A DNA stretch of 64,000 nt from contig JAQCDS010000004.1 in NCBI GenBank assembly GCA_027620655.1, positions 1 to 64,000 on the forward strand, written 5' to 3'. This document shows positions 1 to 64,000 of the stretch, one piece after another (position 1 is the first letter of the stretch; every line of letters begins with the position of its first letter). The notes under the pieces were generated by a model. That model had not been told where the DNA came from, did no database searches, and worked only from the letters and a program-made list of their open reading frames with translations. Made by a program: the position numbers and the translations under genes. The stretch is from Bacteroidota bacterium (GTDB lineage: Bacteria > Bacteroidota > Bacteroidia > Flavobacteriales > Flavobacteriaceae).

Positions 1-68
1 CGTTCGTCTATCGGCTAGGACGCCAGGTTTTCATCCTGGTAAGAGGGGTTCGATTCCCCTACGGGCTA
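1..68 (+). tRNA. tRNA-Glu (anticodon TTC), 5' end cut by the window
   Basis: A cloverleaf can be folded: D arm, anticodon stem CCAGG/CCTGG around loop TTTTCAT (anticodon TTC), T arm with GGTTCGATTCC, and acceptor 3' strand ACGGGCT with discriminator A at 68. Only the last three bases (CGT) of the 5' acceptor strand are in the window, so about four bases are missing. CCA is not encoded. It lies 29 bases before rpsT. Confidence 0.95.
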
Positions 69-97
69 CAAATAAAAAGTTTAATAATTAGAACATT

Positions 98-349
98 ATG
101 GCAAATCATAAGTCCGCATTAAAAAGAATTAGAAGTAACAACGCGAAGCGTATTCTAAACAAGTATCAGCATAAAACAACTCGTAATGCGATCAAAAACT
201 TACGTGAGTTGACCGATAAGAAGAAAGCTGAAAAAGCGTTTCCTTCTGTGGCGTCTATGATTGATAAATTGGCCAAAAGAAACATTATTCATAACAATAA
301 AGCAGCAAATTTAAAATCTAAATTGGCAAGCCATATCGCACAGCTATAA
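98..349 (+). CDS. rpsT: 30S ribosomal protein S20
   Basis: This 83-residue, Lys/Arg-rich, all-helical protein is the primary 16S rRNA-binding protein S20 of the small ribosomal subunit. The start MANHKSALKRIRSN and the length are typical of the family, and the ATG is the only sensible start. It follows tRNA-Glu directly and could be co-transcribed with it. A strong hairpin terminator at 371-403 separates it from the convergent rho gene. Nothing unusual was seen. Confidence 0.97.
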   Translation: MANHKSALKRIRSNNAKRILNKYQHKTTRNAIKNLRELTDKKKAEKAFPSVASMIDKLAKRNIIHNNKAANLKSKLASHIAQL

Positions 350-370
350 TTGTTTTAAACTTATTTTAAA

Positions 371-403
371 AAAGGCCTTTCATGTTTGAAAGGCCTTTTT
401 TTA
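371..403. terminator. Bidirectional rho-independent terminator between rpsT and rho
   Basis: An inverted repeat with arms containing AAAGGCCTTTCA and TTGAAAGGCCTTT is flanked by A and T runs, so it can terminate rpsT on the plus strand and rho on the minus strand. Confidence 0.9.
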
Positions 404-418
404 TGGATTTAGTGTTGA

Positions 419-1975
419 TTATCCATTCATGGAAATCAAAAACTCTTCGTTGTTACGAGTTTGTTTAAAACGCTCATTGATAAATTCCATGGCTTCTACA
501 GGGTTCATGTCCGCCAAGTATTTACGCATCACCCACATTCGTTGTATGGTTTTTTCGTCCAACAACAAGTCGTCGCGTCGTGTGCTTGAAGACGTCAGGT
601 CAATTGCAGGGAAAATACGGCGGTTGGAGATTTTACGATCCAACTGCAGTTCCATGTTTCCAGTTCCTTTAAATTCTTCAAAAATAACCTCGTCCATTTT
701 AGAACCTGTTTCCGTTAGTGCGGTAGCAATAATGGACAACGAGCCCCCATTTTCAATTTTTCTAGCGGCACCAAAAAAGCGTTTGGGTTTGTGTAAGGCA
801 TTAGCATCAACACCACCACTTAATATTTTTCCAGAAGCGGGTTGTACGGTGTTGTAGGCACGGGCCAAACGTGTAATAGAATCCAAAAGAATCACCACAT
901 CATAGCCACATTCTACCAATCGTTTTGCTTTTTCCAACACAATATTGGCGATTTTGACGTGTTCATGCGCTTCTTTGTCAAAAGTAGAAGCAATCACTTC
1001 CCCTTGTACGTTACGTTGCATATCGGTAACTTCCTCGGGACGTTCGTCAATGAGAAGAATCATTTGATACACCTCTGGATGATTGGCGGCAATGGCATTA
1101 GCCACATCTTTCAAGAGCATGGTTTTACCCGTTTTAGGTTGCGAAACAATCATACCACGCTGGCCTTTTCCAATAGGCGAAAACAAATCCATAATTCGAG
1201 TTGAAATGGTGCTTTGTTTTTCTGCAATATTAAATTTTTCTTTAGGGAAAAGCGGTGTCAAGTGCTCAAATGCTACGCGATCGCGCACTACTTGTGGGTC
1301 TAATCCATTGATTTTGCTCACTCTAATAAGAGGGAAATATTTTTCGCCTTCTTTCGGAGGGCGTACATGACCTAGTACTGTATCCCCATTTTTTAATCCA
1401 AATAAACGAATTTGAGATTGTGATACATAAATATCATCTGGAGATGACAAATAGTTGTAGTCTGAAGACCTCAAAAACCCATAGCCATCGGACATTACGT
1501 CTAAAACGCCTTCACTTTCTATAATCGCATCAAATTCAAAGTCTGGTTCTTTATAACGGTTTCTATTGTCCTTGTTACCGTTATTTTCTTTGCTTTGCTG
1601 GTTGTTATTGTTTTTGTGATTTTGCCCGTTATTATGTTTTTGTTGCTTCTGCTGTTTTGGCTTGTTTTGTTGCTCATTTGCAGTAGCATTTTCGTTTGCA
1701 TTGGACGAGTTTTTCTGATTTTTGTCTTGAGCGCGGTCAGAATTATCATTTTGTTGCTGATTTTGCGCAGGTTTTTGGATACGCTCACGTTTTTGTTTTT
1801 GAGGTCTTTTTGGCTCTTCCTTTGCTTCAGAGGTTGGATTGGCCGCCTGAACATCCAAAATTTGATAAATCAGGTCTAATTTTTTTAAGCTTCTGAATTT
1901 TGGGACATTTAAATTTTTTGCAATTTCCTGTAATTCAGGGAGTTTTTTCTCTTTTAATTGTGAAATTTCAAACAT
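419..1975 (-). CDS. rho: Transcription termination factor Rho with long disordered insert
   Basis: Rho is the hexameric RNA helicase that terminates transcription. The 518-residue protein has an N-terminal Rho_N helix bundle (about 1-45), then a low-complexity Asn/Gln/Lys-rich stretch (about 50-150), the OSB-type RNA-binding domain, and the RecA-like ATPase with P-loop QPKTGKT, Walker [11 protein letters not shown] and the LSGG loop. E. coli Rho has about 420 residues; the extra length is the disordered insert, which is common in Bacteroidota. The start at 1975 gives the conserved [15 protein letters not shown]. It is monocistronic, convergent with rpsT, and shares its terminator. Confidence 0.96.
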
Positions 1976-2081
1976 TATTTGTTGAGTATTTAATGATATT
2001 TAAATTGGTTTTATGTTGCGGGCAACAAAGTATTGTGAGGATTATTTTAAAATGAAATAATTGTTGATAAAGTGAAAATCA

Positions 2082-2106
2082 ATGAAAGCTATAAGAGCGC
2101 TTTCAT
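2082..2106. other. Inverted repeat in the rho/DUF4293 intergenic region
   Basis: ATGAAAGC and GCTTTCAT form an 8-bp perfect inverted repeat with a 9-base loop, about 107 bases upstream of the rho start. The rest of the 224-base gap (1976-2199) is AT-rich; the DUF4293 promoter at 2174 is the only other signal seen. The role is unknown: an operator, or a leader element of rho. Confidence 0.4.
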
Positions 2107-2173
2107 ATTTATATAGTGCAATTATACAACAATATTTTTAATAAATTATTTAAAATAATAAAAAAGAAACTAC

Positions 2174-2181
2174 TACATTTG
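2174..2181 (+). promoter_or_regulatory. Probable -7 element for the DUF4293 gene
   Basis: TACATTTG matches the Bacteroidota -7 consensus TAnnTTTG and lies 18 bases before the ATG at 2200. It favours that start over the upstream TTG at 2116. No clear -33 TTG was seen. Confidence 0.5.
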
Positions 2182-2199
2182 ATTCCTCAAAAAATAATA

Positions 2200-2607
2200 A
2201 TGCTTCAAAGAATTCAAACGGTATATATTATTTTAGCGGCTCTCTGTTCGGGTGTACTCTCTTTTTTGTTGCCCCTTTGGACAAATGCTAATGACTCCTA
2301 TTATGCTATAAATTCTATTGAGTATTTCAGTCTGTTTATGGCCTCTACAGTTTTGGCTGTTGTTGCAGTATTTCAATTTAAATCACGACAAACTCAGTTT
2401 GTAGTTTGTCGCCTTAATATCATATTAAACTTAATTTTACTAGGATTGTTTGTATATCGACTTCTTAATTTACCTGGAGCATTAGAACATGCTGAGAAAG
2501 GTATTGGGTTAATTCTTCCTGTTATTTCTATCGTATTATTGGTTTTAGCCAATAAAGCCATTAAAAAGGATGAAGCACTCGTAAAATCAGTAGATCGATT
2601 GAGATAA
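2200..2607 (+). CDS. DUF4293 family membrane protein
   Basis: A 135-residue integral membrane protein of the Bacteroidota-specific DUF4293 family, function unknown. The typical start MLQRIQTVYIILAAL is present and four hydrophobic segments follow (about 7-25, 40-60, 70-92, 105-123), ending in a short charged tail. The frame is open back to 2116, but the ATG at 2200 gives the family-typical N-terminus and has a TAnnTTTG element just upstream. In many flavobacteria the gene sits next to rho, as here. It is divergent from rho and convergent with the phosphoesterase gene. Confidence 0.85.
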   Translation: MLQRIQTVYIILAALCSGVLSFLLPLWTNANDSYYAINSIEYFSLFMASTVLAVVAVFQFKSRQTQFVVCRLNIILNLILLGLFVYRLLNLPGALEHAEKGIGLILPVISIVLLVLANKAIKKDEALVKSVDRLR

Positions 2608-2640
2608 ACCTATTATCTTAGTAGTATTAGTGCGAGAAAA

Positions 2641-2668
2641 AACCCTGACTTATTCAGGGTTTTTTTGT
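2641..2668. terminator. Terminator between DUF4293 and phosphoesterase genes
   Basis: AACCCTGA and TCAGGGTT pair around a 5-base loop, followed by a T run on the plus strand and preceded by an A run that serves the minus strand. It overlaps the last codons of the convergent phosphoesterase gene. Confidence 0.85.
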
Positions 2669-3162
2669 ATTCTTCTTTCAAATTCAATAACTTCTAAATG
2701 TTGAATTTTCCCATTTGAAACTTCAAACCGAAGCATTGTTCGAACCTTATGAAAACCATGTATACCAACGGCACCAGGATTCATATGCAAGAGATTTAGT
2801 TTTTTGTCGTGCATCACTTTTAAGATGTGCGAATGTCCAGCAATAAATAAATCTGGAGGTTGTTGCTGAATTTCCTCTCGGACTATTTTAGGATACCGAT
2901 TTGGGTAGCCCCCAATGTGTGTCATCCAAACACGTACACCTTCAATTGTGAATTTTTGATGCAAGGGAAACTCTAGGCGTGCCTTTGCACTATCAATGTT
3001 TCCATATACTGCACGTAAAGGTTTCAGTTTTTTAATTGCATCAGTAACTTGTAAATCACCAATATCTCCAGCATGCCAAACTTCATCTGCTTTTTGTACA
3101 TGTTTTAAAATCTCATCCCCAATGTATCCATGGGTATCGGAAAGTAATAGTATTTTTTTCAT
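2650..3162 (-). CDS. YfcE/MJ0936-type metallophosphoesterase
   Basis: A 170-residue calcineurin-like phosphodiesterase or phosphatase, cytosolic, substrate unknown. Motifs in order: SDTHGY (D9, H11), HAGDIGD, YGNID and GHSHI, the metal ligands of the family. The frame opens six codons earlier at 3180, but the ATG at 3162 (MKKILLLSDTHGY) matches the family and a -7 element lies at 3222-3229. The last codons lie inside the terminator hairpin shared with the DUF4293 gene. It is divergent from truA. Confidence 0.9.
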   Translation of the reverse strand: MKKILLLSDTHGYIGDEILKHVQKADEVWHAGDIGDLQVTDAIKKLKPLRAVYGNIDSAKARLEFPLHQKFTIEGVRVWMTHIGGYPNRYPKIVREEIQQQPPDLFIAGHSHILKVMHDKKLNLLHMNPGAVGIHGFHKVRTMLRFEVSNGKIQHLEVIEFERRIQKNPE

Positions 3163-3202
3163 GGATTTGTTAAAACACAAAAAGGGTTTCGCTTCAAAGT
3201 CT

Positions 3203-3210
3203 TATCTTTG
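3203..3210 (+). promoter_or_regulatory. Probable -7 element for truA
   Basis: TATCTTTG fits TAnnTTTG, 29 bases before the TTG start of truA. No clear -33 element was seen. Confidence 0.5.
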
Positions 3211-3221
3211 TTTTTCAGTAA

Positions 3222-3229
3222 CAAAAGTA
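3222..3229 (-). promoter_or_regulatory. Probable -7 element for the phosphoesterase gene
   Basis: On the minus strand TACTTTTG fits TAnnTTTG, 59 bases before the ATG at 3162. It lies beside the oppositely oriented truA element, so the two promoters are back to back. Confidence 0.45.
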
Positions 3230-3239
3230 TCAAATTAGC

Positions 3240-3986
3240 TTGAGATATTTCATAGAACTTTCCTATAATGGAACCGATTATCATGGTTGGCAAGTACAGC
3301 CCAATGCTATTACAGTACAATCTGTTTTGGATAAAGCGCTATCTGTTTTGCTAAAAACACCAACCACTACAATGGGCGCAGGGCGAACTGATACTGGAGT
3401 ACATGCAGCAAAAATGGTAGCACATTTTGATTTTAATACCGCTATTGATATAGATGATTTAACTTATAAATTGAATTCTTTTTTACCGAAAGATATTGCA
3501 GTACATCATATTCAACAAGTAAAGAATGATGCTCATGCAAGATTTGATGCTACCCAAAGAACATATATTTACAAAATATCAACATTAAAAGATGTTTTTA
3601 ATGTTGACGGTGTTTATTATTACAATAAAAATTTAGACATCGACCTGATGAATAAGGCCTCAAAACTACTTTTGGAATATTCTGATTTTCAATGCTTTTC
3701 CAGAGCACACTCAGACGTAAAAACATACCTTTGCGCCATTTCCGAAGCCCATTGGACTAAAGAAAAAAACACAGTAGTGTTTAAAATAAGCGCTGATCGT
3801 TTTTTAAGAAATATGGTACGTGCTATTGTAGGAACTCTTCTCGATGTTGGAAATCATAAAACTTCGCTGGAAGAGTTTCAAAAGATTATTCAATCCAAAG
3901 ACCGTTCAAATGCAGGGGCATCAGCTCCGGCTATAGGTTTGTATTTGAGTGAAATAATTTACCCTGATTCCATTTTTCATGTCTAA
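3240..3986 (+). CDS. truA: tRNA pseudouridine(38-40) synthase TruA
   Basis: TruA isomerises uridines 38-40 in the anticodon arm of tRNAs. The 248-residue protein has the family start RYFIELSYNGTDYHGWQ, the catalytic motif GAGRTDTGVHA (nucleophile D51) and the C-terminal FLRNMVRAIVG motif. The start is a TTG: there is no ATG near the conserved N-terminus, and a -7 element lies 29 bases upstream. The 3' end overlaps the ABC exporter gene by 8 bases, so the two are probably translated together. Confidence 0.95.
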   Translation: MRYFIELSYNGTDYHGWQVQPNAITVQSVLDKALSVLLKTPTTTMGAGRTDTGVHAAKMVAHFDFNTAIDIDDLTYKLNSFLPKDIAVHHIQQVKNDAHARFDATQRTYIYKISTLKDVFNVDGVYYYNKNLDIDLMNKASKLLLEYSDFQCFSRAHSDVKTYLCAISEAHWTKEKNTVVFKISADRFLRNMVRAIVGTLLDVGNHKTSLEEFQKIIQSKDRSNAGASAPAIGLYLSEIIYPDSIFHV

Positions 3987-5751
3987 AAACAACAAGAATA
4001 TAGCTTTCGATGCACACTTGTTTGGCCGTCTTTTGGGCTATACAAAACGCTATTATATGGTCTTTATTTTTGCACTTATTACAGTTTTTGGTTTAGCAAT
4101 TTTTGGTGCTCTGCGCCCAAAAGTGTTGCAGCTTGCCATGGATCAAAACATCGAACAACAAGTACAGCCTGGATTTTTGAAATACATCATTTGGATGCTT
4201 GTTTTACTTTTTTTAGAAGTTATTTGCAACCTCTTTTTTATTTATTATGCGAGTTGGCTTGGACAATCTGTTGTCCGCGATATTAGAATCAAATTATTTA
4301 AGCAGATATTGGGCTTTAAAATGAAATATTTTGATAATTCCTCTGTTGGGGTTCTATTGACAAGAACGGTTACAGATATGGAGCGTATTGCCGATATCTT
4401 TGGTGAAGGACTTTTTATGATTTTTAGCGATATACTAAAAATGCTTGTTGTCGGTTCAGTTATGGTTTATATGAATTGGCATTTGAGTATCATTGTATTT
4501 TGTACGCTCCCCATCGTTTTAATAGCGACAAAAATTTTTCAAAAGCACATGAAAAAGGCCTTTGAAGAAGTACGAAATGAAGTTTCAAATTTGAACTCTT
4601 TTGTACAAGAACGTCTAACTGGGATGAAAATTGTTCAACTTTTTGCGCGTGAAACAATAGAATACCAGCGTTTTAAAGAAATCAATGAACGCCATAAAAA
4701 AGGCTGGATTAAAACAGTATGGTACAATTCTGTATTCTTTCCCATCGCCGAATTATTATCGTCTATCACTCTTGGAACTGTAATTTGGCTTGGCGGCTTG
4801 AATGTCATTTTTGAACAAACGGCATCTGTTGGCGATTTGGTAGCATTTATCATGATGGTCCCTATGATTTTTAGACCCTTACATCAGATTGCCAATAAAT
4901 TTAATACGCTTCAAATGGGTATGGTTGCCGCAGACCGAGTGTTTAAAATTTTAGATACAGAATCCAATATAGACGATCTTGGCGCTCAGCAACTAACAGA
5001 TTTTAAAGGAGATATTGAATTTAAAAATGTATGTTTTTCTTATGTTGAGAATGAACCCGTTTTGAAAAATATTTCATTTCAAGCAAAAGCTGGTCAAACG
5101 GTTGCAATTGTAGGTTCTACAGGGGCTGGAAAAACAACAATAATTAATCTTTTGAATCGTTTTTATGATATTGACTCTGGAGCTATTTTATTTGATAAAA
5201 CACCAATTACATCATTTTCATTACAGTCTTTGAGGAAAAATGTAGCCGTGGTACTTCAAGATGTATTTTTATTTGCTGATACTATTTTTTATAACATCAC
5301 TTTAGGTCATCCAAAATACACTCTTTCAGATGTTGAAACCGCTGCCAAAGAAATTGGAATTCATGATTTTATAATGTCGTTGCCAGGGGGATATCAATAC
5401 AATGTCAAGGAGCGTGGAACAATGCTTTCTGTTGGACAGCGCCAATTGATTTCTTTTTTGAGGGCCTATATCATCAACCCAAGACTTTTGATCCTAGACG
5501 AAGCTACTGCTTCTATTGACACTTATTCTGAGCAGTTGATTCAAGAAGCGACACGTAAAATTACCAAAGGGAGAACGTCTATAATTATTGCTCATAGGTT
5601 GGCTACCATTCAAAATGCCGATAAAATTATTGTGATGGACAAAGGTAAAATTGTAGAATTTGGCACACACAAATCGCTTCTTAAAAACAAAGACGGTGTC
5701 TATAGAGGGTTGTATGAAGCTCAATTTTTAAAAGAAAAAGAATTAAGCTAG
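3979..5751 (+). CDS. ABC exporter, fused permease-ATPase (MsbA/BmrA type)
   Basis: A 590-residue half-transporter that would work as a dimer in the inner membrane to export lipids or hydrophobic compounds; the substrate is unknown. Residues 1-320 hold six membrane helices. The nucleotide-binding domain (about 345-580) has Walker A GSTGAGKTT (from G379), signature LSVGQ (483-487), Walker B LLILDE (D507, E508) and the switch His in IIAHR. The signature has Val in place of the second Gly of LSGGQ, which is tolerated in some exporters. It overlaps truA by 8 bases and the convergent cdaA by 9 bases, with no terminator between. Confidence 0.93.
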   Translation: MSKNNKNIAFDAHLFGRLLGYTKRYYMVFIFALITVFGLAIFGALRPKVLQLAMDQNIEQQVQPGFLKYIIWMLVLLFLEVICNLFFIYYASWLGQSVVRDIRIKLFKQILGFKMKYFDNSSVGVLLTRTVTDMERIADIFGEGLFMIFSDILKMLVVGSVMVYMNWHLSIIVFCTLPIVLIATKIFQKHMKKAFEEVRNEVSNLNSFVQERLTGMKIVQLFARETIEYQRFKEINERHKKGWIKTVWYNSVFFPIAELLSSITLGTVIWLGGLNVIFEQTASVGDLVAFIMMVPMIFRPLHQIANKFNTLQMGMVAADRVFKILDTESNIDDLGAQQLTDFKGDIEFKNVCFSYVENEPVLKNISFQAKAGQTVAIVGSTGAGKTTIINLLNRFYDIDSGAILFDKTPITSFSLQSLRKNVAVVLQDVFLFADTIFYNITLGHPKYTLSDVETAAKEIGIHDFIMSLPGGYQYNVKERGTMLSVGQRQLISFLRAYIINPRLLILDEATASIDTYSEQLIQEATRKITKGRTSIIIAHRLATIQNADKIIVMDKGKIVEFGTHKSLLKNKDGVYRGLYEAQFLKEKELS

Positions 5752-6531
5752 GTCTGCCTTGAGTTTTTCTTTTAATTCTTGAGTGTTGCTAAAGATTACA
5801 AACTCGCCATTATTCAGAAAAGAAATTTGTCCAGATTCTTCACTTACAACAACAGCAATAGCGTCTGTATTTTCGGTAATTCCTATGGCTGCTCTATGAC
5901 GAAGTCCAAAACGATTGGGAATGTCTTTTTTGTTGGTTACAGGCAAAATAACACGTGTGGCTTTAATGACATTATTAGCAATGATGATAGCGCCATCGTG
6001 AAGGGGGCTATTTTTAAAAAAAATACTTTCCAAAATAGGTTGAGTCACTTTGATATTCATCTCATCTCCGGTCTCAACTAAAAAATCTAAGTTATTGTTG
6101 CGCTCAATAACTAGCAATGCACCAGTTTTTGTGCTTCCCATTTTCACACATGCATCAACAATGGTGTCTGCATTTGTGGTATTGCTACTCACAGTGTTTG
6201 ACAAAAATTTAAATTGCCCTAATATGCCACTTTTTTTGCCAAAATTTGTAGAACCAATCATCAGCAAAAACTTCCTTATTTCAGGTTGAAAGACCACAAT
6301 AAGCGCAATAATACCAACACTCATAAACCCCCCAAGAATGGTAGAAAGCATACGCATTTGAAGTGCATCAACAAGCAGGAAAAATAGGTAAAATATTACA
6401 ATTCCAATAAAAATATTTATGGCTACTGTTCCACGAATGAGTTTGTACAAATAGTATAGCAAAAGTGCCACAAGTAGAATATCAATGGCATCAAGAATAT
6501 TAAAATTAAAAAGGTCTTTATAAATTTCCAC
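5743..6531 (-). CDS. cdaA: Diadenylate cyclase CdaA (c-di-AMP synthase)
   Basis: A membrane-anchored DAC-domain enzyme that makes cyclic di-AMP from two ATP. Three N-terminal membrane helices are followed by the catalytic domain with SPLHDGA and LRHRAAIG, the two DAC motifs. The frame opens at an ATG at 6600, overlapping folP by 26 bases. A GTG at 6531 gives 262 residues (MEIYKDLFNFNILDAIDIL), closer to the usual length and free of the overlap, so I prefer it; the longer form remains possible. It lies directly downstream of folP, a common arrangement in flavobacteria. Confidence 0.92.
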   Translation of the reverse strand: MEIYKDLFNFNILDAIDILLVALLLYYLYKLIRGTVAINIFIGIVIFYLFFLLVDALQMRMLSTILGGFMSVGIIALIVVFQPEIRKFLLMIGSTNFGKKSGILGQFKFLSNTVSSNTTNADTIVDACVKMGSTKTGALLVIERNNNLDFLVETGDEMNIKVTQPILESIFFKNSPLHDGAIIIANNVIKATRVILPVTNKKDIPNRFGLRHRAAIGITENTDAIAVVVSEESGQISFLNNGEFVIFSNTQELKEKLKADLA

Positions 6532-6574
6532 TAAACTTAAAATTTGAATAAAGATACTAATATTATCGAAACCA

Positions 6575-7420
6575 TTAGAGCTGATTGAACAACTTGACAC
6601 ATTCCATGGCTTCTTTCACATCGTGAACCCTAAGAATATTTGCACCATTCATTAGCGCTACCATATTCAAGGCGGTAGTTCCATTTAGAGCTTCTTTTGG
6701 AAGACAATTCAAGGTTTTATATATCATAGATTTTCTTGAAACACCACAAAGTATAGGGCAGTTGAGATTTTGGAAAAACTCCAATTTTCCAAGCAGTTCA
6801 TAATTTTGAGATAATGATTTTGCGAATCCAAATCCAGGATCAATAACAACATCCATAATTTGATGTTGCTTTGCAAGTTGTATCCGTTCCGAAAAATAGC
6901 TAAAAATTTCAGTAACAAGATGGTCGTAATGTGTAAGGTTTTGCATGGTTTGTGGAGTTCCTCTCATATGCATCATGATATAAGGAATTCCCAATTCGCC
7001 AATGGTTTTCATCATCTGATCATCCAAATGTCCCGCAGAAATATCATTTGAAATGACAGCACCAGCATTTACACATTCACGAATAACGTTTGCTCGAAAA
7101 CTGTCTATAGAAATTAAAGCCTTTGGAAAATGTTTGAGAATGAGTTCTACAACAGGGGTAATTCTGTGGAGTTCTTCGTTTTCAGAAACAAAATCTGCGC
7201 CTGGGCGAGAACTGTATGCGCCAACATCTACGAATGTAGCCCCTTCAGAAATGAGTTTTTCAGTTTGCACTAAAATGCTTTTTGAGTCTTTAAATTGACC
7301 ACCATCATAAAAAGAATCAGGGGTGATATTTAAAATCCCCATGACTTTTGGTGTGCTCAAGTCTATGAGTTCTCCTTTGCAGTTGAGACTTAAATTTTTA
7401 TTGTTTTTTTCAGAATTCAT
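6575..7420 (-). CDS. folP: Dihydropteroate synthase
   Basis: FolP condenses p-aminobenzoate with dihydropterin pyrophosphate in folate synthesis and is the sulfonamide target. The 281-residue protein shows the family signatures in order: MGILNITPDSFYDGG, VDVGAYSSRPGA, SIDSFRA, ISNDISAG, MHMRGTPQTMQ, IDPGFGFAKS and GVSRKS. The start at 7420 follows a short charged leader; the core begins at about residue 24. It is first in a two-gene minus-strand unit with cdaA, divergent from the DUF1599 gene. Confidence 0.96.
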   Translation of the reverse strand: MNSEKNNKNLSLNCKGELIDLSTPKVMGILNITPDSFYDGGQFKDSKSILVQTEKLISEGATFVDVGAYSSRPGADFVSENEELHRITPVVELILKHFPKALISIDSFRANVIRECVNAGAVISNDISAGHLDDQMMKTIGELGIPYIMMHMRGTPQTMQNLTHYDHLVTEIFSYFSERIQLAKQHQIMDVVIDPGFGFAKSLSQNYELLGKLEFFQNLNCPILCGVSRKSMIYKTLNCLPKEALNGTTALNMVALMNGANILRVHDVKEAMECVKLFNQL

Positions 7421-7499
7421 TGCCCTTATAAAGTTTAAACCATAAATTTTGATGGTTTGAAAATTTTAAGCGAAATTTACGCAAAATTCAATCCATTTT

Positions 7500-8039
7500 A
7501 TGCAAAATACATCAAAAGAATATGATGCAATTGTTTCAAGTTGTAGAGATTTATTTTTAAAAAAAATGAAAGACTATGGTTGTGCATGGCGTATTCTAAG
7601 ACTTCCGTCACTTACGGATCAAATATTTATTAAAGCGCAACGTATACGTGGATTGCAACAAAACAAAACACAACGTGTTGATGAAGGGGTTGCAAGCGAA
7701 TTTATTGGAATCATCAATTATTGTGTCATGGCATTGATTCAAATTGATCGTGGGGTAGTAGAACAACCCGATTTGTCATTTGAAGAAACCATGGCAGACT
7801 ATGATTCGAAAGTTGCTCAAACCAAACAATTAATGATGGATAAAAATCATGATTATGGCGAAGCTTGGCGCGATATGCGAGTAAGTTCCCTTACCGATTT
7901 AATCCTTCAAAAACTATTGCGTGTAAAACAAATTGAAGATAATTCAGGCCAAACTCTTGTAAGCGAGGGAATAGATGCCAACTATCAAGATATGATTAAT
8001 TATGCCATTTTTGCGCTCATTCACTTAAACGAAAAATAA
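7500..8039 (+). CDS. DUF1599 domain protein
   Basis: A 179-residue cytosolic protein of the DUF1599 family, function not established. It is an internal duplication: residues about 8-80 and 95-170 each carry a K.MKDYG/KNHDYG motif, a W-R-(I/D)-(L/M)-R segment and an SLTDQI/SLTDLI helix. The ATG at 7500 is the natural start. Its stop overlaps the next ATG (TAATG), so it is translationally coupled to the DoxX-like gene. Placement next to folP and the DoxX-like gene is recurrent in flavobacteria. Confidence 0.88.
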   Translation: MQNTSKEYDAIVSSCRDLFLKKMKDYGCAWRILRLPSLTDQIFIKAQRIRGLQQNKTQRVDEGVASEFIGIINYCVMALIQIDRGVVEQPDLSFEETMADYDSKVAQTKQLMMDKNHDYGEAWRDMRVSSLTDLILQKLLRVKQIEDNSGQTLVSEGIDANYQDMINYAIFALIHLNEK

Positions 8040-9133
8040 TGAAAATCTTAACCCCAATTTCTAGAATATTTGTTGGAATATTGTTTATAATTTCTGGCTT
8101 TATCAAACTCAATGACCCTCTTGGGTTTTCCTACAAACTTCAAGAATATTTTAGTGCAGAGGTGCTAAACCTTCCTTTTTTGGAGCCCTATGCACTAGCA
8201 ATTTCTGTTTTTGTTGTTGTTTTTGAAGTTGTTTTAGGGGTGTTTTTGTTGATTGGTTATAAACCAAAATTCACACTTTGGAGTCTTTTGTTGATGATTG
8301 TATTCTTCACATTTTTAACGTTTTATTCCGCTTATTTTGATAAAGTGAAAGACTGTGGATGCTTTGGAGATGCTCTAAAATTAACCCCTTGGGAGAGTTT
8401 TACCAAAGATGTTGTCTTGCTTGCACTTATTCTTATCATCTTTTTTGGCAGAAAGTATATTACCCCAATTTTTAACCCAGTTGTAACCAATAGCATTGCC
8501 GCATTGAGTTTAATTTTAAGTTTAGCATTTGGATATCATGTGCTGATGCACCTTCCAAGTATAGATTTTAGAGCTTATAAAATTGGAGATAATCTCCTTC
8601 AAAATATGAGTACACCCCCCGATGCACCAAAAGCAGTTCAAGAATTTACATGGACTTTTGATGTTGATGGAGAACAACAAACCATTGTAACAGATGGTTC
8701 ATACCCAAATATTAAGGGTACTTATGTTGGTGTGGAAACAAGAATTGTTAAAGAAGGTTTTCAACCATCAATATTAGATTTTTCAATTGAATCCGAAGAC
8801 GAAGACTTTACAGAATATTACCTCAATGCAGAGCGTTTATTGATGCTTGTGTCTTATAATTTAGAAACTGCTGAAAAAGAGGGGCTTTTGAAATTAAAAG
8901 CAATTTCTGATGAAGCACTTCAAAAAGGATATACCGTTATTGGGTTAAGCGCTTCTGGAGAAGATGTCAAGAATAGAATTAAGCTAGAATACGACCTTAA
9001 ATTTGAATTTTTCATCTGTGATGAAAAAGCTTTAAAAACTGTAGTACGATCCAATCCTGGTGCTCTACAGCTCAAAAAAGGAACGGTACAACAAAAAGTG
9101 CACTGGAACGATATTGAAGATTTAGAATTATAA
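8039..9133 (+). CDS. DoxX-like membrane protein (BT_3928 family)
   Basis: A 364-residue membrane protein. Residues 1-150 form a four-helix DoxX/MauE-like bundle with a Cys pair in DCGCFGDA (about 109-116); a fifth hydrophobic segment follows near 160, then a C-terminal extracytoplasmic domain of about 190 residues. Related proteins are thought to handle membrane redox or disulfide chemistry, but the role is not proven. It is coupled to DUF1599 and is followed after 3 bases by the permease gene. A nearby TlpA-like lipoprotein fits an envelope redox theme. Confidence 0.82.
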   Translation: MKILTPISRIFVGILFIISGFIKLNDPLGFSYKLQEYFSAEVLNLPFLEPYALAISVFVVVFEVVLGVFLLIGYKPKFTLWSLLLMIVFFTFLTFYSAYFDKVKDCGCFGDALKLTPWESFTKDVVLLALILIIFFGRKYITPIFNPVVTNSIAALSLILSLAFGYHVLMHLPSIDFRAYKIGDNLLQNMSTPPDAPKAVQEFTWTFDVDGEQQTIVTDGSYPNIKGTYVGVETRIVKEGFQPSILDFSIESEDEDFTEYYLNAERLLMLVSYNLETAEKEGLLKLKAISDEALQKGYTVIGLSASGEDVKNRIKLEYDLKFEFFICDEKALKTVVRSNPGALQLKKGTVQQKVHWNDIEDLEL

Positions 9134-9136
9134 AAT

Positions 9137-10213
9137 TTGGGCAATTACATTGTAAAGAAAATAGTGAACACCTGCATTACACTTTTTGGTGTAGTTACCG
9201 TTATTTTTTTTCTATTTAATATCCTTCCTGGCGACCCCGCCCGCATGATGCTAGGACAGAATGAGGACGCCGCACAATTAAAAATAGTTCAACAAAAATA
9301 CGGGTTTGACCAACCTGTTTTTACTCAATATTTATATTATTTGAACGATTTGTCTCCTCTTTCATTTCATTCTAACAATGAGGAGCATTATACACACCTT
9401 TCCTCTAAAAATTACAATCATATTTTACTTTTCAAAACTCAAAATAAGAGTTTCGTTTTGAAAACCCCTTATTTAAGAACCTCATTTACCCGACAAGGGA
9501 AAAATGTTTCAGAAATCCTAAAAGACACGCTGCCAAATACAATTATTCTCGCAAGTACTTCTATTATAATCGCCTTGTTAATAGGGGTGTTTTTGGGCAT
9601 TATTTCGGCGTTGTATAAAGACCATTGGATTGATAAATTTATCCTGATCATTAGTACTCTTGGGATGAGCTTACCTTCTTTTTTTAGTGCAATTATTTTC
9701 GCCTGGTTGTTTGGGTTTTTATGGCATGAATTTACAGGGTTACAAATGACAGGAAATTTGTACGAATTGGATGATTATGGAGAAAATATTGCCTTGCAAT
9801 TTCAAAATTTAATACTTCCATCCATTGTTTTGGGGATTCGTCCACTTGCTGTTGTTTCACAGTTGATGCGGAATTCTTTACTCGAAGTATTCAATCAAGA
9901 GTATATCAAAACGGCTGAAGCTAAAGGATTGAGTGCAAAACAAGTGCTTTTGAAACATGCTCTTAAGAACGCAATGAGCCCTGTTGTAACAGCAATTTCA
10001 GGTTGGTTTGCATCATTATTGGCTGGCGCAGTTTTTGTAGAATATGTTTTTGGGTGGAATGGTCTTGGAAAAGAAATTGTAAATGCGTTAAATACTTTAG
10101 ATTTACCCGTAATTATGGGGGCTGTTTTAATAATTGCCACTATTTTTGTCATTCTAAATATTGTTGTTGATATTATCTATGCCTATTTAGATCCTAAAAT
10201 AAAATTAAACTAA
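9137..10213 (+). CDS. DppB/OppB-type ABC transporter permease, orphan
   Basis: A 358-residue inner-membrane permease of the dipeptide/oligopeptide ABC importer class. The N-terminal helix leads to the family motif NILPGDPARMMLG. After a variable loop (about 70-125) come five helices with the EAA loop around YIKTAEAKGLS and a C-terminal WNGLGKEIVNAL segment. The start is a TTG 3 bases after the DoxX-like gene. No partner permease, ATPase or binding protein is encoded nearby, so the remaining subunits must lie elsewhere. The unit appears to continue into the TlpA-like gene with no gap. Confidence 0.88.
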   Translation: MGNYIVKKIVNTCITLFGVVTVIFFLFNILPGDPARMMLGQNEDAAQLKIVQQKYGFDQPVFTQYLYYLNDLSPLSFHSNNEEHYTHLSSKNYNHILLFKTQNKSFVLKTPYLRTSFTRQGKNVSEILKDTLPNTIILASTSIIIALLIGVFLGIISALYKDHWIDKFILIISTLGMSLPSFFSAIIFAWLFGFLWHEFTGLQMTGNLYELDDYGENIALQFQNLILPSIVLGIRPLAVVSQLMRNSLLEVFNQEYIKTAEAKGLSAKQVLLKHALKNAMSPVVTAISGWFASLLAGAVFVEYVFGWNGLGKEIVNALNTLDLPVIMGAVLIIATIFVILNIVVDIIYAYLDPKIKLN

Positions 10214-10702
10214 ATGAAAAAACTACTTTTTTCCTTTTTACTAGGGAGTACTTTGCTGAATTGCCAATCGTATAAGATAACTACATTTTCTGAAGCTGCT
10301 CTAAAGGATGAGTTCATAACTATAGATGAAAATGTTGTGCCTTTTAGTGCTATTTTGGAACAGCACAAGGGACAAACTATATTTATTGATATTTGGGCCT
10401 CATGGTGTAAGGATTGCAGGAAAGGTCTACCAAAAGTTAATGAACTTCAACAAGAGTTTCCAGAAATGAGCTTTGTGTTTTTGTCTTTAGACAAATCTTT
10501 GGGTGCATGGAAAAAAGGAATACAAACATATAATTTACAAGGCGATCATTATTTTATGCAATCGGGTTGGAAGGGTGCCATGGGTACTTTTTTAGACTTG
10601 GATTGGATTCCAAGGTATTTGATTGTTGATCCTGATGGAAAAATTGTAGTCTACAAAGCGATAAAAACAAAAGATAAAAACCTAAGAAAATACTTAAAAT
10701 GA
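10214..10702 (+). CDS. TlpA/thioredoxin-like lipoprotein
   Basis: A 162-residue exported thiol-disulfide protein. The signal peptide ends in lipobox LLNC (C17), and a thioredoxin fold carries the active site WCKDC (C65, C68) and the cis-Pro region WIPRYLIVD. It probably reduces or exchanges disulfides in the periplasm, or takes part in a stress response like other TlpA/ResA members. It starts immediately after the permease stop and overlaps tpiA by 4 bases, suggesting one transcript. Confidence 0.88.
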   Translation: MKKLLFSFLLGSTLLNCQSYKITTFSEAALKDEFITIDENVVPFSAILEQHKGQTIFIDIWASWCKDCRKGLPKVNELQQEFPEMSFVFLSLDKSLGAWKKGIQTYNLQGDHYFMQSGWKGAMGTFLDLDWIPRYLIVDPDGKIVVYKAIKTKDKNLRKYLK

Positions 10703-11448
10703 GAAAACAAATTGTTGCAGGAAATTGGAAAATGAACAAAGACTATGTAGATTCAGAAATACTAGTTTCAAAACTTTTAGAAACACATCAACATTCAACT
10801 ACAGATGTGATTATTGCACCTCCATTTACCAACTTATTGGCTGCATGTCACACCCTAAAAGGGAGTGCAATAGCAGTAGCCGCACAAAATATGCATTTTG
10901 CAGAAAGTGGTGCATATACAGGAGAAATTAGTGCCACAATGCTAAAAAGTGTTGGTGTAAACACGGTTATTTTAGGTCACAGTGAACGCCGTGCCTATTT
11001 CAATGAAACTGACGAATTGCTTGCCAAAAAAGTAGATGCTGCTTTGGCGAATGACATTCGTGTTATCTTTTGTTTTGGAGAAGAACTTACAGACCGAAAA
11101 GCGGGAAAAGAAAATGAAGTTGTGGCAAGTCAAATTAAGAATGCATTGTTCCATTTACCAGAGTCTTCTTGGGGTCAAATTGTACTAGCCTACGAGCCTG
11201 TTTGGGCTATTGGAACTGGCGAAACAGCTACTCCAGAACAAGCACAAGATATGCATGCTTTTATTAGAAAAACACTTGCTGAGCAGTACTCACCAACGCT
11301 TGCCGACAGTGTTTCAATTCTTTATGGGGGTAGTGTAAAACCTGCAAATGCAAAAGAAATTTTCTCAAAACCAGACGTTGATGGAGGTCTTATAGGTGGT
11401 GCAGCTTTGGACGTAGATATGTTTAATGCTATCATACATTCATTTTAA
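10699..11448 (+). CDS. tpiA: Triosephosphate isomerase
   Basis: A 249-residue glycolytic enzyme interconverting dihydroxyacetone phosphate and glyceraldehyde 3-phosphate. The active-site residues are visible: N9/K11 in AGNWKMN, H94 in ILGHSERR, E166 in AYEPVWAIGTG, and the phosphate-binding YGGSVKP and GGAAL loops. The ATG overlaps the lipoprotein gene by 4 bases. PrmA follows after 6 bases. Confidence 0.97.
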   Translation: MRKQIVAGNWKMNKDYVDSEILVSKLLETHQHSTTDVIIAPPFTNLLAACHTLKGSAIAVAAQNMHFAESGAYTGEISATMLKSVGVNTVILGHSERRAYFNETDELLAKKVDAALANDIRVIFCFGEELTDRKAGKENEVVASQIKNALFHLPESSWGQIVLAYEPVWAIGTGETATPEQAQDMHAFIRKTLAEQYSPTLADSVSILYGGSVKPANAKEIFSKPDVDGGLIGGAALDVDMFNAIIHSF

Positions 11449-11454
11449 AAATAA

Positions 11455-12294
11455 GTGGACGCCTCTACTTATATTGCATATTATTTTGAGGTTGAGCCTC
11501 TAAATCCTGGTGTAGAAATCCTAATTGCAGAACTTGGTTTTGTTGGATTTGAGAGTTTTGTTGAAACACCCAAAGGAGTTACAGCATACATCCAAAAAAA
11601 AGAATTTCTTTCAACCATGTTGGAAGATATACAGATATTAAAAAACGATTCATTTTCAATTCAATACAACTTCGAAGACATTGAGCAAGTTAATTGGAAT
11701 GCCCAATGGGAAGAAAATTTTCATCCCATTTTGGTCGATAACCGTTGTGCAGTTCGAGCCCCTTTTCATGAGAAAAGTTCTGCACAATTTGATATCATCA
11801 TTGAGCCCAAAATGAGTTTTGGCACTGGACATCATGAAACTACACACATGATGATTCAATTTATTCTCGACTCTAATTTTCAAAATAAGACAGTTTTGGA
11901 TATGGGTTGTGGAACAGGAGTTTTGGCAATTTTAGCCGAAATGAAAGGAGCTTCTAAAATTGATGCCATTGATATTGATGAATGGTGCTATTTGAACAGC
12001 ATTGAAAATATTGAACGAAATTCATGTCATAATATCAAAGTTTCAAAAGGTGACGCAAGTATTTTAAATTCAAAAAAATTCGATATCATTATTGCAAATA
12101 TCAATAGAAATATTCTCATTCAGGATATTCCTACCTTTGCAACTTGCTTAAATCCAAATGGTTTATTATTTTTAAGTGGTTTTTATAAAAATGATATTCC
12201 CATGATTCAAGAAGTTTGTGTGGATTACAATTTGAGTTTAGAGACACAAATTTCAAAAAATGATTGGGTAGCTTTAAAATTTAAAATCAACTAA
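11455..12294 (+). CDS. prmA: Ribosomal protein L11 methyltransferase
   Basis: PrmA methylates lysines and the N-terminus of L11 with SAM. The 279-residue protein has the N-terminal substrate-recognition domain (1-100) and a Rossmann methyltransferase domain with motif I DMGCGTGVL, preceded by the family-specific MSFGTGHHETT and followed by the NINRNI motif. The start is GTG, 6 bases after tpiA; the next ATG is internal. The stop overlaps the clpS start (TAATG). Confidence 0.94.
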   Translation: MDASTYIAYYFEVEPLNPGVEILIAELGFVGFESFVETPKGVTAYIQKKEFLSTMLEDIQILKNDSFSIQYNFEDIEQVNWNAQWEENFHPILVDNRCAVRAPFHEKSSAQFDIIIEPKMSFGTGHHETTHMMIQFILDSNFQNKTVLDMGCGTGVLAILAEMKGASKIDAIDIDEWCYLNSIENIERNSCHNIKVSKGDASILNSKKFDIIIANINRNILIQDIPTFATCLNPNGLLFLSGFYKNDIPMIQEVCVDYNLSLETQISKNDWVALKFKIN

Positions 12295-12569
12295 TGGCTA
12301 CAAAAGAAAAAATAAAAGAGGTTGTTGAAACCACAAAAGATCATGGAAAATTCAACGAAATTGTATTGTTTAATGATGATGTAAACACTTTTGACCATGT
12401 GATTCAAACATTGGTAGATGCATGTAATCATACTTTCGAACAGGCTGAACAATGCTCGTTATTGGTACACTACAAAGGTAAATGTACTGTAAAAACAGGG
12501 CCATACGAGGACTTAAAGCCACGCTGCTCAAAATTATTACAAGCGGGTTTAAGTGCCGAAATAATTTAA
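12294..12569 (+). CDS. clpS: ClpS, adaptor of the ClpAP/ClpCP protease
   Basis: ClpS delivers N-degron substrates to the Clp protease. The 91-residue protein has a charged N-terminal extension (1-20) and the ClpS core with LFNDDVNTFDHVIQTL, the substrate-pocket region, and the HYKGKC segment that contacts the ATPase. It is translationally coupled to prmA by a one-base overlap, a frequent pairing in flavobacteria. It is convergent with the MBL-rhodanese gene with a 1-base gap and no visible terminator. Confidence 0.93.
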   Translation: MATKEKIKEVVETTKDHGKFNEIVLFNDDVNTFDHVIQTLVDACNHTFEQAEQCSLLVHYKGKCTVKTGPYEDLKPRCSKLLQAGLSAEII

Positions 12570-12570
12570 C

Positions 12571-13983
12571 TTATAATGTTGAAGGACAAACGTAGTCGCT
12601 GACTTCCAAATTTGTCTTTTTCAATGCGGCAAATCCGCCTGAAATATCTACGATATTATGAAAGCCATTTGCTTTTAGTATTGATGCAGCAATTACAGAC
12701 CTGTAGCCACCTGCACAGTGAATGTAATATTTTTTATCTGAACTTAATTGATCAAGTTGATTATTGATATAATCTAAAGCAAAATGCTGAATGTGATCAC
12801 CACTAAGATGCATAGATTGGTATTCACCATCTTTTCTGACATCCAAAACATTAACGGTTTCATTTTTTGTGTATTGTTCAAACTCATTTGCTGTTATAGA
12901 AGTAATTTGATCTGTTTTTTTTCCCGCATTTATCCATGACTCAATTCCGCCATCCAGATAACCAAGAGTGTTATCATATCCAACACGGGCAAGACGAGTG
13001 ACTGCTTCTTCTGATTTTCCTTCAGGAACAACCAATAGTATGGGCTGAGTAATATCTACAATAAGTGCTCCAACCCATGGTGCAAATCCACCATTTAATC
13101 CTATAAAAATTGACCCAGGAATATGATTTTTTACAAATTCTTGTTGTGTCCTTACATCCAAGATGAGTGTATTGTTATTTCCAGCAAGCTCTTCAAATAA
13201 ATCAACTGAAAGTGGTGTATTTCCAGAATCAAGCACTTGGTCTAAATCTGAATACCCTGTTTTGTTTAGAAGTGCATTTTTTGCAAAATATTGTGGAGGT
13301 GGGCTTATGCCTTCTAATACTTCTTTTACAAATTCTTCTTTGCTCATTTCAGATCTTAGGGCATAGTTTGTTTGCTTTTGTTCTCCAATGGTTCCAACAG
13401 TTTCTTTACTGAGATTTTTTCCACAAGCAGAGCCTGCTCCATGAGCTGGATAAACAATCACATCGTCATTTAATGGCATAATTTTTGAACGTAAAGATTC
13501 AAAAAGCATTCCAGCCAAATCTTTTTCAGTCAAATCAGATTTTATAGCTAAATCTGGTCGGCCAACATCTCCTAAAAATAGTGTGTCACCTGTAAATACT
13601 GCATGATTTTTACCATTTTCATCAATCAATAAATAAGTGACAGATTCTAGTGTGTGACCTGGTGTATGCAAAACTTTTATTTTGATATTTCCAATCTTGA
13701 ATTCTTCGTTATCGGAGGCATTATAGCAATTGAAAGTTGTTTTTGTATTTGGGCCAAAAACAATAGTAGCTCCAGTTTTTTTAGCCAAATCAACATGTCC
13801 AGATACAAAATCTGCATGAATATGGGTTTCAAAAATAAATTTGATTTGAGCACCACTTTTTTGTGCTCTCTCAATGTAGGGTTGAGGTTCTCTAAGGGGA
13901 TCAATAATTGCAGCTTCGCCATTGGACTCAATATAGTAAGCACCCTGTGCAAGACAATTGGTGTAGATTTGTTCGATAATCAT
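12571..13983 (-). CDS. MBL-fold hydrolase fused to two rhodanese domains (persulfide dioxygenase-like)
   Basis: A 470-residue fusion probably acting in sulfide/persulfide metabolism. The N-terminal metallo-beta-lactamase domain has ETHIHADF (H54, H56, D58) and H63; the second His of the usual HxHxDH is Phe, as in the persulfide-dioxygenase branch. Two rhodanese domains follow (about 265-360 and 370-465). The first has no Cys at its active loop (VVPEGKSEEA) and is probably structural. The second has the active loop CAGGYRS (C423). A promoter is visible at 14002-14029. Confidence 0.9.
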   Translation of the reverse strand: MIIEQIYTNCLAQGAYYIESNGEAAIIDPLREPQPYIERAQKSGAQIKFIFETHIHADFVSGHVDLAKKTGATIVFGPNTKTTFNCYNASDNEEFKIGNIKIKVLHTPGHTLESVTYLLIDENGKNHAVFTGDTLFLGDVGRPDLAIKSDLTEKDLAGMLFESLRSKIMPLNDDVIVYPAHGAGSACGKNLSKETVGTIGEQKQTNYALRSEMSKEEFVKEVLEGISPPPQYFAKNALLNKTGYSDLDQVLDSGNTPLSVDLFEELAGNNNTLILDVRTQQEFVKNHIPGSIFIGLNGGFAPWVGALIVDITQPILLVVPEGKSEEAVTRLARVGYDNTLGYLDGGIESWINAGKKTDQITSITANEFEQYTKNETVNVLDVRKDGEYQSMHLSGDHIQHFALDYINNQLDQLSSDKKYYIHCAGGYRSVIAASILKANGFHNIVDISGGFAALKKTNLEVSDYVCPSTL

Positions 13984-14001
13984 AATGTTATAATTTTTTT
14001 A

Positions 14002-14029
14002 CAAATTTAAGTTTTTTGAATTTGAACAA
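14002..14029 (-). promoter_or_regulatory. Promoter of the MBL-rhodanese gene
   Basis: On the minus strand TTG, 17 bases, then TAAATTTG fits the Bacteroidota TTG/TAnnTTTG promoter. It is back to back with the tRNA-Arg promoter. Confidence 0.6.
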
Positions 14030-14037
14030 AAATTCTT

Positions 14038-14066
14038 TTGCGTAAAAAATTATTAAGTTATATTTG
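14038..14066 (+). promoter_or_regulatory. Promoter of tRNA-Arg
   Basis: TTG (14038-14040), 18 bases, then TATATTTG (14059-14066): a full match to the Bacteroidota housekeeping promoter, 12 bases before the tRNA. Confidence 0.7.
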
Positions 14067-14078
14067 CAGCCCTATATT

Positions 14079-14152
14079 GGCCTCGTAGCATAACTGAATA
14101 GTGCACTTGATTACGGCTCAAGAGGTTGCAGGTTTGAATCCTGCCGAGGTCA
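14079..14152 (+). tRNA. tRNA-Arg (anticodon ACG)
   Basis: A 74-base cloverleaf: acceptor GGCCTCG/CGAGGTC (one G-T pair), D arm GCAT/GTGC, anticodon stem CTTGA/TCAAG with loop TTACGGC (anticodon ACG), T arm GCAGG/CCTGC with TTTGAAT, discriminator A at 152, no encoded CCA. The accessory region begins directly after it, and a recombinase remnant on the other strand runs into its anticodon arm, so it has probably served as an integration target. Confidence 0.95.
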
Positions 14153-14588
14153 CGCAATCGGAGAATTGATTCACAGGAATTGGTTCTCCTTTTTTTATGT
14201 TTGAGATTTCCTTCGATAAAATCGGAATTGAGCCAAAAATTGCATTCACTTTTGGGGTTCGAACTCGGTCGTTTGACTTGTCGTAACCCAATCCGGATGG
14301 AAAGACTAAATTTTGAAGTTTTTGTCGCTGTTTTAAATCTCCATCTAACCAAATCTTCTCGAGAGATTCGGATAAAGCAAGGGCTTTATCAATGGCTAGT
14401 TCAAGGTTCGAACTACTAAGTGATGGATTTTCAATTTTTGACTGTAGTTCGTCTTTTTGAGTTTCATACTTGTCTTTAAATTTTTTGTAAATAGTGCTGT
14501 CTAATTCTCCAAGGGCATATTGCTCTTCAATGGAGTCTATTTTAGTGTTGTTTTGAAATGTTAAAGGACGTGTGTTAATATTAATTTT
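14118..14588 (-). pseudogene. Serine recombinase, C-terminal remnant ending inside tRNA-Arg
   Basis: The minus strand is open from 14588 to a TGA at 14118-14120. From 14555 on it reads as the C-terminus of a large serine recombinase: helical linker IDSIEEQYALGELDSTIYKK, then IWLDGDLKQRQKLQNLVFP, GLGYDKSND, VRTPKVNAIFGSI, ending CVTSAGFKPATS. About 145 codons remain of a protein that usually has about 500 residues; the catalytic Ser domain and zinc ribbon are absent, and there is no start codon or upstream frame (stop at 14589-14591). The last 11 codons lie within the tRNA-Arg gene. Homology is from recognition of family motifs, not from a search. Confidence 0.8.
14160..14197 (+). terminator. 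Terminator after tRNA-Arg
   Basis: GGAGAA pairs with TTCTCC, with an inner ATTC/GAAT pairing, followed by a run of T. It lies inside the recombinase remnant frame on the other strand. Confidence 0.65.
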
Positions 14589-14647
14589 TTATTCCTTAAT
14601 AATTTAATTAGATTTATATCCTCATTCACTAAGTTAAATTAACTCGT

Positions 14648-14722
14648 TTTTTTTAAAAAAGATCTCAGTGAATAAAAATTAGATATGCTAAGTGAAGTTC
14701 TATATATTAAAGATTGGATAAG
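14648..14722 (+). repeat. Scar copy of the 3' end of the repeat-sensor gene
   Basis: These 75 bases match 21350-21424, the end of the 1208-residue gene, at 68 positions by my count, without gaps. The reading frame here is broken by stop codons. It is the only recognisable content of the 170 bases before the operon start at 14760, apart from AT-rich sequence; no TAnnTTTG promoter was found there. Confidence 0.85.
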
Positions 14723-14759
14723 GATTAGTGCAAGCGCATAATTTTTTAAATTTATATCA

Positions 14760-16310
14760 ATGGAAAACAAACTACTGGCGGAACTACATAAAAACAATTT
14801 GCCATTAGCCCTTAATGAGGCCATTAACGAAGTGCTTAATGAAGATGAGGCTTATGTGGCTGATGAACTGGTTGAACTTTGTGAAACTGTCCTTTTAGAA
14901 CTGGCAGCGCTTGGGATGGCAGCTTACCTCAATCAACCCAACCAAAAGTCGGTATATAACGATTTCCTATTGCAACTTTTCACCACCAAAAGCCATGCTT
15001 ACAATGCAGGACCCCTTTACCGTTGGGCAGCTAACATGATCAAGGAACTAGATACCAAAGAAGCCAAAATACTTTATCCACTTTTTTGGGAGAAAAATGG
15101 AAAAACAGAGCAGCTAAATTCCCAAATACACCACTTAGCATTACTAAGAAACGAGGTAATGCACGGTTTTTTCTTATTACCCCCAGAAAGAAACCAAAAA
15201 GAAGCCAGTCATGTGGCTGAAGTAATTTCCCAACTTAACAAAACAAACGTATTTTCACTATTTAAAGACGACAGCTTTCATTTTATCTCGAAACAAGATA
15301 AGCTTACTGTCTACAGCGGAAGATGGGGTATTTTAGATGAGGAGTGGCCACTGATGCAAAATGCGCATGCCTTTGGACAGCTATCACTCACCATTCGCCA
15401 CCAACTTTCTGATGATTTTAGTAAAGAACAAGATACTTGGTTAGCAAAAAACCTTACCAAACAAAAAGTAAATAGCCAAGTTACCAAATTTACCAACGAA
15501 AAATCTCAAGGTGCAATGGCTTATTGGCACAGGCCCAATGAAAATGTAAATGAGCAAATAGCCAATCTACATACGCAATTAAAAAAATCAGATACTCACG
15601 TTTCTCAGTTTTTAGCCCTGGATAGTGAGGGAATTACCTTTACCTCTAACTTTTTATTAGGTAAGCTTATAAGCACACTTGCAACTGAATCTGGTGCCAC
15701 AAAATACAGTAGCGACAACTTTAAGGCAGTAAAAGAACTTCGGCAAAAATGCAGTAAGCAACCTGTGATTATCATTAAAGACATCCACCTTTCGCTATTT
15801 CAGACGGATCATTTATTGCACTTAGCAGACTTTTTATACGAAAACAGGATATTACTTATTGCTTTTGGCGTTCACTACACTTGGATGGATCAGTTTTTCA
15901 ACGATTCCAAAGAAATCGAAAGCAAAACCTACCTGCCTAAAGAAAAAGAGTGGGTCCCACTTTTAGACAACTACCTTAGATATAAAGGACCTAATAAAGA
16001 ATTTATTAATGAGCTGGAACAATATAAATTAATTAAAAAGATTATTACTCATTTACTAAAAGAAATCTCCAACAAAGAAATTGTAGCTAGGCGGTTTGCC
16101 GATGAGCACGAATATCCCATGGAATATGTACATGAAGCTTTTGCTTTTTTACATCCATTTTTAAAGTCCAGCAGAATCCCTTTTAAAGAAGATGTGCTTG
16201 ATGATTTGTATGGTTTCCCTAAAGAAATCACAGAAGCCTCTAGAATTTATTTTTCAATTGGAAGAAGAGATTCCAAACTTGAGTACCAACACCAAACTTT
16301 AGCGCTATGA
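14760..16310 (+). CDS. HEPN-like protein with degenerate NTPase-like C-terminus
   Basis: A 516-residue cytosolic protein, not recognised as a named family. The N-terminal helical region (about 20-175) has RNEVMH (130-135), the R-N-x-x-x-H motif of HEPN ribonucleases. The middle resembles a P-loop NTPase that has lost Walker A: a Walker-B-like strand PVIIIKDIH (about 335-345) and a sensor-like strand ILLIAFG follow. The C-terminus (about 410-516) looks like a winged-helix/helical module. It is the first gene of a four-gene operon and overlaps the next by 4 bases (ATGA). Its layout parallels that of the next protein, suggesting an old duplication. A defence or toxin role is inference. Confidence 0.7.
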   Translation: MENKLLAELHKNNLPLALNEAINEVLNEDEAYVADELVELCETVLLELAALGMAAYLNQPNQKSVYNDFLLQLFTTKSHAYNAGPLYRWAANMIKELDTKEAKILYPLFWEKNGKTEQLNSQIHHLALLRNEVMHGFFLLPPERNQKEASHVAEVISQLNKTNVFSLFKDDSFHFISKQDKLTVYSGRWGILDEEWPLMQNAHAFGQLSLTIRHQLSDDFSKEQDTWLAKNLTKQKVNSQVTKFTNEKSQGAMAYWHRPNENVNEQIANLHTQLKKSDTHVSQFLALDSEGITFTSNFLLGKLISTLATESGATKYSSDNFKAVKELRQKCSKQPVIIIKDIHLSLFQTDHLLHLADFLYENRILLIAFGVHYTWMDQFFNDSKEIESKTYLPKEKEWVPLLDNYLRYKGPNKEFINELEQYKLIKKIITHLLKEISNKEIVARRFADEHEYPMEYVHEAFAFLHPFLKSSRIPFKEDVLDDLYGFPKEITEASRIYFSIGRRDSKLEYQHQTLAL

Positions 16311-17806
16311 GTAAGTTACCAGAACCATTATCCAAACACGTAAACAGGTTTAACGAACAGTTTACTCAAATGAAATTAGGTAACATTAATAACGACCAAT
16401 TCATTGAGCTAATGACTAATCAAAAAGCGTCAGTTAATAACTTACTTATGGCTGGTTTAGGGGCATCCACGCTCATATTAAGATTAGGTGCAGTAATTCA
16501 GCTTTCTAAAAAATTAGAAGAAGGCACACCAGAAGACGACGCACTGCTTATGAAGCAAATCGTAGATAACCTAAGAGAAAATTTACCTAGTGATACCAGT
16601 TGGAAGGTTATTTGGTCAATTACTTGTCATGAAGACAGCCCTTGGAGATCATGTATTACTCCACCAAAAGGACAACAATCGCTTATGGAACGATTCATCT
16701 CCTTTAGAAATAAATACGTTCACGGTTATATTTCTCTGAGGGAACAAGACGTGAAGAAAATTTTGGAAGGCATAGCAACGCTACATGAAATAGTAAACAC
16801 GACTAGTCAGCTTTTTGGTGGAACCGAAATCAAAGAACAAAAAGATCAATTTTTCTTTATTGAAAAAGGGAATGAAATCCCTCTTTATCCATTTATACAA
16901 AAGGGGGAAAAAGATGGGTTGCCGTATATTTTCCAAGGTTTGTACAATAACAAAGAAACCGCAGAACTAATTAGTACTTACTACGGGGATTTGGAAAAAC
17001 AAGATGGCGCAGCACATTATGAGCCTGTTTTTGAACCCATGCGTAAAGCCTTAAAAGGTGGGGCAGGACAGGTTTTTGATCACAGCAACAGAATAGCCTA
17101 CTATTGTGAATGTTTTGTGGGTAGAGATAAAGAAAACAATGCAATTTTAGAATGGGCAACTAAAGAAAATGATCAAAATATACTGCCTATTTTTTCTACC
17201 GCAGGTATGGGAAAGGGGGCATTGATTGCCAATATTATTCAAGAACTTTCTGCAATAGAAATCAGCATGCCTGTATTACATCATTTTTGTGGTAGTGGTA
17301 TACAAAACAGTTTACATGCCACACTGTACCATTTCATCATACAAGGTAAAAAACAGCAGCTATGGAAAACAGAAGATGAAAATATTTTAAGAAGTTTAGA
17401 CCGCTTACCAAGTAAGTATACTGATTTAATCATGCTCTTTCATCAATTATTAGACGAGTGTTTTACTCCCTCAAGAAAGAATATAATAGGAAATCTAGTG
17501 ATTATACTAGACGGCTTGGATGAAGCAGCTGTAGCATATCCCCAACTTAACATTTCTGATTGGTTTTACAATTATGATGAAAATGGAGAAGTGACAAATA
17601 GCTGGGAAAGCACCTCGAATATCAAGTGGATATTTACATACAGAGAAGGATTTTATCGATTCCCTGAAAGTAAGAATAATAAGTCCATTGATGTTCTTCA
17701 ACCACTGCGGGGCCTTACTGAAGAATCAGTAGAAATGGCACTCGAAAAATTTAATCCTTCAAAAGAATTTTTAAGTCAAGTAATTATTAGAGGAGCCATT
17801 CAATAA
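16307..17806 (+). CDS. HEPN-NACHT-like NTPase, ends in mid-domain
   Basis: A 499-residue protein. The N-terminal helical domain has the HEPN motif RNKYVH (134-139). The NTPase domain begins near 270: a Walker-A-like loop STAGMGKGAL (K303, with Gly where Ser/Thr normally binds Mg) and Walker B VIILDGLDE (398-406), then the strand WIFTYREG, typical of NACHT/STAND NTPases. The protein stops at FLSQVIIRGAIQ, where related NTPases continue into the helical/winged-helix part. That continuation (EPxYLRYV...) begins the next gene 4 bases later in another frame. It is either a naturally split STAND protein or an old frameshift; the same start in a second downstream gene favours a real split. Confidence 0.72.
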   Translation: MSKLPEPLSKHVNRFNEQFTQMKLGNINNDQFIELMTNQKASVNNLLMAGLGASTLILRLGAVIQLSKKLEEGTPEDDALLMKQIVDNLRENLPSDTSWKVIWSITCHEDSPWRSCITPPKGQQSLMERFISFRNKYVHGYISLREQDVKKILEGIATLHEIVNTTSQLFGGTEIKEQKDQFFFIEKGNEIPLYPFIQKGEKDGLPYIFQGLYNNKETAELISTYYGDLEKQDGAAHYEPVFEPMRKALKGGAGQVFDHSNRIAYYCECFVGRDKENNAILEWATKENDQNILPIFSTAGMGKGALIANIIQELSAIEISMPVLHHFCGSGIQNSLHATLYHFIIQGKKQQLWKTEDENILRSLDRLPSKYTDLIMLFHQLLDECFTPSRKNIIGNLVIILDGLDEAAVAYPQLNISDWFYNYDENGEVTNSWESTSNIKWIFTYREGFYRFPESKNNKSIDVLQPLRGLTEESVEMALEKFNPSKEFLSQVIIRGAIQ

Positions 17807-17810
17807 ATAT

Positions 17811-20800
17811 ATGATAGAACCAATTTACTTAAGATATGTGCATGATAGTCTTAGCAAAGGCTCGCTGAATGCAGAAAATGCATCAGCTTTGCCTCAGGGA
17901 TTCATTGGTTTATATGAGAAAGAGTTTACTCAGAAAACCCCAGTGAGTGAACGCAAAAAAGTACTGAATCAGCTAGCACTTTGGGCACTTTTTAAAGGGC
18001 CGGTTTCTGCAAATTTGGCTGCTGCTGTGTTGGAGTTGGAAGAGGAGCAGATGAAAGATTTAGTTGATACCTATTCTAGCTGGTTCAATAGTCCGGAAAG
18101 TGGCAAGTATCAATTGTATCATGAGCGCTTAAGGGTGTATTTACTCCAAAAGCTAAAGGCCAAAGAAGTCCAAGCGCTCAATGAAAAATTAATTTCCTTT
18201 TTAGAAGATGCTATAAAACAAGCTAACGGAGAGGAAGATGAATACTATGCCTTAGCGCACTTACATCAGCAAATGGCCTTGGAATCACAATTAGGTAATC
18301 ATTACGAGCGTTTACATAGCTATGTAAACCAGGAGAGTTTGTGGACAAGACAAATTCAGCTTTCCAAGGGTTATGCCTGGAGTCAAAATGCAGTGCATCA
18401 AGGCATAAAAGAAGGGGCTAGAAGAAAGCATGAAATGAATACTATTCGCTCAACGGTAAACAGTGTAAAGTTGATGATCCAAGAGCAAAACAGCGCTGAA
18501 GACATCTTAAACTTATTAAACGAAGGCGATTACCCGGCTGCCCTAAAAAGAGCAGAAACTTGGGAGGGGGAGCGACAGTTTAAATTGTACTTGCTTTTTA
18601 TTCATGAGCTCACCATTGGCACAAGTAAAGAAGCAGACTTTAGAAAAGATGGTTGTAAAGCAGTACTGGAAGCCATAGAAAAAACTCCAGAAGATCATTC
18701 GGTACTGGATTGGACTAAGTTTTACCCAGAACTGGCCATTTACAAATATCATGAGGAGCTTTTGAAAATGGAATTAGATAGAATGGCCATCTGGAAAAGA
18801 GGCACTTATACTTTACAGGACCTTATTGGAAGAGAAGATGTAAACAATGATATCCTCAAAAACTTGGCTTCGCAAATACCAGATGTTAGAACTAGGTCAG
18901 AAGCTTACAGAGAAATTTCGAAGGCATTAATAAATCAGGGAGATGTGGAGGAATCCCTAAAAGCTGTTTCAGAGATAACAAGAGGTTTTACTAAGTCATT
19001 AGCTTATTGCGAAATATCGAAGGTATTATTTGAACAGGGGGAAAAAGAGAAATCCAAGGAAGTGATAAATAAATCTTTAAAAGTGGCTTCAAATTTGACA
19101 GATAATACTAACACAATTTTCAGAGAAATATCTAGAGTATTAATGGAACAGGGGAACATGGAGAAATCCTTAAAAGTTGCCTCTGCGATAGGTCATGGTT
19201 ATTTAAAGTCTCTTACTTACTCAAAAATATCGAAAATATTAATGGATCAAGGGAAGAAAGAAGAATCCCATAAAGTAATAAAAGAATCCTTAAAAGTGGC
19301 CTCTGATTTAACAAGAGATCATAGCAAATCAATAGCTTACAGTAAAATATCGAAAATATTAATAGAACAAGGGAAAAAGAAAAAATCCTTAAAAGTGGCC
19401 TCTCAGATATCAGATTATGGCCGTAAGTTCAGTGCTTACTGCGAAATATCGAATTTACTATTGGAACAGGGGAAAAAGGAGGAATCCCAACAAGTAATGA
19501 AAGAATCCTTAAAATTGGCCTCAGAAATAAAAAATGATTTGAATAAGTCCGAAGCATACAGCGAAATATCTAAGATATTAATGTATCAAAGGAATGAAAA
19601 GAAATCTTTAAAATTGGCTTCAAAGATAACAGTTGATAGTATAAAGGTTTGGACTTACAAGGATATATCTAAGATATTAATGGAACAAGAAAAAAAAGAA
19701 GAATCCTTAAAAGTGGCTTCTGAGATAACAAATGAAATTGATAAGTCCCAAGCTTATATAGAAATATCGAATGTGTTAATGGATCAGGAGAAAAAGGAGG
19801 AATCTAAAGAAGCAATGAAAAAATCCTTAAAAGTTGCCTCAACAGTTACAGATACTAGAGACAAAGCAAAAACTTATGAAGCTATTTTCTACTCATTTAA
19901 TGACAAAGGATTAGTAAGGGAAGCTATTGAAGTTATTTCAAAATTTATGGATACTACTAAAAAATCAAATGCTTTTTTATTAATAAGTAAAAGATTCTAT
20001 GCCGAGGGGGATTTTCAGGGAGCTTTAAATATTATTCTAAAATCTTTGAATACTGATACTAGAATTAATAATTCATGGAAGGAATACCATTCATATATGT
20101 CAATTAGTGAAGCCTTAGCTAGAATAAATGATCATAAATTATCAGTAAGAATTACTGAAGATATTTGGGATGTATGGGATCAATCTGATGCCTTAATTAA
20201 TGTAGGTAAAGTTTTAATCGAGAAAGGGAAAACTAAAGCCGCAAAAAAAATATTTAAAAAATCTTATAGTATAGCCTCATCTATCACAGACCCCGAATAC
20301 AGAAATAGAGCATATTTAAACTTGTGCTCAGAGTTTATTCAAAATGATATGTTTACACATGCTTATAATTTATCTTTAGAAATAATAGCTAACAGAGGAT
20401 CAACTAATTTAGATTTAATATGTAAATCATTTATGGATAAAGATCAAAAAAATAAAGCTTTGAAAATTGCTTCAGCAATTAATGACAAAAAAACTAGAGT
20501 AAGAGTTTTTTCATTTTTTTCTATAGCTATGGCGAAAAAAGGCCATAAAACAGATGCTGAAAAATTTATTAAAGAGTCAATTAAAGTTGCTTCAGAGATA
20601 ATTGATGATAATGCGAGGTTTAAAGCATACAGGCCAATAATAAATGCATTAGTTGAACAAGGTAAAATAAAGAAGTCACTTAATTTAATCTCAGAAATCA
20701 AAAATGATTTAATTGAGTCCCTAGCAAAAAAAAACTTGTCCTCGTCATTAGTGAAGCTAGGTAAAACGGAATTAGCTTTAAAAATTGTTGAAGATATTAA

Positions 20801-21437
20801 GGACGAGTATTATAAATCAAGAGCTTACATAGATATATCTAAATCTTTAATTGATTACGGAGAAAATTTAGAAGTAAATGAAATTTTAGTCAATTTATTT
20901 AGAATCGCACCAAATTTGGGAAGCCGCGATCAAATTGAAGTTTACTCTGATATATTCAAAATATTAATTGATTTAGGTGACATCAAGGGTGCATTAAAAA
21001 TCAGTACAAAGATTAAAATCGACAGATACCAGTGTGATTTTTATAAAAAAACTAGTAAAGTTTTGTTAGAAAATGGGTTCTTACAATATGGAATGGATTT
21101 TACAACAAAAATTAAAAATGGAAGAAATACCTTTTTAAAATCCTTAGGTGAAATAATAGATTCCAGAGATTTAAATTTAATAACTTCAAAAATTAACTCT
21201 GAATATGATAGAAACATCATAATTGATAGTGTCTCAAAAAAAATAATGGAAAACTATGGTTCTCCTGATATTAATCAATTTACATATAACTTCCATCAGA
21301 ATACACAATCATTAAGCAATATTCTATATTATCAAGCAAAAATGGCTTGTTTTTTTGAAAAAGATCGCAGTGAAAAAAAATTAGATATGCTAAGTGAAGT
21401 ATTAGATATTAAAGATTGGATGAGAATAAATGCCTAA
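17811..21437 (+). CDS. STAND C-terminal half with long alpha-solenoid repeat sensor (1208 aa)
   Basis: Residues 1-112 continue the NACHT module of the preceding protein (EPIYLRYV, LPQGFIGLYEKEF, a winged-helix-like region ending SGKYQLYHERLRVYLL) and are 94/110 identical by my count to the start of the next gene. Residues 113-360 are helical. From about 360 to 1120 there is an array of 33- to 45-residue helical repeats with a core like SKILMEQGKKEESLKVASEI, a TPR/Sel1-like solenoid that would bind a ligand or partner. Base composition drops from about 40% GC in the shared module to about 25% in the distal repeats. It starts at ATG 17811, 4 bases after the previous stop, and overlaps the next gene by 8 bases. 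Confidence 0.72.
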   Translation: MIEPIYLRYVHDSLSKGSLNAENASALPQGFIGLYEKEFTQKTPVSERKKVLNQLALWALFKGPVSANLAAAVLELEEEQMKDLVDTYSSWFNSPESGKYQLYHERLRVYLLQKLKAKEVQALNEKLISFLEDAIKQANGEEDEYYALAHLHQQMALESQLGNHYERLHSYVNQESLWTRQIQLSKGYAWSQNAVHQGIKEGARRKHEMNTIRSTVNSVKLMIQEQNSAEDILNLLNEGDYPAALKRAETWEGERQFKLYLLFIHELTIGTSKEADFRKDGCKAVLEAIEKTPEDHSVLDWTKFYPELAIYKYHEELLKMELDRMAIWKRGTYTLQDLIGREDVNNDILKNLASQIPDVRTRSEAYREISKALINQGDVEESLKAVSEITRGFTKSLAYCEISKVLFEQGEKEKSKEVINKSLKVASNLTDNTNTIFREISRVLMEQGNMEKSLKVASAIGHGYLKSLTYSKISKILMDQGKKEESHKVIKESLKVASDLTRDHSKSIAYSKISKILIEQGKKKKSLKVASQISDYGRKFSAYCEISNLLLEQGKKEESQQVMKESLKLASEIKNDLNKSEAYSEISKILMYQRNEKKSLKLASKITVDSIKVWTYKDISKILMEQEKKEESLKVASEITNEIDKSQAYIEISNVLMDQEKKEESKEAMKKSLKVASTVTDTRDKAKTYEAIFYSFNDKGLVREAIEVISKFMDTTKKSNAFLLISKRFYAEGDFQGALNIILKSLNTDTRINNSWKEYHSYMSISEALARINDHKLSVRITEDIWDVWDQSDALINVGKVLIEKGKTKAAKKIFKKSYSIASSITDPEYRNRAYLNLCSEFIQNDMFTHAYNLSLEIIANRGSTNLDLICKSFMDKDQKNKALKIASAINDKKTRVRVFSFFSIAMAKKGHKTDAEKFIKESIKVASEIIDDNARFKAYRPIINALVEQGKIKKSLNLISEIKNDLIESLAKKNLSSSLVKLGKTELALKIVEDIKDEYYKSRAYIDISKSLIDYGENLEVNEILVNLFRIAPNLGSRDQIEVYSDIFKILIDLGDIKGALKISTKIKIDRYQCDFYKKTSKVLLENGFLQYGMDFTTKIKNGRNTFLKSLGEIIDSRDLNLITSKINSEYDRNIIIDSVSKKIMENYGSPDINQFTYNFHQNTQSLSNILYYQAKMACFFEKDRSEKKLDMLSEVLDIKDWMRINA
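17817..18146 (+). repeat. Shared 5' module, copy 1
   Basis: 330 bases encoding the 110-residue module that also occurs at 21442-21771. The proteins agree at 94 of 110 positions by my count and long DNA stretches are identical; similarity stops abruptly after it. Confidence 0.9.
18890..19860 (+). repeat. Near-identical in-frame repeats within the sensor gene
   Basis: At least eight in-frame units of about 100-135 bases with strongly similar DNA, such as GAAATATCGAA and AAATCCTTAAAAGTGGCCTC, coding for the regular part of the solenoid array. Units alternate between short ones and ones lengthened by a KEES..V.KESLKVAS segment. Distal units (19860-21200) are more divergent. Confidence 0.8.
21350..21424 (+). 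repeat. 3' end of the sensor gene, parent copy of the scar at 14648
   Basis: This encodes the C-terminal residues of the 1208-residue protein (FEKDRSEKKLDMLSEVLDIK) and matches 14648-14722 at 68 of 75 bases by my count. Together the two copies bracket the first three genes of the operon. Confidence 0.85.
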
Positions 21438-24400
21438 CCTCGAACCCACATACCTGCGCTACGTTTACGATAACCTAAACAAAGGCTCGCTGAATGCAGA
21501 AAATGCAGCAGCATTGCCTCTGGGCTTCATTGGTTTATATGAGCAAGAATTTACTCAGAAAACACCAGTGAGTGAACGCAAAAAAGTATTAAATCAACTA
21601 GCACTTTGGGCACTTTTCAAAGGCCCTGTTTCTGCAAACCTAGCTGCAGCTGTTTTGGAAATAGATGAAGAGCAGATAAAAAATTTAATTGACCGCTACT
21701 CAAGTTGGTTCAATTCCCCAGAAAGTGGAAAGTATCAATTGTATCATGAGCGTATTAAAGTCTTTCTATTATCAAAGACAAATGATACACTAATTGAATT
21801 TAATACAGAATCTATCATTTCTTTATGTAGACAAGTTTTAAAAAACTCTTTGGATTATTTAACTGAGTTTGTTGAGTTTTCACTCAAATATTATTCCAGT
21901 CATCTTTATGATTTAACCTTTTTTAAGCCAAAATATTATAAAGAATTAAAATCATATTCTTTAGACAAAAAATTCATTGAAATGAATTTTACCTACTTAA
22001 AATCTTTAAATTATTTTATTTCGTCTATTGAATATGCCTTAAAAAAATCAATTCAAAAAAATAATGATGATGATTTTTTCCTTTTTTTAGATCAAAAACT
22101 AAAGGTTAAAGGTCTGATTTTTGAAAAGCTAAAAAATACTTTTGAATATGAATTAAATGACTTTGTTAATTATTTTTTAAATATTGGACTTAGAAAAGAT
22201 GAAATCTTTTTTAAACAATATTTCTTATTATCTTTCTTTAAGTTACTTAATTTGATTAAAGCTAATAAGATTAATCAAGGACATTTAGAAACAGTTTTTA
22301 GTGTTGTAAGAAATAATGAATTCAAATTATATTTTGAAGATTTGACCCAAGTTGGGTCAGAGGCATTTTGGTTGAAATTACTTTCTACACTCAATGACAA
22401 AGGTGTTGACTGTTCTATAATTTTAGATCATTTGCCTACAGGTTTCAATGTTGACTCACCAATTGAAAAAAACTACTTTTCAAAAAACATTCAAAATGCA
22501 TTTAATTGTCTAGGTAATTCCGACGTAATTTCATTCATAAAAGATAATTTAAACAGTAATTCTAAATCAAAAAATTATTCCTTTTATTTTTCCTCAATTG
22601 ATGATCCTGTATACTTTCAAGACAAACTTATTGAACTGTATGAGTATTCAGCATCCAATGGAAATATAAATATATTGATCAATGCAATTACGCCTACAAC
22701 ATCTAAAATACATCAAAGTGAATTGATAACCCTTTTGATAAATCAGTCTTTTGATTTTAATAGAAAAGATCAAATAAGAATAAATAATTATCTCTTAAGT
22801 AACACCAATAAGATTAATTATTTTAAGTTGATTGATAGATTAAAAATCTTATTTGACAAATATATCAAGTTAAATAAAATAAATTCTATCAAGAATTTAT
22901 TGAAAAGACTGGATAGGAATTCATTTGAGTATTATTTAGAATACTGCTTTGAAAACTTTATTAAAGAGAATGAATCTCCGAGTATAAATAAACTTCTAGC
23001 AATAGAGATTAACAATTTTTCCCCTATTCCTAATGTTAATGAAAATAAAATTATACAAAAACTTAATTATAGATATGCAGAACATATAATTTTAAATTCA
23101 AACTCAATATCTATTCTCAAAGGCTTAAATGATAAATTATCCGATGAACAAAATATAATAATTAGATTGCAAAGTGCATTCTTCGAAAATATCAAGTCAT
23201 CAAAGGAGAAAGATTACCCTAATTTAATTTTTGATTTCTTATCAAGCACTGAGTTAAAGGATAATATATTAAGTTGGCAACTTAAAGATATTGATGAAAA
23301 GCTAAATCTTTCTAACGATAATTTAAAAGATCAATTGTTAACCGAATTAAAATCAACAATTCATAGAATCATTAATAGTTCAGTTGATTTTGGAAATGGT
23401 TTTGAAGTTTTAGAAATTGAAGAATTGGTTTTTCAACTTAATGAAGTTGACAAAGAAATTAAATCTTTTCTACAAATAATTGAAAAAAACTGGAATGATG
23501 ATTGCGGAGTTTCAAAAGATGATTATGGCAGTTATAAATCTATCCAAACTAGTAACTTAGAAGCTAAATCATCAAAACTTCAACAGATTAAAATTAATTC
23601 AAATAAATCTGATATTAATTTGTTTTTAAATAATGAGATCAATGATTTAAAAGAGACATTACCTAAAAAATATGTATCTCAATATATTGAAAAAATTAAA
23701 AGTTTATACTTCAAAAAACTAACACTTTCACAAAAAATAGGAGATTTAAAAACCCTAAAAATAAAAAATGAGTTAAGCCCGATTTTTGATTCTCTTATGT
23801 TTAAGTTGAAATCTATTTTTGAAAAACAAAATAATTTGGTTTTATTATATTTTTTAACTGATCTTAACCAATTTAAAGCAATTTCTGAATTTTCTAAACA
23901 GCTTTTAAGTAAATCAAATTTAGATGCAAGCATTATTAAATTTTACTCGTCAGTACCGTCAATAAAAACAATAATAGAATTGATTAGTGACCTAGGTTTT
24001 AAAAAGGAATTATATCATGTTTATAATTCAAAAATCTTATTCAATTACAATATAATAATTCTACAATGCTATTATAATAATCTTTTTAGTCCCTCTGAAT
24101 ATATTAAAGATTTAAAAAAACTAAGAGAGGAAGATTTACATGAGGCATATTATTATTTTGGATTAAATATCTGTGAAATTTACCTCACCCACACACTATT
24201 TGGTTTAATTGATAAATTATATGTCAACGACTTTGTTAGAGGCCTTACAGAAAATATTATATCAAATGAGTGGGATTTCAATAAATCCTTGAAGTTTTTA
24301 TATTTTCATATTCAAACTGCCCCTAATTTGTCTGATGAAATAATTGACGAGATGTTAATTTATAATACCCTCATAAATGGAATTGACTTCGGTTATTTGT

Positions 24401-24462
24401 ATAATTTAAACTCAAAAATTAATAACATTTACACAAAAAATATTTTTTCAAATCATGAATAA
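21430..24462 (+). CDS. STAND C-terminal half with a different large sensor (1010 aa)
   Basis: Residues 5-114 repeat the NACHT continuation module of the preceding gene (EPTYLRYV through YHERIKVFLL). From about residue 115 on the sequence is unrelated: a very AT-rich, Lys/Asn/Ile/Leu-rich helical region of about 900 residues with no motif or membrane segment that I recognise. It is translated from an ATG that overlaps the upstream stop by 8 bases, and its own stop overlaps the DUF2797 start by 8 bases. Like its neighbour it lacks an NTPase core, so it would need the 16307-17806 product as partner. I infer an alternative sensor tail; the function is not known. Confidence 0.7.
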   Translation: MPNLEPTYLRYVYDNLNKGSLNAENAAALPLGFIGLYEQEFTQKTPVSERKKVLNQLALWALFKGPVSANLAAAVLEIDEEQIKNLIDRYSSWFNSPESGKYQLYHERIKVFLLSKTNDTLIEFNTESIISLCRQVLKNSLDYLTEFVEFSLKYYSSHLYDLTFFKPKYYKELKSYSLDKKFIEMNFTYLKSLNYFISSIEYALKKSIQKNNDDDFFLFLDQKLKVKGLIFEKLKNTFEYELNDFVNYFLNIGLRKDEIFFKQYFLLSFFKLLNLIKANKINQGHLETVFSVVRNNEFKLYFEDLTQVGSEAFWLKLLSTLNDKGVDCSIILDHLPTGFNVDSPIEKNYFSKNIQNAFNCLGNSDVISFIKDNLNSNSKSKNYSFYFSSIDDPVYFQDKLIELYEYSASNGNINILINAITPTTSKIHQSELITLLINQSFDFNRKDQIRINNYLLSNTNKINYFKLIDRLKILFDKYIKLNKINSIKNLLKRLDRNSFEYYLEYCFENFIKENESPSINKLLAIEINNFSPIPNVNENKIIQKLNYRYAEHIILNSNSISILKGLNDKLSDEQNIIIRLQSAFFENIKSSKEKDYPNLIFDFLSSTELKDNILSWQLKDIDEKLNLSNDNLKDQLLTELKSTIHRIINSSVDFGNGFEVLEIEELVFQLNEVDKEIKSFLQIIEKNWNDDCGVSKDDYGSYKSIQTSNLEAKSSKLQQIKINSNKSDINLFLNNEINDLKETLPKKYVSQYIEKIKSLYFKKLTLSQKIGDLKTLKIKNELSPIFDSLMFKLKSIFEKQNNLVLLYFLTDLNQFKAISEFSKQLLSKSNLDASIIKFYSSVPSIKTIIELISDLGFKKELYHVYNSKILFNYNIIILQCYYNNLFSPSEYIKDLKKLREEDLHEAYYYFGLNICEIYLTHTLFGLIDKLYVNDFVRGLTENIISNEWDFNKSLKFLYFHIQTAPNLSDEIIDEMLIYNTLINGIDFGYLYNLNSKINNIYTKNIFSNHE
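21442..21771 (+). repeat. Shared 5' module, copy 2
   Basis: The second copy of the 330-base module also found at 17817-18146. It is the only part of the 1010-residue gene that resembles its neighbour. Confidence 0.9.
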
Positions 24463-25249
24463 GACTATTGTTATTAGAAAAAAAATGAGTTCTGAACCTG
24501 GCACCCCTGTTCGTTATTATCTGGATGGATTTAACTTGAATTTTTTTCTAAATAGGAGGATTTCAGTAAAATTTGAGGGTTTCCAATGTGTGCAATGTAA
24601 GCGTTATGAACCAATTTTTCGTCAAGGGTTATGCAAACCCTGTTTTTTTGAAACACCCAGCGCAGGCGATTGGGTGATTCGTCCAGAGCTCAGTCAGGCC
24701 CACCTGGACATTGAAGACCGTGACTTGACCTATGAGAAAAAGGTGCAGCTCCAACCTCATATTGTTTATTTTGCCGTCTCCAGCGGACTAAAAGTGGGAG
24801 TAACTCAAAAAACTCAATTAACTACTCGCTTGATTGATCAGGGGGCTCAACAAGCTATTCCGATTATCGAGGTGCCAAACCGATACTTGGCGGGAATTAC
24901 GGAAGTTGCACTTAAAGAGTATTACAATGACAAAACCAACTGGAGGCAGATGTTAACCCAAACTCCTCAACCCATAGACCTGATCGCTGAGAGGGAGCGG
25001 GCATTGTCCCACCTTCCCGATGAAGTAAAAGACTATGCCAGCAGCGCATTGCAAGAAAAAACATTACTTTTTGATTATCCAATTAACCAAAGCAGAATTA
25101 AAAGAGTACAAATTTTAAATATGTCAAAGAAATTAAACTTCAATGGTAAGTTAACAGGTATTAAAGCACAATATCTTGTTTTTAACAATAGAGATGTGTT
25201 AAATATTAGATTTAATGAAGGGCTAGTTTTAAACATTAAAACAATATAA
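24455..25249 (+). CDS. DUF2797 domain protein
   Basis: A 264-residue cytosolic protein of the DUF2797 family, function unknown, widespread in flavobacteria. Visible marks are a zinc knuckle CVQCKRYEPIF with GLCKPCFF (about 46-68), the segment GDWVIRPELSQAHLDIEDRD, HIVYFAVSSGLKVGVT, and a C-terminal AQYLVFN...NEGLVLNI stretch. The ATG at 24455 gives the family-typical leader and overlaps the preceding stop by 8 bases; a second ATG at 24485 is less likely. Its middle is GC-rich (36 of 60 bases at 24661-24720) while its last part is not (12 of 60 at 25081-25140), unlike both neighbours. It may be a resident core gene next to the insertion and not part of the operon's function. Confidence 0.85.
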   Translation: MNKTIVIRKKMSSEPGTPVRYYLDGFNLNFFLNRRISVKFEGFQCVQCKRYEPIFRQGLCKPCFFETPSAGDWVIRPELSQAHLDIEDRDLTYEKKVQLQPHIVYFAVSSGLKVGVTQKTQLTTRLIDQGAQQAIPIIEVPNRYLAGITEVALKEYYNDKTNWRQMLTQTPQPIDLIAERERALSHLPDEVKDYASSALQEKTLLFDYPINQSRIKRVQILNMSKKLNFNGKLTGIKAQYLVFNNRDVLNIRFNEGLVLNIKTI

Positions 25250-25284
25250 CTAACCTAGTTAAATTGATTTTTTAAATTTTATAT

Positions 25285-25434
25285 ATGGAAACAATAATTA
25301 ACAAAACAAAAAAAATAAAAGCTGGTGGGCCAAAACCTAGGATAACTTGTGTTAGACCAGGTAATAATTCTTGTGCTCATCCAACCACGTGTTCAAAAAA
25401 TAATAAATGTTATTATTCACAAGTTAAATTATAA
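25285..25434 (+). CDS. Small Cys-rich peptide (49 aa), hypothetical
   Basis: An ATG at 25285 opens a 49-codon frame. The product is very basic at the N-terminus (KTKKIKAGGPKPR) and has four Cys (22, 30, 36, 42) with spacing C-x7-C-x5-C-x5-C, plausible for a small zinc-binding or disulfide-rich peptide. There is no signal peptide. It lies alone between the DUF2797 gene and a convergent unknown; the rest of the 243-base gap shows nothing but a weak 6-bp inverted repeat at 25247-25261. Coding status is uncertain. Confidence 0.4.
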   Translation: METIINKTKKIKAGGPKPRITCVRPGNNSCAHPTTCSKNNKCYYSQVKL

Positions 25435-25492
25435 AACTCTCAAATAAAAACGTCTTGATTTTCTAGAAAAATAAAATAGAATTATGTGTTAG

Positions 25493-25915
25493 CTAATTGA
25501 CTTTATTAAAACAAGTTAACGAAGTCTTTTTCATTTTATGATGAAACTCGATTTTGTCAATTGTATACTCATTGTTTTTTTTGACAATTTTTTGATTACA
25601 CATTTTATAATGAAATAATTCAAATAGTTTATAAAGACCTCTTATCCCTAAATCTTCAAATGAATTTTGTTCGCTAAACCCATAACCCTTTATTATTTGG
25701 TTACACCCTCTCTTGACTGCTAAAATATCTTCCGGGCTATATGTATGATCTGGTAGTTTAAAATAGTCCTTTTGTCTGTAGACAGATTCACCATCCTTTA
25801 AAAAATAAATTGATTTAGAAAAAATGTAGATAAAATCATTTTCTAATAATACAGCTTTATAATCTTCACTCAGTTCCCCGAATAACTTGTCTATTTTTAA
25901 AGAAATACTACTCAT
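25493..25915 (-). CDS. Hypothetical protein (140 aa)
   Basis: Not recognised. It is a soluble protein without signal peptide or membrane segment, rich in Lys, Phe and Tyr; the N-terminal half predicts alternating strands (YKAVLLENDFIYIFSKSIYF) and the C-terminal half helices. It starts at 25915, 6 bases after the stop of the hydrolase gene, as the distal member of a minus-strand run (26875 to 25493). No catalytic motif can be seen. Confidence 0.6.
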   Translation of the reverse strand: MSSISLKIDKLFGELSEDYKAVLLENDFIYIFSKSIYFLKDGESVYRQKDYFKLPDHTYSPEDILAVKRGCNQIIKGYGFSEQNSFEDLGIRGLYKLFELFHYKMCNQKIVKKNNEYTIDKIEFHHKMKKTSLTCFNKVN

Positions 25916-25921
25916 TATAAA

Positions 25922-26395
25922 CTAACTTAATGATAATAAACCATGTTTGTTAATAAAATCTTTAAATGCATCCAGGGGTGTTCTATGTCCATGGTCCTCA
26001 ATAGTTATAATAGCATTTAACTCCTTAAGCTTTTTAGTTGTATTCCTAGGATCTACTACTTCATCATTTTTTCCAAGTAAAGCCCAAATTTTGGGCTTGA
26101 ATTCTCCGTTTATTGGATAATTATAATCTCTAGTTCTTTTCGCCAAAGCAGGATTTAATAACACTAGTTTAGTCGAAATGTGAGTTCCAATTCTGAAGGC
26201 AAAATAGCCCCCCATGCTTGAGCCAACAATCATATCAGGGTTAAAGGATTTTGTGAATTTAAGAGCTATCTCAAATGAATTTTCATATTCATAATTCATT
26301 AGATGAGAAACTACTGTATGACCTTGCTCCCCCATCCAATTTGCTTTTGATGATGGTAATGAACTTTCAAAACCGTGGAAGTATAATATTTTCAT
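25922..26395 (-). CDS. YqiA/YcfP-like alpha/beta hydrolase
   Basis: A 157-residue small esterase-like protein. It begins MKILYFHGFESSLPSSKA, has the nucleophile elbow GSSMGG, an acid in GKNDEV and the catalytic His in DHGHRTP, the usual triad of the YqiA/UPF0227 branch of alpha/beta hydrolases. Substrate unknown. It is grouped with a nucleotidase-like gene 30 bases upstream and the 140-residue unknown downstream, all on the minus strand. Confidence 0.82.
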   Translation of the reverse strand: MKILYFHGFESSLPSSKANWMGEQGHTVVSHLMNYEYENSFEIALKFTKSFNPDMIVGSSMGGYFAFRIGTHISTKLVLLNPALAKRTRDYNYPINGEFKPKIWALLGKNDEVVDPRNTTKKLKELNAIITIEDHGHRTPLDAFKDFINKHGLLSLS

Positions 26396-26425
26396 TTGAA
26401 TTTTACTTATTGCTTCTAATCTACT

Positions 26426-26875
26426 CTAAATCTCAAAATAGTTTAACACACTTTTCCAATTTGGAAATTCTTGACTACCAAAATGAATCCATTTTCCCCT
26501 GAATTCTGAAGCCCCATTAAAGGGCCTATCATCGATTAGATAATCCCCTAATAAGAGTTGTTTATGATGGCAAAGAATTAATCGCTTTTTGATTAGTTTT
26601 TCATCAAAATATTTAGCTATCCAGAGTCTTTTGTGTGTCCAAGCTTCAGGGTTGTCCCATGGTGCAGTTGATAGAAAATAAACATCGTAACGGAAATCAA
26701 AAAGCAGATTATTTACGGACTCTATTGATTGCTCAATTGGATCTAAATTTTCGTAAAGGCCCGGCAACTTATCGGGTCTTCCTATGTAAGGCGTTATGTT
26801 TCCCAGAGGATGTTCTTTTTTGCCTTTATCAAAATCAGCAATGACCCCGTCTAAATCAATATATATTATCTTCAT
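26426..26875 (-). CDS. 5'(3')-deoxyribonucleotidase-like HAD hydrolase
   Basis: A 149-residue HAD-superfamily phosphatase resembling bacterial 5' nucleotidase, deoxy type C. Motif I is DLDGVIADFD (nucleophile and acid Asp), motif II lies in FLSTAPW, the Lys region is around KRLILCHHKQ and motif III is DYLIDDRP. It would dephosphorylate deoxynucleoside monophosphates. First gene of the short minus-strand group 26875-25493. Such genes are often seen in phage-related or accessory regions. Confidence 0.83.
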   Translation of the reverse strand: MKIIYIDLDGVIADFDKGKKEHPLGNITPYIGRPDKLPGLYENLDPIEQSIESVNNLLFDFRYDVYFLSTAPWDNPEAWTHKRLWIAKYFDEKLIKKRLILCHHKQLLLGDYLIDDRPFNGASEFRGKWIHFGSQEFPNWKSVLNYFEI

Positions 26876-26929
26876 TTTTCAATGTTTATACCTTTCGGAA
26901 AACGATCTAATAAACATACAAATGACAAA

Positions 26930-27499
26930 TTAAGACTCATCTTTTTGAATCTGACTTTGATTCAATAGACTTAAAACCCTCAAAATATGATTGTCATAAT
27001 TTGATGTTCCTATTTGTTTTTGTAAAAATGGAATGACATCATCTCTGAGGGATAGAATCTCGAAGTTTTCTTGTTTTAAGTTGTGCTGTTTTGCCATTAA
27101 ATTTTTGAATTGGGTTATTTGCTCATCGCTTGGGTATGTCCATAGACACCAAACCCTAATAACCTTGTTCCATTCAAATCCAAATTCTTTATAGGCCTCT
27201 TGTATGCGATTTTTGTAGTTTACACCTTTTTGAAAGTCTGAATTTTCATTTGTTGAAAATCTTGGTGCTCCGAAAAATTTTCGATTGAACTTCTCTTCTA
27301 AATTATCTAAGGCTGTAGAGTCATTCTTTGACATCCAATGAGTTACACTTACCTCAATATGACGCAATTTATCAGTAGGTTTGTGATAAGCTAAAACATC
27401 AAATTGTCGATTATTACCGCCTTCAACTTTAAAATCCGTGAAAGTCAAATTATTCCGTTGTCGATAATATAGTTCAACAAGGTGTTCAGTTGCGTTCAT
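26930..27499 (-). CDS. Possible PD-(D/E)XK nuclease-like protein
   Basis: A 189-residue soluble protein of unknown family. The N-terminal part reads like a nuclease core: helix with E9, then QFDVLAYHKP (D34) and RHIEVSV (E49, S51), which is the D...ExK pattern with Ser in place of Lys; a Trp-rich segment WCLWTYP follows. This pattern is suggestive, not proof. It stands alone between the nucleotidase and the repeat-containing lipoprotein, same strand as both. Function unknown. Confidence 0.55.
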   Translation of the reverse strand: MNATEHLVELYYRQRNNLTFTDFKVEGGNNRQFDVLAYHKPTDKLRHIEVSVTHWMSKNDSTALDNLEEKFNRKFFGAPRFSTNENSDFQKGVNYKNRIQEAYKEFGFEWNKVIRVWCLWTYPSDEQITQFKNLMAKQHNLKQENFEILSLRDDVIPFLQKQIGTSNYDNHILRVLSLLNQSQIQKDES

Positions 27500-27546
27500 A
27501 TAATTTGTCTAAAATACTTTCCTAAAATTCTACCTAAGAGATAAAA

Positions 27547-28752
27547 TCAATCTATTTTTTTAATACCATAGCGAATTTCGTAATGGACAGTCTTTTCATT
27601 TAAAGCCACAACATCCAACCATGCATAGGTGTTTTTCCACGTACTGTTAGTTTGTAAGCCAATATAAGAATAACCATTACGGGGTTTTTTTATCAATCCC
27701 ACTCTACTTTGAGTTGAGATAGCGCTATTATTAATATCATACAGAAAAGCTTTAGGGTTTGGATCTCCAGTATAATTTAAGAATTTTTTGATTTCAGATT
27801 CTTTGTCAAAGAAGAAAACATTAAGCGAAAAGTCTTCATCTTTTTGTGGGGGAAACAAGTTGTTAAGAATCTCACGACTTAAGCTTGAATTTGAGCCGGA
27901 GGACTCCCATAATGGAATTCCAAAAACCTTAACTTTTTTTGAGCTGCTTCTGACTTTATCGAATAATTTTCCATCTTCGTTGAGGGCTTGATCTTTGCCA
28001 GATATTCTCAAGGTATAGATAAATTCCTTTGTGTTCTTTGGCACTTCAATAGGTGCATAAACTTTTGACTCCCCTGAAAGGCTCAATGAATTTGATACAA
28101 TAAATTTTTTGGGTTCATTGAAGGCTTTTTCATAACCTATGGTAGTGGTTTGAAGACTTGTTTGTGTTTTGTTTTTAACCACTACTGAATCTCTAGTGAT
28201 TTCATGACGATTATAATAGTTATCTACACTTGCCGATTTTCTTGAAATTTTAATATATACATAGGATTCTCTGACAAAGTCAACGTTTATCGAAAAAGGG
28301 TTATCAAAGTATACATCATAGATGAAATCTATTTTATTTTTATTTTTGAAAATTTTTACCGGCCGACCGCTTCTTTCTTCAATTATTGCAATTGATTTAA
28401 CAGGAGAATCTGACAAAAACTCAATCCGTATTGAATCTTTGGATAGCCCATAGAAAGCTTCTTTAAAATTTTCGCCTTTTTTTATAAACAATGACCTCTT
28501 TTCAAAAATTGACTCAAATTTCAAGTCTTCTTCTGTCATTTGATTACTTTTCTCATTGAGTTCTTGAAGTTGATCTTTTTCTTCTTGAAGTTGATCTTTT
28601 TCTTCTTGAAGTTGATCTTTTTCTTCTTGAAGTTGATCTTTTTCTTCTGTTACGATTTCTTTAGATTCATCAGTGATTGTTTCTGAGATGTATTTACATC
28701 CGAAAAATATATTTAAACAAAGAATCAGGTATAAATATTTTAATTTTTTCAT
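27547..28752 (-). CDS. Lipoprotein with perfect EEKDQLQ heptad repeats
   Basis: A 401-residue exported lipoprotein: signal peptide and lipobox at IFFGC (C18 from the ATG at 28752; the frame opens 17 codons earlier but the ATG at 28752 gives a clean signal). After it comes a coiled coil built from four identical 21-base repeats (EEKDQLQ), then a beta-rich region of about 330 residues with no family that I recognise, ending in strands typical of cell-surface domains (YAWLDVVAL). Probably on the periplasmic face or cell surface. It is next to an outer-membrane barrel gene and divergent from the large membrane NTPase locus. Confidence 0.65.
   Translation of the reverse strand: MKKLKYLYLILCLNIFFGCKYISETITDESKEIVTEEKDQLQEEKDQLQEEKDQLQEEKDQLQELNEKSNQMTEEDLKFESIFEKRSLFIKKGENFKEAFYGLSKDSIRIEFLSDSPVKSIAIIEERSGRPVKIFKNKNKIDFIYDVYFDNPFSINVDFVRESYVYIKISRKSASVDNYYNRHEITRDSVVVKNKTQTSLQTTTIGYEKAFNEPKKFIVSNSLSLSGESKVYAPIEVPKNTKEFIYTLRISGKDQALNEDGKLFDKVRSSSKKVKVFGIPLWESSGSNSSLSREILNNLFPPQKDEDFSLNVFFFDKESEIKKFLNYTGDPNPKAFLYDINNSAISTQSRVGLIKKPRNGYSYIGLQTNSTWKNTYAWLDVVALNEKTVHYEIRYGIKKID
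28561..28644. repeat. Four perfect 21-bp tandem repeats inside a lipoprotein gene
   Basis: Four uninterrupted identical copies of a 21-base unit (each includes TTCTTGAAGTTGATC). Because the unit is seven codons, copy-number change would keep the frame and alter coiled-coil length. Confidence 0.92.
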
Positions 28753-28877
28753 TTTTAAAAATTGGTTAACCGATGTATAAAAATATGAATTTTTTTTATT
28801 CAAGATGTTTATTAATAAGATTATATAATAATTATAAATTAATTGTTCTTAAACAAGTAATTATGATATTTGGCATC

Positions 28878-29636
28878 TTACAATGAAAACTCGATGCCTA
28901 AGTTTAATGAAGTGTCTGTTGTCAAGACATCAATGTAGGGCGTTGAATGAAACCTATAGGTAGAGTCAATAAATAAATCAATTTTTTTCAAAGAATAATA
29001 TATTCTAGGTTGGATAAACAATCGATAATCTTTTGTGTTCGAAGTATTAATTTGATAATAAATGGATAGGTTTACAAATAAGTCTTTGCTCAAAACATAT
29101 TTACCAAATGCGCTGAAGCTGTATCGCCAGTTATAAATTTGCAACTGCTGAGTTTCAGTTTCATCATACAATTCATCTTCAAAAAACAATCCAGCGCTCA
29201 AATCAAAATATGAATCTTCTTTTGAAAAAACTTGGTGCCGGTAGCCTCCTCCACTTATATAACGGTGTTTCATTCTAATTGATTTGATATTTTGTCCTTG
29301 GACAAAAGCAAAAACCGAATTTTCACCAATACTATAATTATACCTTAATTGACCAGTAAAGTCAGAGGCTATGATTTCATCACTTTCTTTAATATAATCA
29401 TAATTGAACAGTAATCTAATAAGATTTCTACCTGACTTTTTAGAGAACTGATGCGCAGTTGAAAATTGCATCAATTTAATATTCCCAAAGTTAAAATCTC
29501 CCTGAAAACTCATGTTGTAGGATAAATCATCCTTTAATTCTGACATCATATTCTCGGTATTAATTATAGTTTGAGAATTTAGATTTAAACAGATTAATAA
29601 AAAAATAATATTGAAAATTAATATTTTTTTCTCCAT
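28878..29636 (-). CDS. Predicted outer-membrane beta-barrel protein (DUF481-like)
   Basis: A 252-residue protein with a signal peptide (MEKKILIFNIIFLLICLNLN, cleaved near SQ) followed by about 12 amphipathic strands with alternating hydrophobic residues, ending GIEFSL with a terminal aromatic two residues before the end, as in outer-membrane barrels. It resembles DUF481-type proteins. A TAnnTTTG element lies 23 bases upstream. It is divergent from the 1473-residue NTPase gene. Function unknown. Confidence 0.72.
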   Translation of the reverse strand: MEKKILIFNIIFLLICLNLNSQTIINTENMMSELKDDLSYNMSFQGDFNFGNIKLMQFSTAHQFSKKSGRNLIRLLFNYDYIKESDEIIASDFTGQLRYNYSIGENSVFAFVQGQNIKSIRMKHRYISGGGYRHQVFSKEDSYFDLSAGLFFEDELYDETETQQLQIYNWRYSFSAFGKYVLSKDLFVNLSIYYQINTSNTKDYRLFIQPRIYYSLKKIDLFIDSTYRFHSTPYIDVLTTDTSLNLGIEFSL

Positions 29637-29658
29637 AATTACAATAATTTGATGTCTT

Positions 29659-29666
29659 CAAAGTTA
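29659..29666 (-). promoter_or_regulatory. Probable -7 element for the barrel gene
   Basis: On the minus strand TAACTTTG fits TAnnTTTG, 22 bases before the ATG at 29636. Confidence 0.5.
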
Positions 29667-29723
29667 ATAAAATTTAACATTTTTTTTTATATTAGCTATT
29701 AACCAATTTAACACTTAGAAACT

Positions 29724-32700
29724 TTGATTCGCCTTATAAAGCTTGAACTATTATTTTTAATGCTCATTCCCTGTATTCTTCTATCTCAAGTGGAAGAAGT
29801 TGAGCGATTATATAAAAAAGCAACTGTTGCATGTTTCTTTAGTGCAAGTAAATTAAATTCTTATTACGACTTTAAATATGCTCAATCTATTTTAGATTCC
29901 ACAAAAATTGCCTTTTCAAAACTCGATAAAACACACCCAAAATATAGTACCATTCTTGCTAACATCAACGCACTGGAAAGCGAATTAACAATTTCTGGAG
30001 AAATTGCGGAAGATAATTTAAATTATATTTATCCATCTTTTTCAGTTCTTGCTGGACATCGAGACGATTACAATTTTATTGATGATACTGAGGAGTTGTT
30101 ATTAGAAGATTTACTTCAAAGCTTTTTAGATCAAGCTGATCCAATATACAAAGGCAATTTATCTGACACATCTCATTTCATAATTTTTGAAGTTGACCCT
30201 TTTTCTTTTGGACATATAGGGGTGCTATTGGACTATATTTCTGTCAATACCTCACATTATGCTATAAGGCCACATGAATTTAAACAAATCTTGGGAGAAG
30301 AAGGTTATGATAGATACATGAAAAACACTTTCTCAAGTGATGATTATTTAAAGATATTGAATTATTATGGAATTGATGACTTGTTATCAATCTCTCTTTC
30401 TGACAATGGCTCTTTCGATCATATATTCTATAAGGGAATTACCTTAAACGTTATTAATAGATCCAATCCCATTAAAGTTTTTCACAAGTATACAGAAAAA
30501 TTTAAGCTTGATAAATCAGAATCCTTTAATGCCTCTGTTAGATTTCTCTTTTTTCTTTTTCTCACCCTCACCTTTATCTACTTTATTCTATTTTCTGGAT
30601 TTTTAAAATATGAAGTTGCAAACAGGGCATTCAAAGTTTCCAAAAAAAATCTTCTCAGAGAACTAAAATCTTTGGATCATTTATTATTGCTTGGCTCTGC
30701 TGTTGTTGCTATTTATGTTTTTAGTCAACTCTCTCAGAATATTAGGCCAGATATCAACGCATTTAAGGGAGATTTTTTATCGCGTTTATGGCCAATAGCC
30801 CAGGTTTTAACACCAATGTTAATGGTATTTAGTATCGGGTTTTTAGTCCGATATAAATTTTCTCAAAGTACAACTTCCTCTCCTGAAAGCCTATCAAGAT
30901 TAATTTTTGTTTCTCTTTCATTCCCCTACTTGTATTTGGAATATCATAATTCTTTGAGTCAATCTGCAAGCTCTGATTTTTACATCTATGCAGTGTATGT
31001 GTTGATTTTATTTCTACTAATATTACCATCAATTACATTAGGCAAATACCTTTCCGATTTGTTCAGGAAAAATTACCAAAAAACATCGTTAATGATTGTT
31101 GAGTCATTAAACATCATTATTTTGATTTTTGTGCAATACTTTATGATGGCTGGCGACATCAATTACAGTTTGATCTTTCTAGTTTCCTCTAACGTAATTT
31201 CGTTATACTATTTTAGGTTTAGAGAAAATGAAAAAAAGTTAAAAACTATAACTGAAAATAAAATTATCGATTTTGACATAACACCCAATTTCATAAGTAG
31301 TGGTACCAATGCAGCAATGGTAATTGATGACATTGATAAATTCCTGAATGATTTAGAAAAGAATGTTTTAATACTTTCTGGCAACCGCGGGTCTGGAAAA
31401 ACAAGGCTCCTAGATAATTACTTTCAAGGCCAAAAAAATAAAATTGAATTATTCAAAGGGTCTTTTGACGATAAACAGCCAAATTACGATACCGAATTTG
31501 GTGTTTTTAAAAATATTTTTGTTGATTCCAATCTTGAAATCACGCCTAATTTTTTCAGTAGAAATACCGCCGCTGTTCAAGGAATTGGCGCTGTATTGAA
31601 AACTGCCTCAAAGGTAGCTCAGATTGATGTCACTGAGGTTTTAGATATAGAAGACAATACCACGAACCTAATGGATTTAAGTTCAGATTTATTGGAAGAA
31701 TTGGCGAAAAATGGTGAAAAAACCAATCGAAAACAGATTTTAATTTTTGAAGATTATCATTTTGTAGAAAAGGACATTAATAACAAAGACTTTGTTAATG
31801 CTCTAATTAAAAATCATTCAAAACGAACTTTTTTTCAAAAGTATATAAAGTTCATATTTAGTTATGAGTCAGAATATAACATTGAGGGCCAGCCATTTAA
31901 CACCTATTTAGAAGAACTAACTAGACTGACTGCTTTTAGTGAAAGTGAACTTATTGTCACCAAACCCAGTGCATTTATTTCAGAATATTGCATGAAAACA
32001 GACCAATTGATAGTTGACGATAAGCTAATACCCTTCTTAAAGAAAAATTTAGACAATGATTATTTTAGTCCCCTTGCCCTAACGGTATATATTAAAGAAT
32101 TGATGGCCGAAAAATATGTTGTCATTGATAATAATTCACTAAGACTAATTAAAACACCAGGTGATTATGGTTTAAAAAACGAGTTATTTTATAAAAAAGA
32201 TAAGGATTTATTTGACTCACTTAGTCCTGAAGAAAAAAACCTACTGATTTCCGCGGCAAAGTATGGTAATAAATTTAATGCAGAAGTTCTAAGCCATGTT
32301 TGGAGTATTGATCTAATTCATGTGATTGACATTTTAGAACATATTGAAGACGTCGGGCTGATTAATGATGATGTGAGCATTGATAATGTTTTTGATTTTA
32401 ATAATATACATTTCTTTAAATGGCTAAAAACAAATTACAAAAAAGGGCACTCAAATATTGAAGATCAAAAACAAAAAGAAATAGAAATCGATAAAAGAAT
32501 TATTGATTATGTATTCAGTAAAGATGATTTAAGTTATTTTTCAAAAAATGAAATTTACTCATTTATTGAACGATTAATTAACTTAGGGAACAGGGTAAAT
32601 AATTATGATGATAAGTTGATCAAACTAAGAGTTTTTGTTGCCAAAGAAGTTTTTAAAACACCTGAAGAGCAAAATGGGGAAGGGGTAATATTTTTAAAAG

Positions 32701-34145
32701 AAATCTTTAAATATATTCAGCCAGTTCATAAATTTTACATTGCTGATGTACTTGACATTCTTAAAAATTGTGTTATTCAAAATGGTAATTTAAAAATCCT
32801 AATGAATGATGAAAACAATCAAACATTATTAGAAATAATCTATGATTACATCTCAGCCAATGGTACTGACCAAGAGAAGTCGGATATGAATTTAATTAAT
32901 TTAAGAAATTCATGGTCTTTACGCTTAAATGACCCTGCTAACGAACATATAGAATTTTTTAATAAATCTTTCAAGTTTGATGCCTATCGAAATAAAGATA
33001 AAGTTAGAGTTCAATTTTATAAATCACTTCTTGAAACACAGGGGCAAATATCGGGAAGACAATATGATGATTTAATAAATTCAGCATTCAACGATGATGA
33101 CATTCAGTTAGTTGGAGAAATATTAAGGGACAGGATTATAAGAGGAAGCCTCAACTTAAAAGATAAGAAATCAAATTTAGACTTTTGTTTGTCCGTGGAG
33201 GCAGGTGAAGTCGCAAACAGACATGAGATTCAATCCAATGACTTAGACGATATTGCTGTAAAATCAAAACTTACGAGTGTATTATCATCAGAACTGGATT
33301 CTACAAAAGCCAGTAATTTATCCTACATTCTAAGCCGATATTTGGAATTTTACACCACAAAACAAAATTATAAAACCGTTATTGACTTTTCAGAATATGC
33401 TATCAAAGTGGCCCTTAATATTGGAGATAGAATAGGTATTTATAATGCAAAAAAATATGCAGGATACTCAAATTATTGTTTAGGAAACCATGAGGCTTCC
33501 CTTGCCATTTATGAAGCCTATTTTTGTAAAATGTTAGCTGATGAGGAATATATCAATGAATATTTCAGAGATGCCCTAGAGGGTATTTTATATAATTGTA
33601 AAGCAATCAATGATTACACAGCATTTGAAAGGATCAATCAACTACTAAAAAAGGAAGCAAAGTTTTTACCCTATCGCCTTATCCACTCGAACCCTGAAAG
33701 AAGCTTATTCAATCCTAATCAACAAATTATTGATTTATTACCGGCATCTAATATTAAGACTGGGCTTAAGACTTCAATTAACAAGTCTCATTATGATTTG
33801 ACAAAAAGTATACTGGAGTGTTTTATTGCTGCAGATAAGGATTTTGATAAAGCAGAATCATTTGATTTAAAACAGATTATTCTATTGATGTCCAACAAAG
33901 AGGCCAATGTGGACTTGATATCAAAATCAATTTCAAAAAAAATCACATCAATCGAGCCCGGAGTGTCATTTGAAAGTAGTAAATTATATAAGGATTTTGT
34001 TGATTACTGTAACAAGCTCCAGTTGATTGAAGATGAATATTTCAAGAAACAAATCTTTTATTACTGCAGGTTGTTGGTAAGCTCAGACGGAGATATCCAT
34101 CCTAATGAACAGATTTTACTATTAAAGTTAAAAGACTTTATTTAA
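29724..34145 (+). CDS. Giant membrane-anchored STAND-like NTPase with TerB-like tail (1473 aa)
   Basis: A signal-like segment (1-20) precedes an extracytoplasmic domain (about 20-268). Six or seven membrane helices follow (about 270-497). The cytosolic part starts near 500 with a P-loop NTPase: Walker A GNRGSGKT (553-560) and Walker B ILIFED (672-677). A winged-helix-like stretch and a long helical repeat region lead to a C-terminus LLVSSDGDIHPNEQILLLKL that resembles TerB domains. It would couple an envelope signal to a cytosolic switch. The start is a TTG at 29724 (in-frame stop at 29709); the ATG at 29760 would spoil the signal segment. First gene of a nine-gene plus-strand run. No known family assigned. 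Confidence 0.7.
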   Translation: MIRLIKLELLFLMLIPCILLSQVEEVERLYKKATVACFFSASKLNSYYDFKYAQSILDSTKIAFSKLDKTHPKYSTILANINALESELTISGEIAEDNLNYIYPSFSVLAGHRDDYNFIDDTEELLLEDLLQSFLDQADPIYKGNLSDTSHFIIFEVDPFSFGHIGVLLDYISVNTSHYAIRPHEFKQILGEEGYDRYMKNTFSSDDYLKILNYYGIDDLLSISLSDNGSFDHIFYKGITLNVINRSNPIKVFHKYTEKFKLDKSESFNASVRFLFFLFLTLTFIYFILFSGFLKYEVANRAFKVSKKNLLRELKSLDHLLLLGSAVVAIYVFSQLSQNIRPDINAFKGDFLSRLWPIAQVLTPMLMVFSIGFLVRYKFSQSTTSSPESLSRLIFVSLSFPYLYLEYHNSLSQSASSDFYIYAVYVLILFLLILPSITLGKYLSDLFRKNYQKTSLMIVESLNIIILIFVQYFMMAGDINYSLIFLVSSNVISLYYFRFRENEKKLKTITENKIIDFDITPNFISSGTNAAMVIDDIDKFLNDLEKNVLILSGNRGSGKTRLLDNYFQGQKNKIELFKGSFDDKQPNYDTEFGVFKNIFVDSNLEITPNFFSRNTAAVQGIGAVLKTASKVAQIDVTEVLDIEDNTTNLMDLSSDLLEELAKNGEKTNRKQILIFEDYHFVEKDINNKDFVNALIKNHSKRTFFQKYIKFIFSYESEYNIEGQPFNTYLEELTRLTAFSESELIVTKPSAFISEYCMKTDQLIVDDKLIPFLKKNLDNDYFSPLALTVYIKELMAEKYVVIDNNSLRLIKTPGDYGLKNELFYKKDKDLFDSLSPEEKNLLISAAKYGNKFNAEVLSHVWSIDLIHVIDILEHIEDVGLINDDVSIDNVFDFNNIHFFKWLKTNYKKGHSNIEDQKQKEIEIDKRIIDYVFSKDDLSYFSKNEIYSFIERLINLGNRVNNYDDKLIKLRVFVAKEVFKTPEEQNGEGVIFLKEIFKYIQPVHKFYIADVLDILKNCVIQNGNLKILMNDENNQTLLEIIYDYISANGTDQEKSDMNLINLRNSWSLRLNDPANEHIEFFNKSFKFDAYRNKDKVRVQFYKSLLETQGQISGRQYDDLINSAFNDDDIQLVGEILRDRIIRGSLNLKDKKSNLDFCLSVEAGEVANRHEIQSNDLDDIAVKSKLTSVLSSELDSTKASNLSYILSRYLEFYTTKQNYKTVIDFSEYAIKVALNIGDRIGIYNAKKYAGYSNYCLGNHEASLAIYEAYFCKMLADEEYINEYFRDALEGILYNCKAINDYTAFERINQLLKKEAKFLPYRLIHSNPERSLFNPNQQIIDLLPASNIKTGLKTSINKSHYDLTKSILECFIAADKDFDKAESFDLKQIILLMSNKEANVDLISKSISKKITSIEPGVSFESSKLYKDFVDYCNKLQLIEDEYFKKQIFYYCRLLVSSDGDIHPNEQILLLKLKDFI

Positions 34146-34151
34146 GGACTC

Positions 34152-34625
34152 ATGAAAATTTTAAACTATATTTTTTTAGATGATTACTTCAAACTAGATT
34201 TTGAGTCTGAGAGTGGTTTTAAGATTGTAATTGGATATAAACGCTTTTACTTCTTTTTTAAAACCACAACGCACACCCACCTATTTATCAAAGCAAAAAA
34301 AACGCTTTCAAAAGTGGTTGTATTTCATTTAAATTGGTTGAAGTTAAAAAAAGCTAGCTTCAAATTAGAGCCTGAAAATCTAATACAAAACGATTTTCCA
34401 TCTATTGATTTAACCTACAATAATAGTGTTAATACACAAGGAATTGAAAATAGGACTGGAGATTTACTTAATTACACGGATGATTTTAAAGAAATAAAAT
34501 TTAAAACCCCTTTTCTTAAATTCAAACCCCCTTCCAACCCTTCAAGATCTATTAACTACGAGTTAAAAAATAAATACATCAAAAAAATTATTAAATACAA
34601 ACGACCAATTTTAAGGATTAAATAA
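34152..34625 (+). CDS. Hypothetical protein (157 aa)
   Basis: Not recognised. It is basic and soluble: a beta-rich N-terminal half (DYFKLDFESESGFKIVIGYK) and a polar C-terminal half with short Lys/Pro-rich segments. No signal peptide or membrane helix. It sits 6 bases after the giant NTPase gene and 2 bases before the DUF4407 gene, so it belongs to the same transcript and may be an accessory subunit. Confidence 0.6.
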   Translation: MKILNYIFLDDYFKLDFESESGFKIVIGYKRFYFFFKTTTHTHLFIKAKKTLSKVVVFHLNWLKLKKASFKLEPENLIQNDFPSIDLTYNNSVNTQGIENRTGDLLNYTDDFKEIKFKTPFLKFKPPSNPSRSINYELKNKYIKKIIKYKRPILRIK

Positions 34626-34627
34626 TC

Positions 34628-36007
34628 ATGGAAAAAGAATTACAAACAACCCAAACCCAAAAATCAACAAAGGAAACTGAAGTACAAAATTTTAATTTGG
34701 ATTTAAATGACTATTTGAAAGATACGAATGTCTCATTTTTCACCAAATTCTTGTGGTGGTGTTGCGGTGCAGATAAAAAGATTCTAATAAAAGCAACAAA
34801 TTATGATAGGGTCAAATATGCTGGGATCGGTGCAATTGTGCTTGTGACAGGGATTTTAGCAGCCGTCTCGGGTGGATTTGCATTCAGCACTATTTTTGCT
34901 ACTAAAGAAATGGCAGTAGATAAAATTAATACTGGGGAGGAGGGTATGTTATCTTTTCTAGGAAATATCGATGTCTCTTCCATAGCTGTGGTCATATTTG
35001 CTATTTTTTGGGGGTTAATGATCTTTAATATTGATCGATTCATAATATCTTCTACAGGCAAAGGAGACGGTACGGATAAAATAACCCTTGGAGAGTTTGG
35101 TCGTGCCTTACCAAGATTAATAATCGCTGTAATTTTAGGGGTTACAATATCAAAACCATTAGAACTTAAGATATTTGAATCAGAAATAAATGCTGAACTC
35201 GAGCAGAAACAACGGGAGTATCAAGCTGATTTAGACGAGAAAACTACGGCCAAGTTTGATAAATTAAAAAAAGAGCTTGAGGAAAAGAGAACACCACTTA
35301 GAGAAAAGAAAAATGATTTGAACAAAACTTTAGAGGAGAGAAGATTGGAAGTTCTTAACCTAGAGGAAGAACTACAATATGAGATTCAAGGCCGTGTAAA
35401 AGGTCGAAAAGGAAGTGGTAGAGGCGGTTACGGCCCTGCTGCAAAAAAAATAGAACAAACCATAGCCAAAAGGACCTCTGAGCTTGAGAATCTAAAGCTA
35501 ACCTATGCTGTACAGCAAGAGGAATTAGATGCTGAAATTGGAGAGATTAAACTTTTAATAACAGAACTGGATGGTGAACAGAAAACTGAGCGGCTTAATA
35601 ATAAGAAATTAGCAAAAGGCCTGGACGGATTATTACAACGTATAAAAATTGGAGACGAAGTAGCAGGGGTAATTGGTATATTTTTAATGCTTCTTCTTTT
35701 ATCAATAGAAACAGGACCACTATTTTTTAAAATGATGATGAATAAAGGACCATATGATTTTATGGAAGAAAATCTTAAGAACAAGATTAAAGCTTTTAAT
35801 GGGATCGTCATTGAATATGATTTTTACCCAGACGGTAAGGAAGGTCAAAAAATAAAGAAGGTTAACTTTTTGGAAGTTAAAGCCGAGGAGGATATAGCCA
35901 AAACCAGAGTTGCGGGCCAAACGGAAATTAATAATTCAATAATAGAAAGCTATAAGGCTTCTGAAATAAAAAACATTAAAAATAACCCTGAGGATTATAT
36001 CTCATAA
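34628..36007 (+). CDS. DUF4407 coiled-coil membrane protein
   Basis: A 459-residue protein of the DUF4407 family (role unknown). The family mark FLWWCCGADK lies at 41-50. Three membrane helices (about 64-90, 116-140, 158-180) are followed by a charged coiled coil (about 183-345) containing a Gly-rich loop GRKGSGRGGYGP, a fourth helix (about 348-370) and a cytosolic tail. By charge the coiled coil would lie on the outer side. It is followed after 3 bases by a protein with the same topology, suggesting that the two form a complex. Confidence 0.85.
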   Translation: MEKELQTTQTQKSTKETEVQNFNLDLNDYLKDTNVSFFTKFLWWCCGADKKILIKATNYDRVKYAGIGAIVLVTGILAAVSGGFAFSTIFATKEMAVDKINTGEEGMLSFLGNIDVSSIAVVIFAIFWGLMIFNIDRFIISSTGKGDGTDKITLGEFGRALPRLIIAVILGVTISKPLELKIFESEINAELEQKQREYQADLDEKTTAKFDKLKKELEEKRTPLREKKNDLNKTLEERRLEVLNLEEELQYEIQGRVKGRKGSGRGGYGPAAKKIEQTIAKRTSELENLKLTYAVQQEELDAEIGEIKLLITELDGEQKTERLNNKKLAKGLDGLLQRIKIGDEVAGVIGIFLMLLLLSIETGPLFFKMMMNKGPYDFMEENLKNKIKAFNGIVIEYDFYPDGKEGQKIKKVNFLEVKAEEDIAKTRVAGQTEINNSIIESYKASEIKNIKNNPEDYIS

Positions 36008-36010
36008 ACA

Positions 36011-37084
36011 ATGCAAAAGGTTAATTTCTTTATTCTAAAACATATATTAGGATTAGACCCATATGTTTTAAAGCAAGAAAAAGAAAAAGGGAGTAATAGT
36101 GGGTTGTTTTTTTCAATATTCACATTTTCTTTCCTGATTATTTTCTTTATAACGCTATTAAAATCCGTGCAGGCGATTTTGTATGACATGCCTTATTGGG
36201 CTGTAATAATAATTTGCTTTGTTGCATTTTTACCCTTTTATAATGTTTTTTCATTTGCTTTAGTTTCTTGGAGATCCCATAATAGTTTTCTAGGTCAAAG
36301 CGATAAAACCAAGTTTTCTGATTTTATCTCTTCGACTGTAACCTTATTAACACGTTGTGTTTTTTTGTTTTTGACTTTAGGGCTCTTTATTGGATTGTCT
36401 TATACGCTGTTGAATCAGCAATCGGTCTCACAAGACATTAAAGGATTTAAAAATAGTTTAGTTTCAGATTACCAAAATAACCTAAATGAGCAAGTTGAAA
36501 TTGATAAAAAAATTGAAAGTAGAGAATACAATGACGTTATAAATGAAATTTACAATCTTGAGGATAAGATTGCTAACTCAAATTCTAGGTTAGACAGTCT
36601 AAGTTATCTAAGTCTAATAAAACCACTACTTGAAAGAAGAGACATCTTAGCAAAAGGAATCCAAGTCATTGAACAAGAACTATTGGCCGACTCTGACCAA
36701 AAACTAAAAAAATATAAGGCTAAGATTAATAAAAATCCATTTTTTCTTAAGTCGCTAATTTTGCTTTCGGAAAGGCCCTCATTTTTAACTTATATGGGAC
36801 TGATCTTAGCCATTTTTGGTGTGTTTATGTTTATGTTTTGGTGGCGGTTTGTTAGGTCAAAGTCAATTTATTTTAAAATAGACAATCACCTTCATAAGAA
36901 TGCCATTCTTCGCACCTCAACTCCAATAGTAAAAAGGACCATTCAAATTGTGAAATCAAAATTCAACTATGATTACAAAATACAGTTTCCATTAGAAAAG
37001 GAACCCACTAGAGAAGACGTAGAGCCAGAAGTCATTATGGGCAGAGAGGATTTTATAACTAAGCTAAGAAAAAATGAGTTATAA
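36011..37084 (+). CDS. DUF4407-like second coiled-coil membrane protein
   Basis: A 357-residue protein with three N-terminal membrane helices (about 32-55, 60-80, 110-135), a coiled coil (about 145-245), a last helix (about 258-280) and a basic cytosolic tail. Topology and size mirror the preceding DUF4407 protein although sequence similarity is low; its beginning (FILKHILGLDPYVLK) may correspond to the DUF4407 WWCCGADKKIL segment. A diverged paralogue or partner. It overlaps the next gene by 11 bases. Confidence 0.65.
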   Translation: MQKVNFFILKHILGLDPYVLKQEKEKGSNSGLFFSIFTFSFLIIFFITLLKSVQAILYDMPYWAVIIICFVAFLPFYNVFSFALVSWRSHNSFLGQSDKTKFSDFISSTVTLLTRCVFLFLTLGLFIGLSYTLLNQQSVSQDIKGFKNSLVSDYQNNLNEQVEIDKKIESREYNDVINEIYNLEDKIANSNSRLDSLSYLSLIKPLLERRDILAKGIQVIEQELLADSDQKLKKYKAKINKNPFFLKSLILLSERPSFLTYMGLILAIFGVFMFMFWWRFVRSKSIYFKIDNHLHKNAILRTSTPIVKRTIQIVKSKFNYDYKIQFPLEKEPTREDVEPEVIMGREDFITKLRKNEL

Positions 37085-38447
37085 AATCCATGTCACTTTA
37101 GGTGAGTTTGCTTCAGCTTTTAAAGCCAAAAAAAATTCTGGAATAGGAAATTTTGATACGTTCTCTCAAATAAAAGAATTTCATGATATCAAATTAACAG
37201 GTGAGAGAAAGTTCAATATTACAGAAATAGACACTGTTTATGAAATAAAGGAGTTTAATGAATTGGTTGATTGCCCTAAAATTATTGTAGAAACCCCATC
37301 AAATGTAGAGACCAAGTTCCCCGCAAATAAAAGAGTATTTCCAAACCCTCAAAATAAAAATTATAAGCTACTAACCATCCTCAATCCTATTTTTGATAAT
37401 GTTACTACAGATGCAAAAGATCCGCTGTTTATTTATGGTTTCTTACAAGGTAAGTGTTTGATTTATAAAAAAGTTTGGACCCCAAAAAAATCTAAGTCAA
37501 AGCCTGACAAGAAAGAATTGAAAACAGTTATAAAGAGTGAGATTTCAGCTGTTGAAGACAGGGCTTGTTTTGATAGCGGGGAGCGACAAAAAAGTTGCTT
37601 TAATAACGGCTTACTTTCTGGAAAAAAGCCATGCTTTGATTCAAGTTATGGTATGCAACACGGTTTAATGTCTAAGCCTTGTTTTAGAAATACGTTATAT
37701 CCGAATCAAACAGGATGCTATTCGAATTCTGTAGGGTGTCTTTCTGGTCCACAAATTGCGGGTGCCCCCTCTCCATGTTTTTCGGGATGTTTTGGATTAG
37801 GGTGTTTTAATTCTGGTTGTTTTGGAAATAGCTGTTTTGGTTCAGGCTTAACAAGCCCTTGCTTTAATTCTCCAGTATTAAGAGCATTATTTAATTTATT
37901 TGGTTTGTTCAGTCTTTTTGTGATTTTAATGTATCTCATATGTAATTTAGGGGGATCTGTTGTGAGTATACCCAATTTCGAAGACATCACAGAGACTGAT
38001 CAAACCAAGATAATTAAGCCAGATTCTTTAATGGTTAATCAAGAAAAAGTTGTGAACCCCATCAAAGAGTCAGAAATCATTGACATTGGAAGTACAGACA
38101 GAGTTTTTCTATATGTCGGAGATTTTGAAGATGAAGATGAAGATACCGTTAACTTATTTTTCAATGATGAGCTTATAGCAAGTAACTTAGAACTTAAAAA
38201 TAATCTTAAACAGTTTGAACTCACAGATGTTGTGCCCAAACATATCAACACACTTAGAGTAGAGGCTGTATCAAATGGATATGGCCCACCATGTACAACG
38301 TTTTATTATGTCTGTAAAAATTGTTTTGGCAAAGAGGAATGCTTTGATAAATATAAAATTAACCTATTGGCTGGAAAGGATGACAACAAACGAACGGGAG
38401 AAATATATTTTTATATCAATGAATTGGATTGTGTTTATGAACAATAG
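37074..38447 (+). CDS. Single-pass membrane protein with Cys-Phe repeat segment
   Basis: A 457-residue protein of unknown family. Residues 1-130 form a soluble cytosolic domain. Residues 165-264 contain 12 Cys, ten of them in CF pairs (SCF, PCF, GCF) within Gly/Ser/Pro-rich sequence. One membrane helix (about 268-292) follows, then an extracytoplasmic domain (about 310-457) with strands around DEDTVNLFFNDELI, like the short beta domains found in Bacteroidota surface proteins, and five more Cys. The Cys segment lies on the cytosolic side by charge, where free thiols or metal or lipid attachment are possible. Neighbouring proteins have shorter versions of the same motif just before their membrane helices. 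Confidence 0.65.
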   Translation: MSYKIHVTLGEFASAFKAKKNSGIGNFDTFSQIKEFHDIKLTGERKFNITEIDTVYEIKEFNELVDCPKIIVETPSNVETKFPANKRVFPNPQNKNYKLLTILNPIFDNVTTDAKDPLFIYGFLQGKCLIYKKVWTPKKSKSKPDKKELKTVIKSEISAVEDRACFDSGERQKSCFNNGLLSGKKPCFDSSYGMQHGLMSKPCFRNTLYPNQTGCYSNSVGCLSGPQIAGAPSPCFSGCFGLGCFNSGCFGNSCFGSGLTSPCFNSPVLRALFNLFGLFSLFVILMYLICNLGGSVVSIPNFEDITETDQTKIIKPDSLMVNQEKVVNPIKESEIIDIGSTDRVFLYVGDFEDEDEDTVNLFFNDELIASNLELKNNLKQFELTDVVPKHINTLRVEAVSNGYGPPCTTFYYVCKNCFGKEECFDKYKINLLAGKDDNKRTGEIYFYINELDCVYEQ

Positions 38448-38452
38448 TAAAG

Positions 38453-39595
38453 ATGAATTATAGATACGCAGAAATAAATATTGAGGACATTAACTCATGG
38501 GACGAAATTGTTGTAAGCAGTGGAGTCCATGTTATTAATAATGTGATAAACGTTACAGCTAAGGAATATTCATCTTTGGCTAAAAATTCTATTGAGGAAT
38601 CAGGCGCAGAAAAAATACTGAACCTTAAGTTTATTCCAGACTCAAGTATTAATGGCCATTATAAATTGATGAATTATTTTGCCATTTCTGAAGACGGGAA
38701 GTCTAATGAGGTGTATTTAAAATTAATAGATCAAAGAGGTGAGGAAAATACCAGTCAATTTTCAACAAAAAACACCAAAGAAAAAATCTTCACAAATCCA
38801 GGCTTTGATTCAAATTTAGCTCAAAGATCGCCATTTAATCAACAATCGGGCTGTATGAGGAATCCTTTGTTTTCTGGCTGTTGGAATATGATGTCACTAT
38901 TTGGGGTATTACTTTTTTTGGGGGGATTATTTTCAATTTACAACAACGACTATAACTGGATTAATAGCCTTTCAGGCAATTGTCAAAACTGCTTGGTAGA
39001 TGTAGATAAACTATGGCAAGGGGACAGCCAGGAAATAAAAAAGGACAGTTTAATATCCTCAAAAAAGACTCCACTAGTTTTTTTGGACTCCTTAAATTTG
39101 AAACAATCAGAATTTATTGACATCAGTTTATTATGGTTTTCAAAAAACGATATGGATTTGATATTGGTCGGACCAGATGGAGAACTATTATGGAAAGACA
39201 ATCCAACAACAGGGTATGGAACCATGGACATTTCCATGAACGACTCAAGGCTTGATTCCCTACGAAATTACAGTATGATGCTGTCATTAAAAGAGGCCAA
39301 AACAACTGCCTATGAACATTTATATATCGATAAAAATATTTCTTTAAAATCAGGAACGTATTCACTGTATGTTTTGAATTCAGATAAAAGAGAAAATTGT
39401 AATCTAAAAGATCAATACATAATAAGATATATTCAAAATAATGTGACTAAACACTATAAAGGCGAGTTGGGAAATTCCTTGAACAATAGATGCCTTGGCG
39501 AGAAGTTTTTTAAACAAGTATATTCACAGAAGAGCTTGGAAAAAAACCTTCAAAATGGTGTTGCACATTTCATTCTAGATATTGAAATTAATTAA
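38453..39595 (+). CDS. Single-pass membrane protein with YfaP/DUF2135-like domain
   Basis: A 380-residue protein. The N-terminal cytosolic domain (1-105) is followed by a linker with GCMRNPLFSGCW (about 133-144), one membrane helix (about 146-163), and an extracytoplasmic domain with MDLILVGPDGELLWKDNP, a TMDISMNDS strand, EHLYID and SGTYSLYVLNS, the pattern of YfaP/DUF2135-type beta-sandwich domains. It is laid out like the preceding Cys-Phe protein, so the two look like paralogous adaptors. It overlaps the next gene by one base (TAATG). Confidence 0.65.
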   Translation: MNYRYAEINIEDINSWDEIVVSSGVHVINNVINVTAKEYSSLAKNSIEESGAEKILNLKFIPDSSINGHYKLMNYFAISEDGKSNEVYLKLIDQRGEENTSQFSTKNTKEKIFTNPGFDSNLAQRSPFNQQSGCMRNPLFSGCWNMMSLFGVLLFLGGLFSIYNNDYNWINSLSGNCQNCLVDVDKLWQGDSQEIKKDSLISSKKTPLVFLDSLNLKQSEFIDISLLWFSKNDMDLILVGPDGELLWKDNPTTGYGTMDISMNDSRLDSLRNYSMMLSLKEAKTTAYEHLYIDKNISLKSGTYSLYVLNSDKRENCNLKDQYIIRYIQNNVTKHYKGELGNSLNNRCLGEKFFKQVYSQKSLEKNLQNGVAHFILDIEIN

Positions 39596-41337
39596 TGAGA
39601 GTTGAGAAGTTAATATATGGTCCTATTTCTGGCTGGTTTAAAAGCGAATCTGGAAATATCATGGAAAATAGCATGACATCTTACACCCCTAAGTTTGATC
39701 GTATTGTACTTCAAGATTTTAAAACAAAAACAATTAAAGACAAACCATTGTCTCTATTTAAAACTGGTAAATATGTTTGGTTAGAAAAACAAGAAGTCTT
39801 ATTAAAAAAAGCGGAAGATCAGTATCAAATTAAATTTAGCGAATGTATTCTCAATGAATTGAAAATCAATGAAATCATTACAGACGTAAAAGGACAACAA
39901 TACGCCAAATATGAAGCCATATTTTATGCTGTTATAAGCTATGATACAATACAGAAAGCGATAGTTGATAAACCAACCAAGGTTGAGAAAACCACAAATT
40001 TGGTTAATAAAACAGCGACAGATAAGCGTGTTGATCCTATTGTCATTGAAGAAATTCCCCAAAAAACAGGATGTTTCTCAAGGGGTATATCTTCATCTTC
40101 AGACATTAACAGTCATACAACTTATGGATTTTTTGGTAATAGATCCTATAAAAATAAGCGGGAACACTTTAATCAAATTTTTAAAGTCAATAAAGAATTT
40201 TTTAGCTCTTCCCTTAAAGAAGGTGGTGCTAATTTCAGATCAACACTAAATACTCAAAAAAATCAATTTTTTCAAAGAACAACAGTTCAAAAAGACCCGA
40301 TGAGATCCATTGGGAGTTCATTTTTTAATGTGTTAAAATTTATTTTAGCCCTACTGTTGATACCAACATGGTTATATTTTTCAGTTGGTGAAATTAATGG
40401 AACCTTTCTTGTTTTTCTTGTCTTTTTTATTTTAGCTCTTTACTTTTCTTTCTTCAACAGTAAATTTAGGGGCAGTTTTATTGGTAGATTACTGCGATTT
40501 TTAATTAATGGATTTACAATTTTAGCTCTTTTTGGAATTATTAGTTTCCTATTGAGTTATGCAGATACAGATGATTTTGACTATGAAAGAGATGATGATA
40601 ATGAGACCGAATATGTTGAGATTGAGGAAGATTCATTACAACAGTCCGATAAGCTATTTATTAATCAACACAAATGGAATGATTTTAAGGGAAATCGGTA
40701 TGAAGAAAAATTTGTTGCTAGTTTGAATGACTACAGGGAATCTAACAAGTTTTTAAATCAACTCGAGATTAGACAAGATTATTATTTTTGGGGGAATTTA
40801 TACAAAAACGCTTCAGATTTTGAAAAAACAAAGATGGATTCTATCAGAAAAATGTTTATTGACTTAAAGCCGTCAAATAGCATTAAGGCATTAAAACCTA
40901 TTGATCAGCTTAATGCTATTTTAACTTCCATTCAGGCTATTCCTTATTATCTTGTTCACGAAGGAAGCTGTCAACAATCTGCCTATTTGAGTGTTTTCTC
41001 CAGACAATATCATCAACAAAATCAACCTTGTAAACCAAATACTAAATATGGTTTGTCGATGCCTTCAGAATTTATAGCAAATTTCAAGGGCGATTGCGAC
41101 ACAAGAGCTTTGTTCCTTTACAGTATTTTAAAAGAACGTGGCTTGGATGTTGCAGTTTTAGTGAGTGAACAATATGGGCATGCTATTTTAGGAATTAATA
41201 TTCCAGGAAAAGGAAAATATGTCACAAAAAACGGAAAAAAATATCTAACTTTTGAAACTACTTCCAAAGGATGGAAAATTGGTCAATTACCACCAAATTG
41301 CTCCAATACAAGGTATTGGAAAGTAGCTTTAAATTAA
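39595..41337 (+). CDS. Membrane protein with transglutaminase-like protease domain
   Basis: A 580-residue protein. Cytosolic N-terminal domain (1-125), a GCF motif near 158, two or three membrane helices (about 240-315), a very acidic spacer (about 325-350), then an extracytoplasmic domain ending in a transglutaminase/papain-like fold: GDCDTRALFL (C501), YGHAILGI (H529) and TFETT (E554), a plausible Cys-His-Glu triad. It may cut or cross-link envelope proteins or peptidoglycan. It has the same build (soluble head, GC motif, membrane helix, outer domain) as the two genes before it. An extra Cys in GSCQQSAYL could be regulatory. Confidence 0.7.
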   Translation: MRVEKLIYGPISGWFKSESGNIMENSMTSYTPKFDRIVLQDFKTKTIKDKPLSLFKTGKYVWLEKQEVLLKKAEDQYQIKFSECILNELKINEIITDVKGQQYAKYEAIFYAVISYDTIQKAIVDKPTKVEKTTNLVNKTATDKRVDPIVIEEIPQKTGCFSRGISSSSDINSHTTYGFFGNRSYKNKREHFNQIFKVNKEFFSSSLKEGGANFRSTLNTQKNQFFQRTTVQKDPMRSIGSSFFNVLKFILALLLIPTWLYFSVGEINGTFLVFLVFFILALYFSFFNSKFRGSFIGRLLRFLINGFTILALFGIISFLLSYADTDDFDYERDDDNETEYVEIEEDSLQQSDKLFINQHKWNDFKGNRYEEKFVASLNDYRESNKFLNQLEIRQDYYFWGNLYKNASDFEKTKMDSIRKMFIDLKPSNSIKALKPIDQLNAILTSIQAIPYYLVHEGSCQQSAYLSVFSRQYHQQNQPCKPNTKYGLSMPSEFIANFKGDCDTRALFLYSILKERGLDVAVLVSEQYGHAILGINIPGKGKYVTKNGKKYLTFETTSKGWKIGQLPPNCSNTRYWKVALN

Positions 41338-41348
41338 TCTTTACACAC

Positions 41349-41861
41349 ATGGATCAATTATTATTAAAAAATCTATTACTCTTAGCCATACTCTTGACAG
41401 TTGGAATTGTTTTTAGCTTCGTGGCGATTAAGCTAATTATTCAAATTTTTAAGCGCGGATTAGACATGGGGGAAGCTTTAAAGAATCCCGCTATTGTGAT
41501 CTTATTTAGTGCATCTATTCTTTGTATGGGTATCTTATTTTCAAGCTTACATGACCCATTATACGAAATATATCGGATATTGGAACAAACCGATGATGTG
41601 GTTTGGCAATCTATAAAATATACTTTGATATTTTTAGGGGTATCTTTTGTAGTTTGGTTGTTGGTTATTGGGTCTGCTATTTCTATAGTCTCCCTCAGCA
41701 CAAAAACAATAAAAGAAACCGATGAGATTAATGCAGGGAATTGGAAAATTGGACTATTTCTAGCGGCTATAATTATTACTCTAACATTACTTACAGCTTC
41801 GCCTTTAGCCAGCGTAATGGAGTCTATAATCCCTTACCCAGAACTTCCAGATTTATTTTAA
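41349..41861 (+). CDS. Four-helix membrane protein, hypothetical
   Basis: A 170-residue hydrophobic protein with four predicted membrane helices (about 5-30, 45-65, 85-115, 135-157). The frame opens at 41271 inside the transglutaminase-like gene, but the ATG at 41349 (MDQLLLKNLLLLAI) gives a normal membrane start 11 bases after the previous stop. No family recognised. Part of the plus-strand membrane locus. Confidence 0.6.
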   Translation: MDQLLLKNLLLLAILLTVGIVFSFVAIKLIIQIFKRGLDMGEALKNPAIVILFSASILCMGILFSSLHDPLYEIYRILEQTDDVVWQSIKYTLIFLGVSFVVWLLVIGSAISIVSLSTKTIKETDEINAGNWKIGLFLAAIIITLTLLTASPLASVMESIIPYPELPDLF

Positions 41862-41880
41862 ATCATCTAATTACTCTGTT

Positions 41881-42369
41881 TTGAAATCAACAATCTCTTT
41901 AATTCAAAATTATGAGAAATTATTAGAAGGTGGAGTAGATTTAAATTATAAGAGAAAGTATAAACGCATTATTACTTTTGATACTCTCTCAAAATTATAT
42001 CAAACTTACTTTAGGCATCTTTCTTTTACAGCTAATGAAGAAATTAAAGTATCAAAGGAGGATAAAGACATTGTTATTTTTCTCTTAAGAGTACATTTTA
42101 GGCAATGGATTGAGGTAGAGGGATTCAATATCACAGTGTACAAAGATTTTCCACAACAATTTGAAGTTATAAAGGAGGTTAATAAATACAACCATTATTT
42201 TACACCAAGGACATTTGTGGTGGGAGAGGTCTTGTTTTACAGTAATTCAGTTTATGGCAGTTGCAACTTTTTAAATGGCATACCGTTAGCGGAGTCTCTA
42301 GAGCCCGTTGAGGGAACTACTATCATAGCAACCACTCAGATAAATTACGGTTATATAAAACCAAAATAA
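41881..42369 (+). CDS. Hypothetical protein (162 aa)
   Basis: Not recognised. Soluble, mixed alpha/beta, no signal peptide. The N-terminus is helical (ISLIQNYEKLLEGGVDL); the C-terminus is beta-rich with FVVGEVLFYSNSVYGSCNF. The start is a TTG at 41881; no ATG lies near it. Last gene of the plus-strand membrane locus, convergent with the minus-strand lipoprotein cluster with a 4-base gap and no visible terminator. Confidence 0.55.
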   Translation: MKSTISLIQNYEKLLEGGVDLNYKRKYKRIITFDTLSKLYQTYFRHLSFTANEEIKVSKEDKDIVIFLLRVHFRQWIEVEGFNITVYKDFPQQFEVIKEVNKYNHYFTPRTFVVGEVLFYSNSVYGSCNFLNGIPLAESLEPVEGTTIIATTQINYGYIKPK

Positions 42370-42373
42370 TATA

Positions 42374-42949
42374 TTAATTAAGAAGTTTTTCGGTTTTATC
42401 AATTCTATCAAATAAAATTTTAACCATAGTTTTTTCTTCATCATATCCATCCTCTCCTTTTTCATAAATTAGTTGATAATATGAATCATACACAGCATCT
42501 GGTAATTTTAAAGCCCATTTTTTAGCTGTCTTATATTTTTCTTCGTCTATTAAACGATCAACAATAAAGGAAATAATTGTAAATTGAGCTCCATAATAAA
42601 GACCTGGCCTATAATCGTTATATTCTGTAAAATGGTTTTTGCCTTCCGAAATTGTATTAAAAGATCTATTGAAGTCATTATCTCTTGCCCAATACAAGGC
42701 TTCTTCAATAATAATTTTTTGCATATTCTCAGCTCTAACTCCACCAATAGCATCATCATTTAAAAGATTCGCTATCTTTCTAGCTGAAACAAAATCATAT
42801 ATTGACAAGCAATCATCTACAGATTTACAACTTAAATCTTCAATTAAATTAGATAAATCTTCTTTTCTTTGATCTCTCCTTTTTTCTGAATCTGACTTAC
42901 AAGAAAAAGCTAAAGAAGTTAAAATTAGCCCAAATAATAGTTTTTTCAT
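42374..42949 (-). CDS. Small lipoprotein, paralogue of 43173-43730
   Basis: A 191-residue lipoprotein: signal peptide with lipobox LAFSC (C17), then a charged linker and helices. It shares with the 185-residue protein two genes upstream the pattern C-x4-DCLS-x-Y-(D/N)-F-x3-R in the mature N-terminus, a KKW..(R/K)LP segment near the end and overall length, so the two are paralogues, probably TPR-like. Its ATG overlaps the stop of a broken TerB-like ORF (ATGA). Role unknown. Confidence 0.65.
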   Translation of the reverse strand: MKKLLFGLILTSLAFSCKSDSEKRRDQRKEDLSNLIEDLSCKSVDDCLSIYDFVSARKIANLLNDDAIGGVRAENMQKIIIEEALYWARDNDFNRSFNTISEGKNHFTEYNDYRPGLYYGAQFTIISFIVDRLIDEEKYKTAKKWALKLPDAVYDSYYQLIYEKGEDGYDEEKTMVKILFDRIDKTEKLLN

Positions 42950-43146
42950 TTTAGATTATATTTTTTCGACAATCTTTTTTGAAGATCGTTATTTTTATTA
43001 AACTTATAAATTAAATATTTACCCTCGTCCTTGTCGTGGCCTTCATTAATAGCTTTTTTTATAATAACTTGACGTTCTTTTTCACTTAATTTTCCATCTG
43101 TTTATGCAGATTCTATTAAGTCATTTATATCATCTGATAATTTCAT
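42946..43146 (-). pseudogene. Small TerB-like ORF interrupted by a nonsense codon
   Basis: From the ATG at 43146 the frame reads MKLSDDINDLIESA, then TAA at codon 15 (43102-43104), then continues in the same frame for 51 codons (TDGKLSEKERQVIIKKAINE...) to a TGA that overlaps the next gene's ATG. The LIESA-x-DGKLSEKERQ pattern is that of short TerB-like helical domains. The frame, tight spacing and conserved pattern on both sides show that it was a gene; a single base change explains the stop (a sequencing error is possible). Confidence 0.7.
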
Positions 43147-43172
43147 GGTATAAAAATTTATTTGGAATTAAA

Positions 43173-43730
43173 CTATTCATTTAGTGCCTTTTCAAAGTCT
43201 TTTATTTTTTTCATTGTAACTGATCTCATTTTAGGTGCTTCATCGTATTTGTATGGGGAACTTTTTTGAGTCCATCCATCAGTTTTAGCCTCTGGCAACC
43301 TGAAACACCATTTTTTAGCTTCTTTAAATTTCTCCTGAGACAATAAATTATCTATTACTTGATTAATCACTTTATATAAAGCTAAATTATATGATTGTTC
43401 ATCAAAAATATCTGAACCGTCATGAACAAATTTCATTTTTTCTTCTTTCACAATTGATAGTGCTTTTTCGTAGTTACCTTCATTAAACCAATAGTCTGAC
43501 TCCTGATTTATTATTTCTCTCCATCCAAAATCATATTGCGCTTGTTCAGTGAACGACATGTACTCAGTTTTTGATTTAATTAAATTTACATAAGCCCTAG
43601 CTCCTTCAAAATTATATTTTGAAAGACAATCTTCTATACCATTACATCCAAATTGATTTTTAAGTTTTGATTCTTCAGAACAAGAATATGAAGTCAATAG
43701 AACAATAAAGAAAAACCTAATTAATTTCAT
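43173..43730 (-). CDS. Small lipoprotein, paralogue of 42374-42949
   Basis: A 185-residue lipoprotein: signal peptide with lipobox TSYSC (C17), then a helical domain starting GCNGIEDCLSKYNFEGAR, which resembles its paralogue's CKSVDDCLSIYDFVSAR. Later helices contain KKWCFRLPEAKTDG, again paralleled by KKWALKLPDAVYDS in the other copy. The repeats of helices suggest a TPR-like scaffold in the periplasm. Part of the minus-strand cluster. Confidence 0.65.
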   Translation of the reverse strand: MKLIRFFFIVLLTSYSCSEESKLKNQFGCNGIEDCLSKYNFEGARAYVNLIKSKTEYMSFTEQAQYDFGWREIINQESDYWFNEGNYEKALSIVKEEKMKFVHDGSDIFDEQSYNLALYKVINQVIDNLLSQEKFKEAKKWCFRLPEAKTDGWTQKSSPYKYDEAPKMRSVTMKKIKDFEKALNE

Positions 43731-43738
43731 GAGATATA

Positions 43739-44917
43739 TTAATTTGAAGTACTCATTTCTCCTTTTAGCAGCTTTGAACCAGATGAGAATAGCCGTATCA
43801 GCCAGGGTGATTCATCGTGTTTGTATTTGGCCAATAGCCTTTTATTGCCTTCAATTTCTGTTTTGGATTCAATTTCTTTAATTTTTGTTTGGTATTCAAA
43901 GGCCATTTTTTTCTCTTCCATTTCAAACAGTTTACCTTGTTTGACTAGTTCAATTTCGTCTTTGTATTCAACCAACTTTTGATTCCAATCACGTTTGGAT
44001 ACTGGGTTCAACTTAGAAACATATTCGTTATATTCTTTTTGAGCGTCTTTATAACAGTTTGACTTAGCATCAATTAAAGAATAATAGTGCATAGCCTCAG
44101 CGTTAAAACCAGAGCCACTAGAATCATTAAACTTACCGAGTTCTGCTCTCATCTTATTGAGCAGCTCAGCACATGATGTGTTCAGGTTGAGTTCAAAAAA
44201 TGATATTTTCTTCTCTTGAACAGACTTAAAACACTCTTCAGATTCTTTTGGAATTGAATTCAACAGCGAAAAGGCCACATCATAATTTCTTATAGCAGCT
44301 TCGCTGTTGGCTTCAGCTAAAATTTCAGAACAGTTATCTTCAAAATATTTAAATATTTTATTTTCAGATTGTTTTAAAAAATCGATAAACCCTTGTGTGT
44401 TGAGCTTCAAGTTTCTCGCTCCACTTATGAACGCCTTTTCTTCTGAATCTCCAACGCCTTTGAGTTCAGTAGAATATGAATTAAACACGGTCTCTGTTTG
44501 AGTATCTACAACCATAAAATTAATCTCATAGGTATTGGCATATTTAGGTGGCGCAGTAGCCGTAAGATTAGAGGATAGAATATTTACAGAGGGCCCAATT
44601 ATAAATCGAGGATTTGCTCCCTCACCACCGTAGCCCACTTTAGTAATAGCATTATTTAAGCGGTCCTTTAGTAATTTGGTAGAGGAATCTCCAATCCATT
44701 CGTATTGAGGTACAAATGGAGTCAGTTTTATCGAAATATTTTCCGGATTTGTAATTGGGTCTTCGGATGATTTATTTGATCCAAATACGGCATTTGAATC
44801 TTCAAAGACAGATGACTGAGTGTTTGATTTTTTAACGAGTTTGTTTTCTTTCTCTTTGGTTTCTCCACAGGAAAATAGAAGGCAAAAGGTTGCCAATATA
44901 ATTAATGGTTTTTTCAT
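43739..44917 (-). CDS. Lipoprotein with helical/coiled-coil C-terminus
   Basis: A 392-residue lipoprotein. The ATG at 44917 (MKKPLIILATFCLLFSC) is preferred over 44941 because it gives a clean signal peptide with the lipobox Cys at 17. A beta-rich domain (about 60-160) with a STELKGVGDSEEKAF segment is followed by a helical TPR-like region (about 170-280) and a coiled coil (about 290-350). Proteins of this kind often accompany DUF6175 proteins in Bacteroidota, and here a broken DUF6175 gene lies 1 base upstream. Function unknown. Confidence 0.65.
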   Translation of the reverse strand: MKKPLIILATFCLLFSCGETKEKENKLVKKSNTQSSVFEDSNAVFGSNKSSEDPITNPENISIKLTPFVPQYEWIGDSSTKLLKDRLNNAITKVGYGGEGANPRFIIGPSVNILSSNLTATAPPKYANTYEINFMVVDTQTETVFNSYSTELKGVGDSEEKAFISGARNLKLNTQGFIDFLKQSENKIFKYFEDNCSEILAEANSEAAIRNYDVAFSLLNSIPKESEECFKSVQEKKISFFELNLNTSCAELLNKMRAELGKFNDSSGSGFNAEAMHYYSLIDAKSNCYKDAQKEYNEYVSKLNPVSKRDWNQKLVEYKDEIELVKQGKLFEMEEKKMAFEYQTKIKEIESKTEIEGNKRLLAKYKHDESPWLIRLFSSGSKLLKGEMSTSN

Positions 44918-44918
44918 A

Positions 44919-45931
44919 TTAGTTAATTTGAAGTAAAGCATCTCCCAAGCTTTGAGTTTTATTTTTGACGTCTAACCCACATCCTCGTTTAAGTCCTTTG
45001 CGCAAATCATTGGCAAAGTCATATGCTGTGTAGGAGTTGTTGTTTTCGTCTTGTGTGAAAATACGAACACTGGTAAAAAATAGTTCAGTTGAGGTATTTT
45101 TTACCATCTTATAGGTAGAATTGATTGTATTTTCCTTCATCCAGCTGATAATTTTTTCAGTGATTTCGTCATTCCCACAATCTTCTTCAAGGTTATAGGA
45201 AGAACTGTTCATAACAGCCACTCGAAGCGTAATTTCAGATCCATTGGCCAATATATCTTTAAAATGGGTGGTCACACCCTCTTTCAGTTGATTGAAATTT
45301 TCTGCAAAATCTTGTTGGAATAAAAATTGGATGTCGTTATTTTTTGAGTCCCCACCTACATCTGCTCGATTTAAAGAAGTAACCGTTTTGTTGGTAAAGA
45401 CATCCAGACACTTTACGACATAGGTTAATATTTTTTTGGGTTTCTTGAATTTGGGTCTTGCTTTAAGTCATAATCTAATTCAATAATATAATCTGGTCTT
45501 GTGGTATTCATGAGTTCAGCTCTTAAATCTCTAGCTACACCCTCTATGTCATCATATGCATTATTAGTAGTTATCATTTTAAGAGACTGCTCCATATTCT
45601 CCAAGTTAAAACCAGATTTGGAAAATTCTCCTTCAATATCTGATACAATAAATTTTAATTTTGAATCCTTTACGAAGGAACTGCTGTAATCCCTGAAGTA
45701 GCGCGTAACACCTTGTCTTTTTTCTTCTTTAAGACACCCCATTCTTTTTAAAAGGGCATCCGATGGGACGACCATGATTGATGGCATGCTCTGTGTAATC
45801 GCGTTAGATTCTTTTCTCAATGAATTGGACTGATCAACAGTCGGCAACATGGAGTTATTATTTTTAGAATTATTACAGGAAATAGTAATTATTGATAGAA
45901 ATACTACCCCATACTTTATTAAAAATCTCAT
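44919..45931 (-). pseudogene. DUF6175-like lipoprotein gene with a frameshift in an A7 tract
   Basis: The 5' part (45931-45425) encodes a signal peptide with lipobox TISC, then SIMVVPSDALLKRMGCL and ARDLRAELMNTTRPDYIIEL, the DUF6175 layout. It stops at NPKKY just after a run of seven A on the coding strand (45431-45437). One extra A restores NPKKILTYVVKCLDVFTNKT and leads without interruption into the downstream frame (to 44919, ending GDALLQIN). So this is one gene of about 337 codons with a -1 frameshift: a pseudogene, a slippage-switched gene, or a sequencing error. Confidence 0.75.
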
Positions 45932-45948
45932 TTTTTTTTTAAATATAA

Positions 45949-46758
45949 CTATAATTTTTCATTAAGGGTGGAGGATTCATAGATAAGACCTTTGAATCTT
46001 GAACTGATTTCATTTTTGATAACGTTGTCATAGGAGCTTAGGTTCATTTCCTCCAAATCCATCATCACTTCTTTTTTATTTTTTAATATAAATTTTATGG
46101 ACTTAAGAAATTTCGAAGATTCATAAACGCTGAATTTAAGCTCTACTTTTTTGATATCTTTCTTATCGACTGATTTTAAGTAAATGTTATTTTTCTGCGA
46201 TGCATTTTCTTTATCGTTAATTAAACTATTACCGTCGAAAAATTCAATACTATCTTTATTGAGCTTAATGTAATCTTTTCTGTTATTTAAAATTGAATAT
46301 AGCATACTAATTATAATAATTATAAATACTCCAGTAATAAAATATTCAAAAGCTATAGAAAACCAATTTGATTTGGCGGATGATTCTGTAGTTTCAATTA
46401 AATTTTCCAAAGAATTAGCGTAAAAGTATAAGTAAACAGCAAGAGCAATAATTGTAAACTGAAGAAAATATTTTAATGTAAAATGTTTAATCAGAATGGT
46501 TGATTGACTTTTCTTGTAGATGTCTATAATACCTCCAAATCCAACACCGCAAACAAACAAAACAATCGAAATAGATAAAATAATTTTAAAGGGATGAAAA
46601 AAAGAAGTTGTGGTAAAGGCGAGATTTTCATCTCTCGAACCATAAACTGCAACCAAGCACAAGACAATAAGAACAAATACTATAAAAATTATTAGTGCAT
46701 AGAAACAATTTTTCAATGTTATCTTTTGCGCAGTGGTATATTTTAAAGAATCATTCAT
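45949..46758 (-). CDS. Membrane protein, hypothetical (269 aa)
   Basis: Four predicted membrane helices (about 13-38, 50-75, 88-112, 130-155) are followed by a cytosolic C-terminal domain (about 165-269) with YIKLNKDSIEFFDG, DKKDIKKVELKF and KEVMMDLEEMNLS, a beta-sandwich-like layout. The same layout occurs in the 210-residue protein at 48057-48689 (YVKINNGVLSYKD, LSDIESCESK, HFIPLKQMNFNF). The two are probably related PH-like membrane proteins. Spacing to neighbours is 15-20 bases, so it is co-transcribed with them. Confidence 0.65.
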   Translation of the reverse strand: MNDSLKYTTAQKITLKNCFYALIIFIVFVLIVLCLVAVYGSRDENLAFTTTSFFHPFKIILSISIVLFVCGVGFGGIIDIYKKSQSTILIKHFTLKYFLQFTIIALAVYLYFYANSLENLIETTESSAKSNWFSIAFEYFITGVFIIIIISMLYSILNNRKDYIKLNKDSIEFFDGNSLINDKENASQKNNIYLKSVDKKDIKKVELKFSVYESSKFLKSIKFILKNKKEVMMDLEEMNLSSYDNVIKNEISSRFKGLIYESSTLNEKL

Positions 46759-46773
46759 TTTTACAATTTAATT

Positions 46774-48057
46774 TTAAAAATTGTCGTAATATTTTTTAGA
46801 CTCCTCATAGGTTTGCCATAATGATAGTGCATCATCTCTTGGAATGTAATCATATCCATAAAATTTCTCGCCAAACTTCTCAATGTAATATGATTTAGTC
46901 TCTCTATATGATGCATCTTTGTTGGGATGCTCTAATATTTGATTACTTATAGCTATTTGACTAAGAAAAAGTTTTTTTCTTGAATTTTTTGAACCATCGT
47001 CGTTAATTTCATATACCATCATTTGATCTTCAATCAGTTCAAAGTAATATTTGATGTATGTTTTGCGTGAAATGGAATTGGGTTGGTAATAAATTAATTT
47101 AAAGAAGTTTTCATTGTTAATGATCAAATGTGATAACTCATCTAGTCCTGAGAAAGATAAACTCACATCATATTTACTCAACTCAACAGCAGTTGTTGAT
47201 GCAATCATTGGATTTACGTTAGTGCCTTTGAATAAATTATTCCAATAATCAGGGTCGTTAGTGACATGAACAATACCAAAAGCGATTAAGTTGTTATCAA
47301 TTGTAAGGCTTTGAATTTCAGAAACTAAGTTTGACTTTTTGGATGCATGAATGGTTTTAAAAAGTAAAAATACTTCGTCATCGATATCTCCTCTTGTTTC
47401 AAAATAGGTTTTAACAAAATTCTTTCCTTTATTATTTCTCATTACTTCAATAAAATCTGCAAGAACATCTATTTTGTAAGTTCCTACTATTTCAAAAAAT
47501 CGATTAAAAGACTCTTCAGATTTGTTTAAATCACCTCCATTTCTAAAAAGATAGGCATTAACCAAAAAGTCTTTGGGTGAAGTTGGATTTTTGATAGGGT
47601 TAGATGATTTAATAAGCTCTGAAAGGTTGTCAAATCCAGCATCAAGCTTTTCATCCATATTTGTTATTTTTTCGTCAACGACTTCAATTTGATCACTAAT
47701 ATTATCCAGTTTTTCATCAATAATGCTCAAGCTGTTTTGGAAATTAGAAACAAATTCTAAATTATCACCCATAAAGCCATTGTCTGTGTCTTCATTGAGC
47801 TGACCAAAAACTCCGAAAATAATAGCAAAAAATAGAGATGTTAATGATGCTGATTTAAAAAGTTCTTTTTTTGATTTTGGCAACAAAATCAATAAAATAA
47901 CAGAAATTATAAGCACAGATATTGAAAAGTAAAGTAAATACGTTAGTATTGGCCCAAGTGGTGATAATACATCTCCGACAAAGCCTCCTACTGTTCCCAA
48001 AACACCAGCAAATTTAGCAGCAGGCTGTAGGAGTTGTTTAAAGTTTTTTGTTTCCAT
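46774..48057 (-). CDS. Membrane protein with coiled coil and helical domain (427 aa)
   Basis: Two membrane helices near the N-terminus (about 35-60 and 68-88) are followed by a heptad coiled coil (about 105-150, with IIDEKLDNI, VVDEKITNM and NMDEKLDAG repeats) and a large helical domain to the C-terminus. No family recognised. The ATG at 48057 shares its base with the stop of the preceding gene, so translation is coupled. The helical part may be a TPR-like platform. Confidence 0.6.
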   Translation of the reverse strand: METKNFKQLLQPAAKFAGVLGTVGGFVGDVLSPLGPILTYLLYFSISVLIISVILLILLPKSKKELFKSASLTSLFFAIIFGVFGQLNEDTDNGFMGDNLEFVSNFQNSLSIIDEKLDNISDQIEVVDEKITNMDEKLDAGFDNLSELIKSSNPIKNPTSPKDFLVNAYLFRNGGDLNKSEESFNRFFEIVGTYKIDVLADFIEVMRNNKGKNFVKTYFETRGDIDDEVFLLFKTIHASKKSNLVSEIQSLTIDNNLIAFGIVHVTNDPDYWNNLFKGTNVNPMIASTTAVELSKYDVSLSFSGLDELSHLIINNENFFKLIYYQPNSISRKTYIKYYFELIEDQMMVYEINDDGSKNSRKKLFLSQIAISNQILEHPNKDASYRETKSYYIEKFGEKFYGYDYIPRDDALSLWQTYEESKKYYDNF

Positions 48058-48689
48058 TATTTTTTTATTTGTTTTAATAAATCGTCCAATTCAGATGTTA
48101 AGTTCAATCGATCTCTGAAGTTGAAGTTCATTTGTTTAAGTGGTATGAAGTGCGTTGTTTTGTCTTTTAAATTTAGAAGTACTCCGTTATTTTTTGATTC
48201 ACAAGACTCAATATCAGAAAGATTAAACTCTTCACTTACTCTATTGTCTTTATAGGATAATACACCATTATTTATTTTTACATAATCTCTGCTATCTCTA
48301 ATTAGTTTGTACAAGAAAATTAGGGTCGGGACCAAACTCAAAATAATCAAATAGCTCAACCCATAATAGTATTCTAATTCAGACAAGTCTTCTTTTTTTT
48401 CAATATAATCGTAAAGGTAATAGGCAACTCCAACAAATACCGCGATTCCTAATAATTTGGGCCATTCTTTTGGATTATAAATCACCACCCCGTTTGATTC
48501 ACTTTTTGCAGAACCCAAAAACTGAAGAAAGATAATACTAGCCAATATTTCAATAACACCAGTTAAGGTTAGTCTCCAAAATCCAAAAATATTCCAAATC
48601 TCATATATTAGATAAACAAATCCAATTCCTGCCAAAATCAAAAGAATTGAAAGGAAAATAGTAGTTGTGCTATTAAGTTTATTCATCAT
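48057..48689 (-). CDS. Membrane protein, hypothetical (210 aa)
   Basis: Four predicted membrane helices (about 10-32, 35-55, 75-90, 105-128) with a C-terminal cytosolic domain (about 132-210) resembling that of the 269-residue protein at 45949-46758. The start is one of two adjacent ATG codons at 48689 and 48686. It begins 2 bases after the stop of the glutamate-synthase-like gene and overlaps the next gene by one base, so it is inside one long minus-strand unit. Confidence 0.62.
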   Translation of the reverse strand: MMNKLNSTTTIFLSILLILAGIGFVYLIYEIWNIFGFWRLTLTGVIEILASIIFLQFLGSAKSESNGVVIYNPKEWPKLLGIAVFVGVAYYLYDYIEKKEDLSELEYYYGLSYLIILSLVPTLIFLYKLIRDSRDYVKINNGVLSYKDNRVSEEFNLSDIESCESKNNGVLLNLKDKTTHFIPLKQMNFNFRDRLNLTSELDDLLKQIKK

Positions 48690-48690
48690 T

Positions 48691-50277
48691 TTATTTCTTT
48701 TTGTTTAATTTATTTTTGGCTTGCCCCAGCCCCCCTAAATAATTACATTCAAACAGTTTTTGCATGGACTCAAAATGCACGGGTTCTTTCTTATAGTTGT
48801 AGGCATTTTCTAAAGTAATCACTTTGTTATTGTCTCCACAACTAATATCAACATCTGCCATTTGCATTTGTGAAGGGTGTTCGTAACCGCAGGCGTGTGT
48901 CATTTGTAGAGTTTCCTTCCTTAATGTGTTAATATAATTTCCAAATCGAATGGCTTTAATTGACGGATCTAAACCTCGCTGAAGCCAGGCACTTTGAGTT
49001 GCAATTCCAGTAGGGCAATGTCCTGTGTGACATTCCTGGGCTTGAATACAACCTATAGACAGCATTGCTTCTCTAGCGATATTAATAAAATCTACTCCCA
49101 TAGCAAAAGCTTTCAAAACCTCAGAAGGGAAGCCAAGTTTACCGGATCCTCCAAAAGCAATATCTTGACTCAGTCCGCGATCCTTGAAGACATTATATAC
49201 TTCAGAAAATCCAAACACCCATGGCAGTGCCACGTGATCTGCAAAAGACGGAGGAGCGGCTCCAGTACCACCTTCGCCACCATCAATGGTTATAAAATCA
49301 GGGCCACGTTTTTCATTTTTCATAATATCAGCCAGTTCTTCCCAATGTTTTAAATCTCCTACTGCTGATTTTATACCTACAGGAAGTCCAGATTTAGTGG
49401 CTAAATCCTCAATAAAGTCTACCATTTCGGGCACATTATTAAATGCCGTGTGATAGGTGGGCGATAGTACATCAACGCCGGGTTTAACACCCCTTATAGC
49501 GGCAATTTCTTTGGTATTCTTTTTAGCAGGTAAAACCCCACCTTTACCTGGTTTTGCTCCCTGAGATAACTTGATTTCAATGGCTTTTACTTTTCCAGGA
49601 TAATTATCTAAAACAAGTGTCTTGAAAGTATCAAAGTCAAAATAACGTTTCCCATCATCTCCATCTTTTCCACACCCAAAATACCCCGTTCCAATGTGAA
49701 ACATAACATCTGCTCCTTTCATGTGATAAGGACTTAATCCGCCTTCACCAGTATTATGGTAGCATCCAACCATCGAAGCGCCTATGTTTAAAGCGGTTTG
49801 TGCATTTTTTGATAAACTCCCATAGCTCATAGCCGATATATTGACAATTGAATAAGGCCTGAAAGGGTGCTTCCTTTCATGCTTTAAGCCAATCACTTTG
49901 GCACATGGTATGAAATACGGATCATTATTTTCATGATTAATATGATCAGTATCAACTTTGAATGGAAACATTTTTGGATTAACAAATATATGTCCGGGAT
50001 GGTAAAGGTCTTTATCAGTACCAAAGCCCTCATAATTATTTTCTTTTTTTGAAGAGGAATCAATCCAGTTTCGTTGACTTCTATTAAAAGGAAGTTCGTC
50101 TCTGTTACTAGCAATAAAATATTGTCTTATAGCCGGACCGAGAGCAATAAATAAAAATCTCAAATTCCCAAAAACAGGAAAATTTCTTTTTATTGTATTT
50201 TCTTTTTGAAAAAAATCTTTTAATACCCAAATAACAAACAGGGCCGCAATAGAAATAAAAATGTAATTGGTTATCAT
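48691..50277 (-). CDS. FMN-binding glutamate synthase family protein, membrane-anchored
   Basis: A 528-residue protein with one N-terminal membrane helix (about 3-20) and a complete GltB2-type TIM barrel: FITIDGGEGGTGAAPPSF (FMN and active site), AFGGSGKLGFP, and the iron-sulfur segment SIGCIQAQECHTGHCPTG. It lacks the amidotransferase domain of true glutamate synthase, so it belongs to the stand-alone branch of unknown substrate. It is the first gene of a minus-strand run in which the next gene starts 1 base after its stop. It could be a resident gene whose transcription the cluster exploits. Confidence 0.88.
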   Translation of the reverse strand: MITNYIFISIAALFVIWVLKDFFQKENTIKRNFPVFGNLRFLFIALGPAIRQYFIASNRDELPFNRSQRNWIDSSSKKENNYEGFGTDKDLYHPGHIFVNPKMFPFKVDTDHINHENNDPYFIPCAKVIGLKHERKHPFRPYSIVNISAMSYGSLSKNAQTALNIGASMVGCYHNTGEGGLSPYHMKGADVMFHIGTGYFGCGKDGDDGKRYFDFDTFKTLVLDNYPGKVKAIEIKLSQGAKPGKGGVLPAKKNTKEIAAIRGVKPGVDVLSPTYHTAFNNVPEMVDFIEDLATKSGLPVGIKSAVGDLKHWEELADIMKNEKRGPDFITIDGGEGGTGAAPPSFADHVALPWVFGFSEVYNVFKDRGLSQDIAFGGSGKLGFPSEVLKAFAMGVDFINIAREAMLSIGCIQAQECHTGHCPTGIATQSAWLQRGLDPSIKAIRFGNYINTLRKETLQMTHACGYEHPSQMQMADVDISCGDNNKVITLENAYNYKKEPVHFESMQKLFECNYLGGLGQAKNKLNKKK

Positions 50278-50345
50278 GAAAAATTGGTTAGTTAAAATTA
50301 ATACCTTTAAATTTACTAAAAATTCTAAAAAAAAAAAATTAAATT

Positions 50346-50636
50346 TTGAAATGTATTTTTAAATTCGCTATTAGATTGTATTGGTTTATAGTACCCAACA
50401 GTTTAAAAGGAGTTTGCTTATTTGAAGAATCTTGTTCAAAACATGTATACAGAACTCTTCAGAATGAGGGAACAAAAGCGGGTTTTAAAGCATTAGTTTA
50501 TAGATTTAAAGTTTGTAGGTCACCATTTCTTATCAGAAAAAACAAAAACAAGAACCAATACGAGTTACATTTGTGTAATGGTGATATTATTAAACAAGAT
50601 TTAATTAATTCTTATCACTTGTCAAAAATAAATTAA
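50346..50636 (+). CDS. YidD-like membrane insertion factor, small
   Basis: A 96-residue protein similar to YidD (membrane protein insertion efficiency factor): an amphipathic N-terminal helix FKFAIRLYWFIVP, then CLFEESCSKHVYRTLQNEG and a Cys in FKVCRSPF, matching the C-x-F-x-x-S-C-S and R-x-x-x-C-x-P pattern. The start is a TTG at 50346; no ATG fits. It is more diverged than housekeeping YidD, so a second copy may exist elsewhere. Divergent from the glutamate-synthase-like gene. Confidence 0.75.
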   Translation: MKCIFKFAIRLYWFIVPNSLKGVCLFEESCSKHVYRTLQNEGTKAGFKALVYRFKVCRSPFLIRKNKNKNQYELHLCNGDIIKQDLINSYHLSKIN

Positions 50637-50642
50637 CACTAT

Positions 50643-52124
50643 TCAAATTTCATATAGTTTTTGTAGTATTTTAACCATCGCATAACTGTCTAGAGCACAA
50701 TATTCCAGTAACTGCTCCCTTGTTTTTCCATAATCTCCTTCAAAGGTTCCGTTCACCATTGCAAGAAAGGTGTTAGATGCTGTTCCGCCATCTTTAATAT
50801 TAAGGGTGTCATAGGAGAGGTCAGGAACCAAGGCCGGAAGGACATATTTTATTGAATAACTACCTTTCATCTGTGGGGTGTAATACCATCTTTTTTGAAA
50901 TGGAATCATGAGATCTTTAAGTCTACCTATTATTTGTCTTAATTCATATGAAAATTGAGGAAAATATTCAATTAAATCATTTAATTTACCTCTTTCAAAT
51001 CCAATATTATAAACCAAAATATCTCCATAGGTGTTACAATCTTTTATGAGTTGTTCAACAAACATAGTCCTAGGATCTTGGGTTGGGTCTGCAAGATATT
51101 CTTTATGTAAAATCTTAGAATTGGATTGTTTCTTAATGTGAAGCGAATATTGAAATACGATTTGTTGGTAGGGTTTGGTATTTTCAAATATAGGGACCGC
51201 TGGACCAATAGTTTCAAAATCTAAAAAGTATAAAGGATAATTTAACCCACTTGTGAAATTTTTTATTTCTTTTTTATTAATATGAGATAAACCCTCTATT
51301 TCAGATTTTACCTGAAGAAGTTGTTTTTTGTTTAAAAAATTATTGTCAGTGTCAATTTGATTAAGTGTTAATATACCTTTTTTGTATAGCTCAAATTTTT
51401 TCTTTGTTTTCAATCTAGAAATATCGAAAATGGAGTAGTCTGGAATGTGTTTCCAACAGACCCCTTTGAAATCACAGTCATAAGGATTATTACAGTGAGG
51501 GCCAATATCAATTCCAGGTACTTTATCACTATCGATAACATAGTTTAATCTGTTTATTTCATTTGGAATTATTGTTAGATATTCTAGAACTTGATCATGA
51601 ACAGATTCTATGGAAAATAATTTTTGAATTTCTAGTTCATTATTTCTAACATATTTATTGTTGATGTGAATTACAGAAATGTCTTTAAGTTCAATACCAG
51701 AGTTGATGATCGTGTAATATTGTATTGCGGCATCTTTTAAATAAGTCTCCGTCACCTTAGTTGAACTTTTAACTTCATAGGCTTTCCATCCATCATCATC
51801 TTTAACTAAAATGTCCACTGCAGCCAGAATGCCGTTGAAGCAAAAAGTGGCTTCATAAATTATAGATTCATTATTATAAATTAATTTTTTTGTTGTTTCG
51901 ACAGCTTCAGCGATTTTGTAATAATCATTGGGCGATGCATCTACCCCTCCTGGGAACAGTTGTTGGGCTAAAAGTCCAATTATATTACCTTGGACAAATT
52001 TAGCTTTTTGTTCTGCCGGTACAGGGTCTTTTAGTCTATAAAAATGTTTATATAAGTAGAGTGATTTCTCACACTGAAGCCCTCTTATGAATGTTGATTT
52101 TGATAGTTTGTATTTTAATTTCAT
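50643..52124 (-). CDS. DUF2779 nuclease: Cas4-like Fe-S nuclease plus DEDD exonuclease-like domain
   Basis: A 493-residue DUF2779 protein. The N-terminal half looks like a Cas4/RecB-type PD-(D/E)XK nuclease: E91, D104 and EVK (117-119), with four Cys placed for an iron-sulfur cluster (C18, C211, C217, C223). The C-terminal half is RNase-H-like: LDFETIGPAVP (D302, E304), YNIGFERGKL and a final CALDSYAMVKIL, the DEDD exonuclease pattern. It probably degrades or processes DNA; a role in defence or repair is inference. It lies alone near the right end of the accessory region, convergent with the YidD-like gene. Confidence 0.85.
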   Translation of the reverse strand: MKLKYKLSKSTFIRGLQCEKSLYLYKHFYRLKDPVPAEQKAKFVQGNIIGLLAQQLFPGGVDASPNDYYKIAEAVETTKKLIYNNESIIYEATFCFNGILAAVDILVKDDDGWKAYEVKSSTKVTETYLKDAAIQYYTIINSGIELKDISVIHINNKYVRNNELEIQKLFSIESVHDQVLEYLTIIPNEINRLNYVIDSDKVPGIDIGPHCNNPYDCDFKGVCWKHIPDYSIFDISRLKTKKKFELYKKGILTLNQIDTDNNFLNKKQLLQVKSEIEGLSHINKKEIKNFTSGLNYPLYFLDFETIGPAVPIFENTKPYQQIVFQYSLHIKKQSNSKILHKEYLADPTQDPRTMFVEQLIKDCNTYGDILVYNIGFERGKLNDLIEYFPQFSYELRQIIGRLKDLMIPFQKRWYYTPQMKGSYSIKYVLPALVPDLSYDTLNIKDGGTASNTFLAMVNGTFEGDYGKTREQLLEYCALDSYAMVKILQKLYEI

Positions 52125-52310
52125 TTCTGTATTTATAAGTTCAACTATGGGTTAAATTAAGGATTTTTTCGATAAGATATGATTTTTTATTGTTACTCTG
52201 AGGTTTTTTAAAAAGAAGTGAAGCAGAGCTTATAATCAAACCCGAAACCTAGTTTGCGGTTTTTTTTCTATTCATCATGAGTTTCAAAAATTAGGACAAG
52301 ATCTTTTCTA

Positions 52311-52342
52311 AAGTTCGAACTATCACAAGTTTGGGTCACAAA
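52311..52342. repeat. tRNA-tail-like repeat, copy A
   Basis: 32 bases from AAGTTCGAAC to GGGTCACAAA that match 53996-54027 at 28 positions by my count. It resembles the T arm and 3' acceptor end of a tRNA (GTTCGAAC, then GGGTCACA), but no cloverleaf can be formed around it. It lies in the 355-base gap 52125-52479, which otherwise holds AT-rich sequence, an imperfect hairpin with a T8 run at 52239-52268, and the hairpin at 52345. Confidence 0.75.
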
Positions 52343-52344
52343 TT

Positions 52345-52386
52345 ATCCTCAAGAATAACAATTTATTTTTGAGGATATTTTTTTTG
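52345..52386 (+). terminator. Hairpin plus T run after repeat A
   Basis: ATCCTCAA and TTGAGGAT form an 8-bp stem followed by A and a run of T: a good rho-independent terminator without a gene directly upstream on this strand, as expected of a tRNA-gene footprint. Confidence 0.75.
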
Positions 52387-52479
52387 GCATGTTTTCAAAA
52401 AATTGATTTTTTTTTTGAATTAATCGGTTTTATTTTTAACTTGTAAATTGAAATTAATTTATAATCAAATTAAAATAAT

Positions 52480-53001
52480 ATGAAAAGAATTAATCTACTA
52501 GCCATTATCTTTATAATCTCAATTGGATGTACAACAACTGTCTCAAATGATGTATCCACGTTAACAAATGGAGGAAAAATCCTTAATGGACCTAATGCAG
52601 GTTCCACTTACACATTTGCAAGTGACGAAGTTGGACAATTGGCTATCGATTTTTCAAATGCTTTTGTTAGAAAAGATATGAGTTTCATATCAACTGAGCA
52701 TTTTACAGATTCAATTTTTTTCTATCCTGAGAAAGGTTTAGAAAAAGTAGTAATGGATTTAGAAACAGGTAAAAAATTAATTCAGGCTATGCACGAACCA
52801 TATGATTCAATAACGCGTTGGGTCTATGATGTTTTGCCAGTCGTTCCGTCCTATGACAAAGATTTGACAATTGTTATGTTCCCATTTACAGAAAAGCGTT
52901 ACAAAAAGGATGGTACAGTTGAAAAATTCAGATTCTATGAAAGACACTACATAAGAAATGGAAAAATCACAGGTGTTAGAAAGTGGAGTCAAGAGGAATA
53001 A
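52480..53001 (+). CDS. Lipoprotein with SnoaL/NTF2-like domain (173 aa)
   Basis: A signal peptide with lipobox SIGC (C17) is followed by a domain of about 125 residues with the NTF2-like pattern: a helix AIDFSNAFVRKDMSFI, a DSIFFYPEKG turn, and paired strands ending RFYERHYIRNGKITGVRKW. Such domains bind small ligands or act as isomerases; the role here is unknown. It is followed 47 bases later by a second NTF2-like lipoprotein, and the pair is bracketed by the two tRNA-tail-like repeats. Confidence 0.72.
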   Translation: MKRINLLAIIFIISIGCTTTVSNDVSTLTNGGKILNGPNAGSTYTFASDEVGQLAIDFSNAFVRKDMSFISTEHFTDSIFFYPEKGLEKVVMDLETGKKLIQAMHEPYDSITRWVYDVLPVVPSYDKDLTIVMFPFTEKRYKKDGTVEKFRFYERHYIRNGKITGVRKWSQEE

Positions 53002-53048
53002 TTATATCTATATTGAAAATTCAAATATTAACAAATAAAGAATTTTAA

Positions 53049-53927
53049 ATGAAAAATCAAATATTATTGGCATTTATTGCCATCACAGTTCTAGCGTGTT
53101 CAAATTCCAGCGAAAGTGTGGCATCTATGGACGCCAAATCGTTAAAAATTAAAAGTCATATAAACGCTTATATGAATAATGATTCTAGTGTAGCAGAAAA
53201 ATTATTTGCGGAAGACTTAGAACTCTACGATCAGTTTTCTAATAATCAAAAAGACGGTGAAACTCTTTCTAATCCTGGTGGGAATATGGGTTTAATTGAG
53301 GCGGATAAATTTACACATGTTTTGTTTAGTGAAATAAAATGCACCACAGACAATATTAAAACATATACAGACACAAATGGGGATGTTTATACAGTTTTCT
53401 GGTCTATGTGGTCTGGTAAAGGCAATTTTACAGGCGCCAAGACAACCATTCCATTTCATTGTGTAAGTTTATGGGAAGGAGATAAAATTTCTAAGATATG
53501 GCGTTACATGGACCCATCAGCTTTACAAAAAGAAATAGATGCGTTTGAAGGATTTAATAATTCATCAACTAAAGTCATGGGGTTAGCAGATTTGAAAGTT
53601 AATGATGGATTTACTAAAAATGAAGTTAAAGAATTTATGAAAAACTTCACAAAATTTGTCAGAGAGACTGAGCCAAACACATACGATTTTGGATATTTTA
53701 TTTCAGCAGATGGACAGCATGTTAACTTAGTTGAAAAGTATTATGATTCTGCAGATTTTGTACACCATCTTAATAATTTTGAATCCAGTAAGTTTGCTGA
53801 AAAATTCATGACAATTTTTAGTTTAGAGCGAGTTCTTGTAGTTGGAAATAGTTCAGATGCTTTAAAAGCTAAAGTAAAAGGTTATGGGGCTGAGCTTCGC
53901 GAAAACATTGGGGGTTGGATTGATTAG
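53049..53927 (+). CDS. Lipoprotein with NTF2-like domain (292 aa)
   Basis: A signal peptide with lipobox VLAC (C17) is followed by an NTF2/SnoaL-like domain (about 30-170): LKIKSHINAYMNNDSSVAEK, a long loop, and strands DVYTVFWSMWSG and IPFHCVSLWEGDKISKIWRY. A C-terminal helical/beta region (about 180-292) may be a second, diverged domain of the same kind. It is probably co-transcribed with the lipoprotein before it. Function unknown. Confidence 0.72.
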   Translation: MKNQILLAFIAITVLACSNSSESVASMDAKSLKIKSHINAYMNNDSSVAEKLFAEDLELYDQFSNNQKDGETLSNPGGNMGLIEADKFTHVLFSEIKCTTDNIKTYTDTNGDVYTVFWSMWSGKGNFTGAKTTIPFHCVSLWEGDKISKIWRYMDPSALQKEIDAFEGFNNSSTKVMGLADLKVNDGFTKNEVKEFMKNFTKFVRETEPNTYDFGYFISADGQHVNLVEKYYDSADFVHHLNNFESSKFAEKFMTIFSLERVLVVGNSSDALKAKVKGYGAELRENIGGWID

Positions 53928-53995
53928 TTTTTTTAAAATCCTTACGGATTTTTCTTAAATGAAATTATGTGATTATATTATTATAATCTCTAAAA

Positions 53996-54027
53996 AAGTT
54001 CGAACTTCCATAAGTTCGGGTCACAAA
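53996..54027. repeat. tRNA-tail-like repeat, copy B
   Basis: 28 of 32 bases agree with copy A at 52311-52342, in the same orientation, 1685 bases away. It marks the last accessory sequence before the conserved ugd operon. Confidence 0.75.
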
Positions 54028-54057
54028 GGGAATTGCAGCGATGTAGTTCCCTTTTTT
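54025..54057 (+). terminator. Terminator after repeat B
   Basis: AAAGGGAA and TTCCCTTT pair across a 14-base loop, followed by a T run. It would terminate transcripts of the NTF2-like lipoprotein genes before ugd. Confidence 0.8.
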
Positions 54058-54078
54058 ATATTGTGAATTTATAAAATG

Positions 54079-54086
54079 TAATTTTG
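54079..54086 (+). promoter_or_regulatory. Possible -7 element for the ugd operon
   Basis: TAATTTTG fits TAnnTTTG, 60 bases before the ugd start; a TTG at 54061-54063 is only 15 bases upstream, a short spacing. Confidence 0.4.
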
Positions 54087-54145
54087 CCATATCTGTTTAA
54101 ACATATATCTTGCACAAAGTTTTTTACTAGGAAATAATAAAATAA

Positions 54146-55537
54146 ATGAAGATAAAATCAATTTGTTGTATTGGAGCAGGCTATGTTGGAGGACCAACAA
54201 TGTCTGTCATTGCACAGAAAAACCCACATATAAAAGTTACTGTTGTTGATGTTAATACCGATCGAATTGCTGCTTGGAATAGTGAAGATTTATCACAACT
54301 TCCAATTTTCGAGCCTGGTTTGGACAAAGTAGTTGAAGAAGCCCGTGGTCGAAATTTGTTTTTCTCTACTGAAGTTGATAAAGCTATTGATGCTGCCGAA
54401 ATGATTTTTATTTCTGTCAACACTCCAACAAAAACCTATGGCGCAGGAAAAGGAATGGCTGCAGACCTACAATATGTGGAGCTGTGTGCACGTCAAATTG
54501 CAAAAGTTTCAACATCCAATAAAATTGTTGTAGAAAAATCAACACTTCCAGTAAAAACAGCAGAAGCTATAAAAGATATTTTAGACAATACAGGAAATGG
54601 TATCCATTTTGAAATTTTATCCAATCCAGAATTTCTAGCTGAAGGCACAGCAATTCAAGACCTAGAAGCACCCGATCGCGTACTTATAGGAGGAGAACCC
54701 ACAAAAACAGGACAAGAAGCCATTGAGGTTCTAAAAAATATTTATGCAGCTTGGGTTCCAGAAGATCAAATTATTACAACCAATTTGTGGTCTTCAGAGC
54801 TTTCAAAATTAACAGCAAATGCATTTTTAGCACAGCGTGTGTCGTCCATTAATGCCTTAACAGAACTTTGCGAAAAAACAGGAGCAAACATAAATGAAGT
54901 CGCCAATGCCATTGGAACAGACTCTAGAATAGGACCTAAATTTTTGAAAGCATCTGTTGGTTTCGGTGGTTCTTGTTTTCAAAAAGATATTCTAAATCTA
55001 GTTTACATCTGTAAATCTTTAGGATTAAATGAAGCCGCAGATTATTGGGAGCAAGTGATTTTAATGAATAATCATCAGAGAAAACGCTTTGCTGATGAAA
55101 TTGTAAAAGCATTATATGGCACTGTAGCCGATAAAAAAATTGCCTTTTTTGGTTGGGCATTTAAAAAGGATACTAATGATACACGAGAGTCTGCAGCTAT
55201 TTATATTGCCGATAAACTAATCGATGAGCATGCTAATATTCAAGTTTATGATCCAAAAGTTTCTGCACTTCAAATGCAATCAGATTTAAATTATTTGAAT
55301 TCAAGATCAGAATCTGAAAATGACAACTATTTATCTTCTGAAAAAGATCCATACAAAGCCGTTCAAGGTGCTCATGCGTTAGCAATTATTACAGAATGGG
55401 ATGAGTTTAAAACCTATGATTGGAAAAAAATATATGATAGCATGAGTAAACCTGCCTATATTTTTGATGGCCGAAATTTACTCGATAAACAGGAGCTAGA
55501 AACTATTGGGTTTTCATATAAAGGGATTGGGCAGTAA
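54146..55537 (+). CDS. ugd: UDP-glucose 6-dehydrogenase
   Basis: Ugd oxidises UDP-glucose to UDP-glucuronate with NAD. The 463-residue protein has the N-terminal Rossmann motif GAGYVGGPT, the central helix domain and the active-site [10 protein letters not shown] (C277), then the C-terminal domain with [15 protein letters not shown]. Its long form with [11 protein letters not shown] is closer to the animal-type/long bacterial branch. First gene of a four-gene nucleotide-sugar operon; the epimerase-like gene follows after 12 bases and would use its product. Confidence 0.95.
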
Positions 55538-55549
55538 TTTCTCTAAGTC

Positions 55550-56572
55550 ATGAAGACTAAAACAATTTTAGTTACTGGTGCTACAGGCTTTATTGGATTT
55601 CATTTAAGTAAACACCTTTCTGAGCTAGGGCATTCTGTTATTGGAATTGATAACATCAACGATTATTACGATATAAATTTAAAATATAATCGACTTGAAA
55701 TTTTAGGGATAAAACGCAATGAAGCATCCAAGTGGAATAGTCCTTCCAAGAGTAATTTAAAAAATTCTTCGTTTACTTTTATTCGAGCAAATATAGAAGA
55801 TAGGAATGCCTTAAATCTAATTTTTAAAACTTATAAATTTGATCTAGTTTGTCATCTTGCTGCTCAAGCTTTTGTTCGTTCATCATTAGAAGATTCAAAT
55901 GTGTATTTGAATAGTAATATTGTTGGATTTTTGAATGTATTAGAATGTTGCCGTAAATATAAAATTCCAAGAATAGTTTATGCAAGCAGTTCAAGTGTTT
56001 ATGGAAATACTTCCGAAGTCCCCTTTCAAGAATCAGCTAAAGTAGATGCACCTTTAAGCTTGTATGCTGTTTCCAAAAAAACGAATGAACTCATGGCACA
56101 TACCTACAGTCATTTGTACGGCATTGAGACCATAGGTTTGCGTTTTTTTACAGTATATGGTCCTTGGGGTCGACCCGATATGGCACTATTTATTTTTACA
56201 GATGCACTATTAAAACGAAAACCTTTAAATATTTTTAATCATGGAAACCATAAGCGTGATTTTACTTATATTGACGACATTATTAAAAGCTTGGAACTAA
56301 CATTATTAAATAAATCAAATAATAAAAATCTGTATAAAATTTATAATATTGGGAACAATACTTCCGTTAAGTTATTAGATTTGATACAGGAAATTGAAAC
56401 AATTACAGGATTGAAATCAAAACTTAAACTGCAACCGCTTCAGCCTGGCGATGCTCATCAGACATGGGCATGTACAAATGCGTTTATGAAAGATTATGGA
56501 TTTCAACCTAAAACGCCATTAAAAACAGGGATAAATACTTTTTATCAATGGTATAAATATTATTATAAATGA
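55550..56572 (+). CDS. NAD-dependent epimerase, probably UDP-glucuronate 4-epimerase
   Basis: A 340-residue extended SDR enzyme. NAD motif GATGFIGFHLSK, catalytic YAVSK (Y172, K176) with upstream Ser in YASSSSVYG, then GPWGRPDMALFIFT and RDFTYIDDI, the marks of the UDP-glucuronate 4-epimerase (CapI/LspL) branch. Directly after ugd, it would convert UDP-glucuronate to UDP-galacturonate for capsule or LPS. A related 4-epimerase specificity cannot be excluded. It overlaps rmlB by 4 bases. Confidence 0.88.
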   Translation: MKTKTILVTGATGFIGFHLSKHLSELGHSVIGIDNINDYYDINLKYNRLEILGIKRNEASKWNSPSKSNLKNSSFTFIRANIEDRNALNLIFKTYKFDLVCHLAAQAFVRSSLEDSNVYLNSNIVGFLNVLECCRKYKIPRIVYASSSSVYGNTSEVPFQESAKVDAPLSLYAVSKKTNELMAHTYSHLYGIETIGLRFFTVYGPWGRPDMALFIFTDALLKRKPLNIFNHGNHKRDFTYIDDIIKSLELTLLNKSNNKNLYKIYNIGNNTSVKLLDLIQEIETITGLKSKLKLQPLQPGDAHQTWACTNAFMKDYGFQPKTPLKTGINTFYQWYKYYYK

Positions 56573-57609
56573 AAAAAATACTAATAACAGGAGGCGCAGG
56601 GTTTATTGGCGCCCACGTTGTACGATTGTTTGTCAATCAATACCCAAAATATCAAATTTACAATATGGATGCCCTTACCTATGCTGGGAATCTAGAGAAT
56701 TTAACAGATATTGAAAATGAACCTAATTATACATTTTTAAAAGGTGATATTACAGATGAAAATTTTATTCATCAAATTTTTGAACACTATAACTTTACTG
56801 ATGTTATTCACTTAGCAGCAGAATCTCATGTAGATCGTTCTATCCATGATCCTTTGGCTTTTGCCAAAACAAATATTCTAGGAACAATGATTTTGCTCAA
56901 TGCTTTTAAATCTTTGTGGGGAAATTCTTGGGAATCACATCGCTTTTATCACGTGAGTACCGACGAAGTGTATGGAACTTTAGGTGAAGATGGACTTTTT
57001 CTTGAAACTACCCCCTATGATCCTAATTCACCATATTCTGCTTCAAAAGCCAGTTCAGATCATTTTGTGCGTGCCTATGGCGAAACTTATGGATTACCAT
57101 ATGTAATTTCGAATTGTTCCAACAATTATGGGCCAAATCAATTTCCAGAAAAATTAATTCCACTATTCATAAATAATATTTTAGAAAAGAAACCATTGCC
57201 AGTTTACGGTGATGGCAACTACACTCGCGATTGGTTATATGTTGTAGATCATGCGCGAGCTATTGATATGGTTTTTCATCAAGGGAAAAATCATGAAACT
57301 TATAACATAGGAGGGTTTAATGAATGGAAAAATATTGATTTGGTCAAGGAGTTATGTAAACAAATGGATCAAAAAATGGGGCAATCAGAAGGAACGTCTT
57401 CAAATCTTATTACTTTTGTAAAAGACCGTCCAGGACATGATTTGCGCTATGCGATTGATGCTTCCAAAATCCAAAATAATTTAGGTTGGACTCCCTCTGT
57501 TATTTTTGAAGAAGGGTTGTCCAAAACTATTGATTGGTACCTTAAAAACACGTCTTGGTTGGAGCATGTGCGTTCTGGAAGTTATAAAAATTATAAAAAA
57601 AATAAATAG
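56569..57609 (+). CDS. rmlB: dTDP-glucose 4,6-dehydratase
   Basis: RmlB/RfbB makes dTDP-4-keto-6-deoxyglucose. The 346-residue protein has GGAGFIGAHV, AAESHVDRSI, STDEVYGTLG with the catalytic Asp-Glu pair, YSASK (Y156, K160), NNYGPNQFPEKLIPLF and RDWLYVVDH, all typical of the family. It overlaps the epimerase gene by 4 bases and abuts rmlA. No rmlC or rmlD is present here, so the final sugar is decided by genes elsewhere. Confidence 0.95.
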   Translation: MKKILITGGAGFIGAHVVRLFVNQYPKYQIYNMDALTYAGNLENLTDIENEPNYTFLKGDITDENFIHQIFEHYNFTDVIHLAAESHVDRSIHDPLAFAKTNILGTMILLNAFKSLWGNSWESHRFYHVSTDEVYGTLGEDGLFLETTPYDPNSPYSASKASSDHFVRAYGETYGLPYVISNCSNNYGPNQFPEKLIPLFINNILEKKPLPVYGDGNYTRDWLYVVDHARAIDMVFHQGKNHETYNIGGFNEWKNIDLVKELCKQMDQKMGQSEGTSSNLITFVKDRPGHDLRYAIDASKIQNNLGWTPSVIFEEGLSKTIDWYLKNTSWLEHVRSGSYKNYKKNK

Positions 57610-58479
57610 ATGAAAGGAATTGTACTAGCAGGTGGTTCAGGAACTCGTTTGCATCCTCTTACTTTGAGTGTCAGTAAGCAAATGCTTCCTGTATATGATA
57701 AACCCATGATATACTACCCATTATCTGTTTTGATGCATGCTGGAATTCAAGAAATTTTGATTATTTCTACGCCACATGATTTGCCAAATTTTGAACGTCT
57801 TTTAGGGGATGGCTCCAATTTTGGATTACAGTTATCTTATAAGGAACAACCCTCACCAGATGGTTTAGCACAAGCGTTCATTATTGGAGAATCCTTTATA
57901 GGTGATGATGATGTTTGTATGGTTTTGGGTGATAATATTTTTTATGGCGTAGGTTTAGATCAGCTTTTGAAATCTGCGGTTAAAACAGTAGAAAAATCTC
58001 AAAAAGCAGTTGTTTTTGGAAGTTATGTCAAAGATCCAGAGCGCTACGGTGTTGCTGAATTTGATTCAGATCAAAATGTTGTAAGTATTAAAGAGAAACC
58101 AAAAACTCCAAAATCAAATTATGCCGTTGTTGGGCTGTATTTTTATCCTAATTCTGTGGTGAATATTGCAAAAACAATAAAACCTTCAGATCGTGGAGAG
58201 CTTGAAATTACTTCTGTAAATGTTAATTATTTACAGCAGAATCAATTAAAAATGAAAGTTCTAAAACGAGGTTTTGCATGGCTTGATACTGGAACTCATG
58301 AGGCACTTTCGGAAGCTACAGAATTTGTAAAAGCAATTGAAAAACGTACAGGTCAAAAAGTAGCGTGTCCAGAAGAAATTGCTCTACAAATGGGTTGGAT
58401 TTCCAAAACTGAATTGGCAAAACGTATTGCTAATCTCAAAGGAGATTATTATGCCTATTTAAAAGAGGTTATAGGTTAA
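57610..58479 (+). CDS. rmlA: Glucose-1-phosphate thymidylyltransferase
   Basis: RmlA/RfbA activates glucose 1-phosphate with dTTP, supplying the RmlB substrate. The 289-residue protein starts [18 protein letters not shown] (nucleotide loop) and has [43 protein letters not shown] and [10 protein letters not shown]. It starts at the base after the rmlB stop. It ends the plus-strand operon and is convergent with rpe with a 3-base gap and no visible terminator. Confidence 0.96.
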
Positions 58480-58482
58480 GAA

Positions 58483-59142
58483 TTAAGCAGTTACATGTTT
58501 TAATTCTTCTATCGTTTTTGATGGATTTTCACTTTTAAAAACAAAGCTACCTGCTACCAATACATCAGCTCCTGCATCTTTCAATGCCTTAGCGTTTGTA
58601 GAAGTCACACCACCATCAATTTCAATTTTTGTAGAAGCGTCTTTAGAGGTTATTAGTGCTTTGAGTTGTTTTACTTTTTCGTAAGTATTTTCAATAAAGC
58701 TTTGACCACCAAAACCTGGATTTACACTCATAATACAGACCAAATCAATATCTTGAATAGTATCTTCTAAAACATTGATGTTTGTATGAGGATTGAGTGC
58801 AACACCTGCCTTCATCCCTTCTTTTTTTATGGCTTGGAGTGTGCGGTGTAAATGCGTACAAGCTTCGTAATGTACGGTGAGAATATCACTTCCAAGCTCT
58901 GCAAATGTTTTGATATAACGATCGGGGTCTACAATCATTAAATGAACATCAACTGTTTTTTTTGCATGTTTTGTTATTGACTTTAAAACAGGCATTCCAA
59001 AAGAAATATTAGGAACAAATACACCGTCCATGATATCAATATGAAACCAATCTGCTTGACTGGTATTTACCATTTCTATATCACGTTGTAGATTTGCAAA
59101 ATCTGCGGCAAGAATTGAAGGTGCTATTAGCGAAGAACTCAT
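58483..59142 (-). CDS. rpe: Ribulose-phosphate 3-epimerase
   Basis: Rpe interconverts ribulose 5-phosphate and xylulose 5-phosphate in the pentose phosphate pathway. The 219-residue TIM-barrel protein has IAPSILAADFANL, FHIDIMDGVFVPNISFG, DVHLMIVDP, MSVNPGFGGQSF and EIDGGVTSTNA, with the metal-binding His and Asp residues in place. It has its own promoter (59158-59188), which overlaps the rpoD terminator upstream. Confidence 0.96.
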   Translation of the reverse strand: MSSSLIAPSILAADFANLQRDIEMVNTSQADWFHIDIMDGVFVPNISFGMPVLKSITKHAKKTVDVHLMIVDPDRYIKTFAELGSDILTVHYEACTHLHRTLQAIKKEGMKAGVALNPHTNINVLEDTIQDIDLVCIMSVNPGFGGQSFIENTYEKVKQLKALITSKDASTKIEIDGGVTSTNAKALKDAGADVLVAGSFVFKSENPSKTIEELKHVTA

Positions 59143-59157
59143 ACATTTAGTTTAATA

Positions 59158-59188
59158 CAAAAATAATATAAAAATAAACCCCTGCCAA
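59158..59188 (-). promoter_or_regulatory. Promoter of rpe
   Basis: On the minus strand TTG (59188-59186), 20 bases, TATTTTTG (59165-59158), then the rpe ATG 16 bases later. The -33 element lies in the loop of the rpoD terminator hairpin. Confidence 0.6.
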
Positions 59189-59206
59189 CAGCAAGGGTTT
59201 TGTTTT
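59176..59206 (-). terminator. Terminator of rpoD
   Basis: AAACCC and GGGTTT, extended by TGC/GCA across one mismatch, form a hairpin followed on the minus strand by a T-rich tract. Confidence 0.75.
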
Positions 59207-60070
59207 TTAACCTAAATAGGTTTTTAAAATTTTACTTCTTGAAGTGTGTTTCAATCTTCGAATTGCTTTTTCTTTGATTTGACGTACACGTTCTCTTGTA
59301 AGGTCAAAAGTTTCACCAATTTCTTCTAAAGTCATTGGGTGCTGGTTTCCAAGTCCAAAATACAGACGAATAACATCAGCTTCTCGTGGAGTAAGGGTTT
59401 CCAATGCACGCTCAATTTCTGTTCTTAAAGATTCATGCAAAAGTTCTTTGTCGGGATTTGGAGATTCTCCAGAACGCAAAACATCATAAAGATTTGAATC
59501 TTCTCCTTCAACCAATGGTGCATCCATTGAAACATGACGACCAGAATTTTTCATAGATTCTTTAACATCATTAATGGTCATATCCAATTCTTTTGCAATT
59601 TCTTCGGCACTCGGTGGGCGCTCGTGCGACTGCTCTAAAAAGGCGTAGGTTTTATTGATTTTATTGATAGAACCAATTTTGTTTAATGGTAAACGAACAA
59701 TACGTGATTGTTCTGCAAGCGCTTGTAAGATGGATTGACGAATCCACCAAACGGCATAAGAAATAAACTTAAAACCACGAGTTTCATCAAAACGTTGAGC
59801 AGCTTTAATCAGTCCTAAATTTCCTTCATTAATTAAATCTGGAAGTGTAAGTCCTTGATTTTGATATTGTTTAGCAACAGAAACAACAAAACGAAGATTG
59901 GCTTTGGTTAATTTTTCTAAAGCGATTTGATCACCAGCTTTAATGCGCTGTGCCAATTCTACTTCTTCATCGGCAGTAATTAAATCAACCTTGCCAATTT
60001 CTTGTAGGTACTTGTCCAAGGACGCGGTTTCCCTGTTGGTAACTTGTTTTGTAATTTTGAGTTGTCTCAT
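59207..60070 (-). CDS. rpoD: RNA polymerase primary sigma factor (RpoD/SigA, short form)
   Basis: A 287-residue housekeeping sigma factor. Region 1.2 ([10 protein letters not shown]), regions 2.1-2.4 ([31 protein letters not shown]), region 3 and region 4.2 ([20 protein letters not shown]) are present; region 1.1 and the long insert of E. coli sigma-70 are missing, as usual in Bacteroidota. This factor recognises the TTG/TAnnTTTG promoters noted in this window. The ATG at 60070 gives the conserved [10 protein letters not shown]. Single gene flanked by terminators. Confidence 0.97.
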
Positions 60071-60138
60071 GCTTGCAGATTTTTTTTAAAAATTATTTGG
60101 ATTCACTATGTTATACGTTTAAACACTAAAAAATGTTA

Positions 60139-60175
60139 CAAAAAAAGCCGTTTTATTTTTAAAACGGCTTTTTTT
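60139..60175. terminator. Terminator between pnp and rpoD
   Basis: A 13-bp perfect stem (AAAAAGCCGTTTT/AAAACGGCTTTTT) with a 6-base loop and flanking A and T runs, placed directly after the pnp stop on the minus strand. Confidence 0.9.
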
Positions 60176-60197
60176 ATTTTGACAATTAGCTTTATTA

Positions 60198-62405
60198 CTA
60201 ATCTCTTTTTCTATCATTTCTACGATTGTCGCGACCTTTGTTGTTTTGTTTTCTGTCTCTAGGGGGACGTTCAACAAACCCTTCAGGTTTTGGCAAGATT
60301 GCCTTACGTGAAACTTTTTCTTTGCGTGTTCTTGAATCTATTCCAAAGTATTTGACATCAAAAATATCTCCCATATTAACAACATCAGAAACGTTTTCTG
60401 TACGTTCCCAAGCCAATTCACTCACATGAAGTAATACTTCATTTCCAGGCGCTTCAGTATATTCTACTACAGCTCCAAAATCAAGCATTTTGATAACTTT
60501 TACTTCATAAATACTGCCGACTTCCGGTTTGAATAAGAGTGCGTCAATTTTTGCTAAAACAGCATCGATACCATCTTGATCTGTACCAAGAATTTCAACG
60601 ATACCTTCTTCAGTCACAGGGTCTTCATTGATAACGATTGTAGTTTCCGTTTCTTTTTGAAGTTCTTGAATGACTTTTCCGCCAGGTCCAATAAGTGCCC
60701 CAATGTATTCATTTGGAATAACACGAGTTACCATTTTTGGTGCATGAGCTTTAACGTCTTCAGCTGGTGCAGAAATAGTATCGGTTAACTTTTCAAGGAT
60801 ATGAAGACGTCCATCACGAGCTTGTTTTAGTGCATTGACTAAAATTTCATAAGAAAGTCCTTTTACTTTAATATCCATCTGGCATGCTGTAATTCCATCT
60901 GCAGTACCTGTAACTTTGAAATCCATATCGCCAAGGTGATCTTCATCGCCTAAAATATCCGATAAAACAGCATACTTTCCAGAATCTGCATCAGAAATTA
61001 ATCCCATTGCGATTCCAGAAACAGGTTTTTTAAGTTGAACACCAGCATCCATAAGCGCCATTGTTCCAGAACAAACAGTGGCCATAGAAGACGATCCATT
61101 GCTTTCCAAAACTTCACTCACCACACGTACTGTGTATGGACAATCTTCAGGCACCATACCTTTTAGTGCACGTTGTGCCAAGTTTCCATGTCCAATTTCT
61201 CTTCTAGATGTTCCACGAATTGGTCGTGCTTCACCAGTTGAGAAAGGAGGGAAGTTGTAATGTAAATAAAAACGCTCTTCTCCTTCATGAGATGGCATAT
61301 CAATTTGATTGGCATCGCGAGAAGTACCAAGAGTTACTGTGGCTAGTGCTTGAGTTTCTCCTCTTGTAAAAATAGACGACCCATGGGTTGATGGTAAATA
61401 ATCAACTTCACACCATATTGGTCTGATTTCGTCTGTTTTTCGTCCATCTAATCGTAGTCCTTCGTTTAGAGTTAAATCTCTTACAGCTGCTTTTTCTGCT
61501 TTGTAATAATATTTTGAAATTAAATTTCCATATTCTTCTTGTTCTTCTTCAGAAAATGTAGCGATTATCTCTTCTTTAATTTCTCCAAATGCTGTACTTC
61601 TTTCATGTTTTGCAGAGCCTGCTTTGGCAATGGCATAGACTTTATCATAGGCCAATTCACGAATTTTGCTTTCAAGCTCGGCATCTTCTCTCTCTGGCTC
61701 ATACTCACGAACTTCTTTTTTACCGAAAGCTTCAGCCAATCGTTCTTGAGCAGCACATTGTACTTTAATAGCTTCATGCGCAAATTTGATAGCTTCAGTC
61801 ATTTCTTCTTCAGAAATTTCATCCATTTCTCCTTCAACCATCATTACAGAGTCTGCAGAAGCACCAATCATCATATCGATGTCGGATTCATCAAGTTGTG
61901 CTCTAGTTGGGTTGATGATAAATTCACCATTAACACGTGCAACTCTAACTTCAGATATAGCACATTCAAATGGGAAATCAGAGAGTTGAATGGCTGCAGA
62001 GGCGGCCAATCCTGCCATAGCATCGGGCATTACATCTTCATCATGAGACATCAATTGAATCATCACTTGTGTTTCTGAGTGATAATCTTTTGGAAATAAG
62101 GGACGCAGTACGCGGTCTACTAAGCGCATTGTTAGGATTTCTCCATCACTTGGTCGTGCTTCACGCTTAAAAAAACCACCTGGATAGCGACCAGCTGCTG
62201 CAAATTTTTCGCGATAATCTACCGTTAACGGTAAAAAATCAACATCGGCTGCTTTGTAGTTGGATACAACAGTACAAAGCAACATACATTTTCCGGATTG
62301 TACTACAACAGAGCCATGGGCTTGTTTAGCCAATTTTCCGGTTTCGATAGAAATTTCTCTTCCATCGCCAAGGTCTATGACCTCTCTAAAAACTTTTGGA
62401 ATCAT
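60198..62405 (-). CDS. pnp: Polyribonucleotide nucleotidyltransferase (PNPase)
   Basis: PNPase is a trimeric 3'-5' phosphorolytic exoribonuclease. The 735-residue protein has two RNase PH domains (first about 10-145, second about 320-540, with the active-site region [20 protein letters not shown]), an intervening helical domain, a KH domain ([15 protein letters not shown]) and an S1 domain ([11 protein letters not shown]), then a very basic tail rich in Arg, Asn and Asp (about 705-735). It follows rpsO on the minus strand, the common rpsO-pnp order, but a terminator lies between them. Confidence 0.97.
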
Positions 62406-62517
62406 ATTTTTTAATTCTAATTAAACATTGGTGTTGTGTTGTTGTTGTGTGGTTGTGACCAATGAAAAACTTTAATTAGCTTCTTCTATAAGTTGTGTAA
62501 AAATACACATAAAAACA

Positions 62518-62545
62518 AAAAAGAGGTATAAACCTCTTTTTGAAT
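62518..62545. terminator. Terminator between rpsO and pnp
   Basis: AAAAAGAGGT and ACCTCTTTTT form a 10-bp stem with a 4-base loop right after the rpsO stop (minus strand). The remaining 142-base gap up to pnp shows no further element with certainty. Confidence 0.88.
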
Positions 62546-62547
62546 AT

Positions 62548-62817
62548 TTATTTTCTTAATCCTAGCTCTTTTACAATCGCACGGTATCTAAGGATGTCTT
62601 TATTTTTAAGATAATCCAAAAGAGAACGACGTTTTCCTACTAGCTTTACTAATGAACGCTCGGTATTAAAATCTTTTCGATTTTGCTTTAGGTGTTCTGT
62701 TAAGTGATTAATTCGGTGTGTAAATAATGCAATTTGACCTTCGGCAGAACCGGTGTCTTTGGCATCTTTTCCGTGTTTTGTAAAGATTTCCTCTTTAATT
62801 TCTTTTGTTAAGTACAT
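62548..62817 (-). CDS. rpsO: 30S ribosomal protein S15
   Basis: The 89-residue S15 binds the central domain of 16S rRNA early in 30S assembly. The family motifs DTGSAEGQIALFTHRINHLTEHL and KLVGKRRSLLDYL are complete and the length is standard. The promoter and a leader hairpin lie upstream (62850-62882), and a terminator separates it from pnp. The hairpin at the very 5' end of the predicted transcript could be an S15 autoregulation site. Confidence 0.97.
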   Translation of the reverse strand: MYLTKEIKEEIFTKHGKDAKDTGSAEGQIALFTHRINHLTEHLKQNRKDFNTERSLVKLVGKRRSLLDYLKNKDILRYRAIVKELGLRK

Positions 62818-62849
62818 TCCAATATTTGTTTAAATAATTTTTATGCAAT

Positions 62850-62868
62850 GATTATGACGCTCATAATC
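62850..62868 (-). promoter_or_regulatory. 5'-terminal leader hairpin of rpsO mRNA
   Basis: GATTATGA and TCATAATC form a perfect 8-bp stem with a 3-base loop. It begins six bases after the -7 element, so the transcript should start at or in the stem. It lies 33 bases before the ATG. Candidate S15-binding or mRNA-stability element. Confidence 0.55.
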
Positions 62869-62874
62869 AGGCGG

Positions 62875-62882
62875 CAAATATA
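62875..62882 (-). promoter_or_regulatory. Probable -7 element for rpsO
   Basis: On the minus strand TATATTTG, a full match to TAnnTTTG; no TTG at the -33 spacing. Confidence 0.55.
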
Positions 62883-62918
62883 AGAAAATTGATTAATAAA
62901 AGAATAATTTTATAGAAA

Positions 62919-63776
62919 TTATGCTCTTAACGGCTGATTTAAAATCAAATCAATGTATTGATTAACTTTATCTTTAAGTTGACTACGGTGTGTAATAAAA
63001 TCCAAAAAGCCATGTTCTAAAACAAATTCTGCAGTTTGAAATCCATCTGGAAGTTCTTTTCCAGTCGTATCACGAACAACACGTGGACCAGCAAAACCAA
63101 TAAGTGCTCCGGGTTCACTGATGTTGATATCACCCAACATGGCAAAAGAAGCGGTTGTTCCTCCAGTTGTTGGATCAGTACATAACGAAATATATGGAAT
63201 GCCAGCATCGGCTAGTTGTGCCAATTTTGCTGAGGTTTTTGCCAGTTGCATTAGCGAAAGTGCGGCCTCCATCATGCGTGCCCCTCCAGATTTAGAAATA
63301 ATCATAAAAGGCAGTTTTTTATTGAGGGCATAGTCTGCTGCACGTGCAATTTTTTCACCAACAACACTTCCCATTGATCCTCCAATAAAACTAAAATCCA
63401 TACATGCTACCACTAAGTCTTTGCCTTTTGATTTGCCCACAGCTGTTCGTACAGCGTCTTTAAGTTTGGTTTTATCTTGAGCGGCTTTCAAGCGATCGGT
63501 GTATGTTTTTTTATCAGTAAATTTAAGTGGGTCTTTAGAGGTTATTTTAGAATCTAATTCCTTGAATTTGTTATCGTCAAACAAAATTTGGAAATATTCT
63601 GCACTTCCAATGCGTACATGATATCCATCTTCTGGACTTACAAAGAAATTTCTTTCTAATTCTTCAGTTTCAACGATTTTTCCAGTTGGAGATTTGTACC
63701 ATAATCCTTTTGGGGTATCGCGTTTTGCCTCTGTTGGAGTTTGAATTCCTTTATCTGTTCTTTTGAACCACGCCAT
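62919..63776 (-). CDS. accD: Acetyl-CoA carboxylase carboxyltransferase subunit beta
   Basis: AccD is half of the carboxyltransferase that forms malonyl-CoA for fatty-acid synthesis. The 285-residue protein has the crotonase-like core with [45 protein letters not shown] and [13 protein letters not shown]. The N-terminal zinc ribbon of E. coli AccD has lost all four Cys here ([12 protein letters not shown] and [10 protein letters not shown]), a known state in flavobacteria. The ATG at 63776 gives MAWFKR, typical of the group. It follows fbaA. Confidence 0.96.
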
Positions 63777-63803
63777 TTTTGTCTAATTGATTAGAATAAA
63801 ATA

Positions 63804-63811
63804 CAAAACTA
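63804..63811 (-). promoter_or_regulatory. Possible -7 element for accD
   Basis: On the minus strand TAGTTTTG fits TAnnTTTG, 27 bases before the accD ATG. No clear -33 TTG; accD might also be read through from fbaA. Confidence 0.4.
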
Positions 63812-63820
63812 ACAATTTTT

Positions 63821-64000
63821 TTACAATGTATTTACGTTATTAAGATCCTCAAAAGCTTTTTTTAGACGTGCTACAAAAGCATTTTCGCCTTGTCTTAACC
63901 ATCGTCTTGGGTCGTAGTATTTTTTATTTGGAACATCTTCGCCATCTGGGTTGCCAATTTGAGAAGCCAAATAGTCTGCATTAGCTTTAAAATCATCTCG
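63821..64000 (-). CDS. fbaA: Class II fructose-bisphosphate aldolase, C-terminal end (partial)
   Basis: The last 59 codons of a minus-strand frame that runs off the window. The sequence NPDGEDVPNKKYYDPRRWLR and the end VARLKKAFEDLNNVNTL match the C-terminus of class II fructose-bisphosphate aldolase, the zinc enzyme of glycolysis. The stop is at 63821-63823, 44 bases before the accD start. The active site lies outside the window. Confidence 0.9.
   Translation of the reverse strand, partial: RDDFKANADYLASQIGNPDGEDVPNKKYYDPRRWLRQGENAFVARLKKAFEDLNNVNTL

What the first reader, a model, noticed from the sequence alone, without database searches (positions are those of the whole stretch)
29724..42369. 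Undescribed-looking membrane NTPase/DUF4407/transglutaminase locus
Nine tightly packed plus-strand genes: a 1473-residue protein with outer domain, membrane helices, P-loop NTPase and TerB-like tail; two DUF4407-type coiled-coil membrane proteins; three single-pass-type proteins with soluble head, GC-motif linker, membrane helix and outer domain (the last with a Cys-His-Glu transglutaminase-like site); a four-helix protein and two unknowns. I know no named system with this set. Inference: an envelope-spanning sensor-effector machine, possibly for defence or stress.
Basis: partly seen in the sequence, partly recalled or inferred. Interest (0 to 1): 0.82.

Follow-up and report, generated by a model that had tools for sequence, protein, structure and literature searches.

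The report
Mobile envelope-spanning thiol-peptidase gene cassette
The nine genes are built around a real, previously undescribed five-to-six-gene cassette that moves between Bacteroidota and looks like a machine linking the cytoplasm to the cell wall, with a peptidase-like domain held in the periplasm; what it does is inferred, not shown.

Summary
In detail: nine abutting plus-strand genes, 29724-42369. The novelty claim also holds as far as the tools reach. All nine recur in the same order in a Polaribacter MAG. A core recurs in 31 loci from at least seven families: small protein, DUF4407, DUF4407-like paralogue, optional single-pass protein with a GC linker and an outer domain (often OmpA), transglutaminase-fold protein (TG), then a DUF350 or other four-helix protein. 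Genes overlap or abut. TG and DUF4407 co-occur far above chance (p about 1e-9). The giant NTPase P1, P6 and P9 were found only in the window and the Polaribacter MAG. The DUF4407 tree mixes families, so the cassette moves horizontally. Here it sits in a 38.2-kb island in a tRNA-Arg gene; a congener has the empty site. The island also carries a STAND cluster. Two relatives lie beside Avs2-like STANDs and two beside type I restriction genes. Best reading: an accessory envelope-spanning complex, N-termini inside, coiled coils and TG domain in the periplasm, peptidoglycan-anchored in relatives. It would use regulated periplasmic thiol proteolysis, as LapG does, for envelope defence or repair. Shown: conserved cassette, catalytic residues, mobility. 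Inferred: activity, trigger, defence. Structure models were too poor to use.

The parts
29724..34145 (+). P1, 1473 aa: signal peptide, about 250-aa periplasmic domain, about 5 membrane helices, P-loop NTPase (Walker A GNRGSGKT 553-560; hhhhED 676-677), helical repeats; membrane-anchored STAND-like by anatomy
   Evidence: 72% identical homologue only in L003; none in 295 other genomes of the order
34152..34625 (+). P2, 157 aa small soluble basic protein; a small gene sits directly before DUF4407 in every locus not cut by a contig end
34628..36007 (+). P3, DUF4407: 4 TM with a 162-aa coiled-coil-like segment between TM3 and TM4, periplasmic by the positive-inside rule
36011..37084 (+). P4, divergent DUF4407 paralogue, same 4-TM/coiled-coil plan
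37074..38447 (+). P5, single-pass: cytoplasmic head, Cys-Phe-rich GC linker, TM 272-290, outer beta domain shared with L113 and L088; takes the place of the OmpA-tailed protein of relatives
38453..39595 (+). P6, single-pass: head, GC linker, TM 144-162, outer beta domain; only window and L003
39595..41337 (+). P7 (TG): cytoplasmic head homologous to heads of single-pass proteins, 3 TM, periplasmic transglutaminase-fold domain, C501/H529/E554
41349..41861 (+). P8, DUF350, 170 aa, 4 TM; directly follows TG in 28 of 31 cassettes by profile, and two more have another 4-TM protein there
41881..42369 (+). P9, 162 aa soluble, unknown; only window and L003
14079..14153 (+). tRNA-Arg (acg), attachment site of the island; left GGTCAC repeat 14148-14153
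14154..52339 (.). 38.2-kb genomic island carrying the locus; right GGTCAC repeat 52334-52339, then the displaced native tRNA terminator; empty site in congener G1249 (L158)
14760..24462 (+). STAND cluster on the same island: 516 aa, STAND-type NTPase (NPHP3_N 2e-9), TPR 1208 aa, 1010-aa partner (g4) whose homologues also lie beside relatives of the cassette

Best explanation
P2-P8 encode a mobile, inner-membrane-based complex that spans the envelope. P3 and P4 form a membrane platform whose long coiled-coil hairpins project into the periplasm. The single-pass proteins (P5 and P6 here, OmpA-tailed in relatives) and TG share a cytoplasmic head family and reach outward, in relatives to peptidoglycan. 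DUF350 is the near-constant membrane partner of TG. A signal read inside (heads; J-domain variants) or across the membrane (P1, a STAND-like NTPase with its own periplasmic domain) would release or position the papain-like TG domain, which cuts or crosslinks envelope proteins, much as LapG does under LapD. It is an accessory, horizontally moving system, more likely for conflict or envelope defence than for housekeeping. Shown: conserved gene order, family assignments, conserved catalytic residues, horizontal spread. Predicted: topology. Inferred: complex formation, enzymatic activity, trigger, biological role.
For: Core order in 31 loci with median gaps of -4 to +4 bp for the main pairs. DUF4407 in 18 of 23 TG genomes of one family, 5.4 expected, p=1e-9. 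OmpA tails and J-domain heads. Odd TM number before the TG domain, mostly 3 or 1. Catalytic residues conserved; the TG profile finds LapG (4fgo, E=0.005) and a LOBO-like protein (E=8e-4), and Transglut_core matches 6 of 18 members. The LapD-LapG precedent is described in PMC4359373 and PMC3032545 (abstracts). DUF350 also occurs in PSP envelope-stress operons (PMC11237479). Tree mixing, island and empty site, 1 of 11 genus genomes. STAND and restriction neighbours.
Against: No experiment. Structure predictions were too poor to use (pLDDT 34 and 46). P7 itself has no Pfam transglutaminase hit. The window lacks the OmpA tail. The neighbour survey had no significance test, and control regions also held restriction-type genes. 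TG plus DUF350 also exists as a lone pair in a constant context in Flavobacteriaceae, so that part may be housekeeping.
Confidence: 0.5

Rival explanations
1. Envelope stress or cell-wall maintenance module: the complex senses membrane or wall damage and repairs or remodels it. No anti-phage role; STAND neighbours reflect a shared insertion hotspot.
For: DUF350 in PSP-type operons; a TG-DUF350 pair in a constant chromosomal context in Flavobacteriaceae; OmpA and SH3 domains at or next to the loci.
Against: Full cassette patchy (1 of 11 in the genus) and horizontally mobile; the STAND partner g4 co-occurs above chance in f20 (6 of 11, 1.7 expected, p=0.002) and in four genomes lies within 5 kb of TG.
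Confidence: 0.3
2. Envelope translocation or adhesin-processing apparatus: TG processes a surface or secreted protein, as in the Lap system.
For: LapG is the closest bacterial solved structure by profile; the DUF481 protein 28878-29636 next to P1 could be an outer-membrane partner.
Against: No large adhesin or secretion gene was identified in the cassette or its near flanks; no GGDEF/EAL protein among the nine.
Confidence: 0.12
3. Chance juxtaposition on an island.
For: P1, P6 and P9 are lineage-specific.
Against: 31 loci with the same core and near-zero gaps; co-occurrence p=1e-9.
Confidence: 0.02

Closest known systems
LapG/LapD (c-di-GMP-controlled periplasmic proteolysis)
   Same: Transglutaminase-like Cys-His periplasmic domain, regulated from the cytoplasm across the inner membrane (regulation is an inference here)
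   Different: TG is membrane-tethered with its own cytoplasmic head; no GGDEF/EAL partner among the nine genes; Glu in the third position; DUF4407 and DUF350 partners
Zorya anti-phage system (ZorAB, PMC11890865)
   Same: Inner-membrane complex reaching peptidoglycan, accessory, in defence-type neighbourhoods
   Different: No MotA/ZorA-type hit; the coiled coil is predicted periplasmic; putative effector is a periplasmic thiol peptidase
vWA-MoxR/STAND conflict systems (PMC7159879)
   Same: Combine NTPases with thiol-peptidase and peptidoglycan-binding effector domains; TG relatives do sit next to vWA and Tubulin_2 genes in L024, and next to Tubulin_2 in L122
   Different: No vWA or MoxR in this cassette
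PSP-associated DUF350/YjfL operons (PMC11237479)
   Same: DUF350 membrane protein with envelope-linked partners
   Different: No PspA, no spermidine or ATP-grasp genes; DUF350 is paired with TG

Membership tests
DUF4407 (PF14362) | Profile match above cut-off | tested here: met
   P3 222 bits versus 31.3; P4 only through cassette profiles
DUF350 (PF03994) | Profile match above cut-off | tested here: met
   30 bits versus 26
Transglutaminase-like superfamily | Profile match and Cys-His-Asp/Glu site | tested here: inconclusive
   Catalytic residues conserved; relatives hit Transglut_core at 4e-4, below cut-off, 6 of 18 members; PDB profile hits E 8e-4 and 0.005
STAND NTPase (P1) | P-loop STAND domain with C-terminal repeats | tested here: inconclusive
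   AAA_22 and AAA_16 E 0.01-0.02, below cut-off; helical repeats predicted, NTPase part not modelled
Lap system | LapD-type GGDEF/EAL receptor encoded with LapG | tested here: not met
   No such domain in the nine proteins
Zorya | MotA-like ZorA and MotB/OmpA ZorB | tested here: not met
   No Zorya model matched the nine proteins in PADLOC at E<=1
vWA-MoxR ternary systems | vWA and MoxR genes | tested here: not met
   Absent from the nine proteins
PSP | PspA | tested here: not met
   No PspA hit
Any anti-phage defence system | Measured protection against phage | not testable with these tools
   Only context: STAND and restriction neighbours

The most novel reading that the evidence does not exclude
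A new class of mobile bacterial immune or envelope-defence machine: a DUF4407 platform with a peptidoglycan tether, whose effector is a periplasmic thiol peptidase or transamidase, switched in this lineage by a membrane-embedded STAND receptor with its own periplasmic sensor.
Probability: 0.3. Interest if true: 0.85.

Novelty: categorically new. Interest (0 to 1): 0.63.

Why it matters
It gives a defined, testable gene set to DUF4407, for which the searched library holds only three papers, and a partner to DUF350, a domain of unknown function. It suggests a widespread way for cytoplasmic signals to control periplasmic thiol proteolysis without c-di-GMP. If the role is defence, it adds an effector compartment (the periplasm) that, to my knowledge, is rare among described systems. 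The class rating applies to the gene system; its working principle may be LapG-like, and only open-access literature was searched.

Tried and rejected
AlphaFold of P7 and of the P1 C-terminal part: too low confidence, not used for fold searches. Viral contigs gave no relatives of TG, DUF4407 or P1, and plasmids no real TG relative, so I found no phage or plasmid carriage. PADLOC scan of 128 neighbours against 128 control genes: defence-type hits in both sets and only the top 25 families shown, so no significance is claimed. PDB sequence searches for P1 and P3 found nothing useful. Chance juxtaposition of the core rejected by the order in 31 loci.

Full report
The nine genes. All nine ORFs exist as described, on the plus strand, at 29724-42369. 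Only two have firm Pfam names: P3 is DUF4407 (1.2e-65) and P8 is DUF350 (5.9e-7); P1 shows subthreshold AAA hits. No PADLOC model fits any of the nine convincingly.

Conservation. In a Polaribacter MAG (L003) all nine genes recur in the same order with 57-91% identity. In a second MAG contig (L004) the order is P2, DUF4407, P4-like, a single-pass protein ending in OmpA, TG, DUF350. A phylum-wide scan and three denser scans gave TG relatives whose surroundings I fetched. Profiles built from the cassette proteins label the same core in 31 loci from at least seven families. Neighbouring genes abut or overlap: TG to DUF350 n=28, median 4 bp; P3 to P4 n=27, median -1 bp; P4 to TG n=18, median -4 bp. 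Of the three cassettes without a labelled DUF350, one ends at a contig edge and two have a 4-TM protein in its place. In family f20, 18 of 23 TG genomes also have DUF4407, against 5.4 expected (p=1e-9). The constant minimum is TG plus DUF350, which also exists alone, in a fixed chromosomal context in many Flavobacteriaceae. P1, P6 and P9 were found only in the window and L003; none of 295 other genomes of the order has P1.

Anatomy. P3 and P4 share a plan of four membrane helices with a long coiled-coil-like stretch between helices 3 and 4 (162 aa in P3, median 95 aa in the P4 family); charge places it in the periplasm. The P3 and P4 profiles find each other, so P4 is a divergent DUF4407 paralogue. 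P7 has three predicted membrane helices and short TG forms mostly have one; both odd numbers put the C-terminal domain outside if the N-terminus is inside. Two lineages (L021, L087) carry a DnaJ domain at that N-terminus (about 7e-23), which fits a cytoplasmic location because J-domains work with cytosolic DnaK (established knowledge). OmpA domains at the other end of the single-pass proteins (5e-19 and 1.5e-21) fit a periplasmic C-terminus. The heads of TG and of several single-pass proteins match one profile. All 20 single-pass proteins have a GC shortly before the membrane helix. In TG, C501, H529 and E554 are conserved in the true members of a 59-sequence alignment. The TG profile reaches a LOBO-like protein (8e-4) and LapG (4fgo, 0.005; the LapG identification is from my own knowledge, the entry is titled 'Periplasmic protein') in the PDB, and 6 of 18 members hit Transglut_core weakly. 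P1 has a signal peptide, an outer domain, about five helices, a Walker A motif and helical repeats, so a membrane-anchored STAND-like NTPase is the best guess; this is not proven.

Mobility. The DUF4407 tree mixes families on well supported branches; the window groups with f20 OmpA-type cassettes (100/98), not with the other cassettes of its own family. Only 1 of 11 genomes of the genus has it. The locus lies in a 38.2-kb island: congener G1249 shows the flank ending at the 3' end of tRNA-Arg joined directly to window 52334-52384, with a GGTCAC repeat at both ends of the island. Congener G914 has the same left end beyond the same tRNA. I found no integrase by Pfam in the ORFs scanned.

Neighbours. 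The island carries a STAND cluster at 14760-24462. Its 1010-aa partner gene (g4) occurs in 11 of 150 f20 genomes, 6 of which have TG (1.7 expected, p=0.002), and in four it lies within 5 kb of TG, two of these being short relics. L094 and L100 have Avs2-like STAND genes next to the cassette, L093 and L103 type I restriction genes. A matched control set also had restriction-type and other PADLOC hits, so defence association is suggestive only.

Interpretation. I favour an accessory envelope-spanning complex using regulated periplasmic thiol proteolysis, working like LapG under LapD (PMC4359373, PMC3032545) but not a member of that system: no GGDEF/EAL protein is among the nine, and TG carries its own cytoplasmic head. 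It is not Zorya (no Zorya model matches), not a vWA-MoxR system (PMC7159879), and not PSP, although DUF350 occurs in PSP operons (PMC11237479). Three papers in the library contain the term DUF4407; the one I opened only lists a gene in a table. Enzyme activity, trigger and biological role remain inferences.

Noticed in passing
14154-52339: tRNA-Arg genomic island of 38.2 kb with an empty site in a congener (L158); GGTCAC repeats at both ends; no integrase recognised by Pfam in the ORFs scanned; another congener (L157) has the same left end beyond the same tRNA.
   Followed up: yes
14760-24462: STAND cluster (516-aa unknown, NPHP3_N-type NTPase, TPR 1208 aa, 1010-aa partner) with no convincing PADLOC match; possible separate defence system.
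   Followed up: partly
L094:12896-12982 and L100:5113-5214: Short N-terminal relics of the 1010-aa STAND partner lie upstream of Avs2-like STAND genes, as if one gene had been replaced by another at the same place.
   Followed up: partly
L122 and L024: TG (with DUF350 in L122) sits next to Tubulin_2 genes; L024 also has a vWA gene and L122 a neighbour with a MIDAS-like DDSGS motif.
   Followed up: partly
44919-45931 (minus): A DUF6175 gene appears split in two: two ORFs match the two halves of the profile (positions 2-120 and 174-292).
   Followed up: no
37074-38447: P5 linker holds 12 cysteines in 125 residues, 11 of them followed by Phe or Tyr, just inside the membrane; role unknown (metal, acylation or assembly).
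   Followed up: partly
L118, L119, L120: Larger cassette variant with two TG genes and two or three OmpA-type or single-pass proteins around DUF4407, P4 and DUF350.
   Followed up: no
48691-50277: Glutamate synthase-like gene on the island; the ten congeners have only a large GltB-type paralogue.
   Followed up: no
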